Below are positions 1-64,000 of a stretch of DNA of 64,000 nt, piece by piece. The stretch covers positions 62,001 to 126,000 of the forward strand of contig NZ_FONW01000010.1 of NCBI RefSeq assembly GCF_900113005.1, read 5' to 3'. This DNA comes from Sunxiuqinia elliptica (lineage in GTDB: Bacteria > Bacteroidota > Bacteroidia > Bacteroidales > Prolixibacteraceae). The position numbers and the translations under genes were made by a program. Position 1 is the first letter of the stretch; the number at the start of each line of letters is the position of its first letter. Below the pieces are notes generated by a model that was not told where the DNA came from, did not search any database, and saw nothing but the letters and a program-made list of their open reading frames with translations.

Positions 1-1617
1 TTGAATTGCTACCGTGAAGTTTCCTGGGCAATACCGTAATCCTTTCAATTCATATGCCCGGTATTCTTCCTGAATACGCGTGTTAAAGCTCTCCCAATCC
101 TTCTGTTCTTTTGGCGTCCAAACCACTTCTGCCAAGGCTGCCATACGCGGCAATACCATGTATTCCAAGTGTTCAACGGTAGAGATATGTTCCGTCCACA
201 CATTGGCCTGAGCTCCGAGTACATAATGGGCATTCTCAGCGGGTAGTTCTTCGGGAATTGGTTTATAGTGATAGACTTTTTTCAGGTTGTTTAAACCACT
301 AAAAGCCAAAGGCTCTCCTGCTGGTCCAGCCTGATAAAAGTCGAAATAACAGGGATTAACCGGAGTCATTACCACATCATGATTCATTTTCGCAGCTTCA
401 ATACCGCCAGCTTCACCCCGCCAGCTCATAACTGTTGCTTCCGGCGCCAATCCGCCTTCCAGTATCTCGTCCCATCCGATCATCTTCCGGTTTTTGCTAA
501 TCAAGAATTTCTCAATTCGTTTGATAAAATAACTTTGCAGTTCGTTCTCGTCTTTCAAACCTTCCTCTTTAATACGGGCTTGGCAGCGATCACACTTTTT
601 CCAAGAATCTTTGTTTACCTCATCGCCACCAATATGAATGTATTCAGAAGGAAACAGATCAATCACCTCTGTTAATACATTCTCCAAAAATTCGAATACG
701 GCATCGTTGCCCGCACAATAGTTTGAAGAGGTATTGGAGTAGTCGCCTCCGGTTAAAGGCAATTGAGGTTGCTGAGCACAGCTAAACTCCGGATAGGAAG
801 CGATTGCTGAAGCAACGTGTCCAGGCATTTCAATCTCAGGAACAACGGTAATATTCCGCTCCGCAGCATAAGCAATAATTTCTTTGATTTGCTCTTGTGT
901 GTAATAGCCTCCATAGGTTGGTTCCTCTCCTGCTTTAGCTTGTGGACGATCGCCCCAAGGAAATTGAGTTTGGTCAACTCGCCAGGCACCAACATCAGTC
1001 ACCTTTGGATATTGCTTGATTTCAATACGCCATCCCTGATCATCAATCAAGTGCCAGTGAAAAACATTCAATTTATACGAAGCCATGAGGTCAATATATT
1101 CTTTCACGACCTCTGGCCCGAAGAAATGACGGCTCACATCAAGATGCATTCCACGCCATTTAAAACGAGGGTAATCTTCAATTTCGAGACAAGGAAGCTC
1201 CAACTTCGCGTTGGTTCTGATGGGGGGCAACAGTTGCAGTAACGATTGCATTCCGTAAATAATCCCTGCCTTTGTATTTGCTTTTATTTCGATGTGATCA
1301 GAAGTTACCTGTAACTGATAGCCCTCTTTGCCAATGGTATTAATTGGGTCGAGGCTCAAGCGTATGGTCTGAGCTTTTTTCTTATTGAAAGGTAATTCGT
1401 AACCGGAAATCTCGCGAATCGCTTTGCCGAAAAACGCAGCAGCTTCTTTCAATTCTGTCTGGCTTTTTTTGAATTCGATTGCGGTATTCTCCGTAATAAC
1501 AAACTTTCCCGAATGCACCTGCATGGACACAGGCTGTGGAATAATTCCTGTTTTTTGCTTTGCCGACAACAACAAAGGAAAAAACAGGACTAAAAAGACT
1601 AAATTTTGAATTTTCAT
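1..1617 (-). CDS. GH20 beta-N-acetylhexosaminidase, 3' end beyond left edge
   Basis: The frame is open from an ATG at 1617 to base 1 (539 codons), so the C-terminus is missing. The first ~20 residues form a signal peptide, so the enzyme acts in the periplasm or on the surface. An N-terminal GH20b-like domain is followed by the catalytic barrel. The GH20 signature HIGGDEV lies at about residues 328-334, with the catalytic Asp332-Glu333 pair. A conserved WHL-DDQGWR stretch sits upstream of it. GH20 enzymes remove terminal GlcNAc or GalNAc by substrate-assisted catalysis. It is the last visible gene of PUL1, 118 bp after the GH16 gene, and probably trims amino sugars from the glycan cut by that enzyme. 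The family is certain; the natural substrate is inferred. Confidence 0.95.
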   Translation of the reverse strand, partial: MKIQNLVFLVLFFPLLLSAKQKTGIIPQPVSMQVHSGKFVITENTAIEFKKSQTELKEAAAFFGKAIREISGYELPFNKKKAQTIRLSLDPINTIGKEGYQLQVTSDHIEIKANTKAGIIYGMQSLLQLLPPIRTNAKLELPCLEIEDYPRFKWRGMHLDVSRHFFGPEVVKEYIDLMASYKLNVFHWHLIDDQGWRIEIKQYPKVTDVGAWRVDQTQFPWGDRPQAKAGEEPTYGGYYTQEQIKEIIAYAAERNITVVPEIEMPGHVASAIASYPEFSCAQQPQLPLTGGDYSNTSSNYCAGNDAVFEFLENVLTEVIDLFPSEYIHIGGDEVNKDSWKKCDRCQARIKEEGLKDENELQSYFIKRIEKFLISKNRKMIGWDEILEGGLAPEATVMSWRGEAGGIEAAKMNHDVVMTPVNPCYFDFYQAGPAGEPLAFSGLNNLKKVYHYKPIPEELPAENAHYVLGAQANVWTEHISTVEHLEYMVLPRMAALAEVVWTPKEQKDWESFNTRIQEEYRAYELKGLRYCPGNFTVAIQ

Positions 1618-1635
1618 TTTCAAAATGATTTAAGG

Positions 1636-1725
1636 TTATACAATTTTATTCTTCACGATTTCAATCTTCTCAATGTCCTCCAGCACCATCAACTTCTGGT
1701 TAACCTTGCATCCATTCAAATGCAT
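1636..1725 (-). other. Coding-like fragment between GH16 and GH20 genes
   Basis: The 118-bp spacer is open on the minus strand in a different frame from GH16. It reads about 29 codons from an ATG at 1725 to a TAA at 1636-1638, and stays open upstream into the GH16 stop region. The peptide (MHLNGCKVNQK... ending KIEIVKNKIV) resembles the last beta-strands of a parallel beta-helix enzyme, judged by eye only. It may be a remnant of a lost gene or a chance frame. No function is proposed. Confidence 0.2.
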
Positions 1726-1735
1726 TCCGCGGGTA

Positions 1736-2536
1736 TCAGTCTTTATTTCGTTGATAAACCCGTACCCAATCCACCTGCATCTCAACAGGTAAATCTTCAG
1801 CATTTACCGGTCCGGGCCAATTGCCACCCAGTGCCTGATTTAAAATGATATAGAAATTTTGATCAAAAGGCCACTGAACTGCATCTTGCCCCTCCACTTT
1901 GGGGTAAGTAAACGTTTTCTTGCCGTTAATCAAAAAATCCAACCGATCAGGATACCATTCCAATCCAAAAACATTAAACTCACCTTCCTTAAACGAAGCT
2001 TTTGCAAAATAAATTGGATTGTCTTTTTGCTTCAGCTCATCGACATGCGATGAATGTATTGTTTGGTAAAAATAAGGATCAAAATTTAAATGCTCCATCA
2101 CATCAATCTCACCACTCTTCGGCCAACCGCCATAAACGCCTTCAGCAGGCATCATCCAAATAGCAGGCCAAGACCCCTGTCCTTTGCTTAATTTAGCTCT
2201 TACTTCAAGCTTTCCGTATTTAAAATCGAATTTTCCTTTGGTTTGAATACAACCAGTCTGAAATTGTGCGGTATCCTCCGGATTCTCATTAACGGTACCT
2301 CTCAGGTGAAGTACACCATTAAAAACCTCAGCATTTTCCAATTGGTCCGTGCAATAACAGGCCCAGTCCGGACTTCTTCGACCACTAAAACTCCATTTGG
2401 TCGCATCCGGAGCTCCATCGGTTTCGAATTCATCATTCCAAATCATTTGCCAATCCTTGTTATCGGCTTCCAATTTCGAACATGAACAAAGCATCAGTAT
2501 TACGAACAAGTTCAAATAAATAATTTGTCTTTTCAT
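1736..2536 (-). CDS. GH16 family glycoside hydrolase lipoprotein
   Basis: This 266-residue protein has a lipoprotein signal with the likely lipidated Cys19 (LCSC), so it should be anchored in a membrane, probably facing outward. The GH16 signature EIDVME is at residues 143-148, with Glu143 as nucleophile and Glu148 as acid/base. The sequence ends in the usual DWVRVYQ strand. GH16 enzymes are endo-acting on beta-1,3- or beta-1,4-glucans or galactans; some Bacteroidia members cut mucin-type O-glycans. The extra Met inside the motif is the laminarinase-type (GH16_3-like) form. It lies 126 bp after susD, with a long hairpin in the gap, and precedes the GH20 gene. Pairing an endo-enzyme with a hexosaminidase suggests a HexNAc-containing polymer, which is inference. 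Confidence 0.93.
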   Translation of the reverse strand: MKRQIIYLNLFVILMLCSCSKLEADNKDWQMIWNDEFETDGAPDATKWSFSGRRSPDWACYCTDQLENAEVFNGVLHLRGTVNENPEDTAQFQTGCIQTKGKFDFKYGKLEVRAKLSKGQGSWPAIWMMPAEGVYGGWPKSGEIDVMEHLNFDPYFYQTIHSSHVDELKQKDNPIYFAKASFKEGEFNVFGLEWYPDRLDFLINGKKTFTYPKVEGQDAVQWPFDQNFYIILNQALGGNWPGPVNAEDLPVEMQVDWVRVYQRNKD

Positions 2537-2597
2537 TTGCTCAATCTGTTTATTTCCTACGTTCTATTTCGTCGTTAAATTTCGTAAAACAGGAAAC

Positions 2598-2636
2598 AGA
2601 GGCCACAAATGTATAAATACATTTTGAGTGGCCTCT
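2598..2636 (-). terminator. Long hairpin between susD and GH16 (PUL1)
   Basis: Perfect 9-bp outer arms (AGAGGCCAC / GTGGCCTCT) enclose a second AT-rich stem of complementary AATGTAT and ATACATT. The minus-strand transcript has only a weak U-rich tail after it (GTTTCCTGTTTT). It could lower read-through from susCD into the hydrolase genes or protect the 3' end of susCD mRNA; it is not a classic strong terminator. Confidence 0.45.
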
Positions 2637-2662
2637 ATTTCTTGTTCTAACTTAGTTTAAGC

Positions 2663-4654
2663 TTAATCTAAAGCACCGCTGTTAGCCTCTAAAGGCCAAC
2701 CCGGATTTTGATAAATTACGGAAGTCGATAAATCGCTTGAATTTTCTGCAGTAATAATGAAATGCTGAATGGCAATGGGTTCTAAATAGTGAGCAGCAGT
2801 CCAACGGTAACCATCCCGTACCAAGTTGGAATTATTCATGTTGATCCGGTATGGACGCAAATATTGACTATCATCAGCCCCCGACACGTTGGGAGTTTGA
2901 TCCGGAGTTCCGGCCCCAATCAATCTTGAAACACCATCTTCATCGTTGTACCAATCTTTCATTGGTCCCCAAAGTTTAAATCCTTCCACGATGTATGGAT
3001 TTGTTTTTAGCTGATCTAAAGCACGCCAGCGTTTCAAGTCAAACATACGCATCCCTTCTGCTATTAGCTCACAACGACGCTCCCTACGAATGTTGTACAG
3101 AGTTTTATCGGTTAACAACTGGCCTGCCGAATAAGCTGCAAAGTCATTCTTCGCCTCTTCACTCATCTCTGTGGCGTTAACCGTAATGTTGTAGTCGGTG
3201 TTAACGCCTGCTCTGGCACGAATAGCTTTCCAATACTGATCTGCTTTTCCGTTGATATGGCCTTCCTTCAAATAAGAAGCTTCAATGTAGTTCAAATAAG
3301 CTTCAGTTGCCCGGAAAACAATGCTTCCAATTGATCCGGCACTTCCTTCTGATTGTGCTTCTAGATATGAAAAACCTTTTTTAATTGCGTATCCTGTTAC
3401 ATAACGCACTTCATTAATCCCTAAAATATCAGGATAACCTTCCAAAACAGGCGTTCCATCAACATTGGTTTTATCAATGTATCGTAAATCGCCTGGGCTT
3501 TTCATGAATAATTGCAAGCGGTTATCACGATCTGTTTTAACTATTTGAATGGAGTCGTCGCCTGCAAAGCCAGACTGGGCTGCATAAATTGGCAGTCCGT
3601 TGCTCATCAGGAAGTTATCGACAAAACCACGAGTGTAACCAGTATTTCCTCCATTTTGATTGATGTAGTGATTTACATTGTGATTAATCCCTTGACTTGG
3701 GTCATAGGCACGCCACAAAAGCACCTCGCTGTAGCCACTCATATCCTCATTCGCAAACATGGCGGCATATGGATTTTCAGAAGAATTGTAACCATCATCC
3801 ATTGTATTCTCAACCAATGGCACATTGTCGGCTACCGTTTCTGCCGCTTCCATAGCCTCTCCAAGGAAATACTCAATTTCCGAATCAATATTGATGCTGA
3901 AATTATCCACCTTGCCATTACCTGGCCAACCAGACCCTCCTGGTACCTGAGCTGTTCCTTTGTGGTATTTTAGCCAAGTAGCTTCGTGAAGCGCTACCCT
4001 GGATTTAAACAACAAGGCTGCATTCTTTGAAATCCGATTTGTTCCATAAGGTGAGTTTTCCTTCAGCAGCACAATGGCCGAATCTAAATCAGAAATAATA
4101 AAACGAGCAACCTCATTCCGTGGTCGACGTTTCGACGCTAAGACGAGCTCATCAATCTGGTCTGTTAAGGTGTTTTTCACAATAGGGAAATCACCGAATG
4201 CTTGCACTTTATTGAAGTATTCATAGGCACGCAAGAAGTACATTTCGCCAATATAATGTTTTACATTATCGGCATTTCCTCCAATTTCTCCTGCTTTCCA
4301 ACGAGGCAATACGGTTTCAAGAAAGTAATTGTATTGGCGAATGTTAGAAAATCCCCAACTACCTCCTGACTGAGGAACCCGGTATTCGCCTGGCACCCAT
4401 CGGTTGTTATATTCACTGGTTACCTGGTTGTCAGTATGATTATCACGAGAAAATGTTCCAGGTCCCCAACCTCCATGAGTTGGGAAGTTGTACCGATTAA
4501 TAGTATAAGCTGCCAAGTCAGCTTCATGCCATAAATAATCATTGGGAGTTACATTCGATAATGGCTCACGGTCTAAGTATTCATTGCAAGAAGTAAACGC
4601 GACTGCAAGCAACAAAATAACCGCATAAATTGAATATGTTGTTTTTCTATTCAT
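2663..4654 (-). CDS. SusD/RagB-family glycan-binding lipoprotein (PUL1)
   Basis: The protein is a surface glycan-binding lid partner of the adjacent SusC transporter. I place the start at the ATG at 4654 (663 residues); a TTG 12 bp upstream is in frame but less likely, and the ATG leaves a 12-bp gap to the susC stop. A lipoprotein signal ends at Cys23 (AFTSC), followed by the SusD-typical CNEYLDREPLS start. Alpha-helical TPR-like repeats follow, and the RRERRCELIAEGMRMFDLKRW signature stretch near residue 530 is typical of the C-terminal RagB/SusD domain. At 663 residues it is longer than most SusD proteins (about 500-600), with extra loops. Glycan specificity cannot be read from sequence. 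Confidence 0.95.
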   Translation of the reverse strand: MNRKTTYSIYAVILLLAVAFTSCNEYLDREPLSNVTPNDYLWHEADLAAYTINRYNFPTHGGWGPGTFSRDNHTDNQVTSEYNNRWVPGEYRVPQSGGSWGFSNIRQYNYFLETVLPRWKAGEIGGNADNVKHYIGEMYFLRAYEYFNKVQAFGDFPIVKNTLTDQIDELVLASKRRPRNEVARFIISDLDSAIVLLKENSPYGTNRISKNAALLFKSRVALHEATWLKYHKGTAQVPGGSGWPGNGKVDNFSINIDSEIEYFLGEAMEAAETVADNVPLVENTMDDGYNSSENPYAAMFANEDMSGYSEVLLWRAYDPSQGINHNVNHYINQNGGNTGYTRGFVDNFLMSNGLPIYAAQSGFAGDDSIQIVKTDRDNRLQLFMKSPGDLRYIDKTNVDGTPVLEGYPDILGINEVRYVTGYAIKKGFSYLEAQSEGSAGSIGSIVFRATEAYLNYIEASYLKEGHINGKADQYWKAIRARAGVNTDYNITVNATEMSEEAKNDFAAYSAGQLLTDKTLYNIRRERRCELIAEGMRMFDLKRWRALDQLKTNPYIVEGFKLWGPMKDWYNDEDGVSRLIGAGTPDQTPNVSGADDSQYLRPYRINMNNSNLVRDGYRWTAAHYLEPIAIQHFIITAENSSDLSTSVIYQNPGWPLEANSGALD

Positions 4655-4666
4655 CGTTTCAATCAA

Positions 4667-7600
4667 TTAAAAGTTAACACTTAAACCACAAGAGAATACC
4701 TTAGCCAGAGGATACGTTTTTCCATCATTCCATCCTCCTAACCCAACTGTTTCCGGATCGAATGTATCGATCATATCTGTCAGGGTCAACAGGTTATCTC
4801 CAGAGATATAGAAACGCACTTTATTCATTCCCAATTTACTTGTTACGATCTTAGGAATAGTATATCCCAACTGCAGGTTTTTTAAACGTACATAAGCAGC
4901 ACTTTGCAAGTAACGGGTTTGTGTTTGTTGATTTTTCTTAGTTCCGAAATAGGGTTTTGGGAAATAAGCATCTGTGTTGACGTCAGCATGTCCAGCCTGA
5001 ACCATCACTGAGTTTTCATCGCGGAAATAATCCATATGAGTTGTAAATCCGGCCGATTGCCACATACCTCCACTAGCACCCCAGAAATAAGGACCGTTAG
5101 GCATCCAATCTCTTTTGCCAACACCTTGGAAAAGTGCTCTAAAGTCAAAGCCTTTCCAATTCGCAGATAAATCAAGACTAAACCGATAACGCGGAGTTGA
5201 GTTTCCAATGATTCTCCGATCACCTGTATCTCCTAATAAGCCAGATCCACCGTCAATCTTACCATCATTATTTAAGTCAGCATACATGATATCTCCAGCT
5301 CCCCATTTACTTGATAAGTTACTTTGACTAACATTAGTCAAATAAGTATCCATTTCGTCCTGGGTTTTTGCTATGCCAACCGTTGTATACCCCCAGATTT
5401 CGCCAACTTTCTTACCATTATACCATGTGCTAATTTTATTGGTTGGATTTGGATAGTTGGTAATTTCTTGCTGGTCATCAGAAAGAACTCCACGTACTGA
5501 ATAGCTGAAATCGCGAATGCGGTCTTTCCAGACCACTTCCAGTTCAAAACCGTAGGATTCCATGTCGGCATTATTGATCTTTGGAACACTTGTTCCTAAA
5601 ATGACGGGAAGTTCAGGAGCTGGCCCGACCATATCAAATGTTTTCCGTTTGAAATAATCAGCATTCAACATCAAACGATTATTTAGCATCGCTAAATCCA
5701 GACCAATATTCCAGCTTGTAACACGTTCCCAAGTTAGCAAGGTACTAATCAAACCGGGAGCGCTTGCAGTGTTTGGTTTTTCCCCACCTAATAGCCACGA
5801 ACCATTATTGATTCCTACTGGCATCTGTGCAAAAAACGGATACCAATTTGATGTATTTTGGTTTCCAAGTTCACCGTATGAACCTCTCAGTTTAAATGTC
5901 TGAATCAAATTATCGAAGGTCCAAAAGTTCTCTTTAGCCACATTCCAGCCTAAAGAAAAGGAAGGAAATAAATTCCAACGTTTATCATCCAGGAAGCGTG
6001 ATGTACCGTCGTAGCGAGCATTCACCTCCAACAAATAACGTTCTTTGTAATTGTAATTCAAACGACCAAAGAAACCGGCAGTTGCCCAATGTTGATATTG
6101 GCCTTCTTCAGCTTTGCTATTATCGGTTGCCGTATTAATGGTTGGTAAAGAAGGCGAAATCAAGCCACTTCGTGAAGCAGCCAAGGTTCGATACTTCATC
6201 AATTCCGAGTTGAAACCGCCCATCAGCTTAAAGTTATGTTCCTCGTTAATATCAAACTCGTAATCAGAATAGATATTTGAAGTAAAAAAGTTATCAGCAC
6301 GGTCATACTCATACACAGAACTATAACCAGCCGAGTTCCATACAACACCTACAGGATAGGGATTTTCTTCCACATCATAGGCATAAGCCGGAGTTACATC
6401 CTGGTGCTTAGTATAGTACTTTACCCGATAGTTGCCGTCAACATAAATGTTCCAATTTTCAAGCGGGTTAATCACCAACTGTCCTTGCAGATACACCCAG
6501 TCAGAACGATCGTTCGTACGCCCACCATCACGAAGCTGTATAATTTCAGTTGGCATCGCATAATAACCATTAGGATCTTTCACCGGTACGGTTGGCCAGC
6601 GCCGTGCAATGTTATGAAAAAATAAGCCTGACTGCTGCGTGGCCTTTTCATAATCTTCACGAATCAACTTTGAGTTGTAGTTAAAGCGAACGTGCTTGCT
6701 CAATTTGGCATTTAGCTTAGCCGTAATAGCATAACGACTAAATTGGTCATCAGAGTGACGCGCTAATCCTTCCTGATCTAGAAAATTTCCAGAGACGTAA
6801 TAACGAATATCGTCATTTCCACCGTTGATGCTTACTGAATGTTCCTGTGCAAATGCAGCATCGCGATAGTGTTCTTTAAACCAATCGGTATTGGCATTCG
6901 AACCTGTAAAATACTGCCAGCGATCGCCATTCTTATTGGCAATGGTTCCATAGTCAATCTCCCCTCTTTGATATTGCAAAATACGATCAATAACTTCTTG
7001 AGAGAATTTAGCACCTTGTCCATCGTTTGCCGATGCTTCATTCCAATACAAAGCAAATGTATAAGAGTCCAACATCTCAGGAAGTCCCAGAGGTGTTGTT
7101 AATCTGAAGTTGTTGTTGTAGTTGATGGTTGTTCGCCCTTCTTTCCCGGTTTTTGTTGTAATCAGTACAACACCGAAAGCTGCACGAGATCCGTAAATTG
7201 ATGCCGCAGCAGCATCTTTCAGTACCGAAATATTTTCGATATCCTGTGGATTAATGGAATTCATATCTCCTTCCATTCCGTCAATCAATACCAAAGGCGA
7301 TGCGTTGGAGCCATCACCAATTGTTCCGGCACCACGAATGTTAAAACTAAGGCTTTGATTTAATTCGCCCCCTAAGCCAGAAGTTTGAAAGTTCAATCCA
7401 GGAACAAGGCCTTGCAACGCTTGACCTACATTTTGTACCGGGCGAGATTCCAGCACCTCGGAAGTTACATTGGACACCGAACCAGTAAGGTTCACTTTCT
7501 TTTGAGTACCATAGCCAATCGCCACTACTTCCTCAATGCCAATTGTCTCTTCTTCCAGTGTCACATCGATTGCAGCTTGACCTTCAACAACAATTTCTTT

Positions 7601-8170
7601 ACTTCTCATCCCCACAAAAGAGTACACCAGGGTTGCTCCATTAGGCACATCATGCAAGGTATAAACTCCGTCAAAGTCAGTAATCGTTCCGTTTGTTGTT
7701 CCTTTTACAATGACGGTAACCCCCGGTAAAGGAGCGCCATCCATATCAACAACCTTCCCCTTTAGCTCATCGATTTGAGCCATTACTCCAGTTTTATCAT
7801 CCGCACGTGGAGTAATCAGGATCAAATTGTTGGTCATCACTTTGTAGGAAATCTCCATGCCACTAAATACGCCATCCAAGATTTCTTCCACACTCTTTTG
7901 TTCCTGCCTTACAGAAACCGTGCGATCCAAGTCGATGAACTTTTCATTGTAGAAAAAACGGAATTCTGTTTGTTCTTCAATTTGTTCCAGAACATCTTTT
8001 ACGGTACAGTTATTCAGATTAATCGACAAGGTTGTGTTCTGCGAATACACCGTTGCCGATAACTGCGTCACTCCCAACACAATTAACAAAAATGTAAGTT
8101 TCATAGTCAAAACAAATTTCCTGGAAAGGCGCACAAGATTACCTTCCCGGCATTTCAGTTTTTTTTTCAT
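4667..8170 (-). CDS. SusC/RagA TonB-dependent transporter with STN signalling domain (PUL1)
   Basis: This 1167-residue outer-membrane transporter imports oligosaccharides using TonB energy. Order of parts: signal region to about residue 44, STN (secretin/TonB N-terminal) domain about 46-118, carboxypeptidase-D-like beta-sandwich about 137-206, SusC signature around GIEEVVAIGYGTQKK (211-225), plug, then a beta-barrel ending in Phe (LSVNF). The STN domain is the part that contacts a FecR anti-sigma factor, so this is a transducing SusC, matching the fecR and sigma genes just upstream. The ATG at 8170 is followed by a run of Lys codons. The upstream leader carries a hairpin and a possible antisense RNA start. 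Confidence 0.97.
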   Translation of the reverse strand: MKKKLKCREGNLVRLSRKFVLTMKLTFLLIVLGVTQLSATVYSQNTTLSINLNNCTVKDVLEQIEEQTEFRFFYNEKFIDLDRTVSVRQEQKSVEEILDGVFSGMEISYKVMTNNLILITPRADDKTGVMAQIDELKGKVVDMDGAPLPGVTVIVKGTTNGTITDFDGVYTLHDVPNGATLVYSFVGMRSKEIVVEGQAAIDVTLEEETIGIEEVVAIGYGTQKKVNLTGSVSNVTSEVLESRPVQNVGQALQGLVPGLNFQTSGLGGELNQSLSFNIRGAGTIGDGSNASPLVLIDGMEGDMNSINPQDIENISVLKDAAAASIYGSRAAFGVVLITTKTGKEGRTTINYNNNFRLTTPLGLPEMLDSYTFALYWNEASANDGQGAKFSQEVIDRILQYQRGEIDYGTIANKNGDRWQYFTGSNANTDWFKEHYRDAAFAQEHSVSINGGNDDIRYYVSGNFLDQEGLARHSDDQFSRYAITAKLNAKLSKHVRFNYNSKLIREDYEKATQQSGLFFHNIARRWPTVPVKDPNGYYAMPTEIIQLRDGGRTNDRSDWVYLQGQLVINPLENWNIYVDGNYRVKYYTKHQDVTPAYAYDVEENPYPVGVVWNSAGYSSVYEYDRADNFFTSNIYSDYEFDINEEHNFKLMGGFNSELMKYRTLAASRSGLISPSLPTINTATDNSKAEEGQYQHWATAGFFGRLNYNYKERYLLEVNARYDGTSRFLDDKRWNLFPSFSLGWNVAKENFWTFDNLIQTFKLRGSYGELGNQNTSNWYPFFAQMPVGINNGSWLLGGEKPNTASAPGLISTLLTWERVTSWNIGLDLAMLNNRLMLNADYFKRKTFDMVGPAPELPVILGTSVPKINNADMESYGFELEVVWKDRIRDFSYSVRGVLSDDQQEITNYPNPTNKISTWYNGKKVGEIWGYTTVGIAKTQDEMDTYLTNVSQSNLSSKWGAGDIMYADLNNDGKIDGGSGLLGDTGDRRIIGNSTPRYRFSLDLSANWKGFDFRALFQGVGKRDWMPNGPYFWGASGGMWQSAGFTTHMDYFRDENSVMVQAGHADVNTDAYFPKPYFGTKKNQQTQTRYLQSAAYVRLKNLQLGYTIPKIVTSKLGMNKVRFYISGDNLLTLTDMIDTFDPETVGLGGWNDGKTYPLAKVFSCGLSVNF

Positions 8171-8177
8171 AAATTTG
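8170..8177 (+). promoter_or_regulatory. Antisense -7 box overlapping the susC start (PUL1)
   Basis: TAAATTTG matches the Bacteroidota -7 consensus TAnnTTTG exactly on the plus strand, beginning on the last T of the CAT that encodes the susC start. I do not see a convincing TTTG -33 box at the expected distance. The same box occurs at the same place at both other susC genes. Confidence 0.4.
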
Positions 8178-8183
8178 AAATGT

Positions 8184-8275
8184 TAATGGTTTTTGATTTG
8201 TTACTGACAGGTTGAAATTTGACAGTAACATGATTTAACTTATACAAAGAGAGATCTGGCAGGATCTCTCTTTTT
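8184..8275 (+). ncRNA. Candidate antisense RNA over susC leader (PUL1)
   Basis: Predicted start about 7 bases after the TAAATTTG box, end at the T-run after the hairpin at 8246-8273: about 92 nt. Inside it a 7-bp stem (8200-8206 with 8223-8229, GTTACTG/CAGTAAC) precedes the terminator hairpin. The RNA would be complementary to the whole susC 5' leader up to the start codon. This is the arrangement described for DonS-type PUL sRNAs of Bacteroides. There is no expression evidence; the call rests on promoter box, structure and recurrence at three loci. Confidence 0.4.
8246..8275 (+). terminator. Hairpin plus T-run, plus strand, between susC and fecR (PUL1)
   Basis: An 11-bp perfect stem (AAAGAGAGATC / GATCTCTCTTT, 8246-8256 and 8263-8273) with loop TGGCAG is followed by T's to 8275 on the plus strand. 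No plus-strand protein gene precedes it, so it would end an antisense transcript. On the minus strand the stem is followed by GTATAAG, a poor terminator tail. Confidence 0.6.
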
Positions 8276-9340
8276 CTATTTTAGTAGTTTCTCATATTTC
8301 TTCAATTCTTCTGGGTTTATGGTTAGCAATACTTCGTTTTCATTCAATTTATAGTTAATCGGAGCCAGGTAAGTGATGGCAGTCAGCACCTGTTCCAGTG
8401 TTTCATCAGTAATTGTCAGGCGAAGTTCATACGTTTTAAGACGATCATCGGTAAACTCGAATTCAACATCATAACGGCGCTCCAAAAGTTTGGCGATCCC
8501 TTCCAAGTTGATCTTCTCAATCACCCATTCATCTTTAAACCAACTAACTTCAGAGCCACCATCAGTCGTTAGAACACTTAATTTTCCGTCATCTGAATTA
8601 TAGACTGCTTTCTCTCCCGGTGTCAAGATCACTTGGCGATTTTCTCCAAACGCGATACCTTTGTTAACCGCAACAGAACCTTCCATCAAAATCGTTTCAA
8701 CATGAATTTCTTCGGGGTAAGCTTTTACATTGAATTCAGTCCCTAAAGCCTCGACTGAAACTGAACGGGCGTTGACCACAAAGGGAAGCTGCTTATTCTT
8801 TGCCACATGGAAAAAAGCTTCGCCACTGAGCTTTATATTCCGATTCATTCGTCCGTAGTCTTCATTGTATCGAATCGTAGTCCCCGCATTGAGCCAAATC
8901 TGAGTTCCATCAGCAAGCTTTAGGTTGGTTTGAGAACCGTAGGGTGTGGAGTATTCAATCCAGTTGCTTGCCATTGAACTCCATTGCATTTGCCGATGTA
9001 GCAATTGGTATCCAACCGCACCAAACAACACTGCCAATACGATTACAGCTGCATAACGAACTGCAGGAGATAAGCGTTTTACACGCCCGGCAAGCCAATT
9101 GCGCTTATCCATCTGCTGCTCCATCTTTTCCCAAGCACGATCAACATCAATGCTTTTCTCTCGCTGCAGCATATGATCCACTTCCCAGATATCAACTAAC
9201 CGGGAAAACAAATCGCTATTTTGCTCATCCTCTTCCAGCCATACATTCAAGTCTGATGCATCACAAGTATCCCATTGTCCGCTTAAATAGCTAACAATAG
9301 CAACTTTTATTCGATCTGGTATTTTTTGATTCTGTGTCAT
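8276..9340 (-). CDS. FecR-family anti-sigma factor (PUL1)
   Basis: This 354-residue inner-membrane protein should hold the adjacent ECF sigma factor until the SusC STN domain signals substrate. An N-terminal cytoplasmic helical segment (1-90) is followed by one membrane span at about 93-112 (VRYAAVIVLAVLFGAVGYQLL). The periplasmic FecR beta-domain follows, with typical LADGTQIWLNAGT, RNIKLSGEAFF and LGTEFNVKAY strands. The C-terminal 70 residues (INLEGIAKLLERRYDVEFEF onward) match the DUF4974 domain that often follows FecR in Bacteroidota. It sits 55 bp after the sigma gene and 105 bp before susC. Confidence 0.95.
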   Translation of the reverse strand: MTQNQKIPDRIKVAIVSYLSGQWDTCDASDLNVWLEEDEQNSDLFSRLVDIWEVDHMLQREKSIDVDRAWEKMEQQMDKRNWLAGRVKRLSPAVRYAAVIVLAVLFGAVGYQLLHRQMQWSSMASNWIEYSTPYGSQTNLKLADGTQIWLNAGTTIRYNEDYGRMNRNIKLSGEAFFHVAKNKQLPFVVNARSVSVEALGTEFNVKAYPEEIHVETILMEGSVAVNKGIAFGENRQVILTPGEKAVYNSDDGKLSVLTTDGGSEVSWFKDEWVIEKINLEGIAKLLERRYDVEFEFTDDRLKTYELRLTITDETLEQVLTAITYLAPINYKLNENEVLLTINPEELKKYEKLLK

Positions 9341-9395
9341 TAATCCCGTTTATATAGACAGGACACAAAATCAGGAGACAGGTATTACAACGCGA

Positions 9396-9989
9396 TTAAA
9401 AAAAGTCAGGAAATTTTAATAAAAGTAATGGCAAGTAGTCTTTTAGGCCTTTTCGCAACTTCACCAAAGCTCTGTATATCTGAACTTTTACCGTATTTTC
9501 AGAAATATTCAGCTTTTCTGCAATTTCTTTGTGAGTCATCTCTTCAAATCGACTCAGGTAGAAAATTTCACGGCATTGCGGCGGAAGTTGTTCGATCTCG
9601 TATTTAATCTTTTCCTCAAGCTCTTTGCTCAACAAGTCATTAAGTGGATACTTATCCGAAATGGTATAAGTCATTTTCAAATCAAGCAATTGAACCTCAT
9701 TCTCAGAAACCGTCTTTTTCTTGCTCTTTTCCCGGCTTAGATAGTTTAAACACGAATTTTTGACTGCCTTGAACAGGTAAGAAGAAACAGAGCCAGTTAT
9801 CTGAATCGATTTTCTCCTCTCCCACAACTTTAAAAATATTTCCGAGACAATATCTTCCGCAATTTCTTCTTGCGAAACAAAACTAATAGCATAAGCACAT
9901 AGTCTGGCGTATTGTGTCCGGAAAAGTATTTCAAAGCTTTTCCTATTCCCATTAAAAATTGATCTTAATAGCTCCTGCTCCAGATTCAT
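9396..9989 (-). CDS. ECF RNA polymerase sigma-70 factor (PUL1)
   Basis: This 197-residue ECF sigma factor of the Bacteroidota PUL type has an ATG start at 9989. Region 2 is visible in ILFRTQYARLCAYAISFV through EDIVSEIFLKLWERR (about residues 20-55). Region 4 is the C-terminal helix-turn-helix, LPPQCREIFYLSRFEEMTHKEIAEKLNISENTVKVQIYRAL (about 135-175). There is no region 1 or 3. It heads the PUL1 gene order sigma, fecR, susC, susD, GH16, GH20, and presumably activates the susC promoter once FecR is relieved. The C-terminus carries an extra Leu/Phe-rich tail of unknown meaning. Confidence 0.95.
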   Translation of the reverse strand: MNLEQELLRSIFNGNRKSFEILFRTQYARLCAYAISFVSQEEIAEDIVSEIFLKLWERRKSIQITGSVSSYLFKAVKNSCLNYLSREKSKKKTVSENEVQLLDLKMTYTISDKYPLNDLLSKELEEKIKYEIEQLPPQCREIFYLSRFEEMTHKEIAEKLNISENTVKVQIYRALVKLRKGLKDYLPLLLLKFPDFF

Positions 9990-10330
9990 TCATCCCTAAT
10001 TTGCTACGAATATAAAGATGATTTTGGTATATATGAGCAACTTAGTCCAAAGTTATTCAAGTGGGATCTATTGTTGTAGGCGATTTGCGCTACAAATAAG
10101 TTCCAGAACCAATCAACCGAGAAGCCTGATTTTATCCGAACTAAAGACCAACAAATGGGATCTCTAACAGCCAATCAAACGGTTTTTCTATTTTTGCAGT
10201 CTTGTTTTATAGAAATAGATCGTCAGATTTTTAGGTTTCAGCATGGAAGCCATTTGTAATACCTAATTTTGAATGGATTAACAGAAATGCTAAACTAAGA
10301 ATCGAACGACTACGGAGTTTCAACATACTA
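9990..10330. promoter_or_regulatory. Divergent intergenic region, sigma (PUL1) / hrpB
   Basis: This 341-bp spacer separates two divergent genes. On the plus strand TAATTTTG at 10264-10271 matches TAnnTTTG exactly and would start transcription near 10279, about 50 bases before hrpB; a good -33 TTTG is not evident. On the minus strand TATATTCG near 10010-10017 is one base off the consensus and could serve the sigma gene. I see no RNA gene or repeat here. Confidence 0.3.
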
Positions 10331-12832
10331 TTGTCAATACATATCTTGAATTTAAATTTCCACCATATTAATCTGCCGGTAGTAACGATCCTTGATGAGA
10401 TTCAGGAGAAACTACAAGCGACCAATACACTAATTGTAAACGCTCCTCCCGGAGCCGGGAAAAGTACCTTGGTGCCCTTGGCTTTACTGCAACAGGCAAA
10501 AGCCAGCAATCAGAAAATCATTCTGCTGGAACCTCGTCGCTTGGCCGCAAGAGGCATTGCCGAACGAATGGCTTCTCTACTCAACGAAGAAGTTGGCGAA
10601 ACCATCGGATACCGCATTCGATTCGAAAACCGGATTAGTTCCAAAACGCGCATTGAGGTTGTCACCGAAGGCATTCTAACGAGAATGCTGCAATCCGACA
10701 ATTCGTTGGAAGGTGTCGGCACAGTAATCTTCGATGAATTTCACGAGCGAAGTATTCATGCCGATTTGGCCCTTGCCCTTTGCCGGGAAGCACAGCAGGT
10801 TTTAAGGCCCGATTTACGAATCGTGATCATGTCGGCCACCTTGAACCTGCCTCAATTATCAAGCTTATTAAAAGCCCCGGTTGTGCAGTGTTCCGGGAAG
10901 CTTTTCCCAGTTGACATGATCTACACCGGAGAAAACGACATCCGGCTCATTGCAGAGCTAACGGCTCAAACAGTACTTCGCGCCATCAAAGAAAAAGAAG
11001 GTGACGTGCTGGTATTTTTGCCTGGCGAAGGCGAAATCAAAAAATGTGAGCGTTTGCTTCGGAACGAACGCCTAAATCTAGAAGTTCATCCACTTTACGG
11101 AGCACTTCCAAAGCATAAGCAACTGGCTGCAATCTTTCCAAGTCCGCAAGGCAAACGCAAAGTTATTTTGGCTACTTCAATTGCTGAAACCAGCCTCACA
11201 ATTGAAGGCGTGCAGGTAGTTATTGATTCGGGCTATGCACGTGTTTCCCGTTTCAATCCCCGAACCGGCTTATCACATCTTGAAACCGTTCAGGTCCCCA
11301 AAGATTCGGCCGATCAGCGAGCTGGACGGGCCGGCAGACTTGGCCCCGGCAGCTGCTACCGCATGTGGACCAAAGCCACCCACGAACAACTTGCAGAACA
11401 ACGTACGCCGGAGATCCTGGAAGCGGATTTAGCCAGCCTGGTTCTGGATTTGGCTCAATGGGGAGTGACCGCACCGGAACAACTCTGCTGGCTCAATGAA
11501 CCGCCCCGTGGAACCTTTAAACAAGCCTCAGAATTATTGCATGAGCTGGAAGCGCTGGACGATGGAAAAATCACGGCATTGGGCAAGCAATTACACCGCC
11601 TTCCCTGTCATCCCCGCATAGCTCACATGCTGATTATGGCACAGGATAACGGCCATGTTTCACTGGCAACTGACCTGGCTGCTATTCTGGAAGAACGGGA
11701 TCCGCTAGGCCGGGAAGCAGGCATTGATATTAACCTTCGCATTGAAGCTCTACGCAAGCAGCGCTCCTCTCAACGCATCAGTAAAAAGATGAAACGGATT
11801 GAGAAAGTTGCGGAGTCGTACCGAAACGTTATCGGTTGCGAACCAAGTAACGAAATGGTCAATCCTTACGAAACAGGTCTGTTACTAGTTTATGCCTACC
11901 CCGAACGTATTGCTTTTGCTCGTCCCGGAAACAATGCGCAGTTTCAATTATCGAATGGCAACATTGCCATGGCCGGACATAAAGACGAACTTGCCCACGA
12001 AGCCTGGTTAGCAGTTGCCCATTTGAACGCCCGCGAAGGCATGGGATCCATTTTTCTGGCATCACCCCTCAACCCAACTGATTTAGCCCCTTTGGTGAAA
12101 GAGCGGGAAGTAATTGCCTGGGACAGTAAGAAAGGCGGATTGATTGCAACAAAAGAACTCCGAATTGGGGGCATTGTTTTACAATCAAAACCACTCCCAA
12201 ATCCAGATAGCGATCAAGTCTTAACGGTCCTTACAGAAGCCATATCCAAAGAAGGTAAACACCTGTTAAACTTTGACGAACGCGTTACCCAATGGCAAAA
12301 CCGGGTGATAAGTTTGCGACACTGGAATCCAGAAGCGCAATGGCCGGATGTTTCAACTGAAAATTTGCTACAAACCAATCCGAATTGGTTAACGCCTTAC
12401 CTTCAAAATATACGCAAGCCAGAAGATCTAAAAAAGATTGATCTCGAAAGTGCCTTGCATTATCATTTAAGTCAGGAGCAACAACAAATGCTTGATAAAT
12501 TAGCTCCACAAAAACTGAAAGTACCCAGTGGCTCGGCCATTAAGCTGTCTTATCAGTCCAATGGCGAAGCCCCCGTTCTGGCGGTGCGCTTACAGGAAGT
12601 ATTTGGCATGGAGGATACTCCCAAAGTCAACAACGGGCAAGTCAATGTTTTAATGCACCTGCTTTCCCCGGGATTTAAACCGGTGCAGATTACTTCAGAC
12701 CTAAGAAGCTTCTGGAACAATGCCTATTTCGAAGTAAAGAAAGAACTGAAAAGGCGTTATCCGAAACACGCTTGGCCAGATGATCCATGGACCGCCGAGG
12801 CCCTGCGAGGTGTAAAACGGAGGCAATCGTGA
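10331..12832 (+). CDS. hrpB: ATP-dependent helicase HrpB
   Basis: This is a DEAH-type helicase of about 833 residues, the usual HrpB length. Walker A (APPGAGKST) lies at residues 38-46. The motif II box is DEFH at 135-138 (IFDEFHERS). Motif III SATL and motif VI DQRAGRAGR follow, then the HrpB C-terminal domain near PEAQWPDVS...PWTEALRG. No ATG exists in frame near the start: the frame is open back to about 10235, and TTG codons at 10331 and 10346 are the candidates. The 10346 start gives an N-terminus closer to other HrpB proteins. The RNA or protein partners are unknown for the family. It is first of a three-gene plus-strand group and is followed by a purine-rich repeat. Confidence 0.95.
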   Translation: MSIHILNLNFHHINLPVVTILDEIQEKLQATNTLIVNAPPGAGKSTLVPLALLQQAKASNQKIILLEPRRLAARGIAERMASLLNEEVGETIGYRIRFENRISSKTRIEVVTEGILTRMLQSDNSLEGVGTVIFDEFHERSIHADLALALCREAQQVLRPDLRIVIMSATLNLPQLSSLLKAPVVQCSGKLFPVDMIYTGENDIRLIAELTAQTVLRAIKEKEGDVLVFLPGEGEIKKCERLLRNERLNLEVHPLYGALPKHKQLAAIFPSPQGKRKVILATSIAETSLTIEGVQVVIDSGYARVSRFNPRTGLSHLETVQVPKDSADQRAGRAGRLGPGSCYRMWTKATHEQLAEQRTPEILEADLASLVLDLAQWGVTAPEQLCWLNEPPRGTFKQASELLHELEALDDGKITALGKQLHRLPCHPRIAHMLIMAQDNGHVSLATDLAAILEERDPLGREAGIDINLRIEALRKQRSSQRISKKMKRIEKVAESYRNVIGCEPSNEMVNPYETGLLLVYAYPERIAFARPGNNAQFQLSNGNIAMAGHKDELAHEAWLAVAHLNAREGMGSIFLASPLNPTDLAPLVKEREVIAWDSKKGGLIATKELRIGGIVLQSKPLPNPDSDQVLTVLTEAISKEGKHLLNFDERVTQWQNRVISLRHWNPEAQWPDVSTENLLQTNPNWLTPYLQNIRKPEDLKKIDLESALHYHLSQEQQQMLDKLAPQKLKVPSGSAIKLSYQSNGEAPVLAVRLQEVFGMEDTPKVNNGQVNVLMHLLSPGFKPVQITSDLRSFWNNAYFEVKKELKRRYPKHAWPDDPWTAEALRGVKRRQS

Positions 12833-12844
12833 CAGGTACAGGAA

Positions 12845-12877
12845 CAGGAAAAGGCGAAGGCACAGGAAAAGGCGAAG
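12845..12877 (+). repeat. Purine-rich tandem repeat after hrpB stop
   Basis: Two perfect copies of CAGGAAAAGGCGAAG (12845-12859 and 12863-12877) lie in an unbroken A/G-rich stretch that starts at the hrpB stop codon. Related GCACAGG/AGGCGCAGG words follow the stop codons of the M1 peptidase gene and the second GH2 gene, on the same strand as each gene. Confidence 0.6.
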
Positions 12878-12922
12878 AGCGAAGAGGAAAACTACAGTTC
12901 AAAAATCTAACGATCGATCATC

Positions 12923-13618
12923 ATGACTAGCAATATAAAAATAGTTGCTCCCGGAAAAAACGGACAATTAATTGGCGAACAGGGTGAGTTGGTCACTCCT
13001 CCCGCAGGCTGGAGCTTCCTTCCTGCGGGCGATGCAGGAGTTACCCGCAAAGTAACGGCACAAGGAAACTATTGGCGCGTTCAGTATAAAAAAGGAAGAA
13101 AGACCATCTCCAAAGGAGTTTGGGCTCCAACTGATACCATAGCAACAGCCAAACAGCAAGTTGCCGCCGTAAGAAGCACGGAAGGTTACCAAAAGAAAAG
13201 AGCTGCAGATATTCAGCGACGGGGAAAAAAGCAACAGTTGTATGAAGGCGAGTTTTTACAGGCAGTTGTGAACTACTTGAACTTTCATGCGTCTTATGCA
13301 GCATTTGCCCAGCAAATGGCTCAGGCAATTACCCGGCATGCCATTCCGGTGGGAAGTGGCACGGTTGCGCGCACACAACTCATTCCATTGGAAGAAAGAG
13401 CGGCCAAAGCAGTTATTGCCTGGATGCGACACCAGACCACCGCCTACGATAACCTAAAAATAGCGCGTATCAAAGGCGAACGAAGAGCTGTCCGTCGACA
13501 ACTAGCCCAACAATCCGTCCAGCTGCTAAGCCGATACCGAAAGGGCGAAGCAATTCTCCCCAATTGTCCGCTCATGAAAGCCATTCAGAAACAAACAAAA
13601 TTGAATCATCATGAATAA
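12923..13618 (+). CDS. DUF2293 domain-containing protein
   Basis: This basic, cytosolic protein of 231 residues has no signal peptide. The C-terminal half matches the DUF2293 pattern: ...RAAKAVIAWMRHQTTAYD, then KIARIKGERRAVRRQLAQ, then LLSRYRKGE (about residues 155-215). The many Arg/Lys in that region suggest nucleic-acid contact, which is inference. The N-terminal half has a WSFLPAGDAGVTRKV stretch and a basic central segment. It starts with ATG 90 bp after hrpB and its stop overlaps the next gene by 8 bp, so it is translationally coupled to the YchJ-like gene. The function of the family is not established. Confidence 0.85.
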   Translation: MTSNIKIVAPGKNGQLIGEQGELVTPPAGWSFLPAGDAGVTRKVTAQGNYWRVQYKKGRKTISKGVWAPTDTIATAKQQVAAVRSTEGYQKKRAADIQRRGKKQQLYEGEFLQAVVNYLNFHASYAAFAQQMAQAITRHAIPVGSGTVARTQLIPLEERAAKAVIAWMRHQTTAYDNLKIARIKGERRAVRRQLAQQSVQLLSRYRKGEAILPNCPLMKAIQKQTKLNHHE

Positions 13619-14009
13619 ACTATGCCCTTGTGGCTCACAGCAAATGGCAGCCGACTGCTGCTTAGCGATCATCTCAGGAAAACGTCAGGCAGCCACCGCA
13701 CAGGAACTGATGCGATCCCGCTACGTTGCGTTTACCCAAGCAAACGGAGCTTACCTCATGCGAAGCCACCACCCCAAAACCAGACCGATAAAAGAACAAA
13801 AAGCCATTGAAAACTGGGCTAAATCCGTTCAATGGATGGGCTTACAAATTCTGAACACCCAAGGAGGTCAAGCCAACGATTCAAGCGGCTATGTGGAGTT
13901 TAAGGCACTCTACCTGGAAAACGGGCAACTGCAACAGATCCACGAGAACTCCTTTTTCAAAAAAGAACAAGGCCAGTGGCTTTATTATTCAGGGATACAC
14001 AAAGGGTAA
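13611..14009 (+). CDS. YchJ-like SEC-C motif protein (UPF0225)
   Basis: This small 132-residue protein has an N-terminal SEC-C zinc motif: Cys5-x-Cys7 and Cys16-Cys17, the C-x-C-x8-C-C spacing. The rest matches the YchJ/UPF0225 fold, with the typical LMRSRYVAF stretch (33-41), a THPKTR-like HHPKTRP segment and FKALY near residue 100. The beta-sheet domain resembles NTF2-like folds. The C-terminal Zn motif often found in longer YchJ proteins is absent, so this is the short form. The ATG at 13611 overlaps the end of the DUF2293 gene. Its role is unknown; SEC-C motifs bind zinc and, in SecA, contact ribosomes or SecB. Confidence 0.9.
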   Translation: MNKLCPCGSQQMAADCCLAIISGKRQAATAQELMRSRYVAFTQANGAYLMRSHHPKTRPIKEQKAIENWAKSVQWMGLQILNTQGGQANDSSGYVEFKALYLENGQLQQIHENSFFKKEQGQWLYYSGIHKG

Positions 14010-14033
14010 GCCCCATTCTGACTCTAACCCAAA

Positions 14034-14861
14034 TTACTTGACAACAAAAAACGGATTGAGCAAATTTTGCTTATTGTATTCGAGGGGAGTTCCGGTGTTA
14101 AGCTGATAAATGTTTTTCCCAGTCGCTTTAACGATAGCATGTCCGGCAGCGGTGTCCCATTCCATGGTTGGCCCAAAGCGCGGATAAATATCCGCTTTTC
14201 CTTCAGCAATCATACAAATTTTCAAAGAGCTCCCCCGGCTCAGCACCTCAATATTTGGATAGTCCTTCCTTAAGGTGTCAATAAAGTCCTTCGTTTCCTG
14301 ATTCATAAAAGACCGGCTGCCAACAACCGTATAAACAGACTGATCTTTAGCAATGGGCAACTTCAAACCCTGCTCTTTCATTTCAACAAAGCTGATGTCC
14401 GTCTTGTCTGTCTCCATTTTGTAGGCTCCCTCTCCCTGAACGCCCACATACAACTCTTGGGTAACCGGAACATAAATAACCCCGACAACAGGTGTTTGAT
14501 TTTGCATCAAAGCAATGTTAACCGTGAATTCCCCATTCCGATTTACAAACTCTTTAGTCCCATCAACAGGATCGACCAACCAAAAACAATCCCAATCTTT
14601 CCGCAACGGGTATTCGGGTTGCTGGTCTTCTTCACTCAACACAGGCACTCCGCTTTGTGTTAAAAGTTCCAAAATAATCCGATGCGAAGCTTTATCGGCC
14701 AGCGTTAACAGGCTACGATCAGCTTTTAACTCTACCCCAAACTCTCCTGACTTGTATATTCTCATAATTTCATGCCCCGCTTTAACTGCGGCATGAAGCG
14801 CTAGATCCATTCTTTCGACCAACTGGAGTCGACTTTTATGATCGTTTCCTTCAATATTCAT
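14034..14861 (-). CDS. cysQ: 3'(2'),5'-bisphosphate nucleotidase CysQ
   Basis: CysQ hydrolyses PAP, the by-product of PAPS-dependent sulfotransfer, to AMP, preventing product inhibition. This inositol-monophosphatase-fold protein is about 275 residues. The metal-binding signature DPVDGTKEFVNRNGEFTVNIALM is near residues 98-120. An upstream acidic cluster (SEEDQQ) and the C-terminal WDTAAGHAIVKATGK signature complete the site. I use the ATG at 14861; a GTG 12 bp upstream is also in frame. It follows cysC by 16-28 bp on the same strand, so they form an operon. The context with two sulfotransferase-like genes upstream fits a role in PAP clearance. It converges on the YchJ-like gene with only 24 bp between stops. 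Confidence 0.95.
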   Translation of the reverse strand: MNIEGNDHKSRLQLVERMDLALHAAVKAGHEIMRIYKSGEFGVELKADRSLLTLADKASHRIILELLTQSGVPVLSEEDQQPEYPLRKDWDCFWLVDPVDGTKEFVNRNGEFTVNIALMQNQTPVVGVIYVPVTQELYVGVQGEGAYKMETDKTDISFVEMKEQGLKLPIAKDQSVYTVVGSRSFMNQETKDFIDTLRKDYPNIEVLSRGSSLKICMIAEGKADIYPRFGPTMEWDTAAGHAIVKATGKNIYQLNTGTPLEYNKQNLLNPFFVVK

Positions 14862-14889
14862 CTTCAAACCCACTCTTTTAGTGTTCTAT

Positions 14890-15414
14890 TTAATCACGAA
14901 TATCTTTTAAAAGATGCTCCATGCACCCTTGTGTAGCTTCTTCGAGACTTAACGTTCCACAATCAATTGCCAATGCCATATTCCGTGGCTCCTCAAAAGG
15001 TGAGGTAATTCCTGTAAAGTTTGCAAGTTCACCAGCCTGCGCTTTTTTGTAATGTCCTTTGGTATCTCTCGCTGAGCACACCTCCAAGGGAGTTGACACA
15101 AACACCATCGTTAAGGCATGACCAATAATTTGATGCACCATTTCGCGTATTGCCTCAGTTGGAGTCACAAACGAACAAACAACCCAATACCCTTTACGCG
15201 CAAATAAGGCAGCTAATTCCGCTGCTCGCCTGATATTTTCCTGTCGGTCTGCAATTGAGAAGCCCAAATCTTTATTAATTCCCTTTCTTAACTCATCTCC
15301 ATCAAATGAAATTGTTTTGACTCCCAGAGCCAACAGCTCATTTTTAACGCTATTCGCTAAGCTTGTTTTTCCTGCACACGGTCTTCCAAAAAACCAAATA
15401 ACCTTTCCTTCCAT
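14890..15414 (-). CDS. cysC: Adenylyl-sulfate (APS) kinase CysC
   Basis: CysC phosphorylates APS to PAPS using ATP in the cytosol. This single-domain protein of 174 residues is the usual length. The P-loop is GRPCAGKTS (residues 10-18). The APS-binding DGDELRKGINKDLGFS and DRQENIRR segments (about 39-63) and the lid STPLEVCSARDTKGHYKKA are present. No ATP sulfurylase (cysD/cysN) or PAPS reductase lies in the window, so the APS supply must be coded elsewhere. The pairing with cysQ but not cysH suggests PAPS for sulfotransfer rather than for sulfide assimilation; that is inference. Confidence 0.95.
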   Translation of the reverse strand: MEGKVIWFFGRPCAGKTSLANSVKNELLALGVKTISFDGDELRKGINKDLGFSIADRQENIRRAAELAALFARKGYWVVCSFVTPTEAIREMVHQIIGHALTMVFVSTPLEVCSARDTKGHYKKAQAGELANFTGITSPFEEPRNMALAIDCGTLSLEEATQGCMEHLLKDIRD

Positions 15415-15788
15415 CTGTTTAAAATTAGAAACAAGACACTAGATTTTAGATATTAGTAGATGATCGGATATTCGGATGCTCGGAATTATGTGTACCCTTC
15501 ATTATGAATGTAATGAAGTTTGCCCTACTGGCAATAGGCCTTTTTTTAATGTTTCGAATCTCCATTTTTCCGTTCTCCAATTTAATCATTATCCTAGGAG
15601 TCAAAAAATCTTTGTCTTTGTTATTTTACATTTCCTATTCGTTAACAATAGTTCGTTGAGTTCCTTTTTTACAATCTTCTTATTTGCTAAACCATACAGT
15701 CCTACAACCCATTTTGACAAACCGTTTTTATCCAAGGTACTACAAATGTCTAACAGTCTAAAATCTGAAAATCTAACGATCTATTAAG
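15415..15788. repeat. Spacer cysC/chrA with inverted copies of a dispersed repeat
   Basis: No gene is convincing in these 374 bp. At 15421-15480 the minus strand carries TCCGAATATCCGAT, then AATCTAGTGTCTTG, the dispersed spacer repeat seen also before the SMP-30, SDR and dehydratase genes. At 15745-15785 the plus strand carries a run of GTCTAA / AATCTAA / AATCTGA words, so the two ends are related in inverted orientation (shared TTAGATTTTAGA-like core). The middle is T-rich on the plus strand with no visible promoter. Confidence 0.45.
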
Positions 15789-17015
15789 TTAAAACAAACT
15801 GAATAAAAGTATCCCTATCAATCCCGACAACGGAATAAGGTAGGCAACATTAACCTTTAATTTGATTGATAAAAACAACACTCCAATGAAAATTAACCAA
15901 GTTGCCCAATGCATTTCCATTCCTTTTCCTATGGTATAAGCTGCGGAAAAAATCATCCCGATAACCGCGGGACGCAATCCTTTAAAAATAGCTGAAATTA
16001 TTCTAGATTGCTTGATTTGATCCATAAATCCGGAACAAAAAATCATCAGAATAGCCGGGGGAAAGAAGATAGCAATGGTCGCTACCAAGGCACCCCAAAA
16101 GTTCGCAACCTTATAGCCAATAAAGGTTGCACTGATAAAAATTGGCCCCGGCGTAATTTGCCCCATCGCAATTGCATCGGTAAACTCCTTTGCTGTTACC
16201 CAATTAAGTCCTTCGACAACGATTTCATGAATAGCAGGAATAATCACGTACCCACCGCCAAATAAGGTGAGACTCATCCCCGAGAAAGTCATCGCAATAT
16301 CGCGAAGCAACAAGACCTGCGTAAAAGTAGCCTCCTTATGAAACAGCAAGGGAAATCCCCATACGAGTCCAACCAAAACGATTAGAACAACGACCACAGG
16401 CAAAAACGATCGGATGTTTTGCTTACTGGTCTTTTGGACCAATTCCGGCTCAGCTTTCTCCTCAACACCTTTCCCATAAAACAAAAGCCCCAGAATTGCG
16501 CCACCAGCCATAATCAACACGGTCGTGTAAAACGAACGGAAAAAAATCAACGCTAAACCCGAAAGTATAAGAATAACCAGCTGCAGCACGTCTTTCATAT
16601 TCTTCCGGGCCATGTTGAGGGCTACGCTAATAATGATTGCAGCTACGGCTGGCAACACGCCTAAAAAGAAATTGGTAAAAGCAGGAACTTCCTCATAAAT
16701 CGAATAGATGTAGGTTAGTCCCAAAATCAAGCTAAAAGCAGGCAGCAAAATGGCCACCATACTCACCAATGCTCCTTTTATTCCCCGCAAGTGAAATCCC
16801 AGGTAGGCAACCACATTGAAAGCCACGGGCCCCGGCAAAACCGATGCCAGCGAGATGCTGTCCAGAATCACTTCATCAGCCACCTTTTTATCTTTCTCAA
16901 CCAGTTGTTTTTGCACCACTGATATCAGCGCCATAAATCCGCCCCATGAGATCGCTCCAATTTTCAGGAAGGTGAGAAAAAGGTATTTTAACGAGGTCTC
17001 CTGATCTTTCTCCAT
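15789..17015 (-). CDS. ChrA-type (CHR family) transporter
   Basis: This 408-residue polytopic inner-membrane protein has two homologous CHR halves, the long-chain form. The first half has GAISWGGFMALISVVQ and SLASVLPGPVAFNVVAYLG (about residues 18-70). The second has LFGGGYVIIPAIHEIV and AIAMGQITPGPIFISATFIGY (about 235-290). Each half has about five to six hydrophobic segments. The known activity of characterised members is chromate efflux; chromate is a sulfate mimic, and at least one CHR member (SrpC of a cyanobacterium) is sulfur-regulated. Here it lies between an M1 peptidase and cysC-cysQ, so movement of sulfate or a related oxyanion is possible. The substrate cannot be decided from sequence. 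Confidence 0.9.
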   Translation of the reverse strand: MEKDQETSLKYLFLTFLKIGAISWGGFMALISVVQKQLVEKDKKVADEVILDSISLASVLPGPVAFNVVAYLGFHLRGIKGALVSMVAILLPAFSLILGLTYIYSIYEEVPAFTNFFLGVLPAVAAIIISVALNMARKNMKDVLQLVILILSGLALIFFRSFYTTVLIMAGGAILGLLFYGKGVEEKAEPELVQKTSKQNIRSFLPVVVVLIVLVGLVWGFPLLFHKEATFTQVLLLRDIAMTFSGMSLTLFGGGYVIIPAIHEIVVEGLNWVTAKEFTDAIAMGQITPGPIFISATFIGYKVANFWGALVATIAIFFPPAILMIFCSGFMDQIKQSRIISAIFKGLRPAVIGMIFSAAYTIGKGMEMHWATWLIFIGVLFLSIKLKVNVAYLIPLSGLIGILLFSLF

Positions 17016-17105
17016 ATGCTATTCGTTCAATATTCAAGTTTAAAATTTCAAAGAGTCAACCCTTTGCCTAGTCCTGTTTCTTTGCCTGAGCCTGCGCCTT
17101 ATTCC

Positions 17106-19346
17106 CTACTTCTCCACCTTAAAATAAATGTGCTCAATTTTTCGAGGCCAGTAATTGTTATTGGTATCAACATCGGCCGTTTCAAGGTATGGATCCAAGG
17201 TAACACTTTTAATTTTCTTAGTACACGTAAAAATCTTCGTTACTTCCTGATGGTTCTTTGTCCAAATTTCAACAGGGATACGCTGAATCTCCGTTGAGCC
17301 ATCTTCATATTCAAACTGAATAATTAAAGGCATCAACATACCTCCCAATGCTGAAAACGTAATCTCATAAAACTTTTGTTCCTGATTGAGCAACTCCCGT
17401 TCTTCAGCTGTCAGTCTCTCATTTAAGTTCCGGACCTCTGCCTGTAACTGGTCAGCCTCCGAAGAAGAAATACTGTCATAACGGTCTTTTAGCGCTTCGT
17501 CCAACTCAATGGCTGGCACATACTGCCCTTTATCCCGAATAGTTGCAATATGCCCCTGCTGCGAAGCTTTCTTCTCTTCAGCCAGCTTTCGGGCCTGCTC
17601 TTCGCCAACCAGAGGTTCATACAGCTTGACATTTTTTATCGCCAGGTCAACATGCTCAGTTGAAAAATACCATCCCCGCCAAAACCAATCAAGATCTACA
17701 CCTGATGCTGTTTCCATTATTCGAAAAAAATCGGCTGGTTGCGGATGTTTAAACTTCCACGTTTGTGCATACTCTTTAAAAGCCTGATCAAAAAGATCGC
17801 GGCCTAAGATTGTTTCGCGTAGGATGGTAAGTGCAACTGCAGGTTTTCGGTAACTATTCATGCCCGGCTGCAACAAAGCGTCAGCCTGAGTCATTATTGG
17901 TGTCAAAGTTCTTTTATCATCGTCCATGTAGCCAATCATTTCAACCGGCTGTCCCGACCACTTCCATTTCGGATTCCAATCACGCTCGGCAATTCCCTGT
18001 AGGAAAATGTTAAACCCCTCATCCATCCAAGCCCACTGTCGTTCGTCAGAATTGATAATCATTGGAAAATAATTGTGACCAACTTCATGATGCACCACCC
18101 CAATCACTCCCCTTTTCATTTGAGCAGTATAAGATTTATCCGCTTTAGGCTGTCCTTGATTAAAGCAAATCATCGGGTATTCCATTCCAGCAATTCCCTG
18201 TACATTCACTGAACTTGCCGTGGGATAGGGAAAATCAAACGTATAGTTAGAATAAATTTTAAGTGTGTGCGCAATTGACTTTGTCGAATATTTCTCCCAA
18301 AGCGGATTTGCCTCTTTGGGATAGAAGGACATGGCCAACACATCATTTTCAGAAAACTGAACAGCCATCGCGTCCCAAATAAACTTACGGGAACATGCAA
18401 AAGCAAAATCCCGTACATTTTGCGCGCTAAACTGCCATGTTTTAGTAGTCGAAGAATGGCTTTTTTCATTTGCCGATGCTTCCTCTTCGGTAATGATGAA
18501 AACTGGCGAACCGGATTTCCGAGCCTGTTGTAAGCGTTGTTGTTGTTCTGAGGTCAATACCTCTTTTTCATTTTTCAACTCTCCGGTTGCAGCAACAACA
18601 AAATCCGCAGGAACCGTAATTGCCACCTTGAAATCGCCAAACTCCAAGGCAAATTCAGAACCAACAAACTGTTTAATCTGCCATCCTAAATCATTAAAGA
18701 CACACAGTCGTGGATAAAATTGAGCTATTGCAAAAACATCCCCACTCCCATTTTCTGCTTCATTGTAGCCTGAACGCCCCCACATCTTCTGAATATTATT
18801 TAATTGATAGTGCCATGTCATTCGAAGTTTAGTTGATTTTCCGGGAAGCAAGGGTTTGCTCAGTATCACTTTCAGAATCGTATGATTCTTTACGATCTGT
18901 AAATCATGACCATTTTCATCCTGCACGGTATTGATTTTAAAACCACCATCAAAGTCCTGACTCAAGCGTTCTATTGTTTTCAGGTTGACGCTTTCAGACA
19001 GTTTCCCCCGCTCAATTTTACTTCGGAATGAATTTGGTTCACGAATATTCTGATCAAGTTGCAACCACAAGTAATTCAATACTTCGGGAGAGTTATTGTG
19101 ATAATGAATGATTGCCTCACCAGCCAAAGATTTAGCCTCTTCATCCAAGCTAACCGCCATGTCATAATCAACTTGTTGCTGAAAATAGGCTGGCCCCGGA
19201 TGCCCAGTAGCTGTTCGAAACTGGTTGGGAGTGGGTAACTCCTCAACCAGTTGTCTGAACCTATTTTCATTGGTATGCTGCTGTGCCAACACATTCAGCC
19301 CAAAAGCCAAAATGAAGGCACTTCCTAATAACCACTTTTGTATCAT
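17106..19346 (-). CDS. M1-family metallopeptidase, secreted
   Basis: This 746-residue protein has a signal peptide (residues 1-22, ending LAQ). The zinc site is HEVGH at 420-424, with the third ligand Glu443 18 residues later (WMDEGF), the M1 HExxH-x18-E pattern. The substrate-anchoring GMEYP stretch (about 387-391) replaces the GAMEN motif of typical aminopeptidases, as in many Bacteroidota M1 proteins. I use the ATG at 19346; the TTG before it abuts the upstream stop. The gap to the DUF6067 gene is 3 bp, so the two are co-transcribed and probably coupled. A peptidase inside a PUL suggests a glycoprotein or peptidoglycan-like substrate, which is inference. Confidence 0.93.
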   Translation of the reverse strand: MIQKWLLGSAFILAFGLNVLAQQHTNENRFRQLVEELPTPNQFRTATGHPGPAYFQQQVDYDMAVSLDEEAKSLAGEAIIHYHNNSPEVLNYLWLQLDQNIREPNSFRSKIERGKLSESVNLKTIERLSQDFDGGFKINTVQDENGHDLQIVKNHTILKVILSKPLLPGKSTKLRMTWHYQLNNIQKMWGRSGYNEAENGSGDVFAIAQFYPRLCVFNDLGWQIKQFVGSEFALEFGDFKVAITVPADFVVAATGELKNEKEVLTSEQQQRLQQARKSGSPVFIITEEEASANEKSHSSTTKTWQFSAQNVRDFAFACSRKFIWDAMAVQFSENDVLAMSFYPKEANPLWEKYSTKSIAHTLKIYSNYTFDFPYPTASSVNVQGIAGMEYPMICFNQGQPKADKSYTAQMKRGVIGVVHHEVGHNYFPMIINSDERQWAWMDEGFNIFLQGIAERDWNPKWKWSGQPVEMIGYMDDDKRTLTPIMTQADALLQPGMNSYRKPAVALTILRETILGRDLFDQAFKEYAQTWKFKHPQPADFFRIMETASGVDLDWFWRGWYFSTEHVDLAIKNVKLYEPLVGEEQARKLAEEKKASQQGHIATIRDKGQYVPAIELDEALKDRYDSISSSEADQLQAEVRNLNERLTAEERELLNQEQKFYEITFSALGGMLMPLIIQFEYEDGSTEIQRIPVEIWTKNHQEVTKIFTCTKKIKSVTLDPYLETADVDTNNNYWPRKIEHIYFKVEK

Positions 19347-19349
19347 CAA

Positions 19350-22300
19350 CTATTCCTTTTCGCGAACGACAATTAAAAAGCCTTTTCCCTGAGGCACCAC
19401 AATCCGGTCGTTAGGCATCCAGCTTTTCTCCTGCTGAAAACCATCAATTGCCGGTGCATACAGCTCTGCATTCGCCTGATCGATCCCAATTGCGTCCCAG
19501 TCAATTTTCAGTTTAACAGCGTCATCCTTTTTAGCCCATGTTGCCAAAGCAATAAGCATTTGTTTTCCTTTGCGTACATAAGCTGTTGCATAAGTATCTT
19601 TGCTATTCACTTTCACGGGGTTGTTGGAATCCCAATAACCAATCATTTCACTCTCTTCAATTTTGAAATCATCCCACGCGTTCCAAAGCGGCGTAACATT
19701 AACTCTTGGCGCCCGGCCTGTCATTCCAAAGACCATTCCCCGCCACGGATTGCCTCCATCCTGCAACATTTCACCCATCAAACCATAGGGAATCCCCGAG
19801 GTTTCAATCAGCCAAAAGTCGGGGGGCAAATTATAGTCGAAGTACTCGCCAAACCATAGCCTGTCGATGAATGGGAAATGTTCCAGGTATAAGTTTGCAC
19901 TATTGGCAAATCCATCGCGCGGATTAAACTGATTAGCCGAGTGCAGATCGATAAGTGCCCCAGGATTTCCCCGCTCCAACACTTTTCGAATGCGCTTCAT
20001 GGAAGTCCGGTCAAAAGCCAAGTCATCAATATAAACCCCATCGATGCCAACATTGGTTACCAGCCAGTTTAAACCTTCGATGTAGAAGTTGTGCCAACGC
20101 GAAATGCCTGTATTCACCAAAGCAGCATCTTTTATTGACGGAACAAACCAAGCGGCAATGTAATTGGAATCCAGGTGTTCCTGCAACCAGGAAAAACCGC
20201 CTCCATTACCGTTGGAGAAAATTTCATCGCCCAAACTTCGAAGCATAAACAATTCCGGGGCTTTGTTAGTCAATTCCCTTACGGTATAGTAAATCTTCAC
20301 TTTCGCATCTTTATCGTGCGCTTCATCAATGTAAGCTTTCATTCTTTCAGGAATGAAGAATGGGTAGTTGATAAACGAATTGATTTTATTCGCGTGATGA
20401 AGGTTGATGGTATTTGCACCATGAGCCAAAGCTGTATCAACAGGCTGAGAGCTGTGATAGTAACGATTATGCCAATGTTTATTGGTATCAATCGGGCGGA
20501 ATGGCGTAATCAATAAGTTGAAGTAGTAATGCAATTGGTCTCCTTTTTTCACCTTGCGCTTTCCTGAATATGAATTTAGCAGTACTGATCCACTTTTTTC
20601 AGAGGTGATGTTGATTCCTCCTTTTCCCTCATTATACCACGAATCGGGCATGTACAGCGGCTTATCCTGATAAAAATTGGTATTCAAAGGGCGTGCATAA
20701 TGATTATCCGTAAAACGGGCCTGAAGTCCAGCATTGACAGTTCCAATCCATGGGCCATCCTGATTTTTCTCCACAGCCCACTTCCATTTGATGTTTTCGT
20801 CTCGAAAGCCACCTTTATAGCCCAAACCCATCATGTATTTGGCTGCTGCTTGCTGATAAGGGATCTCCAACCGAATATCATTCAGCTCCATATCTTTTGT
20901 TGCTGTCAGCACCAGTTGATAATTGATGTTTCCATCAAACTCCATCTGCGCCTTACCTTCCAGTTCAAATCCGGGCATCTCATTTTGTAGTTCCCAGGCT
21001 ATAGCTCCCTCTTTTTGTTTGATCAGCTTAAATGATGGCTTGGTCCATTTTGAAGTTCCCTCAGCAGTTTCTACAACCAGCTTTACGGGAGCTGCCAGCA
21101 GTTCTTTTCCTGAACCCTGAATTTTGGTAACACTTTCAGAAAAATAGCTCTGAATACTTTCAGGAAAACCATCTTCACCAAAGGCCACTTGACGTCCCAA
21201 ACATTTTACCGTATTCCCATCGAGTTCGAGAGCTGAATATGGAGCTACAATTCCGTCATCCTCTGCAATTCTTGAATTTAACCAGCGCAAACGAGACAAA
21301 CGTTCCGGCTCATTATCGCCCGCAGCCAATACTGCAACCTCCGAAATAGCCAACTTAAGCGTCACTTGTTGTTCAGCCATTTGCTTTGGCTTTACCGTAA
21401 TCACGGCTTCATACTCTCCGGCTTCAATCTCCAAAGGAATCTGCAGGCCAATCCACAAAGCTTGAACCTGTCCTTTCGCAACCGAGCATACTTTTGCAAA
21501 TGGCTTTCCTTCCCAATCAATTCCTTCCGTATTAAAACAGGTAAATTCACCTGCCTCAACAACTGGTGTCCCACGATGATTGAGACTGGAAAACTCCACT
21601 TTTATATCCTCAATTGCGTTCTGCGCTGCAAAACATCCAAGTTGAAAGGTAAAATATTCCCCTTTTAAGGCTTTTGCTGAGAACTGATTGCTTACACCAT
21701 CCTGAATCCATTTAAAGGGCAAATCCTTCGTCATTCGAATGGAGTTTTCCCTTGTTTCAGGGAAAAGCAGGTAATCGGTATCACCATGCTCCTTCAGAAG
21801 TTGGCTTACTTCATTTTGAGTAGCAATTACTTCCATCGGATAAAACGAATTAAAAGGATCAATCGACTGAAACTGCACCAACTCAGCTTTCGGTTGTGCC
21901 CCCAAGTCTTTCGATGTCGCTTTTGCTTCTTTCAACCAAGTCGGTTCTGCCTCATTTGAAAGCTTAGGGTAAGTCACTTTCGGGTAGTTACTCCTCCCGT
22001 GTTGCTGATATTTTAAGTAGTAGATGTAGTACTCACCTGGTACTGTTTGAGGCTGAAAAAGAATATCCCCAAATTCACGGTTAACCGCTACGGGATAGTT
22101 ATTCTTCACCATCTTATTGGTGGTCGCATCAACAACAATGATCGATTTATTTTCTGGTTGAGCATCCCTCCTTCGCCAAGGAATATGCGCCCAAACCAAG
22201 TCCGTATTGTCGTAAACTTTTACAACGACCCGATGATTTCCGAGCGAGTCTGCGTCCCAATCTCCAACTCCGTATAAATCTGGGCTTGGGACTATATTGT

Positions 22301-22364
22301 CTTGTGTCCTTCCTACAAATAAGAAAAGACACACTATTGAAAGTGTCAAAATCAATTGTTTCAT
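19350..22364 (-). CDS. DUF6067-like putative glycoside hydrolase, secreted
   Basis: This 1004-residue protein has a signal peptide (about 1-20). The N-terminal ~450 residues are beta-rich. The middle and C-terminal part reads like a (beta/alpha)8 barrel: INLHHANKINSFINYPFF, VKIYYTVRELTN, NWLVTNVGIDGVYIDDLAFDR (near residue 760), ALIDLHSANQFNP, and WFGEYFDYN. A small C-terminal beta-domain follows. The GVYIDDLAFD element is where clan-D-like glycosidases carry a catalytic Asp, so Asp residues there are candidates. I match it to the DUF6067 (GH123-N-like) group by memory of sequence style; no search was run. It is tightly linked to the M1 peptidase and follows the DUF5107-TPR gene by 177 bp. 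Confidence 0.75.
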   Translation of the reverse strand: MKQLILTLSIVCLFLFVGRTQDNIVPSPDLYGVGDWDADSLGNHRVVVKVYDNTDLVWAHIPWRRRDAQPENKSIIVVDATTNKMVKNNYPVAVNREFGDILFQPQTVPGEYYIYYLKYQQHGRSNYPKVTYPKLSNEAEPTWLKEAKATSKDLGAQPKAELVQFQSIDPFNSFYPMEVIATQNEVSQLLKEHGDTDYLLFPETRENSIRMTKDLPFKWIQDGVSNQFSAKALKGEYFTFQLGCFAAQNAIEDIKVEFSSLNHRGTPVVEAGEFTCFNTEGIDWEGKPFAKVCSVAKGQVQALWIGLQIPLEIEAGEYEAVITVKPKQMAEQQVTLKLAISEVAVLAAGDNEPERLSRLRWLNSRIAEDDGIVAPYSALELDGNTVKCLGRQVAFGEDGFPESIQSYFSESVTKIQGSGKELLAAPVKLVVETAEGTSKWTKPSFKLIKQKEGAIAWELQNEMPGFELEGKAQMEFDGNINYQLVLTATKDMELNDIRLEIPYQQAAAKYMMGLGYKGGFRDENIKWKWAVEKNQDGPWIGTVNAGLQARFTDNHYARPLNTNFYQDKPLYMPDSWYNEGKGGINITSEKSGSVLLNSYSGKRKVKKGDQLHYYFNLLITPFRPIDTNKHWHNRYYHSSQPVDTALAHGANTINLHHANKINSFINYPFFIPERMKAYIDEAHDKDAKVKIYYTVRELTNKAPELFMLRSLGDEIFSNGNGGGFSWLQEHLDSNYIAAWFVPSIKDAALVNTGISRWHNFYIEGLNWLVTNVGIDGVYIDDLAFDRTSMKRIRKVLERGNPGALIDLHSANQFNPRDGFANSANLYLEHFPFIDRLWFGEYFDYNLPPDFWLIETSGIPYGLMGEMLQDGGNPWRGMVFGMTGRAPRVNVTPLWNAWDDFKIEESEMIGYWDSNNPVKVNSKDTYATAYVRKGKQMLIALATWAKKDDAVKLKIDWDAIGIDQANAELYAPAIDGFQQEKSWMPNDRIVVPQGKGFLIVVREKE

Positions 22365-22541
22365 CTCATTAAAATTGTTTATTTCATTTGCATTCGATGT
22401 AACTCACGATGAATTTTAATATGCTTGTTTGTGAATTTTCACATCTTAAAATTCATGTTCGTTTCATAATGTATTTGTTTAGTCCGATTGTGTTATAAAT
22501 GATGTTCCATTCCGGATCATCTGATCATGCAAAAAGCGCTA

Positions 22542-25500
22542 TTAAAGACCTTTCATTTCTGAAATGGCCACAATTAATCCAAATTCCGGATTCTTACTTC
22601 TGGGGTTAAACAATGTTCCTCCACGCTCCTGTACAATCTCTTGCAGAATGTGCTCAGCTTCGGTCGATTGATCATTTAGCATGGCGTAAGACCAAGTAAT
22701 CAATTTGTTGTCTGGCTCTTTGGTGCTCCAGGTTTGAAGAAAACTTGCAGCGTCCTGATCTTTCCCTTGTTTTTTTAGAAGCAGCGCCCCTAAATAATGG
22801 CTGGGAGAAAATTTGCTTGCGTTTAATGAATAGTCAATAACCTTCGCTTCCAATTCGCTCGCTTTATTCTTATCGCCATTTACTGTCCAATAGATGCTTT
22901 CCAAGAAGTCTTCAATCCGCTCATCGGTATCGTAAGGTTTACCAACGCCCAAGTTTTCGGGCCATTCCCGGGCTTGCTCCAAACGCGAAAGGGCTCGTTT
23001 GTTTATTTTACTTTCCATCAGCTTTAGCGCATCCATAATACAAGCCTGGCGGTAGGTAATTCGTCCTGCACTGGCCCCCTCATTTGGAAGAATGGTTGTT
23101 TTTGCCAGTACATCTAAGGATTTCTCATACGCTCCGTTAATCAACAGGTCTTTTGCCTTTTGAAACGCCAGCACATAGCTATCCGGAAACTTCTTAGCGC
23201 CGTCAACAGCCCAATCCAATGCTTTTTCGAACTGCTGTTGCGATTCGTAATAGTTTGATAAGGCCAGGTAGCAACGCCACTCTTCTTTATTTAACTCCCA
23301 GGCTTTCAACAAATCTTGTTCACTGTTATAAGCAGAGTCGCTATTAAGCAGGTTAAAACGGGTCAGGTAAAAAGCAAAATAATCGGGCTGGTTGCCACAT
23401 TCAATAAATCGTTGCCGGGCACTCGTTTCATTTCCTTTAAACCATTCAATTAGACCCAAATAATATTGTGTTTTCCAACCTTCCTGCTGCGTCAAAGCCC
23501 ATTTCAAAACTTCAGCAGTCTCGCTTCGGAAAGGATAAACCAAGTAGGGAGAAGCTTCAATCGCCCGGTCAAGAATGCCAGTATCACCGGATAACCATGC
23601 CAACCAATAATTCCCGACAGCATTGGGTTCAACTTTTTGTAGGATGTGGATTGCCTTATCGTTCAAGCCCAAATTAGCATAAGCAATCGCTTGCTCCAAA
23701 CAGATTTCCTGCGGCATTTCATAATTCAAAGCTTTCTCCAGCCCAGCTCCTTTTTCAAAAAGGGCAAATGCACTGAATGGATCAATGGTAAGGATATCAT
23801 CCAATACGGCATTCCGCTTTGCCTGGTCTCCTTTTTCATTTAGGCAGAGCGCCTTCAACTCTAAAGCATTGATGTTATTTCGATTATAAACCAATGCTTC
23901 GTTGGCGTATCTCAACGACTTGTTGATTTCTCCATCTTTGAAAAATATTGCAGCTAAATGGGTATAAGCTACCGAGCGATATTCCATAGACCGGGCCGCT
24001 AAACTAAAAGCATCCAAAGCATCATACTTTTGATTCAACTTCAAACTCGTTAAACCGAAAATATAATTGGCTTCTGCGTGGTAGGTATCATTCGATAAGG
24101 CTTTCAAGGCATAATTAGCAGCAGTTTCATAATCCATTTTCCGATACTGCAGGCCAGCCATTTTCACCAATGCACCTGTATGAAACGGATTTTGCAGAAG
24201 TACCTCCCGGTATTTATTTTCCGCTCCTTTGTAATCTCGTTGTTTCTCCACTTCCACAGCTGCCGTATAAATAGCATCTGGAGTATTCCAGTCAAATTCA
24301 TCTGCTATTTTCACTGGTTTCGATAGTACCCGCTCCTTACCTTCCAGGGTGCTATAACTCATTAAGCCGCCAATTTTCACTTCAATATTGGCCGCTCCTG
24401 TTTCAAACGACAAGATAGTAGCCTCCGTTGGTTGCAGGTCAATTTTCTTCCGGCCAATTTCCTTGCCATCTCCCAACACAACTAATTCTTCGGAAACGGA
24501 TTGGTTGGCACAAAAACCGATTTTTACGGCACCTGACTTTTGCTCAACATTCAGCGATCCATATTCATTGGCTTTCACCATTCCGCCAATTTGCTTGACC
24601 GGAAACCACAGCTCTGTAAATTGATGTTCAGCACCAGCTTCAAAGAATAAATGCTTGTAGGGCGTTTCAGCACTTTTTGCCGCAGCCTGGTTAAACAACA
24701 AGCCCGTTTGAATTTCTGAATACTGAATATTCCCTGGATCGGTTAGCAGATCTGTCCAGATAGCTCCTTCACGGGAAAGTGCCCACATCCAGATCTTCTG
24801 TCCCGGTTTTTCATCGTATGGCGACCAATGTCCCAAGCCAAAGTCCTTATCACGGAAATAACACAGAAAGTGTTCAGCATACTCACCTAAAACATGGTAA
24901 GATTTGGGACCACCAAAGTTGTTGTTTTTATACTTCGAGATATCGATGCCCTTGTCACTGACTGGCCAGGGAGTCACTTCTCCCCCATGCCCAATTTCAA
25001 CGTTCCCTGGGAAATAGTACTCCAAATCCTCCGAAGCATCTACCGAGGCAGTCATCCAATTATAAAGTGAGGTGTTTTGATCGGATGGATTGTACCAAAT
25101 AGCTTTGGTTTCAAAGTAGGATTTATCAGGAGCCAAACGAATCTCAACCCGCCATTCGGTGCGAGAGGTAATATCAGGAGCACCGACAAAGCAACTCACG
25201 CTCCCATCTTCATTTTCCTTCAAAAGATAGTTTACCGGAGAAGCTGTGGTGGGTGCATGTCCAATCGATCCGAAGTTAAATTCTATCCCGCCGGAAGTCC
25301 AGGCTCCACGCATGGCAATATCCCGAAACTTAACAACTTTATTGAAATAGATGAATTCCTCGCCTGTCGATTTATCAATCGCTCCAAGCACTTTACCTCC
25401 AATTTCCGGAGCAACCAACACTTTAATGTACTTATTTTCGAGCGTAACTAGCTTCCACTGCTGTGTTTGTGGCGTATTGGTAAACCCGTCAAAACGATAA

Positions 25501-25661
25501 TATGGATAGTATCTTGTAGGCTGTGCAACCGGATCCGGATCAGCGTACGGGTAGGTTTTGAAACTTACCATTTCCTCGGATATGGAGGCTTTTTGAGCCC
25601 AAACAGACTGCCAGCACAAGAACATAATCACAAGAAAAATAGGTCTTATTTGTAATTTCAT
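22542..25661 (-). CDS. DUF5107 protein with long TPR array, secreted
   Basis: I use the ATG at 25661 (about 1039 residues), which starts a clean signal peptide ending WAQ; upstream codons in the open frame look non-coding. Residues about 30-370 match DUF5107: LENKYIKVLVAPEIGGKVLGAIDKSTG, AMRGAWTSGGIEFNFGSIGHAP, and YNWMTASVDASEDLEYYFPG. This fold resembles aldose-epimerase-like beta-sandwiches that bind sugars. From about 490 on there are many TPR-like helix pairs (AENKYREVLLQNPFHTGALVKMAGLQYRKMDYETAANYALKAL and others). It may be a glycan-binding or catalytic protein on a scaffold; no activity is established to my knowledge. It is 96 bp after the sulfotransferase gene. Confidence 0.8.
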   Translation of the reverse strand: MKLQIRPIFLVIMFLCWQSVWAQKASISEEMVSFKTYPYADPDPVAQPTRYYPYYRFDGFTNTPQTQQWKLVTLENKYIKVLVAPEIGGKVLGAIDKSTGEEFIYFNKVVKFRDIAMRGAWTSGGIEFNFGSIGHAPTTASPVNYLLKENEDGSVSCFVGAPDITSRTEWRVEIRLAPDKSYFETKAIWYNPSDQNTSLYNWMTASVDASEDLEYYFPGNVEIGHGGEVTPWPVSDKGIDISKYKNNNFGGPKSYHVLGEYAEHFLCYFRDKDFGLGHWSPYDEKPGQKIWMWALSREGAIWTDLLTDPGNIQYSEIQTGLLFNQAAAKSAETPYKHLFFEAGAEHQFTELWFPVKQIGGMVKANEYGSLNVEQKSGAVKIGFCANQSVSEELVVLGDGKEIGRKKIDLQPTEATILSFETGAANIEVKIGGLMSYSTLEGKERVLSKPVKIADEFDWNTPDAIYTAAVEVEKQRDYKGAENKYREVLLQNPFHTGALVKMAGLQYRKMDYETAANYALKALSNDTYHAEANYIFGLTSLKLNQKYDALDAFSLAARSMEYRSVAYTHLAAIFFKDGEINKSLRYANEALVYNRNNINALELKALCLNEKGDQAKRNAVLDDILTIDPFSAFALFEKGAGLEKALNYEMPQEICLEQAIAYANLGLNDKAIHILQKVEPNAVGNYWLAWLSGDTGILDRAIEASPYLVYPFRSETAEVLKWALTQQEGWKTQYYLGLIEWFKGNETSARQRFIECGNQPDYFAFYLTRFNLLNSDSAYNSEQDLLKAWELNKEEWRCYLALSNYYESQQQFEKALDWAVDGAKKFPDSYVLAFQKAKDLLINGAYEKSLDVLAKTTILPNEGASAGRITYRQACIMDALKLMESKINKRALSRLEQAREWPENLGVGKPYDTDERIEDFLESIYWTVNGDKNKASELEAKVIDYSLNASKFSPSHYLGALLLKKQGKDQDAASFLQTWSTKEPDNKLITWSYAMLNDQSTEAEHILQEIVQERGGTLFNPRSKNPEFGLIVAISEMKGL

Positions 25662-25757
25662 AGTAGGTCGTTTAGTTAGTTTATAAATGAAGTAGTCGTT
25701 ACAAGTAATCAAGATTGCTGCCGCGAAACGCTGTTCGCTCCAAGCAGCAAATCAGCC

Positions 25758-26780
25758 TTACAAGGCAACAAGCTCTTGCTTTCGGATACTTCTGAGTAGC
25801 TCTTCCTGTGGTTGTCTCAATTTCATCCCCTCAGGATCAACAGCCAAAGAAGCTTCCTGTTTCAGGCGGTTATTTTCCAAATTAAACTTGCTCAACTCGG
25901 CCTTTGAAAAAGGAGCACTACCAAATATTCCATTATTCTCCAATGCGTAATTCAGTGCAAGAAGCATGTTTCCTGCTTGCTTTTCAAAAATGGCAATGTC
26001 CAACGCTGAAAGCTCTTTCTGGTATTTTTTGGAATTCCCTTTCAAAATAGGTTTAGAGACATTCGCCCACATCTGGCCAGCACCAGCGGTATTTTTTGAT
26101 TCTTCAGATTTGTAAAAGTCAAAAACTGCCGGATTAAACGGAAGCCCCAAGAATGAACTTATCCGCTTCATCTCTTTTTCAGGCGACTCAATCAAGTCTT
26201 CGTAACTGACTTGAATAAAGCGCTCTGCTCCAACCTGGCTTTTCAATGCCAGGCATGCCTCTTGATTTCGAGCCCATTGTTTGGCGATATGATAAACGTG
26301 CTTTTCACCGACGATGGCCTTTCTAAATGAGCAGGCGACATCTCGCCCATCCCGGAACAGGTGAATGTATCGAGGGCGAATACCTGCCACTTCCAACTCT
26401 TCGGCATATTGAATATTGGCCATGCTCTTACAGGCCCAAAAAGAAGCCTGATCATTCCCTGCTTTCAAATCATAAATAACACGAAAGAGCTCAAACAAGC
26501 TGTTGCTTTTACACTGCGCAATCAATTGTCCCCGGTTCAACTCAATCCCTGTCCAAACAACAGGATTTCGCTCTACCAAGGTACACACATCATTCGTCAG
26601 CCGCCAAAAATTTGCCTCTTCTTGCAAGTTCCCATAAAAAGGTAATAAAGGCATGAGCCGTTGCAGAATATGAGGTGGATGTGGAGCTGTTATTTCTTCA
26701 AATTGATTAAGCATCAACCGCAACAGGTTTGAACCTGAACGTTGAGTTCCTATAATTTGTATGGGTTGAATTCGTGCCAT
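25758..26780 (-). CDS. PAPS-dependent sulfotransferase family protein
   Basis: This 340-residue cytosolic protein shows the two PAPS-binding elements of the sulfotransferase family. The 5'-phosphosulfate loop GTQRSGSNLLRLML is at 11-24. The 3'-phosphate motif RYIHLFRDGRDVACSF lies near 135-150. The acceptor is unknown; the sequence is closer to carbohydrate/protein sulfotransferases (Sulfotransfer_1/3 type) than to the ASST fold. It has no signal peptide, so it should work in the cytosol on a precursor, unlike the secreted neighbours. It starts 20 bp after the ASST-like gene. PAPS for it could come from the nearby cysC. A sulfotransferase inside a SusCD locus is unusual, since PULs normally carry sulfatases. 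Confidence 0.9.
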   Translation of the reverse strand: MARIQPIQIIGTQRSGSNLLRLMLNQFEEITAPHPPHILQRLMPLLPFYGNLQEEANFWRLTNDVCTLVERNPVVWTGIELNRGQLIAQCKSNSLFELFRVIYDLKAGNDQASFWACKSMANIQYAEELEVAGIRPRYIHLFRDGRDVACSFRKAIVGEKHVYHIAKQWARNQEACLALKSQVGAERFIQVSYEDLIESPEKEMKRISSFLGLPFNPAVFDFYKSEESKNTAGAGQMWANVSKPILKGNSKKYQKELSALDIAIFEKQAGNMLLALNYALENNGIFGSAPFSKAELSKFNLENNRLKQEASLAVDPEGMKLRQPQEELLRSIRKQELVAL

Positions 26781-26800
26781 TTTGCAATCTCTTTATTCGT

Positions 26801-28291
26801 TTATTCTTGGGTAAAATAATTGTTCCAACACGAGGCAGGGAGATACTCCATCCGATATGGAACATAGGGAGAATCCAGTTCCCACAAAATTTCACCCGCT
26901 CTGTCTGTAATGAGTACTGAACCTGTCTTTGAGCTTGTCTGCAATAGGTTACCATTGTCAAGCAAGTAAGCATTGCCCATCCGAGAAGTATATTTCTCAG
27001 TGGGCAATGGAGCATTTATTTTAGTGGTAGCAGTCATCGTTAGCGTATCGAGTTTAAAGGAAAGAGCACGCGACTCCTCTCGGAACAGGTTATTATCAAA
27101 CAACATATAGTCGCCTTCAGCATTTACATGGATGGCATGTTGAAAAGAAAACAAAGCGGATGGATCCATCTTGAAGTCACCATTCTTCCCAAATTTCCAC
27201 ATGACTTCTCCTGTTTGGGCATTCACTTTCCAAATTTGATCTTCCATAGCTACTGAGAGTAAATAGTTTCCATCCCGATCAAAGTTCAGTGCATTCATAT
27301 GAAAGCGGTCATAACCAAACTCATCCAGTAAGCTGTCTTTTTCCAAATCCCAATGATCCCAAACGGACCACTTCCAGATTTCATTTCCCAATGTATCCAG
27401 CACGACAATACCATCTCCGACAAGAGTATCCCTAACACTTTGGCCGTCCACTTCGTGCGAATAAAGTTTTTCAGTACGATATAAGGTGTGGATATTGTTG
27501 TTCTCATCCATGCGAATATCATGATGAATCAAATCTTTCTCAACCTTACCTTGTAACGATGTTCGCCAGCGGATTTTTCCGGTCAGGTCGATTTCTGCCA
27601 TTGCCGTTCCTCCGGCAAAGCCAATCTTCCCTCGTCGCATAGGCTTTTGTATTTCTTCCAGAATTTTTCGATGCTCTTTCGGTTTGTCGTCAATAACATC
27701 CTTTTTGGGCGGCCGAAGCATCGCTAAAATAGTTCCTCGTGGCGTTAATGTTGCGGCACGAACACCGATGTCATCGACCTGCCAATGCCAGCGAATGGCT
27801 CCCTGATGATCAACCAGCGCAATATATCCCGGCATGCGGGCATAGCAAATCATTAACAGGCCATCGCCAAAAGCTTCGGGATCATGCGGGCGGCTATCCA
27901 ACATCCAGTTAATATCCAACCATGGCGATTGCTCACGTGTTTGAAAAGAAAGAACTTTCGAATTTGAATTGATGTAACGATCAATAACAACCTGATATTC
28001 ATATTCCGAATTTGTATCGAGCAGCAATAAATCCACACTATGCTTAATGGCTTTTGCTGTTGGTTTAGTTCGATATTTCTCTTGCTCTCCTTTTTTCCAA
28101 TAACGCACATAAAGGCTAGCTGGCCTACTCAACTCAACATCTACTTTCTCTTGAAAAGCATAATTATGAGGAGACGTAAGCTTGATGCTCTTAATTGAAA
28201 TGCTTTGTACGTACCAGATCCTAAAAGCCCCAATAAGAATTACCAGAAAAACAACTCCAGCGCCAATCCAAATTCTATTTTTTCGTTTCAT
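26801..28291 (-). CDS. Arylsulfotransferase (ASST)-family protein, membrane-anchored
   Basis: This 496-residue protein has an N-terminal membrane anchor (residues 7-24, basic MKRKNR before it), so the rest lies in the periplasm. Residues 40-120 look like a small beta-sandwich. A six-bladed propeller follows, with blade motifs GAIRWHWQVDD, GKIRWRTSL, GNEIWKWSVWDHWD and GEVMWKFGKNGDF. Conserved His of the family are seen: HHD at 256-258, HxN at 331-333 (FHMNAL), and QH at 384-385. Characterised ASSTs move sulfate from aryl sulfates to phenols without PAPS. The catalytic Arg expected about 16 residues after HxN is not evident here (SVAMEDQ), so activity may differ. It follows susD by 111 bp. Confidence 0.85.
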   Translation of the reverse strand: MKRKNRIWIGAGVVFLVILIGAFRIWYVQSISIKSIKLTSPHNYAFQEKVDVELSRPASLYVRYWKKGEQEKYRTKPTAKAIKHSVDLLLLDTNSEYEYQVVIDRYINSNSKVLSFQTREQSPWLDINWMLDSRPHDPEAFGDGLLMICYARMPGYIALVDHQGAIRWHWQVDDIGVRAATLTPRGTILAMLRPPKKDVIDDKPKEHRKILEEIQKPMRRGKIGFAGGTAMAEIDLTGKIRWRTSLQGKVEKDLIHHDIRMDENNNIHTLYRTEKLYSHEVDGQSVRDTLVGDGIVVLDTLGNEIWKWSVWDHWDLEKDSLLDEFGYDRFHMNALNFDRDGNYLLSVAMEDQIWKVNAQTGEVMWKFGKNGDFKMDPSALFSFQHAIHVNAEGDYMLFDNNLFREESRALSFKLDTLTMTATTKINAPLPTEKYTSRMGNAYLLDNGNLLQTSSKTGSVLITDRAGEILWELDSPYVPYRMEYLPASCWNNYFTQE

Positions 28292-28402
28292 CCAACTATA
28301 TTGTCAATAAATACTCGTTTCAGTGTTTCCAAGAATAACCGTCGAAATCGTTATTCCGACAGCTATTCTATGCTAAACTTAACTCTCTCAATCGCTATTA
28401 AC

Positions 28403-29926
28403 CTATGGTAGCCTGTTCAAATTTTCAGATGCCATATTGCTATTAAGCTGTGCATCAACCAGTGGGTATGGGAATAATCTCATACTTTCTCTCACAACTG
28501 GCGACATCCCTCTATATTCCAAGTAAGTGTTACAGATCTCTTCGTATTTTCCAAAACGGATTAAGTCTGGACGCCTTTTGTACTCAAAAACGAGTTCATA
28601 ACCGCGCTCGGCCAAGATTTTGTCTGCCATTTCTTCCTTATCCGTTGGTTCTGGGAATCCAGGATCGCCATACTCCGGAGCACCTGCTCTAGCCCGCACT
28701 TCATTCAAATAAGGAAGTGCTGCTTGTGGTCCGCTCAACTCATTCTCAATCTCAGCTTTACAAAGGATTGCATCAGCCAAACGGAAAACCGGAATTGTTC
28801 GTCCATCGTAGTAGGAAGGATCAACCATTTCGTAAGAGTACTTTTTGGTGGCCACATTCTGCAACAATTTTATCGTATCGCTTGGAGGCACGGTTTGTCC
28901 TTCATCTGGCATCATATAGTAAAAACCATTTGTCGTTGACTGATCCCGAGGCGAACGTCCTTCGTAATTGTAGTAGAAGAATTCTTTTCGAGGATCGGCA
29001 TCATCGTAATTTCTCCAGAAATAAAGCGAAACAGCATAGTACTGCCACTTAGCCATATCCGGATGGTCACGAGGGCCAAAGTGGTTGGTGATTTCACCTC
29101 CGTTTTGTGAAGCCTCATGCAAAATACAGAAGATCATTCCTCCATCCTTTTTATTGCTTTCCGACCAAACATCTTTAAAATCCGGATTCAATTGATACAC
29201 TCCTTCGCTTCTTAGCTGAAGCACCATATCGATGTATGTTTTTGCATTGGCATAGTCATGAGCACGCATATAGACTTTTCCTAAAAGCATGGCTGCAGCA
29301 CCTTTCGTTGCTCTTGACAATCCTTCTTCCAAGGTCCAGCTTTTAGGTAGATTATCAATCGCGTATTTACAATCCTCAATAATCTGTTCATCCACAACAC
29401 TCACTGGCGACAGCGGCATATCATAAGTTTCTGAAGGATTGATGACCTCTACAATTAAAGGAACTGGTCCCCAAGCGTCCGTTGCATCGCGATAAGCCAA
29501 TGCTCTTAAAAAGCGAGCCTGAGCAATCACCTGTTTCTTTTTTGTCTCATCCATTTCTACCGCTTCAATCTTATTGATCAGCATATTGGCATTACTAATG
29601 ACCTCAAACATGTAGCGCCAATTGTATTTAAAATAGCGGTTATTGGCATCATAAGTAAAGTTACTAAGCTTGGTGGGGTCTCCCGCCGCTGTTGAAAAAC
29701 CAATATCAGTCGTATAGTCAGTAGTCATGATCAAATAGCCGTTGTAATACATCCAGCCATCACCCGGGAAGGGAGCCAGGTCAGCATACACTCCAACCAA
29801 AGCTGCATTAATGTCGCTTTCGGTAGAATAAGCATTCGATGTTGTTAAGTCGCTATACATTTCCGGTTCCAAGTCTGTACAACTCGCGACAAAAACCAGA
29901 GCTAATAGTATTATTATATTTCTCAT
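28403..29926 (-). CDS. SusD/RagB-family lipoprotein (PUL2)
   Basis: This 507-residue surface glycan-binding partner of the SusC just upstream has a lipoprotein signal ending at Cys16 (VFVASC). The start CTDLEPEMYSDLTTSNAYST is SusD-like. TPR-like helices include FLRALAYRDATDAWGPVPLI, which is the conserved FLRA-Y...WG-VPL element. The C-terminal domain has ILAERGYELVFEYKRRPDLIRFGKY. It follows susC by 39 bp. The normal size contrasts with the large PUL1 SusD. The ligand is unknown; downstream genes suggest a sulfated or protein-linked glycan, which is inference. Confidence 0.95.
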   Translation of the reverse strand: MRNIIILLALVFVASCTDLEPEMYSDLTTSNAYSTESDINAALVGVYADLAPFPGDGWMYYNGYLIMTTDYTTDIGFSTAAGDPTKLSNFTYDANNRYFKYNWRYMFEVISNANMLINKIEAVEMDETKKKQVIAQARFLRALAYRDATDAWGPVPLIVEVINPSETYDMPLSPVSVVDEQIIEDCKYAIDNLPKSWTLEEGLSRATKGAAAMLLGKVYMRAHDYANAKTYIDMVLQLRSEGVYQLNPDFKDVWSESNKKDGGMIFCILHEASQNGGEITNHFGPRDHPDMAKWQYYAVSLYFWRNYDDADPRKEFFYYNYEGRSPRDQSTTNGFYYMMPDEGQTVPPSDTIKLLQNVATKKYSYEMVDPSYYDGRTIPVFRLADAILCKAEIENELSGPQAALPYLNEVRARAGAPEYGDPGFPEPTDKEEMADKILAERGYELVFEYKRRPDLIRFGKYEEICNTYLEYRGMSPVVRESMRLFPYPLVDAQLNSNMASENLNRLP

Positions 29927-29965
29927 TTCTTTTAGATTTTTGTATTGAATAATTTATTAGCTGTC

Positions 29966-32900
29966 TTAAAAAGAAACATTTAACCCTACAGTAAACGATC
30001 TCATGCTAGGATAAGAGTTGAAATCCAATCCCGTTCCAGCATTTGCATTTTGAGATCCTTTCGACTCATAACCTTTGGTATCAACTTCAGGATCCCATCC
30101 AGAATAGTTGGTTATCGTAAAGAGGTTCTCTGCCGCAACGTACAATCTCATTGAGCTCAGGAACTTTATATTAGCTGGAAGCGTGTATCCCAAGGTTACG
30201 TTCTTCAGGCGCACAAATGAGGCTTTCTCAATAAAATGGCTATTGATGTAACCTCCAGACTTTGAATAGTAGAATCCATTACGAGGAATGTCCGTGTCGG
30301 TGTTTGATGGTGTCCAACGATCCAATGCTTCCGTGGTTCGTTTCCACTCCAGGTTCATGCGAGTCATGTTTAACAAGTCATTTCCCACTGATCCATGGAT
30401 GAAGACGGATAAATCGAAATTTTTGTAAGCGAAGTCATTGGTCAAACCGAAAATAAAATCAGGCTGAGCGCTTCCGATAATCGTACGATCGTCGGAAGTA
30501 ATCGTACCATCAGGAATGCCTTCAGGACCTGAAATATCACGGAATTTTGGATCACCTGGCTTGGCGTTGGGCTGTGGTGCATAAGTTTCACCTTCTTGTA
30601 AAACACCCTCGTAAACATAGCCAAATAACGATCCCAATGGTTCTCCTTCACGAATAACTGCAAACTGCTCTTCAGAAACATTTCCCACTGGTTTTGATGA
30701 AGTAATGTAAATCTCACTTTCACCACCTAAACTGACCACCTCATTCCGGTTAACAGCAAAATTGAAACGTGTTGTCCATTCCAAATCCCGGTTGGTATTG
30801 ATTGAGTTTAACTCCAACTCAAACCCTTTGTTTTCAATTTCACCAACATTCGACTGAACGATAAAGAAACCGGAGTAAGTTGGCAAATTCTTCTGAATCA
30901 GAAGATCGGATGTATTCTTTTTGTAAGCGTCAATTGAAACGCCCAGTCTTGAGTTGAAGAAGCCCATATCCAATCCCAAGTTGTACTGCGAAGTCGTTTC
31001 CCATTTCAAGGTAGGATTTTCCGGAGTATTGGGGTTCAAGTGTGTACCTGCCGTATTGGTAGCAGCATCAAAAGTCAAGTGAGTATTACTCATCAATGCG
31101 TAAGAAGCATATTCTCCAACCTGGTCATTACCTGTTTTTCCGTAACCCGCCCTAAACTTCAGGTTCGAAAATACATTCATATCTTGAATGAATGGCTCCT
31201 GATCCAAACGCCAGGCTAATGATCCGGAAGGGAAAGTTCCCCAGCGGTTTTCTTCTCCAAACCTGGAAGAACCATCTGTTCTCAAAGTAAAAGTTGCTAA
31301 GTACTTATCTTTAAAGGAGTAGTTAAAACGGCCAAAGAATGATACTAAAAGACTTTCTTTTCGATAAGATGAAACACCTGTTATCGTTGAAGCAGCCCCA
31401 ACATTGTGATAAGAGAATAAATCCGTAGAAAAGCCCTTTACTCCAATGGATTCGCTTTGATATCCAAATTTTTGATAAGAATAACCACCCATCGCACTTA
31501 ATGAATGATCTTTATTGATGGTCGTCCGGTAGTTTACAACGGCATCAAAAAGTTGGTTGAGTGAAGAATACTCATTTCTACCTGCAACACCATCATCAAT
31601 ACTTCCCTGGTAAGTTGAACGTGGAAGGTATCTTCCCTGGAAAGTGTGAATCAACTCAACACCGCCGTTCATTCTCAATGAAAGATTTTTGATTGGCTCA
31701 ATTTCCAAAAATACATTTCCATTGAACTTATCTTTAGTCATATCATTAACACGCTCCACCAAGTTGGCCAATGGGTTATCTCCACGTCCACCCGGAGGTC
31801 GGCCATAACTTCCATCTTCAAGCACTGCAGGAACGGTAGGATCATAGGTCAGAATCCCTAACAGAACGTTTTGATTCAAAATGTTTCCGGCATAAAGCTG
31901 GAAGTTTGAGCTTTCGCGTTGAGCAAAAACAGTTGCACCAGCCTTAATGTAATCATTCACTTTCTGGTCAACATTGATCCGACCTGAGAACCTGGAGAAA
32001 TCCGTATTTTTCATCACCCCTTTTTGGTCGAAATAGCCTAAGCTAGCCAACACTTGTGTGTTGTCGCTTCCTCCTTTAAACTGAATGCTGTGGTCCTGAA
32101 CAATCCCTTGGCGAGTAGCCTCTTCAACCCAATCGGTATTGACATTGGATTGCAGCTGAGATTGCGTGTAAACAGCATATTCCTGATTTTCCTGACCTTC
32201 AATCTCCTGGTAAAGAGCATTGGACAGTTCCATGTACTCTTTTCCGTTGATCATATCAAACGGATTCACAACCTTTTGGGTTCCCAGATAACCATTGTAA
32301 GTAATTTGGCTCTCCCCTTTCTTTCCGCGCTTAGTTGTAATCAGGATAACTCCGTTAGCACCACGCGCACCATAAATCGCTGTTGCCGATGCATCTTTCA
32401 AAATTTGCATGGATTCGATATCATTTGGGTTGATATCTGCGCCATTCGAGGTTGGAAAACCATCGACCACATACAAAGGCTCGTTGTTACTACTTATTGA
32501 GTTTGAACCACGGATACGAATAGAAATACTACCGCCAGGAGCTTTTGAGTTTTGGGTTACAAGCACCCCTGCTGTACGTCCTTGCAAGGCTTGAGCAGCA
32601 TTGCTCACCGTACCTCCAAGGTTAATATCTTCACTGGAAACAGAAACAACAGCTCCTGTTAAATCACTCTTTTTCTGATAGCCGTACCCAATGGCCACGA
32701 CTTCCTCGATTCCCACAGCATCAACGCTCAATACCACATTGATTACGGATTGATTTCCAACAACAATCTCCTGGGATCTCATTCCTACAAAAGAAAAAAC
32801 AAGCGTAGCGCCTGCTGGAACTCCTGAAATCGTATAGTTACCATCTAAATCTGTTACCGTTCCGGTAGTCGATCCTTTAACCAAAACAGTCACTCCGGGT

Positions 32901-33343
32901 AAGGATTCGTTGGAAGTGTCAGTAACGCGGCCCGATACCTTGGAAGGTTGCTGGGCCAGTAAGTTTTCATCTCCTGCTTTCGAAAGCGCAATCAAATGTC
33001 CCTTAATCTTGTACGAAATTTCCGTATTTCTAAAAACATCATCTAAAATTTCAGGAACAACTTTATTGCTTGCTTCCACATCTACAGTTCTCTTTACATC
33101 AACATTCACTGCGCTATACATGAAGTAATAATCGGTCTGTTCTTCAATCATTCGCATCACATTCTCAACACTGATGTTCTTTTGGTTAATGCTTAACCTA
33201 TAGTTTTGCGAGAAAGAGCTAATTGCAAATGATTGCAAGGCGCAAAGCAAAAGTATTGCGAAGGTTAATCTCATGATAAATACCATTTTACTTTTCCATA
33301 CCCACGACAGGAGGAAAATCATTGAATACTCATTTTTTTTCAT
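29966..33343 (-). CDS. SusC/RagA TonB-dependent transporter with STN domain (PUL2)
   Basis: This 1125-residue outer-membrane transporter has a signal region to about 46, STN domain about 47-120 (LSINQKNISVENVMRMIEE...), carboxypeptidase-D-like domain about 136-205, and the GIEEVVAIGYGYQKK signature at 211-225. Plug and barrel follow, ending VGLNVSF with terminal Phe. The STN domain indicates signalling through the FecR protein coded 147 bp upstream. The N-terminus before the signal peptide carries a predicted extension (MKKNEYSMIFLLSWVWKSKM) like other STN SusC proteins. Its start codon context (CAAAATTATGAAAAAAAA) is shared with the other two susC genes. Confidence 0.97.
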   Translation of the reverse strand: MKKNEYSMIFLLSWVWKSKMVFIMRLTFAILLLCALQSFAISSFSQNYRLSINQKNISVENVMRMIEEQTDYYFMYSAVNVDVKRTVDVEASNKVVPEILDDVFRNTEISYKIKGHLIALSKAGDENLLAQQPSKVSGRVTDTSNESLPGVTVLVKGSTTGTVTDLDGNYTISGVPAGATLVFSFVGMRSQEIVVGNQSVINVVLSVDAVGIEEVVAIGYGYQKKSDLTGAVVSVSSEDINLGGTVSNAAQALQGRTAGVLVTQNSKAPGGSISIRIRGSNSISSNNEPLYVVDGFPTSNGADINPNDIESMQILKDASATAIYGARGANGVILITTKRGKKGESQITYNGYLGTQKVVNPFDMINGKEYMELSNALYQEIEGQENQEYAVYTQSQLQSNVNTDWVEEATRQGIVQDHSIQFKGGSDNTQVLASLGYFDQKGVMKNTDFSRFSGRINVDQKVNDYIKAGATVFAQRESSNFQLYAGNILNQNVLLGILTYDPTVPAVLEDGSYGRPPGGRGDNPLANLVERVNDMTKDKFNGNVFLEIEPIKNLSLRMNGGVELIHTFQGRYLPRSTYQGSIDDGVAGRNEYSSLNQLFDAVVNYRTTINKDHSLSAMGGYSYQKFGYQSESIGVKGFSTDLFSYHNVGAASTITGVSSYRKESLLVSFFGRFNYSFKDKYLATFTLRTDGSSRFGEENRWGTFPSGSLAWRLDQEPFIQDMNVFSNLKFRAGYGKTGNDQVGEYASYALMSNTHLTFDAATNTAGTHLNPNTPENPTLKWETTSQYNLGLDMGFFNSRLGVSIDAYKKNTSDLLIQKNLPTYSGFFIVQSNVGEIENKGFELELNSINTNRDLEWTTRFNFAVNRNEVVSLGGESEIYITSSKPVGNVSEEQFAVIREGEPLGSLFGYVYEGVLQEGETYAPQPNAKPGDPKFRDISGPEGIPDGTITSDDRTIIGSAQPDFIFGLTNDFAYKNFDLSVFIHGSVGNDLLNMTRMNLEWKRTTEALDRWTPSNTDTDIPRNGFYYSKSGGYINSHFIEKASFVRLKNVTLGYTLPANIKFLSSMRLYVAAENLFTITNYSGWDPEVDTKGYESKGSQNANAGTGLDFNSYPSMRSFTVGLNVSF

Positions 33344-33350
33344 AATTTTG
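33343..33350 (+). promoter_or_regulatory. Antisense promoter overlapping the susC start (PUL2)
   Basis: TAATTTTG matches TAnnTTTG exactly on the plus strand, starting on the last base of the susC start complement. A TTG at 33322-33324 lies 18 bases upstream, close to the spacing of a Bacteroidota -33 box. It is the best-formed of the three antisense promoters. Confidence 0.5.
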
Positions 33351-33356
33351 TAATGA

Positions 33357-33455
33357 TTTGAATTAATGGTTCAGATTATTTATGTCTTTCGCTGACTGGC
33401 AATTAGAGAAGACATGAACTACTAGAAGGGAGGTGTTTTTACATCTCCTTTTTTT
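33357..33455 (+). ncRNA. Candidate antisense RNA over susC leader (PUL2)
   Basis: Predicted about 99 nt, from seven bases after the TAATTTTG box to the T-run after the 33426-33451 hairpin. A 7-bp internal stem (33382-33388 with 33409-33415, ATGTCTT/AAGACAT) precedes the terminator, the same order as at PUL1. Both RNAs also share TTAATGGT near the 5' end (8183-8190 and 33363-33370). It would pair with the entire susC leader. Unproven; the call is by position, structure and recurrence. Confidence 0.45.
33426..33455 (+). terminator. Rho-independent terminator on plus strand before susC (PUL2)
   Basis: A 10-bp stem with two G-T pairs (33426-33435 with 33442-33451, AAGGGAGGTG/CATCTCCTTT), loop TTTTTA, then seven T's (33449-33455). 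The minus strand has no T-run after the stem. No plus-strand coding gene lies upstream, so the likely client is the antisense RNA. Confidence 0.65.
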
Positions 33456-33490
33456 AGGTCTCTTTCATTGGCATTTTTTTAGTTCGGTTA

Positions 33491-34510
33491 CTAGCTATTT
33501 TTCATAATCATAAGTTTAGTTCCATCATCGGTTTTTAGTTTTGAATATTTGAAGGGGGTTGAAAATTCAAGAAGATCAATAATTTGGTCAAGATTTTCGT
33601 TTTTAATGGTAGCAGTAAACGGAAAATCAACCACCGAGGGGTCGTTGATTTCAATCTCGACATTGTACCAACGTCCAAGCTTTTTAAGCACCTCTGCCAG
33701 TGGATCGTTTCGAAAAACCAAAGTTCCATCAATCCATGAGGTGTATTTCACAACTTCAACTTTTTCGATATGAAATTGGGACTCTTTCTTTTGGTAATCA
33801 GCCAGCTCGCCAGGCTTAATGCGTACCAGCTGTTTGTTTTGTCTAAAATCGCCTTTAAATAAATCGACCTGTCCGCTTTTGAGCACCACACTCACATGAT
33901 CCTCATCTTCGAAATTCATGACATTAAAGCTTGTACCAACAACCTTCAAGCCGATCTCTCCCAGGTCCAAAATAAACGGGCGTAGCGAATCTTTAGCCAC
34001 ATCAAAGAAAGCCTCTCCTTTTACGTTGACTTTTCGGTATTTACTCTTCGTAAAATCGGAAGGATAAGTAATTTCGCTCCCCGACAACAGCCAAACAGCC
34101 GTTCCATCCGGTAACGACATCTTGCGAACTTTCTCATTCGATAAAGATTCTTTCAAGTAGACCACTTGCTGATTTGAATTTTGTGGATTTAGAAGAGTGA
34201 AATAGGTCAATGGCAGTACAAGGCCCAGTATGAAGATAGCTACAGCCTTTCTCAGGCTGATCATTAGCGGCTTTCTACCGGCCAACTGCTTTGCCTGAAG
34301 CCGTGCCGAAATTTTAGAATAGAGCTTCGCAGAATCAACTTTTTCAATCGCATCAAATTGTCCAGAAGTCCAGATCGCATCAGCTAGTTTTTCATACTCC
34401 TGATTACCTTGTTCGCTATTGAGCCAAACAAAAAGACTTTTCAATTCCGAATCTGAGATGCTGCCGCTAAAAAACTTTTCAAGCAGCTTTATTTTCGTTT
34501 CAGTTTGCAT
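33491..34510 (-). CDS. FecR-family anti-sigma factor (PUL2)
   Basis: This 339-residue protein has a cytoplasmic helical start (1-80), one membrane span at about 86-107 (SLRKAVAIFILGLVLPLTYFTLL) and a periplasmic FecR domain. The domain shows LPDGTAVWLLSGSEITYP, KVNVKGEAFFDVAKD and LKVVGTSFNVMNF strands. The C-terminal part (DPLAEVLKKLGRWYNVEIEI) is the DUF4974 domain. It should bind the ECF sigma of PUL2 in the cytoplasm and the STN domain of the PUL2 SusC in the periplasm. It follows the sigma gene by 90 bp; the spacer to susC holds the antisense terminator hairpin. Confidence 0.95.
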   Translation of the reverse strand: MQTETKIKLLEKFFSGSISDSELKSLFVWLNSEQGNQEYEKLADAIWTSGQFDAIEKVDSAKLYSKISARLQAKQLAGRKPLMISLRKAVAIFILGLVLPLTYFTLLNPQNSNQQVVYLKESLSNEKVRKMSLPDGTAVWLLSGSEITYPSDFTKSKYRKVNVKGEAFFDVAKDSLRPFILDLGEIGLKVVGTSFNVMNFEDEDHVSVVLKSGQVDLFKGDFRQNKQLVRIKPGELADYQKKESQFHIEKVEVVKYTSWIDGTLVFRNDPLAEVLKKLGRWYNVEIEINDPSVVDFPFTATIKNENLDQIIDLLEFSTPFKYSKLKTDDGTKLMIMKNS

Positions 34511-34600
34511 AGATCGTGTTTAATATCACTAGTAAATACACGCGACCTTAAAAAAACTGCCACTCCGAATTAAAAAAAATCAAAAAAAGTTTAAAATTGC

Positions 34601-35176
34601 TTACAAATAGAAGATATTTAGCACCATGAAGCTATATTTCCTAAATTCTTCTTTTAGGTACTTATTGGCTTTAAATAACTGATGATCAACCGTAATCACA
34701 GATATTCCCAGACGCTTTGCAATTTCATTTCTTGAAAGCCCTTCAACTTTTTGAAGGAGAAAAATTTCTTTTCGTTTTGGTGGTAAACCGTCCAAAATAG
34801 TTTCAATAATGCGTTGAGTTTCTTTAAACAGGACATACTGATCAGCCGACTCCTCGGAAAGATCAACAACCAGATCAAAACGACTCTCAAACACCTGGCG
34901 GTTCACTTTCTTCCGGCTATAATTCAACGAAGTATTCTTGGCGATTTTAAATAGAAGCGCTTCAAAAGGGTAATCTTCCAGAAAATAAGCTCGACTCTCC
35001 CATATTTTTATAAAGGTTTCCTGGACAATTTCTTCGGCATCCTCTTTCGATCTCAACATGGAAAACAAAAAGGCATACAACCGCTCATGGTACTGATCAA
35101 AAAGCAGCTTAAAAGCCTCCGCATCCCCTTTCTTAAAAGCCTTGATAAGATGTATATCCGATTCTATTGCGCCCAA
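34601..35176 (-). CDS. ECF RNA polymerase sigma-70 factor (PUL2)
   Basis: This 191-residue ECF sigma has region 2 in LLFDQYHERLYAFLFSML...EEIVQETFIKIWESR (about 24-62) and region 4 in LDGLPPKRKEIFLLQKVEGLSRNEIAKRLGISVITVDHQLFKA (about 130-172). No ATG is near; the start is a TTG at 35176 with AAGGGA a few bases upstream, unusual here because clear purine-rich ribosome sites are rare in the window. The 299-bp spacer upstream to the RhaT-type gene is AT-rich and holds no convincing gene. TAACTTTA on the minus strand near 35270 is one base off a -7 box. Confidence 0.93.
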   Translation of the reverse strand: MGAIESDIHLIKAFKKGDAEAFKLLFDQYHERLYAFLFSMLRSKEDAEEIVQETFIKIWESRAYFLEDYPFEALLFKIAKNTSLNYSRKKVNRQVFESRFDLVVDLSEESADQYVLFKETQRIIETILDGLPPKRKEIFLLQKVEGLSRNEIAKRLGISVITVDHQLFKANKYLKEEFRKYSFMVLNIFYL

Positions 35177-35475
35177 CTTCCCTTGAAAATAAATTTTTCT
35201 ATTGCCCTAAATATCGGATATAATTCTTGAAAATCATTTTTCTAGAATAATTTATTTTAGACAAGATTAAAGTTACGAATAATCATAATTAAACGTCATA
35301 ATGTTTAATATTATCCTCAAAACTATGACTAGCAACAAAAAAATAAAATACAAATATTTGCGATCCAATAAGTTAATCGTTACAAACAATGATTGTCTTA
35401 GCGAAGATTATGCAATAAAAACAGCTTCTGAACTCCAACAATTTGCAATAAAATATTTGCAACTACTGCGCTTAA

Positions 35476-36474
35476 TTAAAAGTGATTGCTTGCGGCAATA
35501 ATAAGAACGGCACCAATTAGAACAAGAATTCCGAGGTTAAGTGTTTTACGGGCTTTTTGAGGAGCACCTGTCCATTCTCCCCGAAATATCCCCCACAGAT
35601 TTCCAATGACAATGGAAAGTGAGACCAACAGTGGCCATCCAACAACCAAGCCTAAATCGCCTAAAACGACAGCACCATAGCCATAAGCATAGAAACTTCC
35701 AATCCACATGGCTGACATGCCCAGGATCAGGCCCCAATTCATCGTTTTGTGCTCATTAAGAAATGCTTTCAATTCTTTTCCTTTAATAAGAACAAACAAG
35801 CAATATCCCATATTCACCAGAGATCCTGCCGTAAAAAACAAAGACCAAATTACATTTCCGGCCATCGCCTGCCCTACGCCATGCTCAACTGCAATTCGGG
35901 TAATATCCTGACTAAAAGCAGCTCCCAAATTAGGCAAACACGATGTGAAGCCTGAAATGATTGCCAGAACTAATCCTGCCGAAGTGTATTTAGAAAGGTT
36001 TGTACCCTCCTCTTTTTTTGCCGAGGCTCTTGCGCAAAAAATGATTCCCACAACAGAGATAACCGCTCCAAAGAGAATCAGCAGTCCTTTTAATTGCAAA
36101 AAGACCGAGGCTGAAAAAACCAAGGCAGGAACTAAAGTCCCCGTTATGGCATTAATGCCCATAATAACCGGATAGCCGATAGCCATCCCCAATAGATCCA
36201 TCGCCTTTCCGAAAAGAATAGCACCAAGTCCCCACAACAAGCCAAAAAATAAGACCAAGAGTAACAATTTAACCGGAACTGCTGCCACAATAGCTCCAAT
36301 GCCCGGAATTGTCAACCAGGCAATTCCCCAATTTAAGAGCAACATGGCCAAGAGCGAAAAAGCAAACCAACTATGGGCCCATTGCCATTTTTTGGTGTAA
36401 GTCATTGGCAGAAAAAAGGATCCCTGCAACACGCCTGCAAGCGCAACAATAAACAGTCCGGTAAGAAGATTCAT
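35476..36474 (-). CDS. RhaT-family sugar:proton symporter
   Basis: This 332-residue inner-membrane protein has about ten hydrophobic spans. Family features are an N-terminal GVLQGSFFLPMTYTKKWQWAHSW segment (about 15-37), GLLWGLGAILFGKAMDLLGMAIGYPVIMGINAITGTLVP (about 80-117), and a central ISGFTSCLPNLGAAF. RhaT of enteric bacteria imports L-rhamnose; Bacteroidota members also occur in loci for other sugars. It is the last gene of the PUL3 order, 78 bp after susD, and would carry the monosaccharide freed by the GH2 or GH29 enzymes into the cytosol. The actual sugar is not known. Confidence 0.92.
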   Translation of the reverse strand: MNLLTGLFIVALAGVLQGSFFLPMTYTKKWQWAHSWFAFSLLAMLLLNWGIAWLTIPGIGAIVAAVPVKLLLLVLFFGLLWGLGAILFGKAMDLLGMAIGYPVIMGINAITGTLVPALVFSASVFLQLKGLLILFGAVISVVGIIFCARASAKKEEGTNLSKYTSAGLVLAIISGFTSCLPNLGAAFSQDITRIAVEHGVGQAMAGNVIWSLFFTAGSLVNMGYCLFVLIKGKELKAFLNEHKTMNWGLILGMSAMWIGSFYAYGYGAVVLGDLGLVVGWPLLVSLSIVIGNLWGIFRGEWTGAPQKARKTLNLGILVLIGAVLIIAASNHF

Positions 36475-36552
36475 AATACGTCAATTTTAGTTTAGTTCGT
36501 AGCAATAAAAGTAGGCTGCACCTAAGTCAACAGCAGGTGCAGCCCAAATATC

Positions 36553-38112
36553 CTAATTATACCCTGGATTCTGGGTCATGTTTGGATTTAAATCGATTTC
36601 CGATTGAGGAATTGGCAACAAGTACTTTCTGTCAGCATTAAAATGCCGCTCTTCAACAACAATGCGGTCACCTTCCCAACTCACTTCGCCAGTGGTATGA
36701 TCAACAGTTCCCAAGCGAGTGCCTAATACCTGTCCACCCAAAGCTTCACTTCCAATGTCCCAACGCTTTATATCGAAATAACGTAAGCCTTCAAAAGCCA
36801 ACTCAATCCGACGCTCATTTCGCACAACAGCCTCTGTCAAGTTCTCTTTAGGCGGCATATTCACGCCATTACGAGCGCGAATCAAATTAATGTAGTCCAA
36901 CGCTTTATCGGTATCCTCCCCTGTGTAAAGGGCACATTCTGCAAAAATTAAATACATCTCGGCTAATCTAAAAATCATGAAGTCACCTGATTGGTTCCAA
37001 GCATCATCGTAAGGCTCAACGTATTTACGCACAGGCATACGAGTTGGGCAATTAATTGGGTCACCGCTTTTATCGGGGCCATTAAATGGATCGAAAAAGT
37101 CACCATAATAAGGAGCCCCCGGATACAAGACAGTCATTGCCAAGCGAGGATCTTTATTCTCAAACGGTTTATCCTCATTAAAAGGGCTACCATCCGTCGA
37201 TTCATAGGCTTGTATCAAATCCCATGATGCTTGTAATGCAGCCCAGCCTCCTTGCGAGTTAGGCAGACATGTTAATGAGGCAATGTTGTTGTACTTGTCA
37301 GGCACAAACTGAAGACTCAAAATAGCTTCTTTATTATCGGATTCTGCAGCAGGTAAAAACAATTTGTCGTAACCATTTTGATACAACTCAAAGCAAGGCA
37401 TTTCGATAACTTGTGCAGCTGCATTTTGAGCCGCAGCATACTCTCCCAAATACAATTTAAACCGGGCTTTTAGGGCCAATGCAGCGCCTTTGGTAACATG
37501 TCCGGAAGCTTCAATCACATTTTGCGTAGGAAGTGCTCCTCCAGCGATAATTGCATCCAACTCGTCAAACACAAATTTAGCTACCTGATCCTGAGGAGTC
37601 CGTGGTAGTGCAGCCTCATTAATATCAGTAATCACCTCTGTAACCAACGGCATATCACCATAGTGAATCACCTTATTGAAATAATCATAAGCTCTCAAAA
37701 AGCGAACTTCAGCTTTGTAGCGCTCTTTCTTTGCTTCATCCATTTCAACCTGATCAATCCGCTCCAGAAAATCATTGTACTTCCTTACTCTCGAATAAGT
37801 AAACCATTTCCCTGAGTTACCATCCGTCCAGGTAGTTGTCCCGTCAGTTGGCGTTAATGATCCATTGCCTAACTTTTTTGCACCATAATCATATTGCTCA
37901 TAACCATTGTCTGAGGCACCATCAAAAAACAAAATATTACTCCATCCTTCCCATCCCCGATAACACCCGGTTAGAGCAAGGTCAGCGTCTTTTTCCGACT
38001 TCCAGAATGTAGCTTCGGACATCGCACCATTTGGTGCCAAATCCAGGTAATCATCATTGCACGCTACCCCAAACAATGAAATGGTTAGTATATATAAAAA
38101 CTTCTTCATCAT
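36553..38112 (-). CDS. SusD/RagB-family lipoprotein (PUL3)
   Basis: This 519-residue lipoprotein has its Cys at 18 (FGVAC) followed by NDDYLDLAPNGAMSEATFWKSEKDADLALTGCY, a standard SusD start. The FLRAYDYFNKVIHYGDMPLVTEV stretch (about 145-167) and the C-terminal RNERRIELAFEGLRYFDIKRW stretch are diagnostic. It is the glycan-binding partner of the PUL3 SusC, 49 bp downstream of that gene. The start could be either of two adjacent ATGs; I use the first. Confidence 0.95.
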   Translation of the reverse strand: MMKKFLYILTISLFGVACNDDYLDLAPNGAMSEATFWKSEKDADLALTGCYRGWEGWSNILFFDGASDNGYEQYDYGAKKLGNGSLTPTDGTTTWTDGNSGKWFTYSRVRKYNDFLERIDQVEMDEAKKERYKAEVRFLRAYDYFNKVIHYGDMPLVTEVITDINEAALPRTPQDQVAKFVFDELDAIIAGGALPTQNVIEASGHVTKGAALALKARFKLYLGEYAAAQNAAAQVIEMPCFELYQNGYDKLFLPAAESDNKEAILSLQFVPDKYNNIASLTCLPNSQGGWAALQASWDLIQAYESTDGSPFNEDKPFENKDPRLAMTVLYPGAPYYGDFFDPFNGPDKSGDPINCPTRMPVRKYVEPYDDAWNQSGDFMIFRLAEMYLIFAECALYTGEDTDKALDYINLIRARNGVNMPPKENLTEAVVRNERRIELAFEGLRYFDIKRWDIGSEALGGQVLGTRLGTVDHTTGEVSWEGDRIVVEERHFNADRKYLLPIPQSEIDLNPNMTQNPGYN

Positions 38113-38161
38113 TTATTTCTTTTTTAGTACTTGATAAAATTTAACTATTGGTATGAGCGAC

Positions 38162-41100
38162 TTAAAACGTAATGTCTATTCCGAACAAAAACGTTTTTAC
38201 CTGAGGATAAGCATAACTAGCATAGCCACTACTCACCTCTGGGTCAGCATCATCAGAGAAATTAGTCAATGTAAACAAGTTCTGTCCATTAAAGTAGATT
38301 CGAGCGCGTTCCACCTTGTTCTTGGTTATGGTTGCAGGAATGGTATATCCTAACGTGATGTTCTTTAAACGTAGGTAGTCCGAGCGCATCACACTAAAAG
38401 TGCTTAGTGCTGAATTAATTGCATAGTTATTTGGTAAAACCCGGGGGAAGTAGCCATCTTTCACAACTGTTCCATTCTCAACAATTGTACGATCCAAATG
38501 CTTTTCCTGAGCATTGGCGCCGTCAATAAATCCCCACATTAACTCACGGTTGAAAGTACGATATACATCCGCTGCCCCTTGGAAAAAGGCTGAAAAATCA
38601 AACTGTTTATAATCAGCTTGCAGAGTAAACCCGTAAGTGTACTTCGGCTGTGTTGTACCAATTACAACCTTGTCTTTTGAATCGATAACACCATCGTTGT
38701 TCTGATCTTTATACCTCAAGTCACCGGCTTGTTCCAGCCCTGTTCTATGAGGAAGTGTCGATGCTTCTTCATCGGTTTGGAACTTTCCAATGCATTCGTA
38801 GCCATAAAAAGCTTCCCAAGGATCACCTTCCCTTCTCAGCAAGTCACCCGTTGAAGGATTGGGATAGGTGACGACTTCATTCTTGTTGTAAGTTCCATAA
38901 GCCGACACGGCATAGTTCAACGCTCCTACTTTTCCCTGGTGACCCAATTGTAATTCAACTCCTTTATTGCTCATCGCTCCAATATTAGACACGGGTGCTT
39001 CCAGTCCATACGCCGCAGATACCGGAATCTTCGTCAAAATGTCTTCGGTCAAGCGATCGTAATAATCAAATCCTAAGCTAAAGAGGCCATCAAAAACGGC
39101 TGCATCCACACCAACGTTCCACTCGGTTGTTGTTTCCCACGAAATGCTTGGATTATTTGCCGTTGTTTGGCTGGCTCCATCCTGCATCACGTTGCCAAAA
39201 GGATATCCCTGCCCGGCACTAATTGTACTCAAATATTGATAGCTATCTGTTCGGTGATTCCCCAGTTGTCCCCAAGAACCGCGAAGTTTAAGGTTATCAA
39301 GCCATTCCTTTTGCTTCAGGAAAGTCTCTTCAGAAATCCGCCAACCGGCACTAAATGATGGGAAAAAAGCTTCCCGAACATCCGGTGCGAATTTGGAAGA
39401 AGCATCACGACGGAGCGTTGATTCAAAAAGGTATTTTCCTTTATAATCGTAGTTAATACGGCCAAAGTACGATCCCAAAGCCGTTTCGTCAGATGAACCT
39501 TCTGCTTTCATTCCTTCAGAAGACCCTGCATTTAAATCAGTTAATGCGTTTGACGGAAAATTTTTCCGGTAAGCTTTTGTTACATGCGAGGCATACTTCT
39601 CCTTCGATGCTCCCAGCAATGCTTTTATGGCATGATTTCCAAACGTTTTCTCGTAAGTTAAGGTTGCCTGAAGTGTTGTGGTTATGGTACGTCCCAGATA
39701 GTCCTCTTTCGAATTTGGACCTTGTTCAATACCGCCAGCATAGGTAATCGTTTTGATATGTGTTCTTCCATCATCAATCGTATAATCAACACCAGCCAAA
39801 GTCTTTAATGATAGTCCGTCGGCTAAAAACATTTCAAGAAATGTACTTCCTAAAGCATGCGAATACATTGAAGTTCCTTGTCCGCCTGCTTCAATCCAGG
39901 CAATTGGGTTACCATCAACGTGCGATTTGATAAATTGTCCTCCTTCATTCTTATTGGCAATTGCATTGGGAATCCGGTTTGCCTGACGGAAAAACTGGTC
40001 AACTCCAATTCCGACAAAAGGATTGGTAGGCTGAACGATTTCGCGGCGTGATAAGCTTGAATTAATTCCAAACTTCAACCAATGAGCAAGATCGCTATCA
40101 AAATTAATACGTGCTGTGTACCGATCTTGATTGGTATTTTTCACCAACCCTTTTTGGTTATAGTAAGCCAACGAAATCATATAACGCGAAGTATTACTTC
40201 CTCCGGTAATGCTCAGATTATGATTGTGGGTAAAGCCTGACCCCTGAAGCAATAAATCCAACCAATCGGTGTTAGGAGCTTGCCCGTTTTTAAACGCTTC
40301 CAGCTCCTGATCAGAGTATTGAGGCGATTTTCCCTCGTTGGCTAAACCTTCATTCAGCAGCTTTGCATATTCGTAGGATGAAAGATGGCTGGGTAAGTTT
40401 AATGGATTCTGAAAACCAGCATAGCCACTGTAATTGAGTTTCGGCTCTCCTTTTTTTCCGCGCTTGGTGGTTATTAAAATGACCCCGTTCGCAGCTCTTG
40501 TTCCATAAATCGAAGCAGCAGATGCATCCTTCAAAGTCGTAATGCTTTCAATATCGGCCGGATTTACATCATTCATGCTTGCCTCTAATCCATCAACTAA
40601 AACCATCGGGTCTGAATTATTCATCGTTCCCACCCCTCTGATTCGGATTGTGATCCCTTCTTTTCCGGGTTGACCTGAATTTTGAGTGATCGTTACTCCC
40701 GGCATACGCCCTTGTAACAGGCTAGCCACATTATTGGCAGGCTGGCCTTTAAGCTCATCTTCAGCCACCGAACTTAAAGCTCCCGTTAAATTCAATTTCT
40801 TTTGAGAACCATAACCAACAGCAACCACTTCGTCTAATCCAATTGCATCATTTTCCAAACTAACGTTAAATTCCTTGTTGTTTCCGATTGCTATCTCCTG
40901 GGTTTTCATACCCACAAAAGAGAACACAATGATTTTAGCCTGGGGATTCACCTGCAAGGCAAATGCCCCATCAACATCGGTAATGGTTCCAATTGTTGTT
41001 CCTTTAACAAACACCGAAACACCCGGCAATGGCGTGCCGGTATCTGCCTCGGAAACAGTTCCGGTAAGATTAACCGGTTGTGCTTTCAAAAAGCTTGTTC

Positions 41101-41173
41101 CTACAAAAAGGACCAGGAAGGCTAGCAGTAGTTTTCGCCCCACCCTGTTCTTAAAGTCATGATTTTTTTTCAT
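38162..41173 (-). CDS. SusC/RagA TonB-dependent transporter without STN (PUL3)
   Basis: I use the ATG at 41173 (1003 residues), which begins MKKNHDFKNRVGRK and a signal peptide ending LKAQ; the open frame runs 33 bp further upstream without a good start. There is no STN domain: the carboxypeptidase-D-like domain begins at once (LTGTVSEADTGTPLPGVSVFVKGTT), then GLDEVVAVGYGSQKK, plug and barrel, ending FGIDITF. So it is a pure importer, regulated by something other than a FecR relay; the AraC gene 10 kb upstream is the obvious candidate. Its leader carries three hairpins and an antisense promoter box. Confidence 0.96.
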   Translation of the reverse strand: MKKNHDFKNRVGRKLLLAFLVLFVGTSFLKAQPVNLTGTVSEADTGTPLPGVSVFVKGTTIGTITDVDGAFALQVNPQAKIIVFSFVGMKTQEIAIGNNKEFNVSLENDAIGLDEVVAVGYGSQKKLNLTGALSSVAEDELKGQPANNVASLLQGRMPGVTITQNSGQPGKEGITIRIRGVGTMNNSDPMVLVDGLEASMNDVNPADIESITTLKDASAASIYGTRAANGVILITTKRGKKGEPKLNYSGYAGFQNPLNLPSHLSSYEYAKLLNEGLANEGKSPQYSDQELEAFKNGQAPNTDWLDLLLQGSGFTHNHNLSITGGSNTSRYMISLAYYNQKGLVKNTNQDRYTARINFDSDLAHWLKFGINSSLSRREIVQPTNPFVGIGVDQFFRQANRIPNAIANKNEGGQFIKSHVDGNPIAWIEAGGQGTSMYSHALGSTFLEMFLADGLSLKTLAGVDYTIDDGRTHIKTITYAGGIEQGPNSKEDYLGRTITTTLQATLTYEKTFGNHAIKALLGASKEKYASHVTKAYRKNFPSNALTDLNAGSSEGMKAEGSSDETALGSYFGRINYDYKGKYLFESTLRRDASSKFAPDVREAFFPSFSAGWRISEETFLKQKEWLDNLKLRGSWGQLGNHRTDSYQYLSTISAGQGYPFGNVMQDGASQTTANNPSISWETTTEWNVGVDAAVFDGLFSLGFDYYDRLTEDILTKIPVSAAYGLEAPVSNIGAMSNKGVELQLGHQGKVGALNYAVSAYGTYNKNEVVTYPNPSTGDLLRREGDPWEAFYGYECIGKFQTDEEASTLPHRTGLEQAGDLRYKDQNNDGVIDSKDKVVIGTTQPKYTYGFTLQADYKQFDFSAFFQGAADVYRTFNRELMWGFIDGANAQEKHLDRTIVENGTVVKDGYFPRVLPNNYAINSALSTFSVMRSDYLRLKNITLGYTIPATITKNKVERARIYFNGQNLFTLTNFSDDADPEVSSGYASYAYPQVKTFLFGIDITF

Positions 41174-41180
41174 AAGTTTG
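41173..41180 (+). promoter_or_regulatory. Antisense -7 box overlapping the susC start (PUL3)
   Basis: TAAGTTTG matches TAnnTTTG exactly on the plus strand and begins on the last T of the CAT that encodes the susC start, as at the other two susC genes. No clear -33 TTTG is seen upstream. Confidence 0.4.
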
Positions 41181-41186
41181 AATGTT

Positions 41187-41290
41187 TTAAGTTTTATAAT
41201 AGCCACTTCGGTGGCTGTTAACTTATCAGCATGATGTTAGAGCATCATGTAATCCACCGGCAAGTGTTTCCGCATTTGCCGGTTTTTATT
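41187..41290 (+). ncRNA. Candidate structured antisense RNA over susC leader (PUL3)
   Basis: Predicted about 100 nt with three hairpins in order: AGCCAC-TTCG-GTGGCT (41201-41216, a very stable UUCG tetraloop), CATGATG/CATCATG (41230-41236 with 41243-41249), and the GC-rich terminator at 41257-41282. All three stems are also present in the sense leader, but only the plus strand has a T-run. It is the most structured of the three candidates. Confidence 0.5.
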
Positions 41291-41292
41291 TT
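41257..41292 (+). terminator. Rho-independent terminator on plus strand before susC (PUL3)
   Basis: A 10-bp stem with one G-T pair (CCGGCAAGTG / CATTTGCCGG, 41257-41266 and 41273-41282), loop TTTCCG, then TTTTTATTTT. It is directional to the plus strand, where no coding gene precedes it. It lies 84-119 bp upstream of the susC ATG, the same distance as at PUL1 and PUL2. Confidence 0.7.
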
Positions 41293-41458
41293 AGTTCATC
41301 GGTCTTTTCAGTTTATACCTCTTAAATGCTTATTGAAGTCCTCTGTTTTTAATTTCGTTAGCCAGTTTATTTACTTGTAGCTGATAAAAAAGAACCAGTT
41401 TTCAATAGTAAGCGCATATCGAGTTTCTGTCTTAAATCAACTTTTGTTTAAAATGGAT

Positions 41459-41544
41459 ATCAACTCATATTCTCCTCTAAAAATAAGCGTTTTACCTCGC
41501 GGAATTGATGAACTCTATTTCCACATTTATGAACTATATTATCC
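41459..41544 (+). promoter_or_regulatory. Three direct repeats, candidate AraC half-sites upstream of susC (PUL3)
   Basis: Three related 16-17-bp words occur: ATCAACTCATATTCTCC (41459-41475), ATGAACTCTATTTCCAC (41508-41524) and ATGAACTATATTATCC (41529-41544). The last two start 21 bp apart, two helical turns, as in classical AraC half-site pairs. A similar pair lies upstream of the araC gene (51710-51746). The rest of the 41290-41692 spacer shows no gene. Confidence 0.45.
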
Positions 41545-41692
41545 AAAAAAGAATGTCAAATAGAATATATACTTTAACTCCGAAGACAATTAGCTCAGCT
41601 TCCAATAATTAGATGATCGACTCCATATCAAGAATCAGAAAGATTGCCTTACTCCTCTCACAATGACGTAAAGTGACAACGGTAAGTAAAAA

Positions 41693-42616
41693 CTACCGAT
41701 AGACTCCTGCGGGTAGTCCTTGCACATCAAGGGCAATTTGAAAAAGCGAGCCGCTTAAGGGGTATGCTTGCAATTGCTCTTCAGACAAGCCTTCTTTAGC
41801 TGTTGAGATAAACAAGGTGTTAAGATCAGCTCCACCAAAAGCGCAGGAAGTTACATGAGGGGCGGGAACATCGATTACCCGCAGTTGTTCCCCCGTATTT
41901 GGATTCCACTGAATAACGGCATGACCGCCCCAGTGGGCAACCCACAACATTCCCTCCGAATCAATGGTCATACCATCCGGAGCTCCAAGCTCATCCGGTA
42001 CATTTATGGCGATCCTACGATTAGACAATTCTCCGGTCGCCTGCTTGAAGTCGTAGGCAAAAATGCACTGTTCAGCGGTGTCAATGTAATACATCGTTTG
42101 TCCATCAGAAGACCAAACAATTCCATTGGAAATCGTTACTCCTGCTTGTTTCACAGTCAAAGCCTGCCCATCAAAAACATAGAGATTGCCGGCTTCTTTA
42201 ACAACTTTCTTGTTCATTGTTCCGACCCAAAAACGACCGGCCGAATCGCATTTCCCATCGTTAAACCGGTTCCCTTGCAATTCGTTCGGATAGTCGGTCA
42301 ATGGATGCAAAACACCATCCACTGCCATTCCATAAATACCCGTTTCCAATGCGAGCAAAACAGTAAACTCGCCAGCGGCAGGAACGACAGTCCCAATCAT
42401 ACTTCCCGTTGGGTAGGTTTTATTTTCCTTCTTTACCGGATCGTAACGATGAAGTTTTTCTCCGGTAATATCCACCCAATACAATACCTTTTCAAAGGGG
42501 TGCCACACCGTGCCTTCTCCTAAAATTGCCACTGGCGTATTTTCAACAAGCTCGACTTTTTGTCCCATAAGTAAATTCGTAATCAACAATGTTGAGAGTA
42601 ATAACAAAAGTTTCAT
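41693..42616 (-). CDS. SMP-30/gluconolactonase-family lactonase, secreted
   Basis: This 307-residue protein has a signal peptide (1-18), so it acts in the periplasm. It shows the SMP-30 six-bladed propeller: GEGTVWHPFEKVLYWVDITG with the metal-binding Glu near residue 34, NRFNDGKCDSAGRFWVGTMN, ISNGIVWSSDGQTMYYIDT and GAPDGMTIDSEGMLWVAHW. The family opens sugar lactones using a divalent metal. In this gene row it would hydrolyse the lactone made by the SDR dehydrogenase. A periplasmic location does not match a cytosolic SDR, a point that weakens the simple pathway model. The start is an ATG at 42616. Confidence 0.93.
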   Translation of the reverse strand: MKLLLLLSTLLITNLLMGQKVELVENTPVAILGEGTVWHPFEKVLYWVDITGEKLHRYDPVKKENKTYPTGSMIGTVVPAAGEFTVLLALETGIYGMAVDGVLHPLTDYPNELQGNRFNDGKCDSAGRFWVGTMNKKVVKEAGNLYVFDGQALTVKQAGVTISNGIVWSSDGQTMYYIDTAEQCIFAYDFKQATGELSNRRIAINVPDELGAPDGMTIDSEGMLWVAHWGGHAVIQWNPNTGEQLRVIDVPAPHVTSCAFGGADLNTLFISTAKEGLSEEQLQAYPLSGSLFQIALDVQGLPAGVYR

Positions 42617-42720
42617 AAATGCCAGATGTTAGACTTTGAGATGTTCGGATATTCAGACTTTCGGATATCCAAACAACCTGAAACTCACAAGCTGGACTCC
42701 CAAGGTCTATCTCTATCCGC
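42617..42720 (-). repeat. Dispersed spacer repeat before the SMP-30 gene
   Basis: On the minus strand the spacer reads ATATCCGAAAGTCTGAATATCCGAACATCT and then AAAGTCTAACATCTGG before the start codon. The same words occur before cysC, the SDR gene and the dehydratase gene, always on the gene's own strand. Confidence 0.5.
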
Positions 42721-42746
42721 AAATCAGAAATAATAAGTCATCAATT

Positions 42747-43535
42747 CTAACTGTCCTGCATTAAAGCCGACCGGCCTCCATCCAAAAGATAGGTTGTACC
42801 CGTAGCGAAAGCTGCAAAATCACTTGCCAGAAAAGCACACCATGCTCCAACTTCTTCTGGGGTACCAAGTTTTCCTGCCGGATGCAAATCAATTGTTCGT
42901 TGACGTTCAGCGGCTGCGTCCGGGAACGAGTTAAACCATTTATCGTTTCCGGGAGTATCGATAAATCCAGGAGCGACTCCCACAACCCGCACAGAGGGTC
43001 CCCATTCAATTGCCATGGCACGAACCAAACCAGTAAGTGCCGTTTTGGTCACATTGTATGGAAAACAACCAGGAATTGACGAGTAAGCATGATTGGAAGT
43101 CATAACGACAAAAACTCCTGAAGAACTTGCTTCTAAATGTTTCCGGCTTGCTTTTGCCAAGCGCCAATGCGAAGCCAGGTTTAGTTCATGATTGTATGTC
43201 CAATCTTCTTCGGAACACTGCGAAGCTCCTTTGAATACGTTTACCCCGGCATTGGAAACCACTAGATCGATCTGCTTAAATTCACGGGCAACACTTTCAA
43301 CAAAAGAGGCAATCTGCTCTTTTGAGGTAACATCAACCGCTTGGTAAAAAGCTTTCTTCCCAAAAGCTTCAACACTCTTGATAAAATCTTTGACACTATC
43401 CTGATCTTCAGATGTCCTTGCACAACCAGCCACATGACAGCCAGCTTCAGCCAGCACTTTTGCGACTCCTGCACCAATACCACTGGAAACACCTGTTACA
43501 ATAGCTACTTTATCGGTTAGATTAATCCCTAACAT
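42747..43535 (-). CDS. SDR-family NAD(P)-dependent oxidoreductase
   Basis: I use the ATG at 43535 (262 residues), which begins MLGINLTDKVAIVTG; the open frame extends 36 codons upstream through the spacer repeat and looks non-coding. The Rossmann motif TGVSSGIG is at 14-21, NNAG-like SNAG near 94-97, the catalytic Ser near 147, and Tyr160-x3-Lys164 (YNVTK). The C-terminus LLDGGRSALM is typical of classical SDRs. In context it should oxidise a free sugar to its lactone, or a 2-keto-3-deoxy sugar acid, as in L-fucose and L-rhamnose oxidation. Which step it takes cannot be told from sequence. Confidence 0.93.
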   Translation of the reverse strand: MLGINLTDKVAIVTGVSSGIGAGVAKVLAEAGCHVAGCARTSEDQDSVKDFIKSVEAFGKKAFYQAVDVTSKEQIASFVESVAREFKQIDLVVSNAGVNVFKGASQCSEEDWTYNHELNLASHWRLAKASRKHLEASSSGVFVVMTSNHAYSSIPGCFPYNVTKTALTGLVRAMAIEWGPSVRVVGVAPGFIDTPGNDKWFNSFPDAAAERQRTIDLHPAGKLGTPEEVGAWCAFLASDFAAFATGTTYLLDGGRSALMQDS

Positions 43536-43569
43536 TTTTATTGGTTTTATCTGTTTATATTTTTTAAAG

Positions 43570-43640
43570 ACACTTTTGTTAGAGCCAAGACAATAGATTC
43601 TTAGACTACTTCGAACTAACTTAAGGCTCACAAACTCTGT
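43570..43640 (-). repeat. Dispersed spacer repeat before the SDR gene
   Basis: The minus strand reads GTCTAAGAATCTATTG followed by TCTTGGCTCTAAC before the SDR start. The TCTTGGCTCTAA word also appears before the dehydratase gene, and TCTTGTTTCTAA before cysC. Confidence 0.5.
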
Positions 43641-43674
43641 CAATATACTTTAGTCACTTCGTACTTTCCTATTG

Positions 43675-44835
43675 CTAAATATAAAAACCTTTTTTAGCAA
43701 TACGGATACCCGGATGCTTCTCCATTTCTTGCTCAACCAAATCGACACCTAAACCCGGACGATCAGACAATACCAGGTAACCTTGATCGACCTCAATGGC
43801 ATGATCAATTACTTCATCTCGCCAAGGGACATCGCAATAAATATATTCCTGCCGGAAGAAATTGGGAACAGCCGCACACACATGGGCACTTGCCAATGTT
43901 GACAGGGGCCCATTTGGATTATGCGGTGCCAACAACACATTGTAGGTTTCGGCCATGGTTGCCATGCGCTTCATTTCCGAAGGGCCACCACAACGGGTGA
44001 TATCCGGCATAATAACATCAACCACCTGTTTCTCCAGCAGATCCCGAATTCCGTGACGTGTATAATGACGCTCTCCCACGCAAATCGACACTTTGGGATC
44101 GATGCGTTCGCGAAAGGCTTTCAAAGTATTGGCATTTTCAGGGCCTGCAGGCTCTTCATACCAAGTAATGTTCAACTGAGCCAATCGTTCAGCCATGGTC
44201 ACTGCTGTTTTGAAATTGAGCATTGCATGTGTTTCGATCATCAAGTCAGCATCGGGACCAATCGCTTCGCGAACGGCCTTGCTCACCTCAAAAGCCCGGT
44301 TTTGCTGCTCCTGGCTCAAGCCCAAATCGGTGTTTAAGTCTTCACCATACAAATAGTTGACATGCGCAAAAGGATCAAACTTAACCCCCTTAAAGCCAGC
44401 GTCCATTACCTTTCGAGCCTGCATCGCATAATCCTCGGCATTGTGTCCACCTCCAGTGAACCAGTAGTTGGCGTACAACCTGATTTTTGTCCGAAACGCC
44501 CCTCCCAGCAACTCATACATTGGGACTCCCAGTTTCTTTGCCTTCAAATCGAGTAAGGCCATGTCAATACCCGAAATTGCACACATACTAACACCAAAAG
44601 GACCAACCCAATTCAAATCGCGATACAATTTGGTCCAGATAAAGTCAGTTCGCATCGGATCCAATCCGATAATACGTTTTCCTGCTTCAATTGCAGCAGC
44701 TTCGATCATTTGACTTCCGGGCCAGTTTGTCGCTTCGCCAACCCCTGTAATTCCTTCGTCGGTATATATTTTAAGTAAAGTCCAATTGTACTTTACACCT
44801 TCAACCAACCATACTTTTACATCTGTAATTTTCAT
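43675..44835 (-). CDS. Enolase-superfamily (mandelate racemase type) sugar-acid dehydratase
   Basis: This 386-residue cytosolic enzyme has the expected metal ligands Glu201 (in LMIETHAML), Glu227 (WYEEP) and Glu255 (CVGER). His203 and His305 (APHNPNGP) sit where D-galactonate dehydratases place their acid and base, so the galactonate-dehydratase subgroup is the closest reading; the usual Asp-x-His is Glu-x-His here. These enzymes turn an aldonate into a 2-keto-3-deoxy acid. It lies between the RraA-type aldolase and the SDR gene, fitting a dehydratase step. The sugar acid (galactonate, fuconate or rhamnonate) is open. Confidence 0.93.
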   Translation of the reverse strand: MKITDVKVWLVEGVKYNWTLLKIYTDEGITGVGEATNWPGSQMIEAAAIEAGKRIIGLDPMRTDFIWTKLYRDLNWVGPFGVSMCAISGIDMALLDLKAKKLGVPMYELLGGAFRTKIRLYANYWFTGGGHNAEDYAMQARKVMDAGFKGVKFDPFAHVNYLYGEDLNTDLGLSQEQQNRAFEVSKAVREAIGPDADLMIETHAMLNFKTAVTMAERLAQLNITWYEEPAGPENANTLKAFRERIDPKVSICVGERHYTRHGIRDLLEKQVVDVIMPDITRCGGPSEMKRMATMAETYNVLLAPHNPNGPLSTLASAHVCAAVPNFFRQEYIYCDVPWRDEVIDHAIEVDQGYLVLSDRPGLGVDLVEQEMEKHPGIRIAKKGFYI

Positions 44836-44839
44836 TCAT

Positions 44840-44910
44840 TTCAAATTAGAGCCAAGATACAAGAACCAGGAACCAGAATTTTCAGACGACCATATCCGAA
44901 CCACTGATTT
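44840..44910 (-). repeat. Dispersed spacer repeat before the dehydratase gene
   Basis: The minus strand reads GTTCGGATATGG, GTCTGAAAATTCTGG, then TTCCTGGTTCTTGTATC and TTGGCTCTAATTT before the start codon. It is a member of the same degenerate family as at 42617, 43570 and 15421. Confidence 0.5.
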
Positions 44911-44952
44911 TCAAATCCTTTACTCATGGCTATTTCTTATTTATACATTGCC

Positions 44953-45651
44953 TTACATGATTCCGTATTTGTCCCAGGCTTCAACAGCACTCATCCCTTC
45001 CTGAATGGCTTTTAATACCGTTTTCTCCCCTCGAGCCTTTTCCAAAGAGCGCGCAAATACTTCCTTCTCAACCGACTGAGGGACCACACAAACGCCATCA
45101 ATATCACCAACAATAATATCACCTGGATTGATACGAACCCCGTTCATTTCGATAGGCACCCGAAAGTCAATCACTTTACCACGAGGTGCCTGATCCTGAG
45201 AATAGGGTCCATAAGAAAACACCGGTAAATCAACATCATAAATCCCCTTGGTATCGCGCGAATAACCATTGACAACAGCTCCAGTGCCACCACACATTTT
45301 GATGCGGGTAAGCATCAGTTCGCCAACTAAAGCATAGGCAGGAGAAGAACCAGAGCAGATGTAAACCTCGCCCGGCTTGATATCATCCAAAGCTTCCAAC
45401 ATCAAGCCAAATGGTTTATCCATTAAGGGGTTTTGTGATCCGGGGCTCAATTCTTCGAAACAGTCAGCTTCCAAAACAGTCATCGCCCGTCCAACCAGCA
45501 TCATCTCCTCTTTCAGCGGCCTGATTTGAGGAGGTAAAAACTGATGCTGAAGCCCCATCTTGTCCATAATGTCGCCAATTACAGCTGTATAGAGTTCCTT
45601 ACGGATAAAACCGAAAAGCTCTTCGTCGTCTTTCCAATCGTTTGCAGTCAT
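44953..45651 (-). CDS. RraA-family aldolase-like protein
   Basis: This 232-residue protein matches the RraA / 4-hydroxy-4-methyl-2-oxoglutarate aldolase family: AVIGDIMDKMG (about 22-32), IRPLKEEMMLVGRAMTV, and the central GGTGAVVNGYSRDTKGI with the conserved Gly-rich loop and Arg-Asp. VRINPGDIIVGDIDGVCVVP then follows. Class II pyruvate aldolases of this type split 2-keto acids to pyruvate and an aldehyde with a divalent metal. It begins 5 bp after the GH2 stop, so it is co-transcribed with the GH2 genes. In context it could cleave the 2-keto-3-deoxy acid made by the neighbouring dehydratase. Confidence 0.92.
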   Translation of the reverse strand: MTANDWKDDEELFGFIRKELYTAVIGDIMDKMGLQHQFLPPQIRPLKEEMMLVGRAMTVLEADCFEELSPGSQNPLMDKPFGLMLEALDDIKPGEVYICSGSSPAYALVGELMLTRIKMCGGTGAVVNGYSRDTKGIYDVDLPVFSYGPYSQDQAPRGKVIDFRVPIEMNGVRINPGDIIVGDIDGVCVVPQSVEKEVFARSLEKARGEKTVLKAIQEGMSAVEAWDKYGIM

Positions 45652-45656
45652 CTTAT

Positions 45657-48566
45657 TTATTCGTTAGTAATTAATAGTTTTATTTGTCCACTTAGCTTTT
45701 GTCCTCTGGTTAATGGAATGTCATACAAAGCTGCATGAGAACTAAATCCCCGCAGGAACCGTTCTGACCCCGGATTATCGTACCCCGCCACCAGCCAATG
45801 AATGTTGCCATTCTCAAGCCAACTACGTACATGCTGGCTACCGTCCGATTTTAGCTGAATGGTACTTGCACCTTTAGCAGCTAAGGCAGCTTGAAATACA
45901 TTGCGCTTGGTTGAGCGGAAATCGTTACTTCCATAGCGCGTTTGATCCTGATGATAAGCCCAGAAAGGCTTTTTCGAAGGGCCTGCTAATCCACAGCGCT
46001 CATCGTTGTAAAAAAGTTTCGCTTCACCTTTCAGCCGTCCAATATGATCTTCGGGGTAAACGGTCCACAGTCCTTTTTTCTCCCAACTCAGGGTATTGAA
46101 TGTTTCAGGCAATGAAAATGCCACACCCCATTGACGGAAATTCTCATTTTTCAGCATGCTGTAATCGTACGAAACAGCTATGGAGCCATTAGCCTGAACA
46201 GTGATTCCCATCGCTCCTGTTGCCTCATCGTATCCTTCAGTCAGAACAATTTTAAGCTGCTTCTCTCCTTCTTCTACGTCCACAGAATGAATGCTACGAT
46301 TTGATGCAGCGGGAGAATACAGCGTATAGTCCGGCGTTTCTTTGGTCATCTGTGTATCGCCTTTATTATTGGCAGAAACCAGCATTAGTATTGGCCAATC
46401 ATTTAACACATCGTGTCCTTTTGAATCTGAAATACGGAATCCTTCAGGGCCAAACTCAACCTTCAGCTTTTTACTTTCTGCAATTTTTTGTTTCCCTTTT
46501 CGGCTCCATTGAAAACGATCCTCATTCGCTTTAATAATCTCCATTTCAGGCATCGAAAAATCAAAAGCATATTCATCAACAGCCACTTTGCTGTCTTTGT
46601 AAACAGTCAACTTCAATTTTCCTAGTTCTTTGTAAGTGAAAGGAAGCATTGCTTCGACTGATTCTCCGGGCTTGGCCTCAACTCGTAGTTGTCCTTTGGC
46701 TTGATTATTATTCCAAGTAATCCGGCATTCATCCAAATTTGAAAAGAAGTAGCGATTCTCCAGTGTAAGCTTTACAGGCTCATCATTCAGTCCACTTTCA
46801 AGTTTGATTTTTACCGGTGAATAGATTTTCTTCATATGCCAATATTCTGGTTTTGGCCTTCTCCAGCCATCGACAGGCCCCCAGGTTCCATAGCCAACAG
46901 CATGTCCCGACGGTAAAAAGAAGGTATCATCAATACCAGCCCATAGAGCGCCGCCCAGTACGCCTTTTGCAGCATACATTTTCTCCCACATATGATACAA
47001 AATATCTCCCCAGAAATCACGAATTCCAGGATCAGTCATCAACTCGAACCGGTTGTAGGCATTCAAGTGTACGTATTCATCAAAAGTAATTGGACGCTTG
47101 TGGTTGCGGTACTTATCAGGACCTCCAGGCCCTGGATAGTGATGATTGGCAAGCTCCAGGTATCCGCCATCTCCATCAGGTCCGTATTGACTAAAAATAC
47201 GAGGTCGTGAAGGATCAGCAGCCTTTACTAAGTCAGCGGCTTCTTTAAAAAGTTCATCAAAATCATACGACTCATTCGCAATTGACCAATGCAAAACCGA
47301 TGGATGCGATTTATTCAATTCAACCATTTCGAGGATGGGCTGCACGATGGCTTCAAAGTAGTTTGAATTGTTAACAGGCTTTTTGCCAGCCCAGCAAAAT
47401 GGGCCTTCCACCTCAACAAACATTCCCAGCTCATCGCATGCATCCAACAATTTTTGATTTGGAGGATAGTGCGAAGTTCGGATGTAATTGACATTTCCTT
47501 CTCTAAACAGTTTAACATCCTCAAACCATTGGTTTCCATTTAACGAACGTCCCCGCAAAGGATCAACTTCGTGGCGACAAACCCCTCGAAGTTTTATGGG
47601 ATGATTGTTTACAAAAACCTGGTTATCACGAACTTCAACTTGCCGAAAACCAAATCGTCGTGACACTTTTGTTTGCTCTACGCCATCCACAAGCAGTGAA
47701 CAATGCAGCACATAAAGGTTGGGATGTTCCGGATCCCATTTTTCAGGTTTCCGAACATCCACGCTTGTTTCAATCTTTTTTGTTCCTGCTTCCAGCAAAA
47801 CAGCCAGTTGCTTGTCGCCCTCAAAAGCAATTTGCTTTCCAGACAGATCGGTAAGTTCAAACTTTAGAACGGCATTCTTACTGCTGTTGCTTTCATTAGA
47901 CAATAAAACCTGGGTTTCAAGAAGAGCATTTTCATATGTCTCATCAAATGTTGTTTGGACATGCAAGGATGCCACATTCACTTCGGGAAGGGCCATCAAA
48001 TAAATTGGACGGGAAATGCCTCCCAAAGGATGAACAGCATATTGAGAACCAGAGGACAGACTATCGGCCACACTTTCGCTACGAACAGCCAACGCAATTG
48101 TATTGTTCCCTTTCTTAACTGCGTCGGTAACATCCAACTCAAAAGGGGTAAATCCGCCTAAGTGTCCACCAACTTCTTTTCCATTCATCCAAATGGTACA
48201 TTCACTGTAAACAGCTTCACATTTTAGCTTAATACGAGCTTTTTTCCACGATTCAGGAAGCTGAAACTCCCGATAGTAACCGGCATACTGTCCGGCATCT
48301 ACTTCAAAGCCTTGCATCCCCCATTCGCCCGGGACCTCAATATTTTCCCAGTTTGTGCTGCCTATATTTTTCCAAAACGAGTCCGCTGGACTTGGATTAA
48401 AGTTCCAGGTTCCATTCAGGTCAAGTTGTACCCCATCAATCCCCTTAACTTTCTCGGGAATGGGGCTCCAACGGATAGTTTCCAACTTTTGATGATCAAA
48501 AGTAAATTGAGCCTGGATATTTACTGCAAACACCAGGATTATCATTAATAGACTTAGTTTTTTCAT
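45657..48566 (-). CDS. GH2-family glycoside hydrolase (first of two)
   Basis: This 969-residue protein has a signal peptide (1-20) and the domain order of large GH2 enzymes: sugar-binding jelly roll (about 30-195), Ig-like domain, TIM barrel (about 320-600), then beta-sandwiches and a C-terminal beta-galactosidase small-chain-like domain. Acid/base Glu432 lies in SIANES and the nucleophile candidate is Glu497 in FDEYVH. RGVCRHEVDPLRGR at about 327-340 is the conserved barrel start. Most likely an exo-acting beta-galactosidase or a relative with a modified galactose substrate. It is followed at 5 bp by the RraA gene. Confidence 0.94.
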   Translation of the reverse strand: MKKLSLLMIILVFAVNIQAQFTFDHQKLETIRWSPIPEKVKGIDGVQLDLNGTWNFNPSPADSFWKNIGSTNWENIEVPGEWGMQGFEVDAGQYAGYYREFQLPESWKKARIKLKCEAVYSECTIWMNGKEVGGHLGGFTPFELDVTDAVKKGNNTIALAVRSESVADSLSSGSQYAVHPLGGISRPIYLMALPEVNVASLHVQTTFDETYENALLETQVLLSNESNSSKNAVLKFELTDLSGKQIAFEGDKQLAVLLEAGTKKIETSVDVRKPEKWDPEHPNLYVLHCSLLVDGVEQTKVSRRFGFRQVEVRDNQVFVNNHPIKLRGVCRHEVDPLRGRSLNGNQWFEDVKLFREGNVNYIRTSHYPPNQKLLDACDELGMFVEVEGPFCWAGKKPVNNSNYFEAIVQPILEMVELNKSHPSVLHWSIANESYDFDELFKEAADLVKAADPSRPRIFSQYGPDGDGGYLELANHHYPGPGGPDKYRNHKRPITFDEYVHLNAYNRFELMTDPGIRDFWGDILYHMWEKMYAAKGVLGGALWAGIDDTFFLPSGHAVGYGTWGPVDGWRRPKPEYWHMKKIYSPVKIKLESGLNDEPVKLTLENRYFFSNLDECRITWNNNQAKGQLRVEAKPGESVEAMLPFTYKELGKLKLTVYKDSKVAVDEYAFDFSMPEMEIIKANEDRFQWSRKGKQKIAESKKLKVEFGPEGFRISDSKGHDVLNDWPILMLVSANNKGDTQMTKETPDYTLYSPAASNRSIHSVDVEEGEKQLKIVLTEGYDEATGAMGITVQANGSIAVSYDYSMLKNENFRQWGVAFSLPETFNTLSWEKKGLWTVYPEDHIGRLKGEAKLFYNDERCGLAGPSKKPFWAYHQDQTRYGSNDFRSTKRNVFQAALAAKGASTIQLKSDGSQHVRSWLENGNIHWLVAGYDNPGSERFLRGFSSHAALYDIPLTRGQKLSGQIKLLITNE

Positions 48567-48632
48567 TATTCTAGAGTTTTCAATACCTGTTTAACAGAGC
48601 CTGTGCCTTTTTTATCCTTGTCTCTGCGCTTC

Positions 48633-51560
48633 CTACTTCTTCACCAATTGCAGTTTTACGGAGGATTTGATCACACTTCCTTCTTCCAAAGGTTTACGCT
48701 CATCATTATAATGCCCGCTAAAGAACATGTCGCCGCCACCGGTTGAATAACCAGCCACCAAGAAGCTGATGTTTTCGTTAGCATCAACAAAAGCCCTAAA
48801 AGCCTGCTGGCCATCGCCAACAACCGTTACCCCATAACCATCGGCATTGGATAAAGCAGCCCAGTAAATATTCTCACGCGTTGCTCTAAAATCATTTGTT
48901 CCCAACGAAATAGCATCAAAACGCCAATCATTGACAGGCTTTTGCCCAAACGATTCAATTCGAAAAGCTTTGTCGCCAAAAGGTACCACTTCTCCATTCG
49001 TACGTCCAATATGATTCTCAGGATACCAACTCCAAAGTCCTTTCCGGTACCACTGCAAATTTTGGGAGCTTTCGGGAACTGAGAAAACCAATCCCCATTG
49101 ACGTGGATTCATTTTGATCGTTGCCTTCATCTGGTAATTGACGACCACATCACCTCCGGCTGTGAACGCGTAGTTGATCTCCCCCTCGGCCATCGTGTAA
49201 CTAAGCAAAACTTTAACTTTTACCGTATCGTTTACTTGCTCCCAGCTAACATCCTGCACCTTCTTCCCGGTACAAAGCGAGTTATGAAGAGGAATTTCGA
49301 GGCTATGTTCCGTATTGCAAGGGCCTGTTCTTAACTCGAGCATCATCAGTTCAGCTCCGCCATTGAGAACTTTTTCATGATTGATCTGAGCTCCATTAAT
49401 CACTCCTTCTTTCAAGCCAAACTCCCATTCAAATCCGTCTCCTGCTATTTGCAAATGATCATCAGCTTGTGACACTGCTAACTGGCGAGCCAACACTTTT
49501 TGGAAGGGAAAATCATCGCGTTTTACCTGGCCTATTTCGATAGCACAGGCTTCTACTTCAATATTCTGAGGAGAGACCACACGAACTGTCAAAATTTCTC
49601 CATCCAACTGCGTGTTTGTCGGCCAAATATCCAGGATGCCTGTTTTTTGTGGAGGTAAATCCATGTTTACCGTACCTGACTTATTTCCAACTTGCCAGGA
49701 GATACGGCACTCACTTAAGTTTGTAAAATCAAAGCGATTCTCTATTTGAAGACGAATAGGCTTTCCTTTTTCAGGAACTTCAACATGCTGATTATGTATT
49801 TTTACCGGAGAATAGCTCTTTTTCATGTGATAGTACTCCGGTTTTTCGCGTCGCCAGCCATCAATTGGCCCCCACTCGCCATAACCAACAGCACGTCCGT
49901 CGGGCAAATAAAAGACATCGTCAATTCCTGACCAGATAGCCCCTCCAAGGCATCCCCGGCTTTTATACATGCCTTCCCACATTTTTCGGAATCCCCGTCC
50001 CCAGGCATCACGCACGCCAGGGTCAGTTACAATCTCTTCGCGGTTGTAGGTATTCAGATGAGCGTACTCGCCAAATAACAACGGACGTTTAAAATCCTCC
50101 ACCACCTGAGGCCCATTAGGACCCGGATAGTGCATGTTGGCCACCGGCATTTTCGTACTGCCGTAGTTGTTAAATCCGCCGTAAGCCTGATCATGAAAGG
50201 TAGCAGGTCGAGTCGGGTCTTGCTGCGCATAAAAATCGGCCAACCGCGACCAATTCGCTGTCCACATGGATTCATTGACCATTGACCAAATCAGGATACT
50301 TGGATGATTCCGGAAGAAAGCCAGATCGGCACGAGCAATTTGCTCAAAATAGTTGTACATGGCCGGATCCTTGGGATCATTGTCGTTCCAGTGCTCATTA
50401 GCTCCATGGCCCACCCAGCAAATTGGATTCTCCAGTTCGACATACAAGCCAAGACTATCACACAAAGCGATAAACTCTTCAGCTGGCGGGTAATGGGAAG
50501 TCCTGATGTAGTTCACGTTTCCCTGCTTAAACAATTCAGCATCCTGCTTCCAAAGCTCAGGAGTTAAACTCCTGCCTCGCAATGGATGAACTTCGTGGCG
50601 GTTCACCCCCTTCATTTTAATCGGAGTTCCGTTCACGAAAAGCTGATTGCCAACGACCTCAATTTGCCGAAAGCCTATTTTCTTCACGATCGTTTCAACG
50701 CCAGCATCAGTTAAAACATCAAGCTCAAGCCGATATAAATTTGGATGTTCAGCATCCCATTTATCAGGCTTAGCTACCGGAAATGAAAGGCTGATTGGCA
50801 ACTCCTTTTCACCCTTCAGTTGGACGGTTTTACGAGAGTTTGCCAGTTCCACTTGCCTCCCATTGGGAGCGAACAGACGAACATTTACATCCGCACGTTC
50901 AGCAGCAACAGCATTTTTTAATGTTGCATTAATTGCTAAATCAGCATGCTCATAATTTTGATCCAAAGGAGTGGTTACAACCAAGTCGGCAAGGTATACT
51001 TCAGGAACGGCATACAAGTAAATCTTTCGTAGAATTCCTCCCAGTTGATGGGCAGCATATTGCGTTCCCGACATCAAGGTATCAGCCATTGTTTCTGCTG
51101 TAACAGCAATTGTCAGGCGATTTTCCTTTCCACGCTTGAGCAAAGAACTAACCTCTTTTTCAAACGCAACCATCGGGCCGGTATGGGAACCTGCACTTTG
51201 CCCATTAACAAATAAATCAGCCTTGCTAAAAACGGCATCGCAACGTAAAAAGATCTTGCAGTTTGTCCATGTCTTTGGAACAGCAAAAGATCGGGAATAA
51301 ACTCCGGCCTTTCCAGGTTCTACCTCAAATCCCTGCATGGCCCATTCTCCAGGGACTTCAATCTGAGGCCATTTTTTTGCTCGATTGCCCACCTCAGCAA
51401 GGTTTCCGGAAAAGGAATCATTGAAATTCCATCGCCCGTTCAAGTCAACTTTCACAGGACTTACCGAGGAGTTTCGAGGAACAACAGCTAATTGTCCGTA
51501 ACCCGACGGAGCAATTAGCAAGAACATGAATAAACAAATTAAAAAGTGTAGATTCTTCAT
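48633..51560 (-). CDS. GH2-family glycoside hydrolase (second of two)
   Basis: This 975-residue paralogue of the downstream GH2 enzyme has the same domain layout and a signal peptide ending near YGQ (residue 23). Acid/base Glu430 is in SMVNES; the nucleophile candidate is Glu498 in LFGEYAH. KGVNRHEVHPLRGR (about 317-330) and YPGPNGP motifs parallel the other copy, so the two arose by duplication but have diverged strongly outside the barrel. Two differing GH2 enzymes in a row suggest two linkages or sugars in the same glycan. It heads the operon and diverges from araC across 252 bp that hold candidate operator repeats. The stop is followed by the purine-rich repeat type. Confidence 0.94.
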   Translation of the reverse strand: MKNLHFLICLFMFLLIAPSGYGQLAVVPRNSSVSPVKVDLNGRWNFNDSFSGNLAEVGNRAKKWPQIEVPGEWAMQGFEVEPGKAGVYSRSFAVPKTWTNCKIFLRCDAVFSKADLFVNGQSAGSHTGPMVAFEKEVSSLLKRGKENRLTIAVTAETMADTLMSGTQYAAHQLGGILRKIYLYAVPEVYLADLVVTTPLDQNYEHADLAINATLKNAVAAERADVNVRLFAPNGRQVELANSRKTVQLKGEKELPISLSFPVAKPDKWDAEHPNLYRLELDVLTDAGVETIVKKIGFRQIEVVGNQLFVNGTPIKMKGVNRHEVHPLRGRSLTPELWKQDAELFKQGNVNYIRTSHYPPAEEFIALCDSLGLYVELENPICWVGHGANEHWNDNDPKDPAMYNYFEQIARADLAFFRNHPSILIWSMVNESMWTANWSRLADFYAQQDPTRPATFHDQAYGGFNNYGSTKMPVANMHYPGPNGPQVVEDFKRPLLFGEYAHLNTYNREEIVTDPGVRDAWGRGFRKMWEGMYKSRGCLGGAIWSGIDDVFYLPDGRAVGYGEWGPIDGWRREKPEYYHMKKSYSPVKIHNQHVEVPEKGKPIRLQIENRFDFTNLSECRISWQVGNKSGTVNMDLPPQKTGILDIWPTNTQLDGEILTVRVVSPQNIEVEACAIEIGQVKRDDFPFQKVLARQLAVSQADDHLQIAGDGFEWEFGLKEGVINGAQINHEKVLNGGAELMMLELRTGPCNTEHSLEIPLHNSLCTGKKVQDVSWEQVNDTVKVKVLLSYTMAEGEINYAFTAGGDVVVNYQMKATIKMNPRQWGLVFSVPESSQNLQWYRKGLWSWYPENHIGRTNGEVVPFGDKAFRIESFGQKPVNDWRFDAISLGTNDFRATRENIYWAALSNADGYGVTVVGDGQQAFRAFVDANENISFLVAGYSTGGGDMFFSGHYNDERKPLEEGSVIKSSVKLQLVKK

Positions 51561-51709
51561 CTCATTATATATTATTAGTTGTAGTAGTAATCATCACATC
51601 TCATTGTACTTTTTATCTGAATCTTACCGGAAATCGCTTATCCCTTTTGTTGAAAAGAAATAGTGCTTTCCTGCACAGTTCAAAATTACACTGTTCAGCT
51701 TTAAAGTAG

Positions 51710-51746
51710 TTGAATCATTTTACCTGTAACTTGAACTATATTTTCA
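51710..51746 (+). promoter_or_regulatory. Direct repeat pair in the araC/GH2 divergent region
   Basis: TTGAACTATATTTTCA (51731-51746) matches 13 of 16 bases of the third repeat upstream of susC (41529-41544). A weaker copy, TTGAATCATTTTACCT (51710-51725), starts exactly 21 bp upstream. The pair lies about 67 bases before the araC start. It could bind AraC for autoregulation and control of the divergent GH2 operon. Confidence 0.45.
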
Positions 51747-51812
51747 ACAGATCAATAAATCCAGTAAATTTGCTTCAATTTGTGATTCGGTATTCGCACA
51801 AAATGACATTTT

Positions 51813-52700
51813 ATGCAGGCACAATATTTTAAACTGACCAAACAGGTTCATCAATCCATTTCAATTCGGAAAGATACCCGTACTGCCTTTTACGACCACT
51901 GGCACTATCACTCTGAATTGGAACTCGTGTATATTATTCAAGGTGAAGGGACCCGTTTTATTGGTGATGATATATCACGCTTTGGCAGTGGAGATTTGGT
52001 GCTTTTGGGAGTTGGATTACCCCATGTTTGGAAGAGCGATGACAGCTACTTCGACCACAACTCAAGAAAAAAAGTTAGTGCGATTGTACTGCATTTTGGA
52101 CAAGACTTTTTAGGGCCTGGTCTTTGGGAATTGCCTGAGATGGCTCCTATAAAAAAGCTTTTGGAGCTTTCTCCTCGCGGAATCAGTTACCATTTACCCG
52201 AGGGACATCCGGTAAAACGGAAGCTCCGAAAAATGATAGACCAACAGCCCTTTGACCGACTCACACACTTGCTCACAATGCTACACAAACTAGCTCAAGT
52301 GGAAAATCAGACCATTCTATCAGGTATTCCGTTTGCCGATCATTATCAAAAACACCATTCCAAGCGAATTGACAAAATCTATGATTATATCCTCACCAAT
52401 TTTGAAAAAGAAATTAAACTGGAAGAGCTCGCTCTGCTTGCCAATATGACTCCTGCATCCTTGTGTCGTTTCTTTCGTCAAAAGACACGAAAATCGGTCA
52501 GTGAATTTATCAATGAAGTGCGGGTAGGTTTTGCCTGCAAGCTTTTAATTGAAGGGAATCTTTCGATTTCTGAAATTTGTTTCCGATGTGGCTACAATAA
52601 TCTGTCCTATTTTAACCGGCAATTCAAAAAAATAATCGGGCTAACTCCCGGCAATTATCAAAAAAAGAAAAGTCTGTTTGAGGAAGAAAAACAAGCGTAA
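51813..52700 (+). CDS. AraC-family transcriptional regulator
   Basis: This 295-residue protein has an N-terminal cupin-like sensing domain (about 1-140: HYHSELELVYIIQGEGTRFIGDDISRF, GDLVLLGVGLPHVW). The C-terminal part is a double helix-turn-helix: IKLEELALLANMTPASLCRFFRQKTRKSVSEFINEVRVGFACKLLIEGNLSISEICFRCGYNNLSYFNRQFKKIIGLTPGNYQKKK is split across about 205-290. No membrane span, so it is a cytosolic one-component regulator that likely senses a sugar or pathway intermediate. It diverges from the GH2-led operon and is transcribed toward the GH29 gene. The matching 21-bp-spaced repeats before susC suggest that one regulon includes susCD-rhaT. Confidence 0.94.
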   Translation: MQAQYFKLTKQVHQSISIRKDTRTAFYDHWHYHSELELVYIIQGEGTRFIGDDISRFGSGDLVLLGVGLPHVWKSDDSYFDHNSRKKVSAIVLHFGQDFLGPGLWELPEMAPIKKLLELSPRGISYHLPEGHPVKRKLRKMIDQQPFDRLTHLLTMLHKLAQVENQTILSGIPFADHYQKHHSKRIDKIYDYILTNFEKEIKLEELALLANMTPASLCRFFRQKTRKSVSEFINEVRVGFACKLLIEGNLSISEICFRCGYNNLSYFNRQFKKIIGLTPGNYQKKKSLFEEEKQA

Positions 52701-52785
52701 GTTTTCCATCCTTAAACAGACTCATGTCCCGTTAGAATTCATCCTAATCCACAACAGGAACCTTTCTACTGAACAAGCTCAAGGA

Positions 52786-53838
52786 CTATTTCTTCTTTAG
52801 TTTCTTTCCTACTTCTTTTAGGATTTGAACACTTTCTTCAGGAACATTACCTTCCCCATCGGGCCCAATGTTTAGCAAGAGATTTCCTCCTCTTTCGTTG
52901 ATTTCCATGAGCTGGGTATAAACTTTATCAGCGCTTTTCCAGTTATGATCCTCTTTTTTAAATCCCCATGAATCATTCATGGTATAGCATGCCTCCCAGT
53001 AGTGCTCCAATGCATCTCCAGGGTGTTCCTGTTCCGGTGTTCCAAAGTCTCGTTTAAACTGGGCTCGTTTGGCCACTCGATTATTGATGATAATCGACGG
53101 TTTTAACGTACGAATGTATTGGTACAAGTCCTCGCCACTCTCCATGTCCCACCAATTCACCCAATCGCCATCAAACCACAAAATCTCAGTATCATACTTT
53201 TCAACCAATTCACGGATTTGATTTTTCATATAAGCGATGTACTCTTGTTTCTTCTCAGGAATCATAGCCACCTGGCCCCAACGATTCCATCCATCTTTTC
53301 CAGAATCATTGCGATGTTGTGAAGGGTGATGCCAATCAATAATACTGTAGTACGTTCCGAATTTGATTCCTTGCTTTTTACAGGCATCAGATAGTTCCTG
53401 AATCAGATCACGTCCTTTCATCGGAGAACTGGCAATATCAAAATCGGTATACTCAGAATTCCACAAGCAAAAACCTTCATGGTGTTTTGTGGTAATCACC
53501 AAGTATTTCATGCCGGCCTTTTTAGCTAAACGTGCTATTTTATCCGCGTCAAAATGCTGTGGGTTCCAGGTATCAATTAACCGGGCATACTCTTCCCGTG
53601 AAATATCAGCCGATGATTGAATCCATTCGGCATATCCCTTAACTGTTTTTCCATCATAAATTCCCCCAAGCTGACTGTACAAGCCAAAATGAATGAACAT
53701 GCCATACTTAGCATTGGTAAACCATTCCATACGTTTTTGAAAATCAGCATCCGATTCTTTCAGGTAATTCACCTGCGCCCAAAGTTTACCCGATAAAGAA
53801 CCGAGCACGAGCGCTACAAGGAGTAGTCGTTTTTTCAT
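52786..53838 (-). CDS. GH29-family alpha-L-fucosidase, short form
   Basis: This 350-residue protein has a signal peptide (1-22) and is predicted periplasmic or surface-exposed. The GH29 barrel is evident: WFTNAKYGMFIHFGLYSQLGG (39-59), AGMKYLVITTKHHEGFCLWNS with the His pair at 119-120, and the nucleophile Asp223 in ILWFDGDWVNW. The C-terminal beta-sandwich of longer GH29 enzymes is absent, with the protein ending just after GNLLLNIGPDGEGNVPEES. It converges on araC and lies next to the BNR_4 remnant. It would free terminal L-fucose, consistent with the oxidative-pathway and transporter genes nearby. Confidence 0.93.
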   Translation of the reverse strand: MKKRLLLVALVLGSLSGKLWAQVNYLKESDADFQKRMEWFTNAKYGMFIHFGLYSQLGGIYDGKTVKGYAEWIQSSADISREEYARLIDTWNPQHFDADKIARLAKKAGMKYLVITTKHHEGFCLWNSEYTDFDIASSPMKGRDLIQELSDACKKQGIKFGTYYSIIDWHHPSQHRNDSGKDGWNRWGQVAMIPEKKQEYIAYMKNQIRELVEKYDTEILWFDGDWVNWWDMESGEDLYQYIRTLKPSIIINNRVAKRAQFKRDFGTPEQEHPGDALEHYWEACYTMNDSWGFKKEDHNWKSADKVYTQLMEINERGGNLLLNIGPDGEGNVPEESVQILKEVGKKLKKK

Positions 53839-53973
53839 CTGTCTATTTTTTTTGAGTAGTATTTGTCGTCAGACAGGTAAAGAAAGTATTTAATTTATAA
53901 ATCCCCAACACTTGCTCTTCATTCAGCTTAGTGTGAGACTCGCTAGCACAATGTCTGCAAACACCTCTAGCAA

Positions 53974-54504
53974 TTACTGACTAATTCGTTCCGGCTTAGC
54001 AAAATCGCCTTCCATGGTATAAGGCAATTTGTATATCGTGCCATTAAAATTGCCAAAGTAAAGCTCGGACTTACTGAAGTCATGCGAATGACCATCTGCC
54101 CAGAAAAAACAAAAAGGAGCTTTAAAGTTTAGCGGTCTGCGCACATAGGAATGAGCCCGTTTACTATGTTTCGTCACATCCAGCTTCTTCTGCCATGTTG
54201 CTCCCTGATCACTTGATTGCCAAATGGCCAACTCACCACCGACACCCCAGGCTTGTGTCCCTTGCTCGGTTGGACCAACAATGCTCCAATTATCCTCCGC
54301 AATGAAAAGACTCCCCATGTCGTAATTATGGTCCGACTCAGTCACCACGGTTGTTTGCCAGGCTTTTCCATCCCAAAAAGTTACGCACCATTCATAAGGA
54401 GTGCTTTCCGGTCCGGGCTTATACCCATTGCTACGAATATACAGCACAACCGGATTCCCTTTTGAATCAAAGTCCATATCTTTCATGTACACATTCTTTT
54501 TTTG
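53974..54504 (-). pseudogene. BNR_4-family protein, 3' half only
   Basis: These codons give about 175 residues that match the second half of BNR_4 proteins (sialidase-like propellers in PULs): VYMKDMDFDSKGNPVVLYI, TTVVTESDHNYDMGSLF, WQSSDQGATWQKKLD and FFWADGHSHDFSKSELYFGN. The N-terminal half is missing; the frame instead continues upstream into rteC codons, with the switch at about 54495-54505. The gene was probably truncated when the mobile element inserted, or by a later deletion. No signal peptide remains. Confidence 0.75.
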
Positions 54505-55010
54505 CTTGTGATAACCTGGGAGGCTAATATTAAACGTATGACTGAAAAATCCAACAAGTTCTTTTATCGAAATCTTTCCGTTATTAATACTCATAGTGAG
54601 AAACAAAGCATAGATCAATTCCAGTAAAGCACGTTTACTGCCTGTCCAGGTAAGGAGTGTTCCTTTGTATATATTTAATTTGACTGGTTTACCACTCTCT
54701 ATCCGACGAAATCTTGTACATTCAATTTCTATTTCTACATAATGAACTAAGTGGTCTAAAAACGCCAGCAAATCAGGTGCAGACTTTTTCTTTCAATGAC
54801 TAGAGTTTCTTTAACCCATTCGATAGATAGCTTAAGATGGTGCCAATTCCTATATTCCTCAGCTTGGCTTCCCCCCCTTGTCTGTATCTTCTTTATCATT
54901 TTTTTCCATTTTTCAATCAGCCGTTCCATTTCCTGCATACGAACCTCCTCTTTCTGATCCGCCAATTCTGTAAACTCATTTAGAAAAGCTTTTAAAGATT
55001 TGTTTTTCAT
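54505..55010 (-). pseudogene. RteC-family protein, frameshifted and 3' truncated
   Basis: Two overlapping frames make one RteC-like protein. The first, from an ATG at 55010 to a stop near 54756, gives 84 residues. The second begins about 54783 with KKSAPDLLAFLDHLVHYVEIEIE and continues LTWTGSKRALLELIYALF, SINNGKISIKELVGFF and FNISLPGYHK, the RteC C-terminal signature. A one-base change in the A-rich run around 54781-54795 explains the switch. RteC regulates excision of Bacteroides conjugative elements; this copy is likely dead. Its last codons are fused in frame to the BNR_4 remnant. Confidence 0.7.
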
Positions 55011-55280
55011 CTTTCCTCTTTTTTTGGTTATTATTTTTACTTGGTTCAGGTGATATATTCACAAATTGATTAAAATATTCCTTTTTGTGTGCACAAAAAC
55101 CAAGCTAAAGTATTAGATCATCGAATTTTGATGAAATAAAGGAGCATCAATAAATGTAAAAGCTACTATGTAGCTATAGACAAATAAAGACAAGACTAGA
55201 CACATTAACTGATAATAATCAATCTTCAATTTTCCGAAATAGATTTGCCCAGAATTGCCACAAAACCGATCATATAGCTT

Positions 55281-55466
55281 ATGCAGAAAACAAAAAGCAG
55301 AAATATTGAAGAAGCCACCCAAAGAGTCAGGGATAGAATCCCCTTGGAGGAACTCCGCCATACTGCTAAATACAATGATTTGTCTCCCGAAAATTACAAG
55401 CGGCTTATCAAAAGTGCAGAAACCATTGCCTTACTGATACTCAGCGCTTATATTTCAAAGAAATAG
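55281..55466 (+). CDS. Small helical protein next to recombinase
   Basis: This 61-residue ORF from an ATG at 55281 has an amphipathic, charged N-terminal half (NIEEATQRVRDRIPLEELRHTAKYNDLSPENYKRL) and a hydrophobic C-terminal helix (SAETIALLILSAYISKK). I do not recognise a named domain. It stands between the divergent rteC remnant and the recombinase, 62 bp before the latter's likely ATG, and both could share a promoter. Helix-rich content argues for a real gene; the element it belongs to is decayed. Confidence 0.5.
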   Translation: MQKTKSRNIEEATQRVRDRIPLEELRHTAKYNDLSPENYKRLIKSAETIALLILSAYISKK

Positions 55467-55527
55467 CCCAATTGGGTTCGGTATTTGCATTACCTTAACG
55501 TTGATTTTATTCAAAATCCTTACTTCT

Positions 55528-57193
<1,666 letters not shown>

Positions 57194-57256
57194 AAATATC
57201 AAAAACTTCAACCGCCTATAGGCTATTTTTTACAATCGAATAGTTCAAATTACTTA

Positions 57257-58291
57257 TTATACCAAGTGTATGTTATTGGCTCGACATTGCTTATACATTT
57301 CATCAGGCCAAATACTTGCCTGAATTTCACCAATGTGCGCTTTACGCAAGAAGTACATGCAAATACGAGACTGCCCAATTCCGCCTCCTATCGACAAAGG
57401 AAATTCATCATTCAACAAACGCTTATGCCACAACAATTCTTTGCGATCCTCCGTTCCAGTGATCTTCAATTGATGTAGCAAGGCTTCTTTGTCAACGCGA
57501 ATTCCCATCGATGAAATCTCAAAAGAACTTTGCAAAACCGGATTCCAGATTAAGATATCACCATTCAGCCCTTTGAAGCCGTTAACCGTTTCAGTTGTCC
57601 AATCATCATAATCAGGAGCTCGTCCATCATGCTTTTCGCCACTAGGAAGTTCGGCTCCGATACCAATGATAAAAACAGCACCAAACTCTTTAGCAATGGC
57701 ATTTTCACGCTCTTTAGGACTTAAGCTTGGATATTTTGCCTCTAACTCTTCAGCATGAATGAAGGTAATTTCTTCTGGCAAAATAGGCGTGATTTGAGGG
57801 TAATGCTCATAAACGAAAAACTCAGTGCGCAATAGTACCGAATAAATTTTCCGAACAATCTTTTTCAGAAAATCCAGGTTACGTTCTTCTGGGATAATTA
57901 CCCGTTCCCAGTCCCATTGGTCAACATATAATGAATGGATGTTTGTCAATTCTTCATCAGGGCGAATCGCATTCATGTCCGTATACAAACCGTAGCCCGA
58001 AGCAAAGTCCAGATCAGCCAAACTCATTCGCTTCCATTTGGCCAACGAATGTACAACTTCCGCTACATGGTCATTCAACTCCTTTACCGGGAAGGTAACC
58101 GGACGTTCAATTCCATTTAAATCATCATTGATTCCGGTGCCTTTCATCACGAATAAAGGAGCTGTCACGCGACTTAATTTCAACTCCGACGATAAATCCT
58201 GCTGAAAAAAGTCTTTGACCAATTTGATGGCCTTCTCTGTTTGTTTTAAGTCCAGGTGCGACTTGTAGTTTTCTGGAAAATATAGTTTCAT
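57257..58291 (-). CDS. asnA: Aspartate-ammonia ligase AsnA
   Basis: This 344-residue class II synthetase-like enzyme makes asparagine from aspartate, ammonia and ATP (giving AMP and PPi). Family segments are clear: KGTGINDDLNGIERPVTFPVK (about 50-70), HSLYVDQWDWERVI (about 124-137), and the C-terminal DEFPLSIGGGIGQSRICMYFLRKAHIGEIQ. Length equals other AsnA proteins. It is cytosolic, stands alone, and diverges from the MFS gene across 201 bp. The 57167-57256 spacer to the tRNA has a small palindrome GCCTATAGGC before a T-run on the plus strand. Confidence 0.97.
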   Translation of the reverse strand: MKLYFPENYKSHLDLKQTEKAIKLVKDFFQQDLSSELKLSRVTAPLFVMKGTGINDDLNGIERPVTFPVKELNDHVAEVVHSLAKWKRMSLADLDFASGYGLYTDMNAIRPDEELTNIHSLYVDQWDWERVIIPEERNLDFLKKIVRKIYSVLLRTEFFVYEHYPQITPILPEEITFIHAEELEAKYPSLSPKERENAIAKEFGAVFIIGIGAELPSGEKHDGRAPDYDDWTTETVNGFKGLNGDILIWNPVLQSSFEISSMGIRVDKEALLHQLKITGTEDRKELLWHKRLLNDEFPLSIGGGIGQSRICMYFLRKAHIGEIQASIWPDEMYKQCRANNIHLV

Positions 58292-58492
58292 ATCATAAAA
58301 ATAAAACTGCCTGGTAGCAGCAGTTATACATGTATTAATTTCTCAAGCGTCAAAAGTAGCAAAAATCTCCCCAAAAGCGCCAACAAATATCATATTAAAA
58401 AGAAATCGACCTATTTTTGATCAAAATTACTAACATTCATTCAGCTTACTTTCTCTAAAAGTATTGATTAAAGTTTCTATTTTTGCATCGTC

Positions 58493-59662
58493 ATGTTTTA
58501 TGGACACCGCTCTAATATCATCAATCTTTACCTGATTAAGTTCGCCAAATGGTTTAACCTGATCATGCCCATTGTCGTCCTGTTTTATCAAGACAACGGG
58601 CTAAACATGCAGGAAATTTTTTGGCTTAAGTCGATTTACTCCATTGCCATCGTAGCGATGGAACTTCCTTCGGGCTATTTTGCTGACGTGTGGGGACGCA
58701 AAAAAACGCTACTTGCAGGAGCTATCCTCGGAGCTGGAGGCTTTGCGATGTATAGTTTTTCGCATGGATTTTGGGCCTTTGCAGTTGCTGAAATTGTTCT
58801 TGGGCTTGGTCACAGCTTCGTTTCCGGGGCCGACTCAGCCATGCTTTATGACACTTTAAAAGCATCGAAACAAGAACGAACTTACATCAAGCAAGAGGGA
58901 TGGATTACTTCGGCCGGGAATTTTGCAGAAGCCATTGCCGGCGTATGTGGTGGGCTACTAGCAACTGTCAGCCTACGACTTCCCTTTTATTTTCAGTTTG
59001 GAGTTGCAGCAATTGCTATACCTGCTGCCATTTTATTGCGCGAGCCCAAAATACACCTGCATGAAAAAGCTCCAAATTTCAAGAGTATTCTCCAAACAGT
59101 TAAACAAACTTTCACTCATCAATACTTACGATCTGCCTTATTGGTTTCAGCTTTTACAGGAACAGCCTCGCTTACTTTTGCTTGGTTTGTTCAGCCCTTT
59201 TTTCAGGAAGCCGGTTTACCTCTTACCCTTTTTGGAGTGATGTGGACCCTACTCAACCTATCGGTAGGTGTTTCATCGATGTTTTCTTATAAAGTAGAAA
59301 ATCGCTTGGGACAACGCTATGCACTACTCACCATTATTTTGGGTTTGAGCATAGGCTATTTACTTGCTGCCTGGAAAATCAGTCTGGCTGGTATTGCCAT
59401 TCTTTTTTGGTTTTATTTGATTCGGGGAATTGCCCATCCAATTCTGAAAGACTACATCAACCGCTACACCCAATCAGAAGTTAGAGCAACAATTCTGTCG
59501 GTGCGCAATTTTGTTATTCGAATCAATTTCGCAATTATCGGCCCCCTATTGGGTTACCTTACCGACCATTTCAGTTTATCCTCGGCGCTGTTGGTTACAG
59601 GCATTAGCTATGCCATTGTTGCCTTAATCAGTGCTATTCCGTTGCTGCGAGAAAAACGTTGA
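58493..59662 (+). CDS. MFS transporter
   Basis: This 389-residue protein has about twelve hydrophobic segments. The motif between helices 2 and 3 is GYFADVWGRKKTLLAG (about 61-76), the MFS motif A. QDNGLNMQEIFWLKSIYSIAIVAMELPSG and GADSAMLYDTLKAS match the group annotated only as MFS in Bacteroidota. The substrate is unknown. It is a single gene with its own 201-bp upstream region shared with asnA, and converges on the MBL hydrolase gene. Confidence 0.88.
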   Translation: MFYGHRSNIINLYLIKFAKWFNLIMPIVVLFYQDNGLNMQEIFWLKSIYSIAIVAMELPSGYFADVWGRKKTLLAGAILGAGGFAMYSFSHGFWAFAVAEIVLGLGHSFVSGADSAMLYDTLKASKQERTYIKQEGWITSAGNFAEAIAGVCGGLLATVSLRLPFYFQFGVAAIAIPAAILLREPKIHLHEKAPNFKSILQTVKQTFTHQYLRSALLVSAFTGTASLTFAWFVQPFFQEAGLPLTLFGVMWTLLNLSVGVSSMFSYKVENRLGQRYALLTIILGLSIGYLLAAWKISLAGIAILFWFYLIRGIAHPILKDYINRYTQSEVRATILSVRNFVIRINFAIIGPLLGYLTDHFSLSSALLVTGISYAIVALISAIPLLREKR

Positions 59663-59699
59663 CAATTTGAAGGTGCGATAATCGATAAGTTGAAATTTC

Positions 59700-59738
59700 A
59701 ACGATTGAACTCCAAATCTACAACCCTCAATCGTTTTC
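59700..59738. terminator. Bidirectional hairpin between convergent MFS and MBL genes
   Basis: Perfect 9-bp arms AACGATTGA / TCAATCGTT (59700-59708, 59727-59735), loop of 18 bases, then TTTT on the plus strand. The second arm overlaps the MBL stop codon. GTTGAAATTTCAAC, a perfect palindrome, lies just upstream at 59689-59702. Confidence 0.4.
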
Positions 59739-60515
59739 AATCGAGAGTTTTAAACCATCATAAGCCAAGAATACATTTTCGGGTAAAAGCTTTTCAATCT
59801 TGCTGTGCAAGCCCATTAGATGAGAAATATGGGTTAAGTAAGCCTTGCGCGGTTTTACCTGCTCAATTAGAGCCAATGCTTCTTCCAAATTGAAATGCGA
59901 AATATGCTTTTCAATGCGCAGCGCATTCACAATCAAAACATCCAAGTTCTGAAGTTTTGCAATCTCTTCCTCTGGCAAATGATTAATGTCAGTGAGGTAG
60001 GCCATTTTTCCAATTCGATAACCAAATACAGGCAACTTATGATGAAAGCCACGAACGGGTAATATCTCAACCGGACCAATATTGAAAGGCTTATTTTCAA
60101 CCAAGTGTAAGTTCATTTGAGGAATTCCCGGATACTTATTTTTCTCAAATACGTAGTCAAACACTCTTTTTATAGCAGTTTGCACTCTTTTTTCGGCGTA
60201 AATGTCAGTCGGGTGTTTCTGCACCCAATTAAAAGCTCGAATATCATCCAAGCCAAACAGATGGTCGGTATGCTCGTGGGTTAACAAAATAGCATCCAGC
60301 TTTCGCAATCCAATTCGTAGCATCTGCTGGCGAAAATCAGGACCTGCGTCAATAACCAGCTTTAAGCCATTAAGCTCAACAAACAAAGCCGACCGTAAAC
60401 GTTGGTCTTTAGGGTCAGTCGATTGACAAACCTCACAATCACAAGCAACAACCGGAACCCCTTGCGAAGTACCGGTCCCTAAAAGTTCAACAGCTATTTT
60501 TTCAGTCTTTTCCAT
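59727..60515 (-). CDS. MBL-fold metallohydrolase (PhnP-like)
   Basis: This 262-residue protein starts at the ATG at 60515 (a TTG 12 bp upstream is in frame). LLGTGTSQGVPVVACDCEVC is the N-terminal beta-strand and Cys cluster typical of PhnP-like enzymes. The metal motif THEHTDH follows in DAILLTHEHTDHLFGLDDIRAF, and the downstream ligands are in FHHKLPVFG and YLTDINHLPEEEIA. PhnP hydrolyses cyclic phosphates in phosphonate use, but no phn genes are here, so a general phosphodiesterase role is more cautious. It diverges from the RsmI-like gene by 79 bp. Confidence 0.9.
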   Translation of the reverse strand: MEKTEKIAVELLGTGTSQGVPVVACDCEVCQSTDPKDQRLRSALFVELNGLKLVIDAGPDFRQQMLRIGLRKLDAILLTHEHTDHLFGLDDIRAFNWVQKHPTDIYAEKRVQTAIKRVFDYVFEKNKYPGIPQMNLHLVENKPFNIGPVEILPVRGFHHKLPVFGYRIGKMAYLTDINHLPEEEIAKLQNLDVLIVNALRIEKHISHFNLEEALALIEQVKPRKAYLTHISHLMGLHSKIEKLLPENVFLAYDGLKLSIEND

Positions 60516-60594
60516 GTATTCAGGCAAAACTACAAAAAATAGATTTTCTTATGCCGACCGTGTAAATTAATTAATTTTGAAAAAATTTTGACTC

Positions 60595-61296
60595 ATGGCT
60601 CAATTATACCTCATACCTGTCACGCTAGGAGAAAGTGACCTTCAAACAGTGATTCCAGATAATCATAGGAATATTATCTTATCCATATCTCATTTCATCG
60701 TTGAGAATGTGCGTACAGCACGTCGTTTCTTAAAGAAGGTGGATAAAAATATTGATATTGATTCGCTTCATTTTTATGAATTAAATAAGCACACCGATCA
60801 AAACCGTATCAGTTCCTATCTTCAGCCAATAAAAGCAGACCAAGCCGTTGGCATCATGTCTGAGGCAGGATGTCCGGGAGTGGCTGACCCTGGTGCTGAA
60901 GTTGTGCGAATAGCCCACCAAAAAGGCATTCAAGTTGTACCAATGGTTGGTCCCTCTTCCATTTTACTGGCTATGATGGCTTCTGGAATGAATGGTCAAA
61001 ACTTTGCTTTCAATGGCTACCTACCAATAAAGAAGGGCGAAAAAGGCAAGCAAATTAAGCTGCTCGAAAACCGGATTTATAGCGAAAATCAAAGCCAGCT
61101 ATTCATTGAAGCCCCATATCGTAATTTGCAGTTATTGGATGATTTACTCAACAATTGTCAACCTCACACCAAACTTTGCATTGCCTGCGATCTGACTTTA
61201 GAAACCGAGTTTATAAAAACAAAAAGTATCTCGGAGTGGAGAAAGTCGAAACCCGCAATCCAAAAGAGGCCGGCGATTTTCATTCTGGGGAAATAG
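60595..61296 (+). CDS. RsmI-like SAM-dependent methyltransferase
   Basis: This 233-residue tetrapyrrole-methylase-fold protein has a beta-strand start (LYLIPVTLGE), the SAM-binding GIMSEAGCPGVADPGAEVVRIAHQ stretch (about 86-109) and VVPMVGPSSILLAMMASGMNGQNFAFNGYLP (about 116-146). These match RsmI, which 2'-O-methylates C1402 of 16S rRNA, but the sequence is the shorter, diverged Bacteroidota form, so a different substrate is possible. It is a single plus-strand gene that converges on the Nudix fusion gene. Confidence 0.88.
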   Translation: MAQLYLIPVTLGESDLQTVIPDNHRNIILSISHFIVENVRTARRFLKKVDKNIDIDSLHFYELNKHTDQNRISSYLQPIKADQAVGIMSEAGCPGVADPGAEVVRIAHQKGIQVVPMVGPSSILLAMMASGMNGQNFAFNGYLPIKKGEKGKQIKLLENRIYSENQSQLFIEAPYRNLQLLDDLLNNCQPHTKLCIACDLTLETEFIKTKSISEWRKSKPAIQKRPAIFILGK

Positions 61297-61350
61297 ACGA
61301 ACTGGTATTCTGCTGATCTGTTTATACGTAAGAGAAAGTGCTAAGGCCTC

Positions 61351-62418
61351 CTATTTTGAGTTAAAGAAGGTGCTAAACTCGTGTTCAAAATTGGGGGTAA
61401 ATAGGCCTTTCCCTAGATTTTGAGCAATCTGCTTGGGGGTCCAAAATTTGCCCTCTTCCACCTCATCGGAATGCAAGTGGATGCTTTGAAAATCATGGGT
61501 TGTAAAAACATAAACCAACTCCCTTTCCACATCGCTCTCCCAAACGTACTGCTTTAAAAGTCGCGCGGAGAAGTTTTTTAATCCGATTTCTTCCCACGCT
61601 TCGCGCTGTAAAGCAGTTTGTAAATCCTCACCAAAAGCAATGTGACCACCAACAGCAGTATCCCACTTTCCCGGTTGAACAAGCTTGTTTAAAGGTCGTT
61701 TTTGTAGATAAATTGCTCCCTTCTTATTGAAAACATGCAGATGAACTACCGGGTGCAACAACTTTCCGCCACCATGACAAACCGAACGAGGAGCTTTTCC
61801 AATCACTTCCCCACTTTCATTGACAATCGGTAACTGTTCTTCCTCTGCCAAACTTTTCTGTGTTCGCTTTTGCTTCCAGAGTTCGAAAATAAAAATCACT
61901 CCAAACAGGATGTAAAACAAGCCCCCACTAATAAAAGCCCAAGCTTCGTTTGACAACCAGAAGGCGGCATAGAACACCAGCGCAGTATGAGCCGAAAAAA
62001 CAAAAAACATCAATTTTAGACTCTTCCGCATTTGAGTCATTTGCTGTTCTGACAGCTCGATATCTTTCATGTACCGACGGCTCATTAAAGCAACCACATT
62101 GACCTTAGAAAAAGCTGACAATGCAAGAACAGCGCATAAGATCAACTCAACCAGAGCCGGTTTGAGTTTAAAAAAGATATCATTATGCAATAACAAGGAC
62201 ACACCCCCTAAAGCCAACAACAACAAAGTGTCGAACAGCACAAAACGATCAAAGCGCTTTTCGCGATAACCGATCCAAGCCAGTTCCAACACTCCAATAG
62301 CCAATGCGGCGATTAAGCCAGCCTTTGTTCCCCAGATTTCATCGATCGTAATGAAAACAAACAGCGGAATAAAGCCGGGGAGCAGTTTCTTTAAAAGTTC
62401 TATTCGTTGTGGTTGCAT
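61351..62418 (-). CDS. Membrane protein with C-terminal Nudix domain
   Basis: This 355-residue protein joins two parts. Residues 1-180 hold five or six hydrophobic segments and resemble the YciB/septation-protein group by eye. Residues 190-350 are a Nudix domain with a full box G-x5-E-x7-REAWEEIGL at 258-280 (GHIAFGEDLQTALQREAWEEIGL split here as GHIAFGED and its continuation). The domain is close to isopentenyl-diphosphate-isomerase-like Nudix proteins (VNESGEVIGKAPRSVCHGGGKLLHPVVHLHVF). The active site should face the cytosol. The substrate is unknown. It starts just after the terminator of the FKBP genes. Confidence 0.88.
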   Translation of the reverse strand: MQPQRIELLKKLLPGFIPLFVFITIDEIWGTKAGLIAALAIGVLELAWIGYREKRFDRFVLFDTLLLLALGGVSLLLHNDIFFKLKPALVELILCAVLALSAFSKVNVVALMSRRYMKDIELSEQQMTQMRKSLKLMFFVFSAHTALVFYAAFWLSNEAWAFISGGLFYILFGVIFIFELWKQKRTQKSLAEEEQLPIVNESGEVIGKAPRSVCHGGGKLLHPVVHLHVFNKKGAIYLQKRPLNKLVQPGKWDTAVGGHIAFGEDLQTALQREAWEEIGLKNFSARLLKQYVWESDVERELVYVFTTHDFQSIHLHSDEVEEGKFWTPKQIAQNLGKGLFTPNFEHEFSTFFNSK

Positions 62419-62420
62419 AT

Positions 62421-62447
62421 AAAAAAGAAACCCGCAATTGCGGGTTT
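62421..62447 (-). terminator. Rho-independent terminator after the FKBP genes
   Basis: Minus strand: stem AAACCCGC / GCGGGTTT (arms 62428-62435 and 62440-62447) with AATT loop, then TCTTTTTT toward 62421. It ends the FKBP transcript just before the Nudix gene. Confidence 0.85.
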
Positions 62448-62451
62448 TGTA

Positions 62452-62958
62452 TTATTCTTCAGTGTCTTCAGTACTAAGCTTATAGTGGTTTTTTATTTCA
62501 ATATCAAAGATTAGTGTTGAAAACCGAGGTAACCCTTGACTGGAACTTGCTCCATAGGCCAATTCAGAAGGAATAATCAACGTTCCTTTGCCTCCCTGTC
62601 TCATGTGAGTTACACCCTCACTCATACCTGCAATCACTCCACTGCCTCCTACAATAAAATCAAAAGGTTCATAGGTGCCTGACATGTCGAATACTGTGCT
62701 GTCAATTAGCATTCCGGTGTAAAATATTTTTACCCGGTCGCCATTTTTGATCGTGTCTCCGGTTCCTTTTTCACGCTCAATGTAATATAGGCCGGAAGCT
62801 GTTGGCTCCTCTTGAATATCATTTTTCTCAATAAATTCCTCTAATTTTTGTATCTCTTCAGCTCGCAGTTTTTCTAAATCTAAGCCATTATCTTTACATG
62901 AAACTGATATGGCAATAATTGCAACAACTGAAACGATCAGGAAAAAAGTCTTCTTCAT
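62452..62958 (-). CDS. FKBP-type peptidyl-prolyl isomerase lipoprotein (first)
   Basis: This 168-residue protein has a lipoprotein signal ending at Cys21 (ISVSCKDN). A short helical linker rich in Glu (LEKLRAEEIQKLEEFIEKN) precedes the FKBP domain: GDRVKIFYTGMLIDSTVFDMSG, FIVGGSGVIAGMSEGVTHMRQGGKGTLIIPSELAYGASS, and the C-terminal LIFDIEIKN. FKBPs catalyse cis-trans isomerisation at proline. Location is the periplasmic face of a membrane. It ends at the terminator and is a diverged paralogue of the upstream gene. Confidence 0.93.
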   Translation of the reverse strand: MKKTFFLIVSVVAIIAISVSCKDNGLDLEKLRAEEIQKLEEFIEKNDIQEEPTASGLYYIEREKGTGDTIKNGDRVKIFYTGMLIDSTVFDMSGTYEPFDFIVGGSGVIAGMSEGVTHMRQGGKGTLIIPSELAYGASSSQGLPRFSTLIFDIEIKNHYKLSTEDTEE

Positions 62959-63055
62959 TTTTGTATTTTTTATCGTAATCCCGAATATTCTTGAAAATTA
63001 TATGATTCTAAAGTACCTTGAAATTCCATTTTCAATAGCACTCCTCTTTATTTCT

Positions 63056-63571
63056 CTATTCTTCGTATATGTCAACCAGTTTAATACTAAACCCCAGTGT
63101 TGTATAAGGAGGAATCGTTGCATATCCTGCGGAACCATAGGCTAATTCCGAAGGAATAACAAACCAGCCCTCAGCTCCTTTATTTAAATGCATCAAGGCC
63201 TCTTCAAAGCCATCAATCAAATTACCTTCTTTGAACGTGAACCTCCAAACGCCACCTTCCATAAATTGAGATGAATCGAAAACCGAGCCATTATCAATTC
63301 TCATTCCCGTATATTCAATACCTATGGAATCACCATATTGAATATACTCTCCTTCGCCCTCTTCTTCAAGAATATAATAAACCCCCATTGAGGTTGTATC
63401 AATATCATATCCTCGTTCGATTAAAGTGTCTAAATACACTGACAGAAGTTCTGCCTCACGCTGTGGCGTATAGTTAATTGGTTCTTCCTCTATTGGGTCA
63501 TCTAAACAAGAATAAACGCTGACCAAAAGCAATGCGATGGCTAAAAACTTTAATACTTTAATTGATTTCAT
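63056..63571 (-). CDS. FKBP-type peptidyl-prolyl isomerase lipoprotein (second)
   Basis: This 171-residue protein has a lipoprotein signal ending at Cys22 (SVYSC). The FKBP domain reads GDSIGIEYTGMRIDNGSVFDSSQ, LIDGFEEALMHLNKGAEGWFVIPSELAYGSAGYATIPPYTTLGFSIKLVDIYE. The active-site aromatic set is partly changed compared with the first copy. The two lie 97 bp apart and 81 bp after the NrnA-like stop, likely one transcription unit. Their client proteins are unknown. Confidence 0.93.
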   Translation of the reverse strand: MKSIKVLKFLAIALLLVSVYSCLDDPIEEEPINYTPQREAELLSVYLDTLIERGYDIDTTSMGVYYILEEEGEGEYIQYGDSIGIEYTGMRIDNGSVFDSSQFMEGGVWRFTFKEGNLIDGFEEALMHLNKGAEGWFVIPSELAYGSAGYATIPPYTTLGFSIKLVDIYEE

Positions 63572-63652
63572 AGGTTATATTGTATACAATTATCTGCTAT
63601 CTAGTTTAATTCGTTTAATAGGCAATCTCTGAAAATACTGATATAGAAACAA

Positions 63653-64000
63653 TTATTCCGATTTTGTTCTTATCAACTCTGCCTGATAGTCGGGCAATAA
63701 CTCCCGGTATTTATCAAGCGTGTCTGATAATGATGCAAAAACCTCCCCTCCGGCTGCGTTGCAATGGCCTCCTCCATTAAAGTTTTTTGCAGCGAACTCA
63801 TTTACAGCGAATTCCCCTTTCGACCGAAATGAAGCTTTCACCATGTCGTCCTTCTCGGTAAACAAGGTGCTGAAATGAATTCCTTTGATTGAAAGCGGGT
63901 AATTTACAAAGCCTTCGCTGTCACCGCGCACAAAGTTAAATTTTTTCTGGGTTTCTTTCGACAAAAACATCACTGCGGCATGATATTCAGGAAATACTTC
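63653..64000 (-). CDS. NrnA-like DHH/DHHA1 phosphoesterase, 5' end beyond right edge
   Basis: Only the C-terminal 115 codons are present, open to base 64000; the first visible codons read EVFPEYHAAVMFLSKE. GDSEGFVNYPLSIKGI and the DHHA1 motif FNGGGHCNAAG, which binds nucleotide, are diagnostic of NrnA-type enzymes, which degrade short oligonucleotides and, in some members, dephosphorylate PAP. The catalytic DHH half lies outside the window. It precedes the FKBP genes on the same strand. Confidence 0.88.
   Translation of the reverse strand, partial: EVFPEYHAAVMFLSKETQKKFNFVRGDSEGFVNYPLSIKGIHFSTLFTEKDDMVKASFRSKGEFAVNEFAAKNFNGGGHCNAAGGEVFASLSDTLDKYRELLPDYQAELIRTKSE

Follow-up and report, generated by a model that had tools for sequence, protein, structure and literature searches.

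The closest described precedent for the locus reported here is the two-step sulfation of caprazamycin by Cpz8/Cpz4, in which a PAPS-dependent sulfotransferase acts together with a PAPS-independent ASST; according to the relevant passages of two reports, the phenolic sulfate made by the first enzyme is the donor for the second, which sulfates an aminoribose sugar (PMC4257720, PMC6731281). Those passages concern a Streptomyces antibiotic cluster with a triketide pyrone carrier and mention no ChrA, SusCD, glycoside hydrolase (GH) or peptidase partners. In Bacteroides, the cholesterol-sulfate cluster BT_0411-BT_0416 brings together PAPS-synthesis genes, a proposed sulfate importer and a PAPS sulfotransferase, and no ChrA, ASST or SusCD is mentioned where its gene content is described (PMC9417993). 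Over more than 40 years no natural substrate of bacterial ASTs has come to light, as stated in the pertinent part of a 2026 review that also mentions the role of Cpz4 in antibiotic synthesis (PMC13426309).

We compared these systems with a locus in a 64,000-nucleotide stretch of the Sunxiuqinia elliptica genome, referred to as the window. An STN-bearing SusC, SusD, ECF, FecR and a GH-like protein are common to this locus and to SusCD polysaccharide utilization loci (PULs) with ECF/FecR, from which it differs by its predicted sulfate-adding genes. As in the caprazamycin cluster, a PAPS-dependent sulfotransferase (SULT) and an ASST stand in one cluster; none of the 40 window proteins scanned was named as a carrier-making type III PKS, and a relay at this locus would be an analogue of Cpz8/Cpz4. 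Unlike BT_0411-BT_0416, to which it is likened by described gene content, the locus contains ChrA, ASST and SusCD. Its ChrA has PF02417/TIGR00937 membership in common with the chromate efflux transporters of the CHR superfamily, whose characterised members export chromate, but lies in a separate SULT-tied clade that is not known to move chromate, and none of the locus proteins was named as chrB. Among the literature matches listed there was no such locus and no description of the sulfation system, and the papers containing both “sulfotransferase” and “chromate transport” drew no link between them in the parts matched; within those matches, the view of the initial annotation that no described PUL carries this set holds.

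Gene content and protein features

The locus lies on a single strand (Table 1), and it has the adjacent SusC/SusD pair typical of a PUL (Pfam, NCBIfam). CysC, CysQ and ChrA each score above the cut-offs of their NCBIfam models. The domain assignments bear out the arrangement first noticed, with an ASST-like protein and SULT in tandem downstream of SusCD and cysC and cysQ further along the same strand; every gene named in that first list stands, although the M1 peptidase and ChrA had been left out of it. The presence of predicted sulfate-transfer genes in a SusCD locus is thus confirmed, and the observation is stronger than originally put. A gap of 374 bp separates chrA from cysC. A promoter and terminator scan of positions 13900-28500 returned sites no more frequent than in shuffles, and so leaves undecided whether cysC-cysQ form a separate unit.

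Table 1. Features of the locus in minus-strand order (Pfam), with window positions.
Feature	Position	Strand	Evidence
ECF sigma factor	34601-35176	minus	Pfam Sigma70_r2/r4_2
FecR anti-sigma factor	33491-34510	minus	Pfam FecR, FecR_C
SusC-type TonB-dependent transporter, N-terminal STN signalling domain	29966-33343	minus	Pfam STN, Plug, CarbopepD_reg_2; TIGR04056 924 bits
SusD-type surface lipoprotein	28403-29926	minus	Pfam SusD_RagB, SusD-like_3
ASST-like protein (PAPS-independent sulfotransferase fold)	26801-28291	minus	PF05935 98 bits (cut-off 24), PF14269 84
PAPS-dependent sulfotransferase (SULT), predicted	25758-26780	minus	Sulfotransfer_3 PF13469 92.5 bits (cut-off 27)
DUF5107-TPR protein	22542-25712	minus	PF17128 418 bits
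DUF6067/GH123_N protein, glycoside-hydrolase-like	19350-22364	minus	PF19543 1407 bits
M1-type zinc peptidase	17106-19349	minus	PF01433; HEVGH...E kept
ChrA-family transporter, SULT-linked clade	15789-17015	minus	PF02417 268 bits; TIGR00937 228 vs cut-off 172; tree
CysC, APS kinase (makes PAPS)	14890-15414	minus	PF01583; TIGR00455 172 vs cut-off 139; P-loop GRPCAGKT
CysQ, 3'(2'),5'-bisphosphate nucleotidase (removes PAP)	14034-14861	minus	PF00459; TIGR01331 266 vs cut-off 229; PDB 3b8b E 3e-87

The PAPS motif of SULT begins at residue 10, leaving no room for a signal peptide. Residues G11, Q13-L19, R143 and S151 are invariant in 36 alignment rows, T12 and L20 are nearly so, and the family shares the motif KA[IV]VGEKH..YH[IL]A[KR]QW. 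The conserved motifs, which we take to be 5'-PSB and 3'-PB, together with the Sulfotransfer domain predict PAPS-dependent sulfotransferase activity; the nearest solved structures are CurM and TPST.

The ASST-like protein matches PDB 9kf4 and the E. coli CFT073 enzyme EcAssT (3elq), the latter with weak similarity (E 7e-7 by profile). Its H256, H331-x-N333 and H385 align with H252, H356-x-N358 and H436 of EcAssT, and the equivalents of these catalytic residues are kept in all 38 family rows that reach this region, the truncated row L097 being set aside; 4p04 has Asn at the position of H436. The window protein differs from EcAssT in lacking the equivalent of Arg374, which is replaced by Ala348/Met349 (the 9kf4 and 3elq alignments differ by one column), and Arg occurs at position 348 in 7 of 38 family members. 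It further differs by a putative N-terminal anchor, a hydrophobic segment that in several relatives includes a lipobox-like Cys as judged by eye, and no Dsb genes corresponding to the DsbL/DsbI of CFT073 were named at the locus by Pfam.

The HEVGH...E columns of the M1 peptidase are conserved in six alignment rows. DUF6067 bears a GH123 family name without a CAZy class, and its structure model (pLDDT 66) gave weak, low-confidence fold matches to GH31, GH2 and GH123. An ATG start at 25661 would yield a signal-peptide-like N-terminus for the DUF5107-TPR protein.

The window's proteins include no sulfatase, as the initial annotation correctly stated. Its phrase that sulfotransferases stand “instead of sulfatases” is nevertheless too strong, because the whole genome holds 36 sulfatase (PF00884) matches, the nearest of which (C3:60002-61132) lies some 870 bp beyond the left end of the window, and one relative's locus (L067) has a sulfatase beside the module.

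Conservation of the SULT-ChrA core

We collected the loci of the best 80 of 142 SULT relatives together with one sampled locus, giving 81 loci (54 from Bacteroidota and 27 from other phyla). A chrA gene lies near SULT in 73 of these, spanning four phyla and including all 27 non-Bacteroidota loci, and the two genes share a strand in 70 of the 70 loci in which both ORFs were called. Around 27 other sulfotransferases (control loci L031-L057 from the order search, some sharing one contig and some cut by contig ends), neither chrA, cysC, cysQ nor ASST was found within 1.5 kb, whereas the SULT family cut in the same way retains chrA in 68 of 81 loci. SULT and ChrA distances correlate over 71 loci with r 0.82, a statistic that ignores shared ancestry and is not used as proof; the same holds for hypergeometric values of co-occurrence.

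Conservation of the wider set extends far outside this genome. Exactly consecutive SusC-SusD-ASST-chrA-SULT runs on one strand occur in 22 of 54 Bacteroidota loci, and ASST lies near SULT in 39 of the 54. Within the organism's own family (140 genomes), ASST is present in seven of the eight genomes that bear SULT. In Draconibacterium aestuarii the order from ECF to chrA is identical, the proteins from SusC to chrA being 67-92% identical, and FecR and ECF 31-33%. This matching order and the long conserved runs in many genera rule out chance or an assembly artefact, and the gene order is not unique to this genome. No ASST was found in the 27 non-Bacteroidota loci, which places it outside the module core. 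The linkage of cysC and cysQ is more variable: by tblastn they recur beside the module in 22 and 16 of the 54 Bacteroidota loci, respectively, but the closest relative gave no match to either within its 21 kb locus or the ~12.7 kb beyond its chrA. ChrA is therefore the most constant partner of SULT, more so than CysC/CysQ.

Several further arrangements were seen. In one genome of the phylum sample (G197, L188), a single run comprises SusC, an unassigned ORF at the position of SusD, a 318-aa ORF, chrA, SULT and ASST. Another hit from that sample (G475, 36% identity), whose 18 kb of sequence contain no chrA, was not counted as an orthologue. Two conjugative Serratia plasmids carry ATP sulfurylase-APS kinase, TauE, SULT, CysQ and ChrA in one run, with an IS30 transposase gene downstream, transposase-like ORFs upstream (by eye) and no acceptor-making gene seen in the run. 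SULT relatives also occur in the human-associated Parabacteroides gordonii and P. massiliensis; the phage collection yielded none at E 1e-5. GH20 hexosaminidases are found in relatives' loci, one locus holds a sulfatase and a fucosidase, and in L227 and L228 ASST-like genes directly follow SusD, the sequence covered there containing neither SULT nor ChrA.

In a ChrA tree, the 72 SULT-linked proteins fall on one side of a single branch (support 100/99), and 12 unlinked ChrAs, including three from plasmids of which two lie beside chrB-type genes, fall outside; the window ChrA thus does not group with those of chromate-resistance loci. Clade-level ChrA scores were obtained in 14 family genomes, and in seven of these SULT went undetected. 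A second, laxer search of those seven (E 0.001) also found none, a result that holds for these assemblies and is limited by the position of chrA within 150 bp of a contig end in three of them. The clade therefore seems to have a role also without SULT. For a structure model of ChrA (pLDDT 86.5), Foldseek returned nothing at E ≤ 1e-3, and the fold offers no hint of cargo.

A possible sulfate relay and its alternatives

The recurrence of the SULT-ChrA core in very distant bacteria suggests a dedicated sulfation system. The reading in the initial annotation that the locus adds or moves sulfate is partly supported. We tentatively read the locus as a conserved sulfuryl-transfer module (ChrA and SULT, often with CysC/CysQ) set in a SusCD locus beside ECF/FecR and working as a two-step relay, which we regard as quite possible though short of probable. 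Gene identities, conservation and linkage to one ChrA clade are read from the sequence itself; the four steps of the relay we infer. CysC would produce PAPS and CysQ would clear PAP; the cytosolic SULT would use PAPS to sulfate a small carrier with a hydroxyl group, probably a phenol; the sulfate species would cross the inner membrane via ChrA; and the membrane-anchored, periplasmic ASST-like protein would load the sulfate on its histidine and then sulfate a hydroxyl of a glycan or glycopeptide handled by the SusCD, DUF6067 and M1 proteins. The full trans-envelope version, with a SULT-loaded carrier, a dedicated ChrA clade exporting the ester or sulfate, and a periplasmic ASST sulfating glycans, is more doubtful. 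Several observations argue against a relay, namely the restriction of ASST to the Bacteroidota loci of the sample, its SULT-less and ChrA-less occurrence after SusD, the missing Arg374 equivalent, the clade-level ChrAs in family genomes with no detectable SULT, the lack of a phenolic-carrier enzyme among the scanned window proteins, and the frequent placement of cysC/cysQ outside the locus.

It is also possible, if somewhat unlikely, that the clade ChrA imports sulfate for CysC, PAPS and SULT, that the cytosolic target of SULT is a glycan fragment or aglycone taken up from outside, and that ASST acts separately in the periplasm, with no relay. SULT is nearly always accompanied by ChrA and clade ChrA also occurs in SULT-less genomes, the pattern that a general supply step would give. 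ChrA is, however, more constant beside SULT than CysC/CysQ are, a point qualified by the fact that other sulfate importers are usual in cells. A CitMHS/Na_sulph_symp permease is encoded next to CysD-like and 637-aa APS-kinase ORFs in the organism's genome, the plasmid module also has TauE/SafE, and characterised ChrAs are exporters, all of which argue against import. On the other side, BT_0412 is proposed by its authors, in the passage concerned, as the cholesterol-sulfate cluster's own sulfate importer beside PAPS genes (PMC9417993). The Synechocystis chrA slr1457 lies, by locus number, near the sulfate transport genes slr1452-1453, and in the portion of the report that lists them it decreases together with these under ethylene (PMC6508509).

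Two further readings are less probable. The ASST-like protein may substitute for a sulfatase, moving sulfate off incoming glycans onto water or a phenol, with ChrA-SULT using sulfate separately. Its position after SusD in SULT-less loci and the hexosaminidases, sulfatase and fucosidase of relatives' loci fit this reading, which is unlikely given the many sulfatases already in the genome and one donor study that, as summarised in a passage of the review, found aryl but not alkyl sulfates to be used (PMC13426309). Slightly less likely again is detoxification, in which SULT would conjugate a toxic phenol or aglycone freed by the locus hydrolases and ChrA would export the sulfate ester; the compact, mobile plasmid version without an acceptor-making gene and the efflux proteins among ChrA kin are in keeping with it, yet it explains neither a periplasmic ASST nor the occurrence of the module within a SusCD locus that also holds GH-like and peptidase genes, and no toxic acceptor is known. 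Accidental proximity of chromate or oxyanion resistance genes to sulfur genes is very improbable: the window ChrA does pass the NCBI chromate efflux transporter model, but the linked ChrAs separate from the 12 unlinked ones, no chrB was named at the window locus, and the SULT linkage spans four phyla.

By bringing together an ASST, a PAPS sulfotransferase and a transporter, the conserved locus offers a concrete candidate for the ASST donor. It also links a subclade of “chromate transporters” with sulfation across four phyla, and its compact Serratia version provides a sulfation cassette on a plasmid that lends itself to study. Under the trans-envelope relay, itself doubtful, the SULT-linked ChrA would be misnamed as a chromate transporter. 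If the relay is true, it would supply the long-missing natural ASST donor and give part of the ChrA family a new role, in four phyla and on plasmids, and Bacteroidota would use SusCD loci for sulfating glycans, not for desulfating them alone.

Gene content of the locus and its genome

The open reading frames of the sulfotransferase locus (see table) are separated by 0 to 177 bp, except for the 374 bp between chrA, encoding a "chromate transporter" family protein, and cysC, encoding an APS kinase. Its SusC carries an STN domain scoring barely over the cut-off. In the S. elliptica genome (5.09 Mb, 26 contigs), a 637-aa ORF on a different contig also matches APS kinase; it adjoins a CysD-like protein with a PAPS_reduct domain and a CitMHS/Na_sulph_symp permease. 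Thus, the CysC of the locus is an extra copy. Its P-loop reads GRPCAGKT, and the form GRPC[AS]GKT is common to seven CysC relatives adjacent to the sulfotransferase, SULT (L065–L068, L070, L078 and L081), and absent from the remaining 22 SULT-linked CysC rows. As the initial annotation had stated, no sulfatase-family match lies within the window; all 36 found genome-wide are outside it. Immediately left of the window are one sulfatase gene and GH2-like genes.

Features of the window and of the related plasmid run
Feature	Coordinates (strand)	Content or remark
First locus	1736-9989	ECF, FecR, SusCD, GH16
Sulfotransferase locus	14034-35176 (-)	ECF sigma, FecR, SusC, SusD, ASST-like, SULT, DUF5107-TPR, DUF6067, M1 peptidase, ChrA, CysC, CysQ
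CysC	14890-15414 (-)	APS kinase
ChrA	15789-17015 (-)	"Chromate transporter" family
SULT	25758-26780 (-)	PAPS-dependent sulfotransferase
ASST-like	26801-28291 (-)	PAPS-independent sulfotransferase fold
Third locus	35476-53838	RhaT, SusCD, SGL, SDR, MR_MLE, RraA, two GH2, AraC, fucosidase gene; may encode a non-phosphorylating deoxysugar pathway
Cluster	53974-57166	RteC-like gene, resolvase, tRNA-Arg; perhaps a remnant of an integrated element
Single ORF	61351-62418	IspA (septation protein A) and NUDIX domain matches; the fusion looked unusual
Compact Serratia plasmid sulfation run	L176 8997-15038; also L177	Transposase genes nearby

Distribution of SULT and its neighbours

Close relatives of SULT (≥44% identity) occur in 3 of 149 genomes of the order sample, and matches at E 1e-50 or better in 3 of 395 genomes of the phylum sample, own genome counted in both; one of the other phylum matches has 36% identity and lacks chrA in the stretch read. 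Scanning genome contigs with patterns built on three family members yielded 142 relatives, the best 80 of which were retained (L063–L142); these are the nearest rather than a random draw, several coming from a single genus, and represent Bacteroidota, Pseudomonadota, Nitrospirota and Cyanobacteriota. One order-sample locus (L059) was added, and L058, on the same contig as L104, was left out.

Neighbours in these 81 loci were counted by tblastn with window proteins as queries, and all counts are lower bounds because many contigs end early. chrA was present in 73 loci (46/54 in Bacteroidota, 27/27 elsewhere), within 300 bp of SULT in 67, and co-stranded with it in all 70 loci where both ORFs were called. 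It was not found by tblastn in L064, L093, L109, L120, L128, L134, L137 and L139; the L064 contig stops short of the chrA position of L063, a Draconibacterium aestuarii locus, as is evident from L214, which is that contig as it stands in the genome set. Within 1.5 kb, 27 loci of other sulfotransferases (order sample) had no chrA, cysC, cysQ or ASST, versus chrA in 68/81 SULT loci trimmed to that distance. The co-occurrence that the initial annotation proposed as a check held in part: the 54 Bacteroidota loci contained ASST (39), SusC (36), SusD (35), cysC (22), DUF6067 (20), cysQ (16), DUF5107 (13) and M1 (5); the 27 others contained cysC (9) and cysQ (4), with ASST and SusCD in none by tblastn.

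A ~600-aa protein contains the cysC match in five loci from Pseudomonadota and Nitrospirota; in L098, the only one scanned, this protein joins ATP sulfurylase to APS kinase. Among 45 plasmid records, matches to SULT exceeding 32% identity occurred only in two conjugative Serratia plasmids from a single river site, where one run encodes a protein annotated as sulfate adenylyltransferase/APS kinase, TauE/SafE, SULT (44.9% identity), CysQ and ChrA (41%). Among non-Bacteroidota loci (L094–L133), scanned representatives of neighbour clusters were a PF12974 (phosphonate-type) substrate-binding protein (two clusters, 11 and 7 loci) and a chemotaxis receptor (one cluster, 11 loci), which may sense product or substrate.

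ChrA and ASST-like proteins

When 72 SULT-linked and 12 unlinked ChrA rows were placed in a tree, all linked proteins fell on the same side of one branch (100/99; 200/200 bootstrap trees). Program warnings concerned long branches (L190, L059, L129) and deviating composition in five rows. Since linked rows were collected via SULT, the tree alone does not show that the clade needs SULT. Across 140 genomes of the organism's own family, Prolixibacteraceae, ChrA scores were bimodal: 14 genomes scored ≥513 bits and none of the others exceeded 224. SULT occurred in 8 genomes, 7 of them with a high-scoring ChrA, and was absent from 7 of the 14 high-ChrA genomes at both E 1e-40 and E 0.001. Three of these seven have a contig end ≤150 bp downstream of chrA; the other four showed no SULT over 458 to 5294 bp of readable sequence. 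Their chrA (L207–L213) lies beside a run with GlcNAc 2-epimerase-family and SSF symporter genes (scanned in L209) or after genes resembling the DUF3857 genes of L065. Thus, SULT is tied to ChrA more than ChrA is to SULT.

The closest solved structures to the ASST-like protein are 9kf4 (E 3.6e-17) and 9kf6 (E 1.3e-16). We aligned a 19-member profile to EcAssT (3elq), taking the active-site residues from PMC13426309. H256, H331, N333 and H385 align with H252, H356, N358 and H436 (3elq numbering), respectively, and are kept in all 38 rows long enough to cover them; 4p04 has Asn opposite H385. Thr462 is near-invariant, and the Arg374 position is Arg in only 7 rows. Of the 140 Prolixibacteraceae genomes, nine have an ASST-like protein scoring ≥396 bits. 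Seven of these are among the eight with SULT; the remaining two, G653 and the fragmented assembly G627, lack it. G635 has a further copy, in a SusCD locus whose readable stretch shows no SULT. In L227 and L228, an ASST-like gene directly follows SusD, and the sequence read there contains neither SULT nor ChrA.

A putative sulfate relay and probable substrates

Gene content, conservation and catalytic residues are established, and are consistent with a relay in which SULT, in the cytosol, would sulfate a putative small carrier, ChrA, in the membrane between the two enzymes, would move a sulfate species across it, and the ASST-like protein, in the periplasm, would perform the final step; the reactions, the carrier, and ChrA's cargo and direction are all inferred. 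Counting against such a relay are the ASST-free modules outside Bacteroidota, the loss of the Arg374 equivalent and the occurrence of ChrA where SULT is lacking. A plainer and nearly as likely explanation is that ChrA is a sulfate importer. The pairing of a PAPS sulfotransferase with an ASST is already known from caprazamycin Cpz8/Cpz4, which PMC4257720 and PMC6731281 describe as linked by a sulfated pyrone, with a sugar moiety as last acceptor.

DUF6067 carries a GH123-derived name. Relatives' loci hold GH20 hexosaminidases (L058, L067, L069, L075), a GH123-catalytic-domain match slightly over the cut-off (L058) and a glucosamine-6-phosphate isomerase domain (L075); L067 also holds a sulfatase and a fucosidase. 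Together with the M1 peptidase, this content points to N-acetylhexosamine-containing glycans or glycopeptides as the probable substrate.

The initial annotation knew of no described PUL with this gene set, and none appeared among the literature matches listed for sulfotransferase with PUL, ASST, chromate transporter or DUF names, a scope with little of the subscription literature. The locus combines already known kinds: a PUL, a PAPS-sulfation cluster and two-step sulfation.
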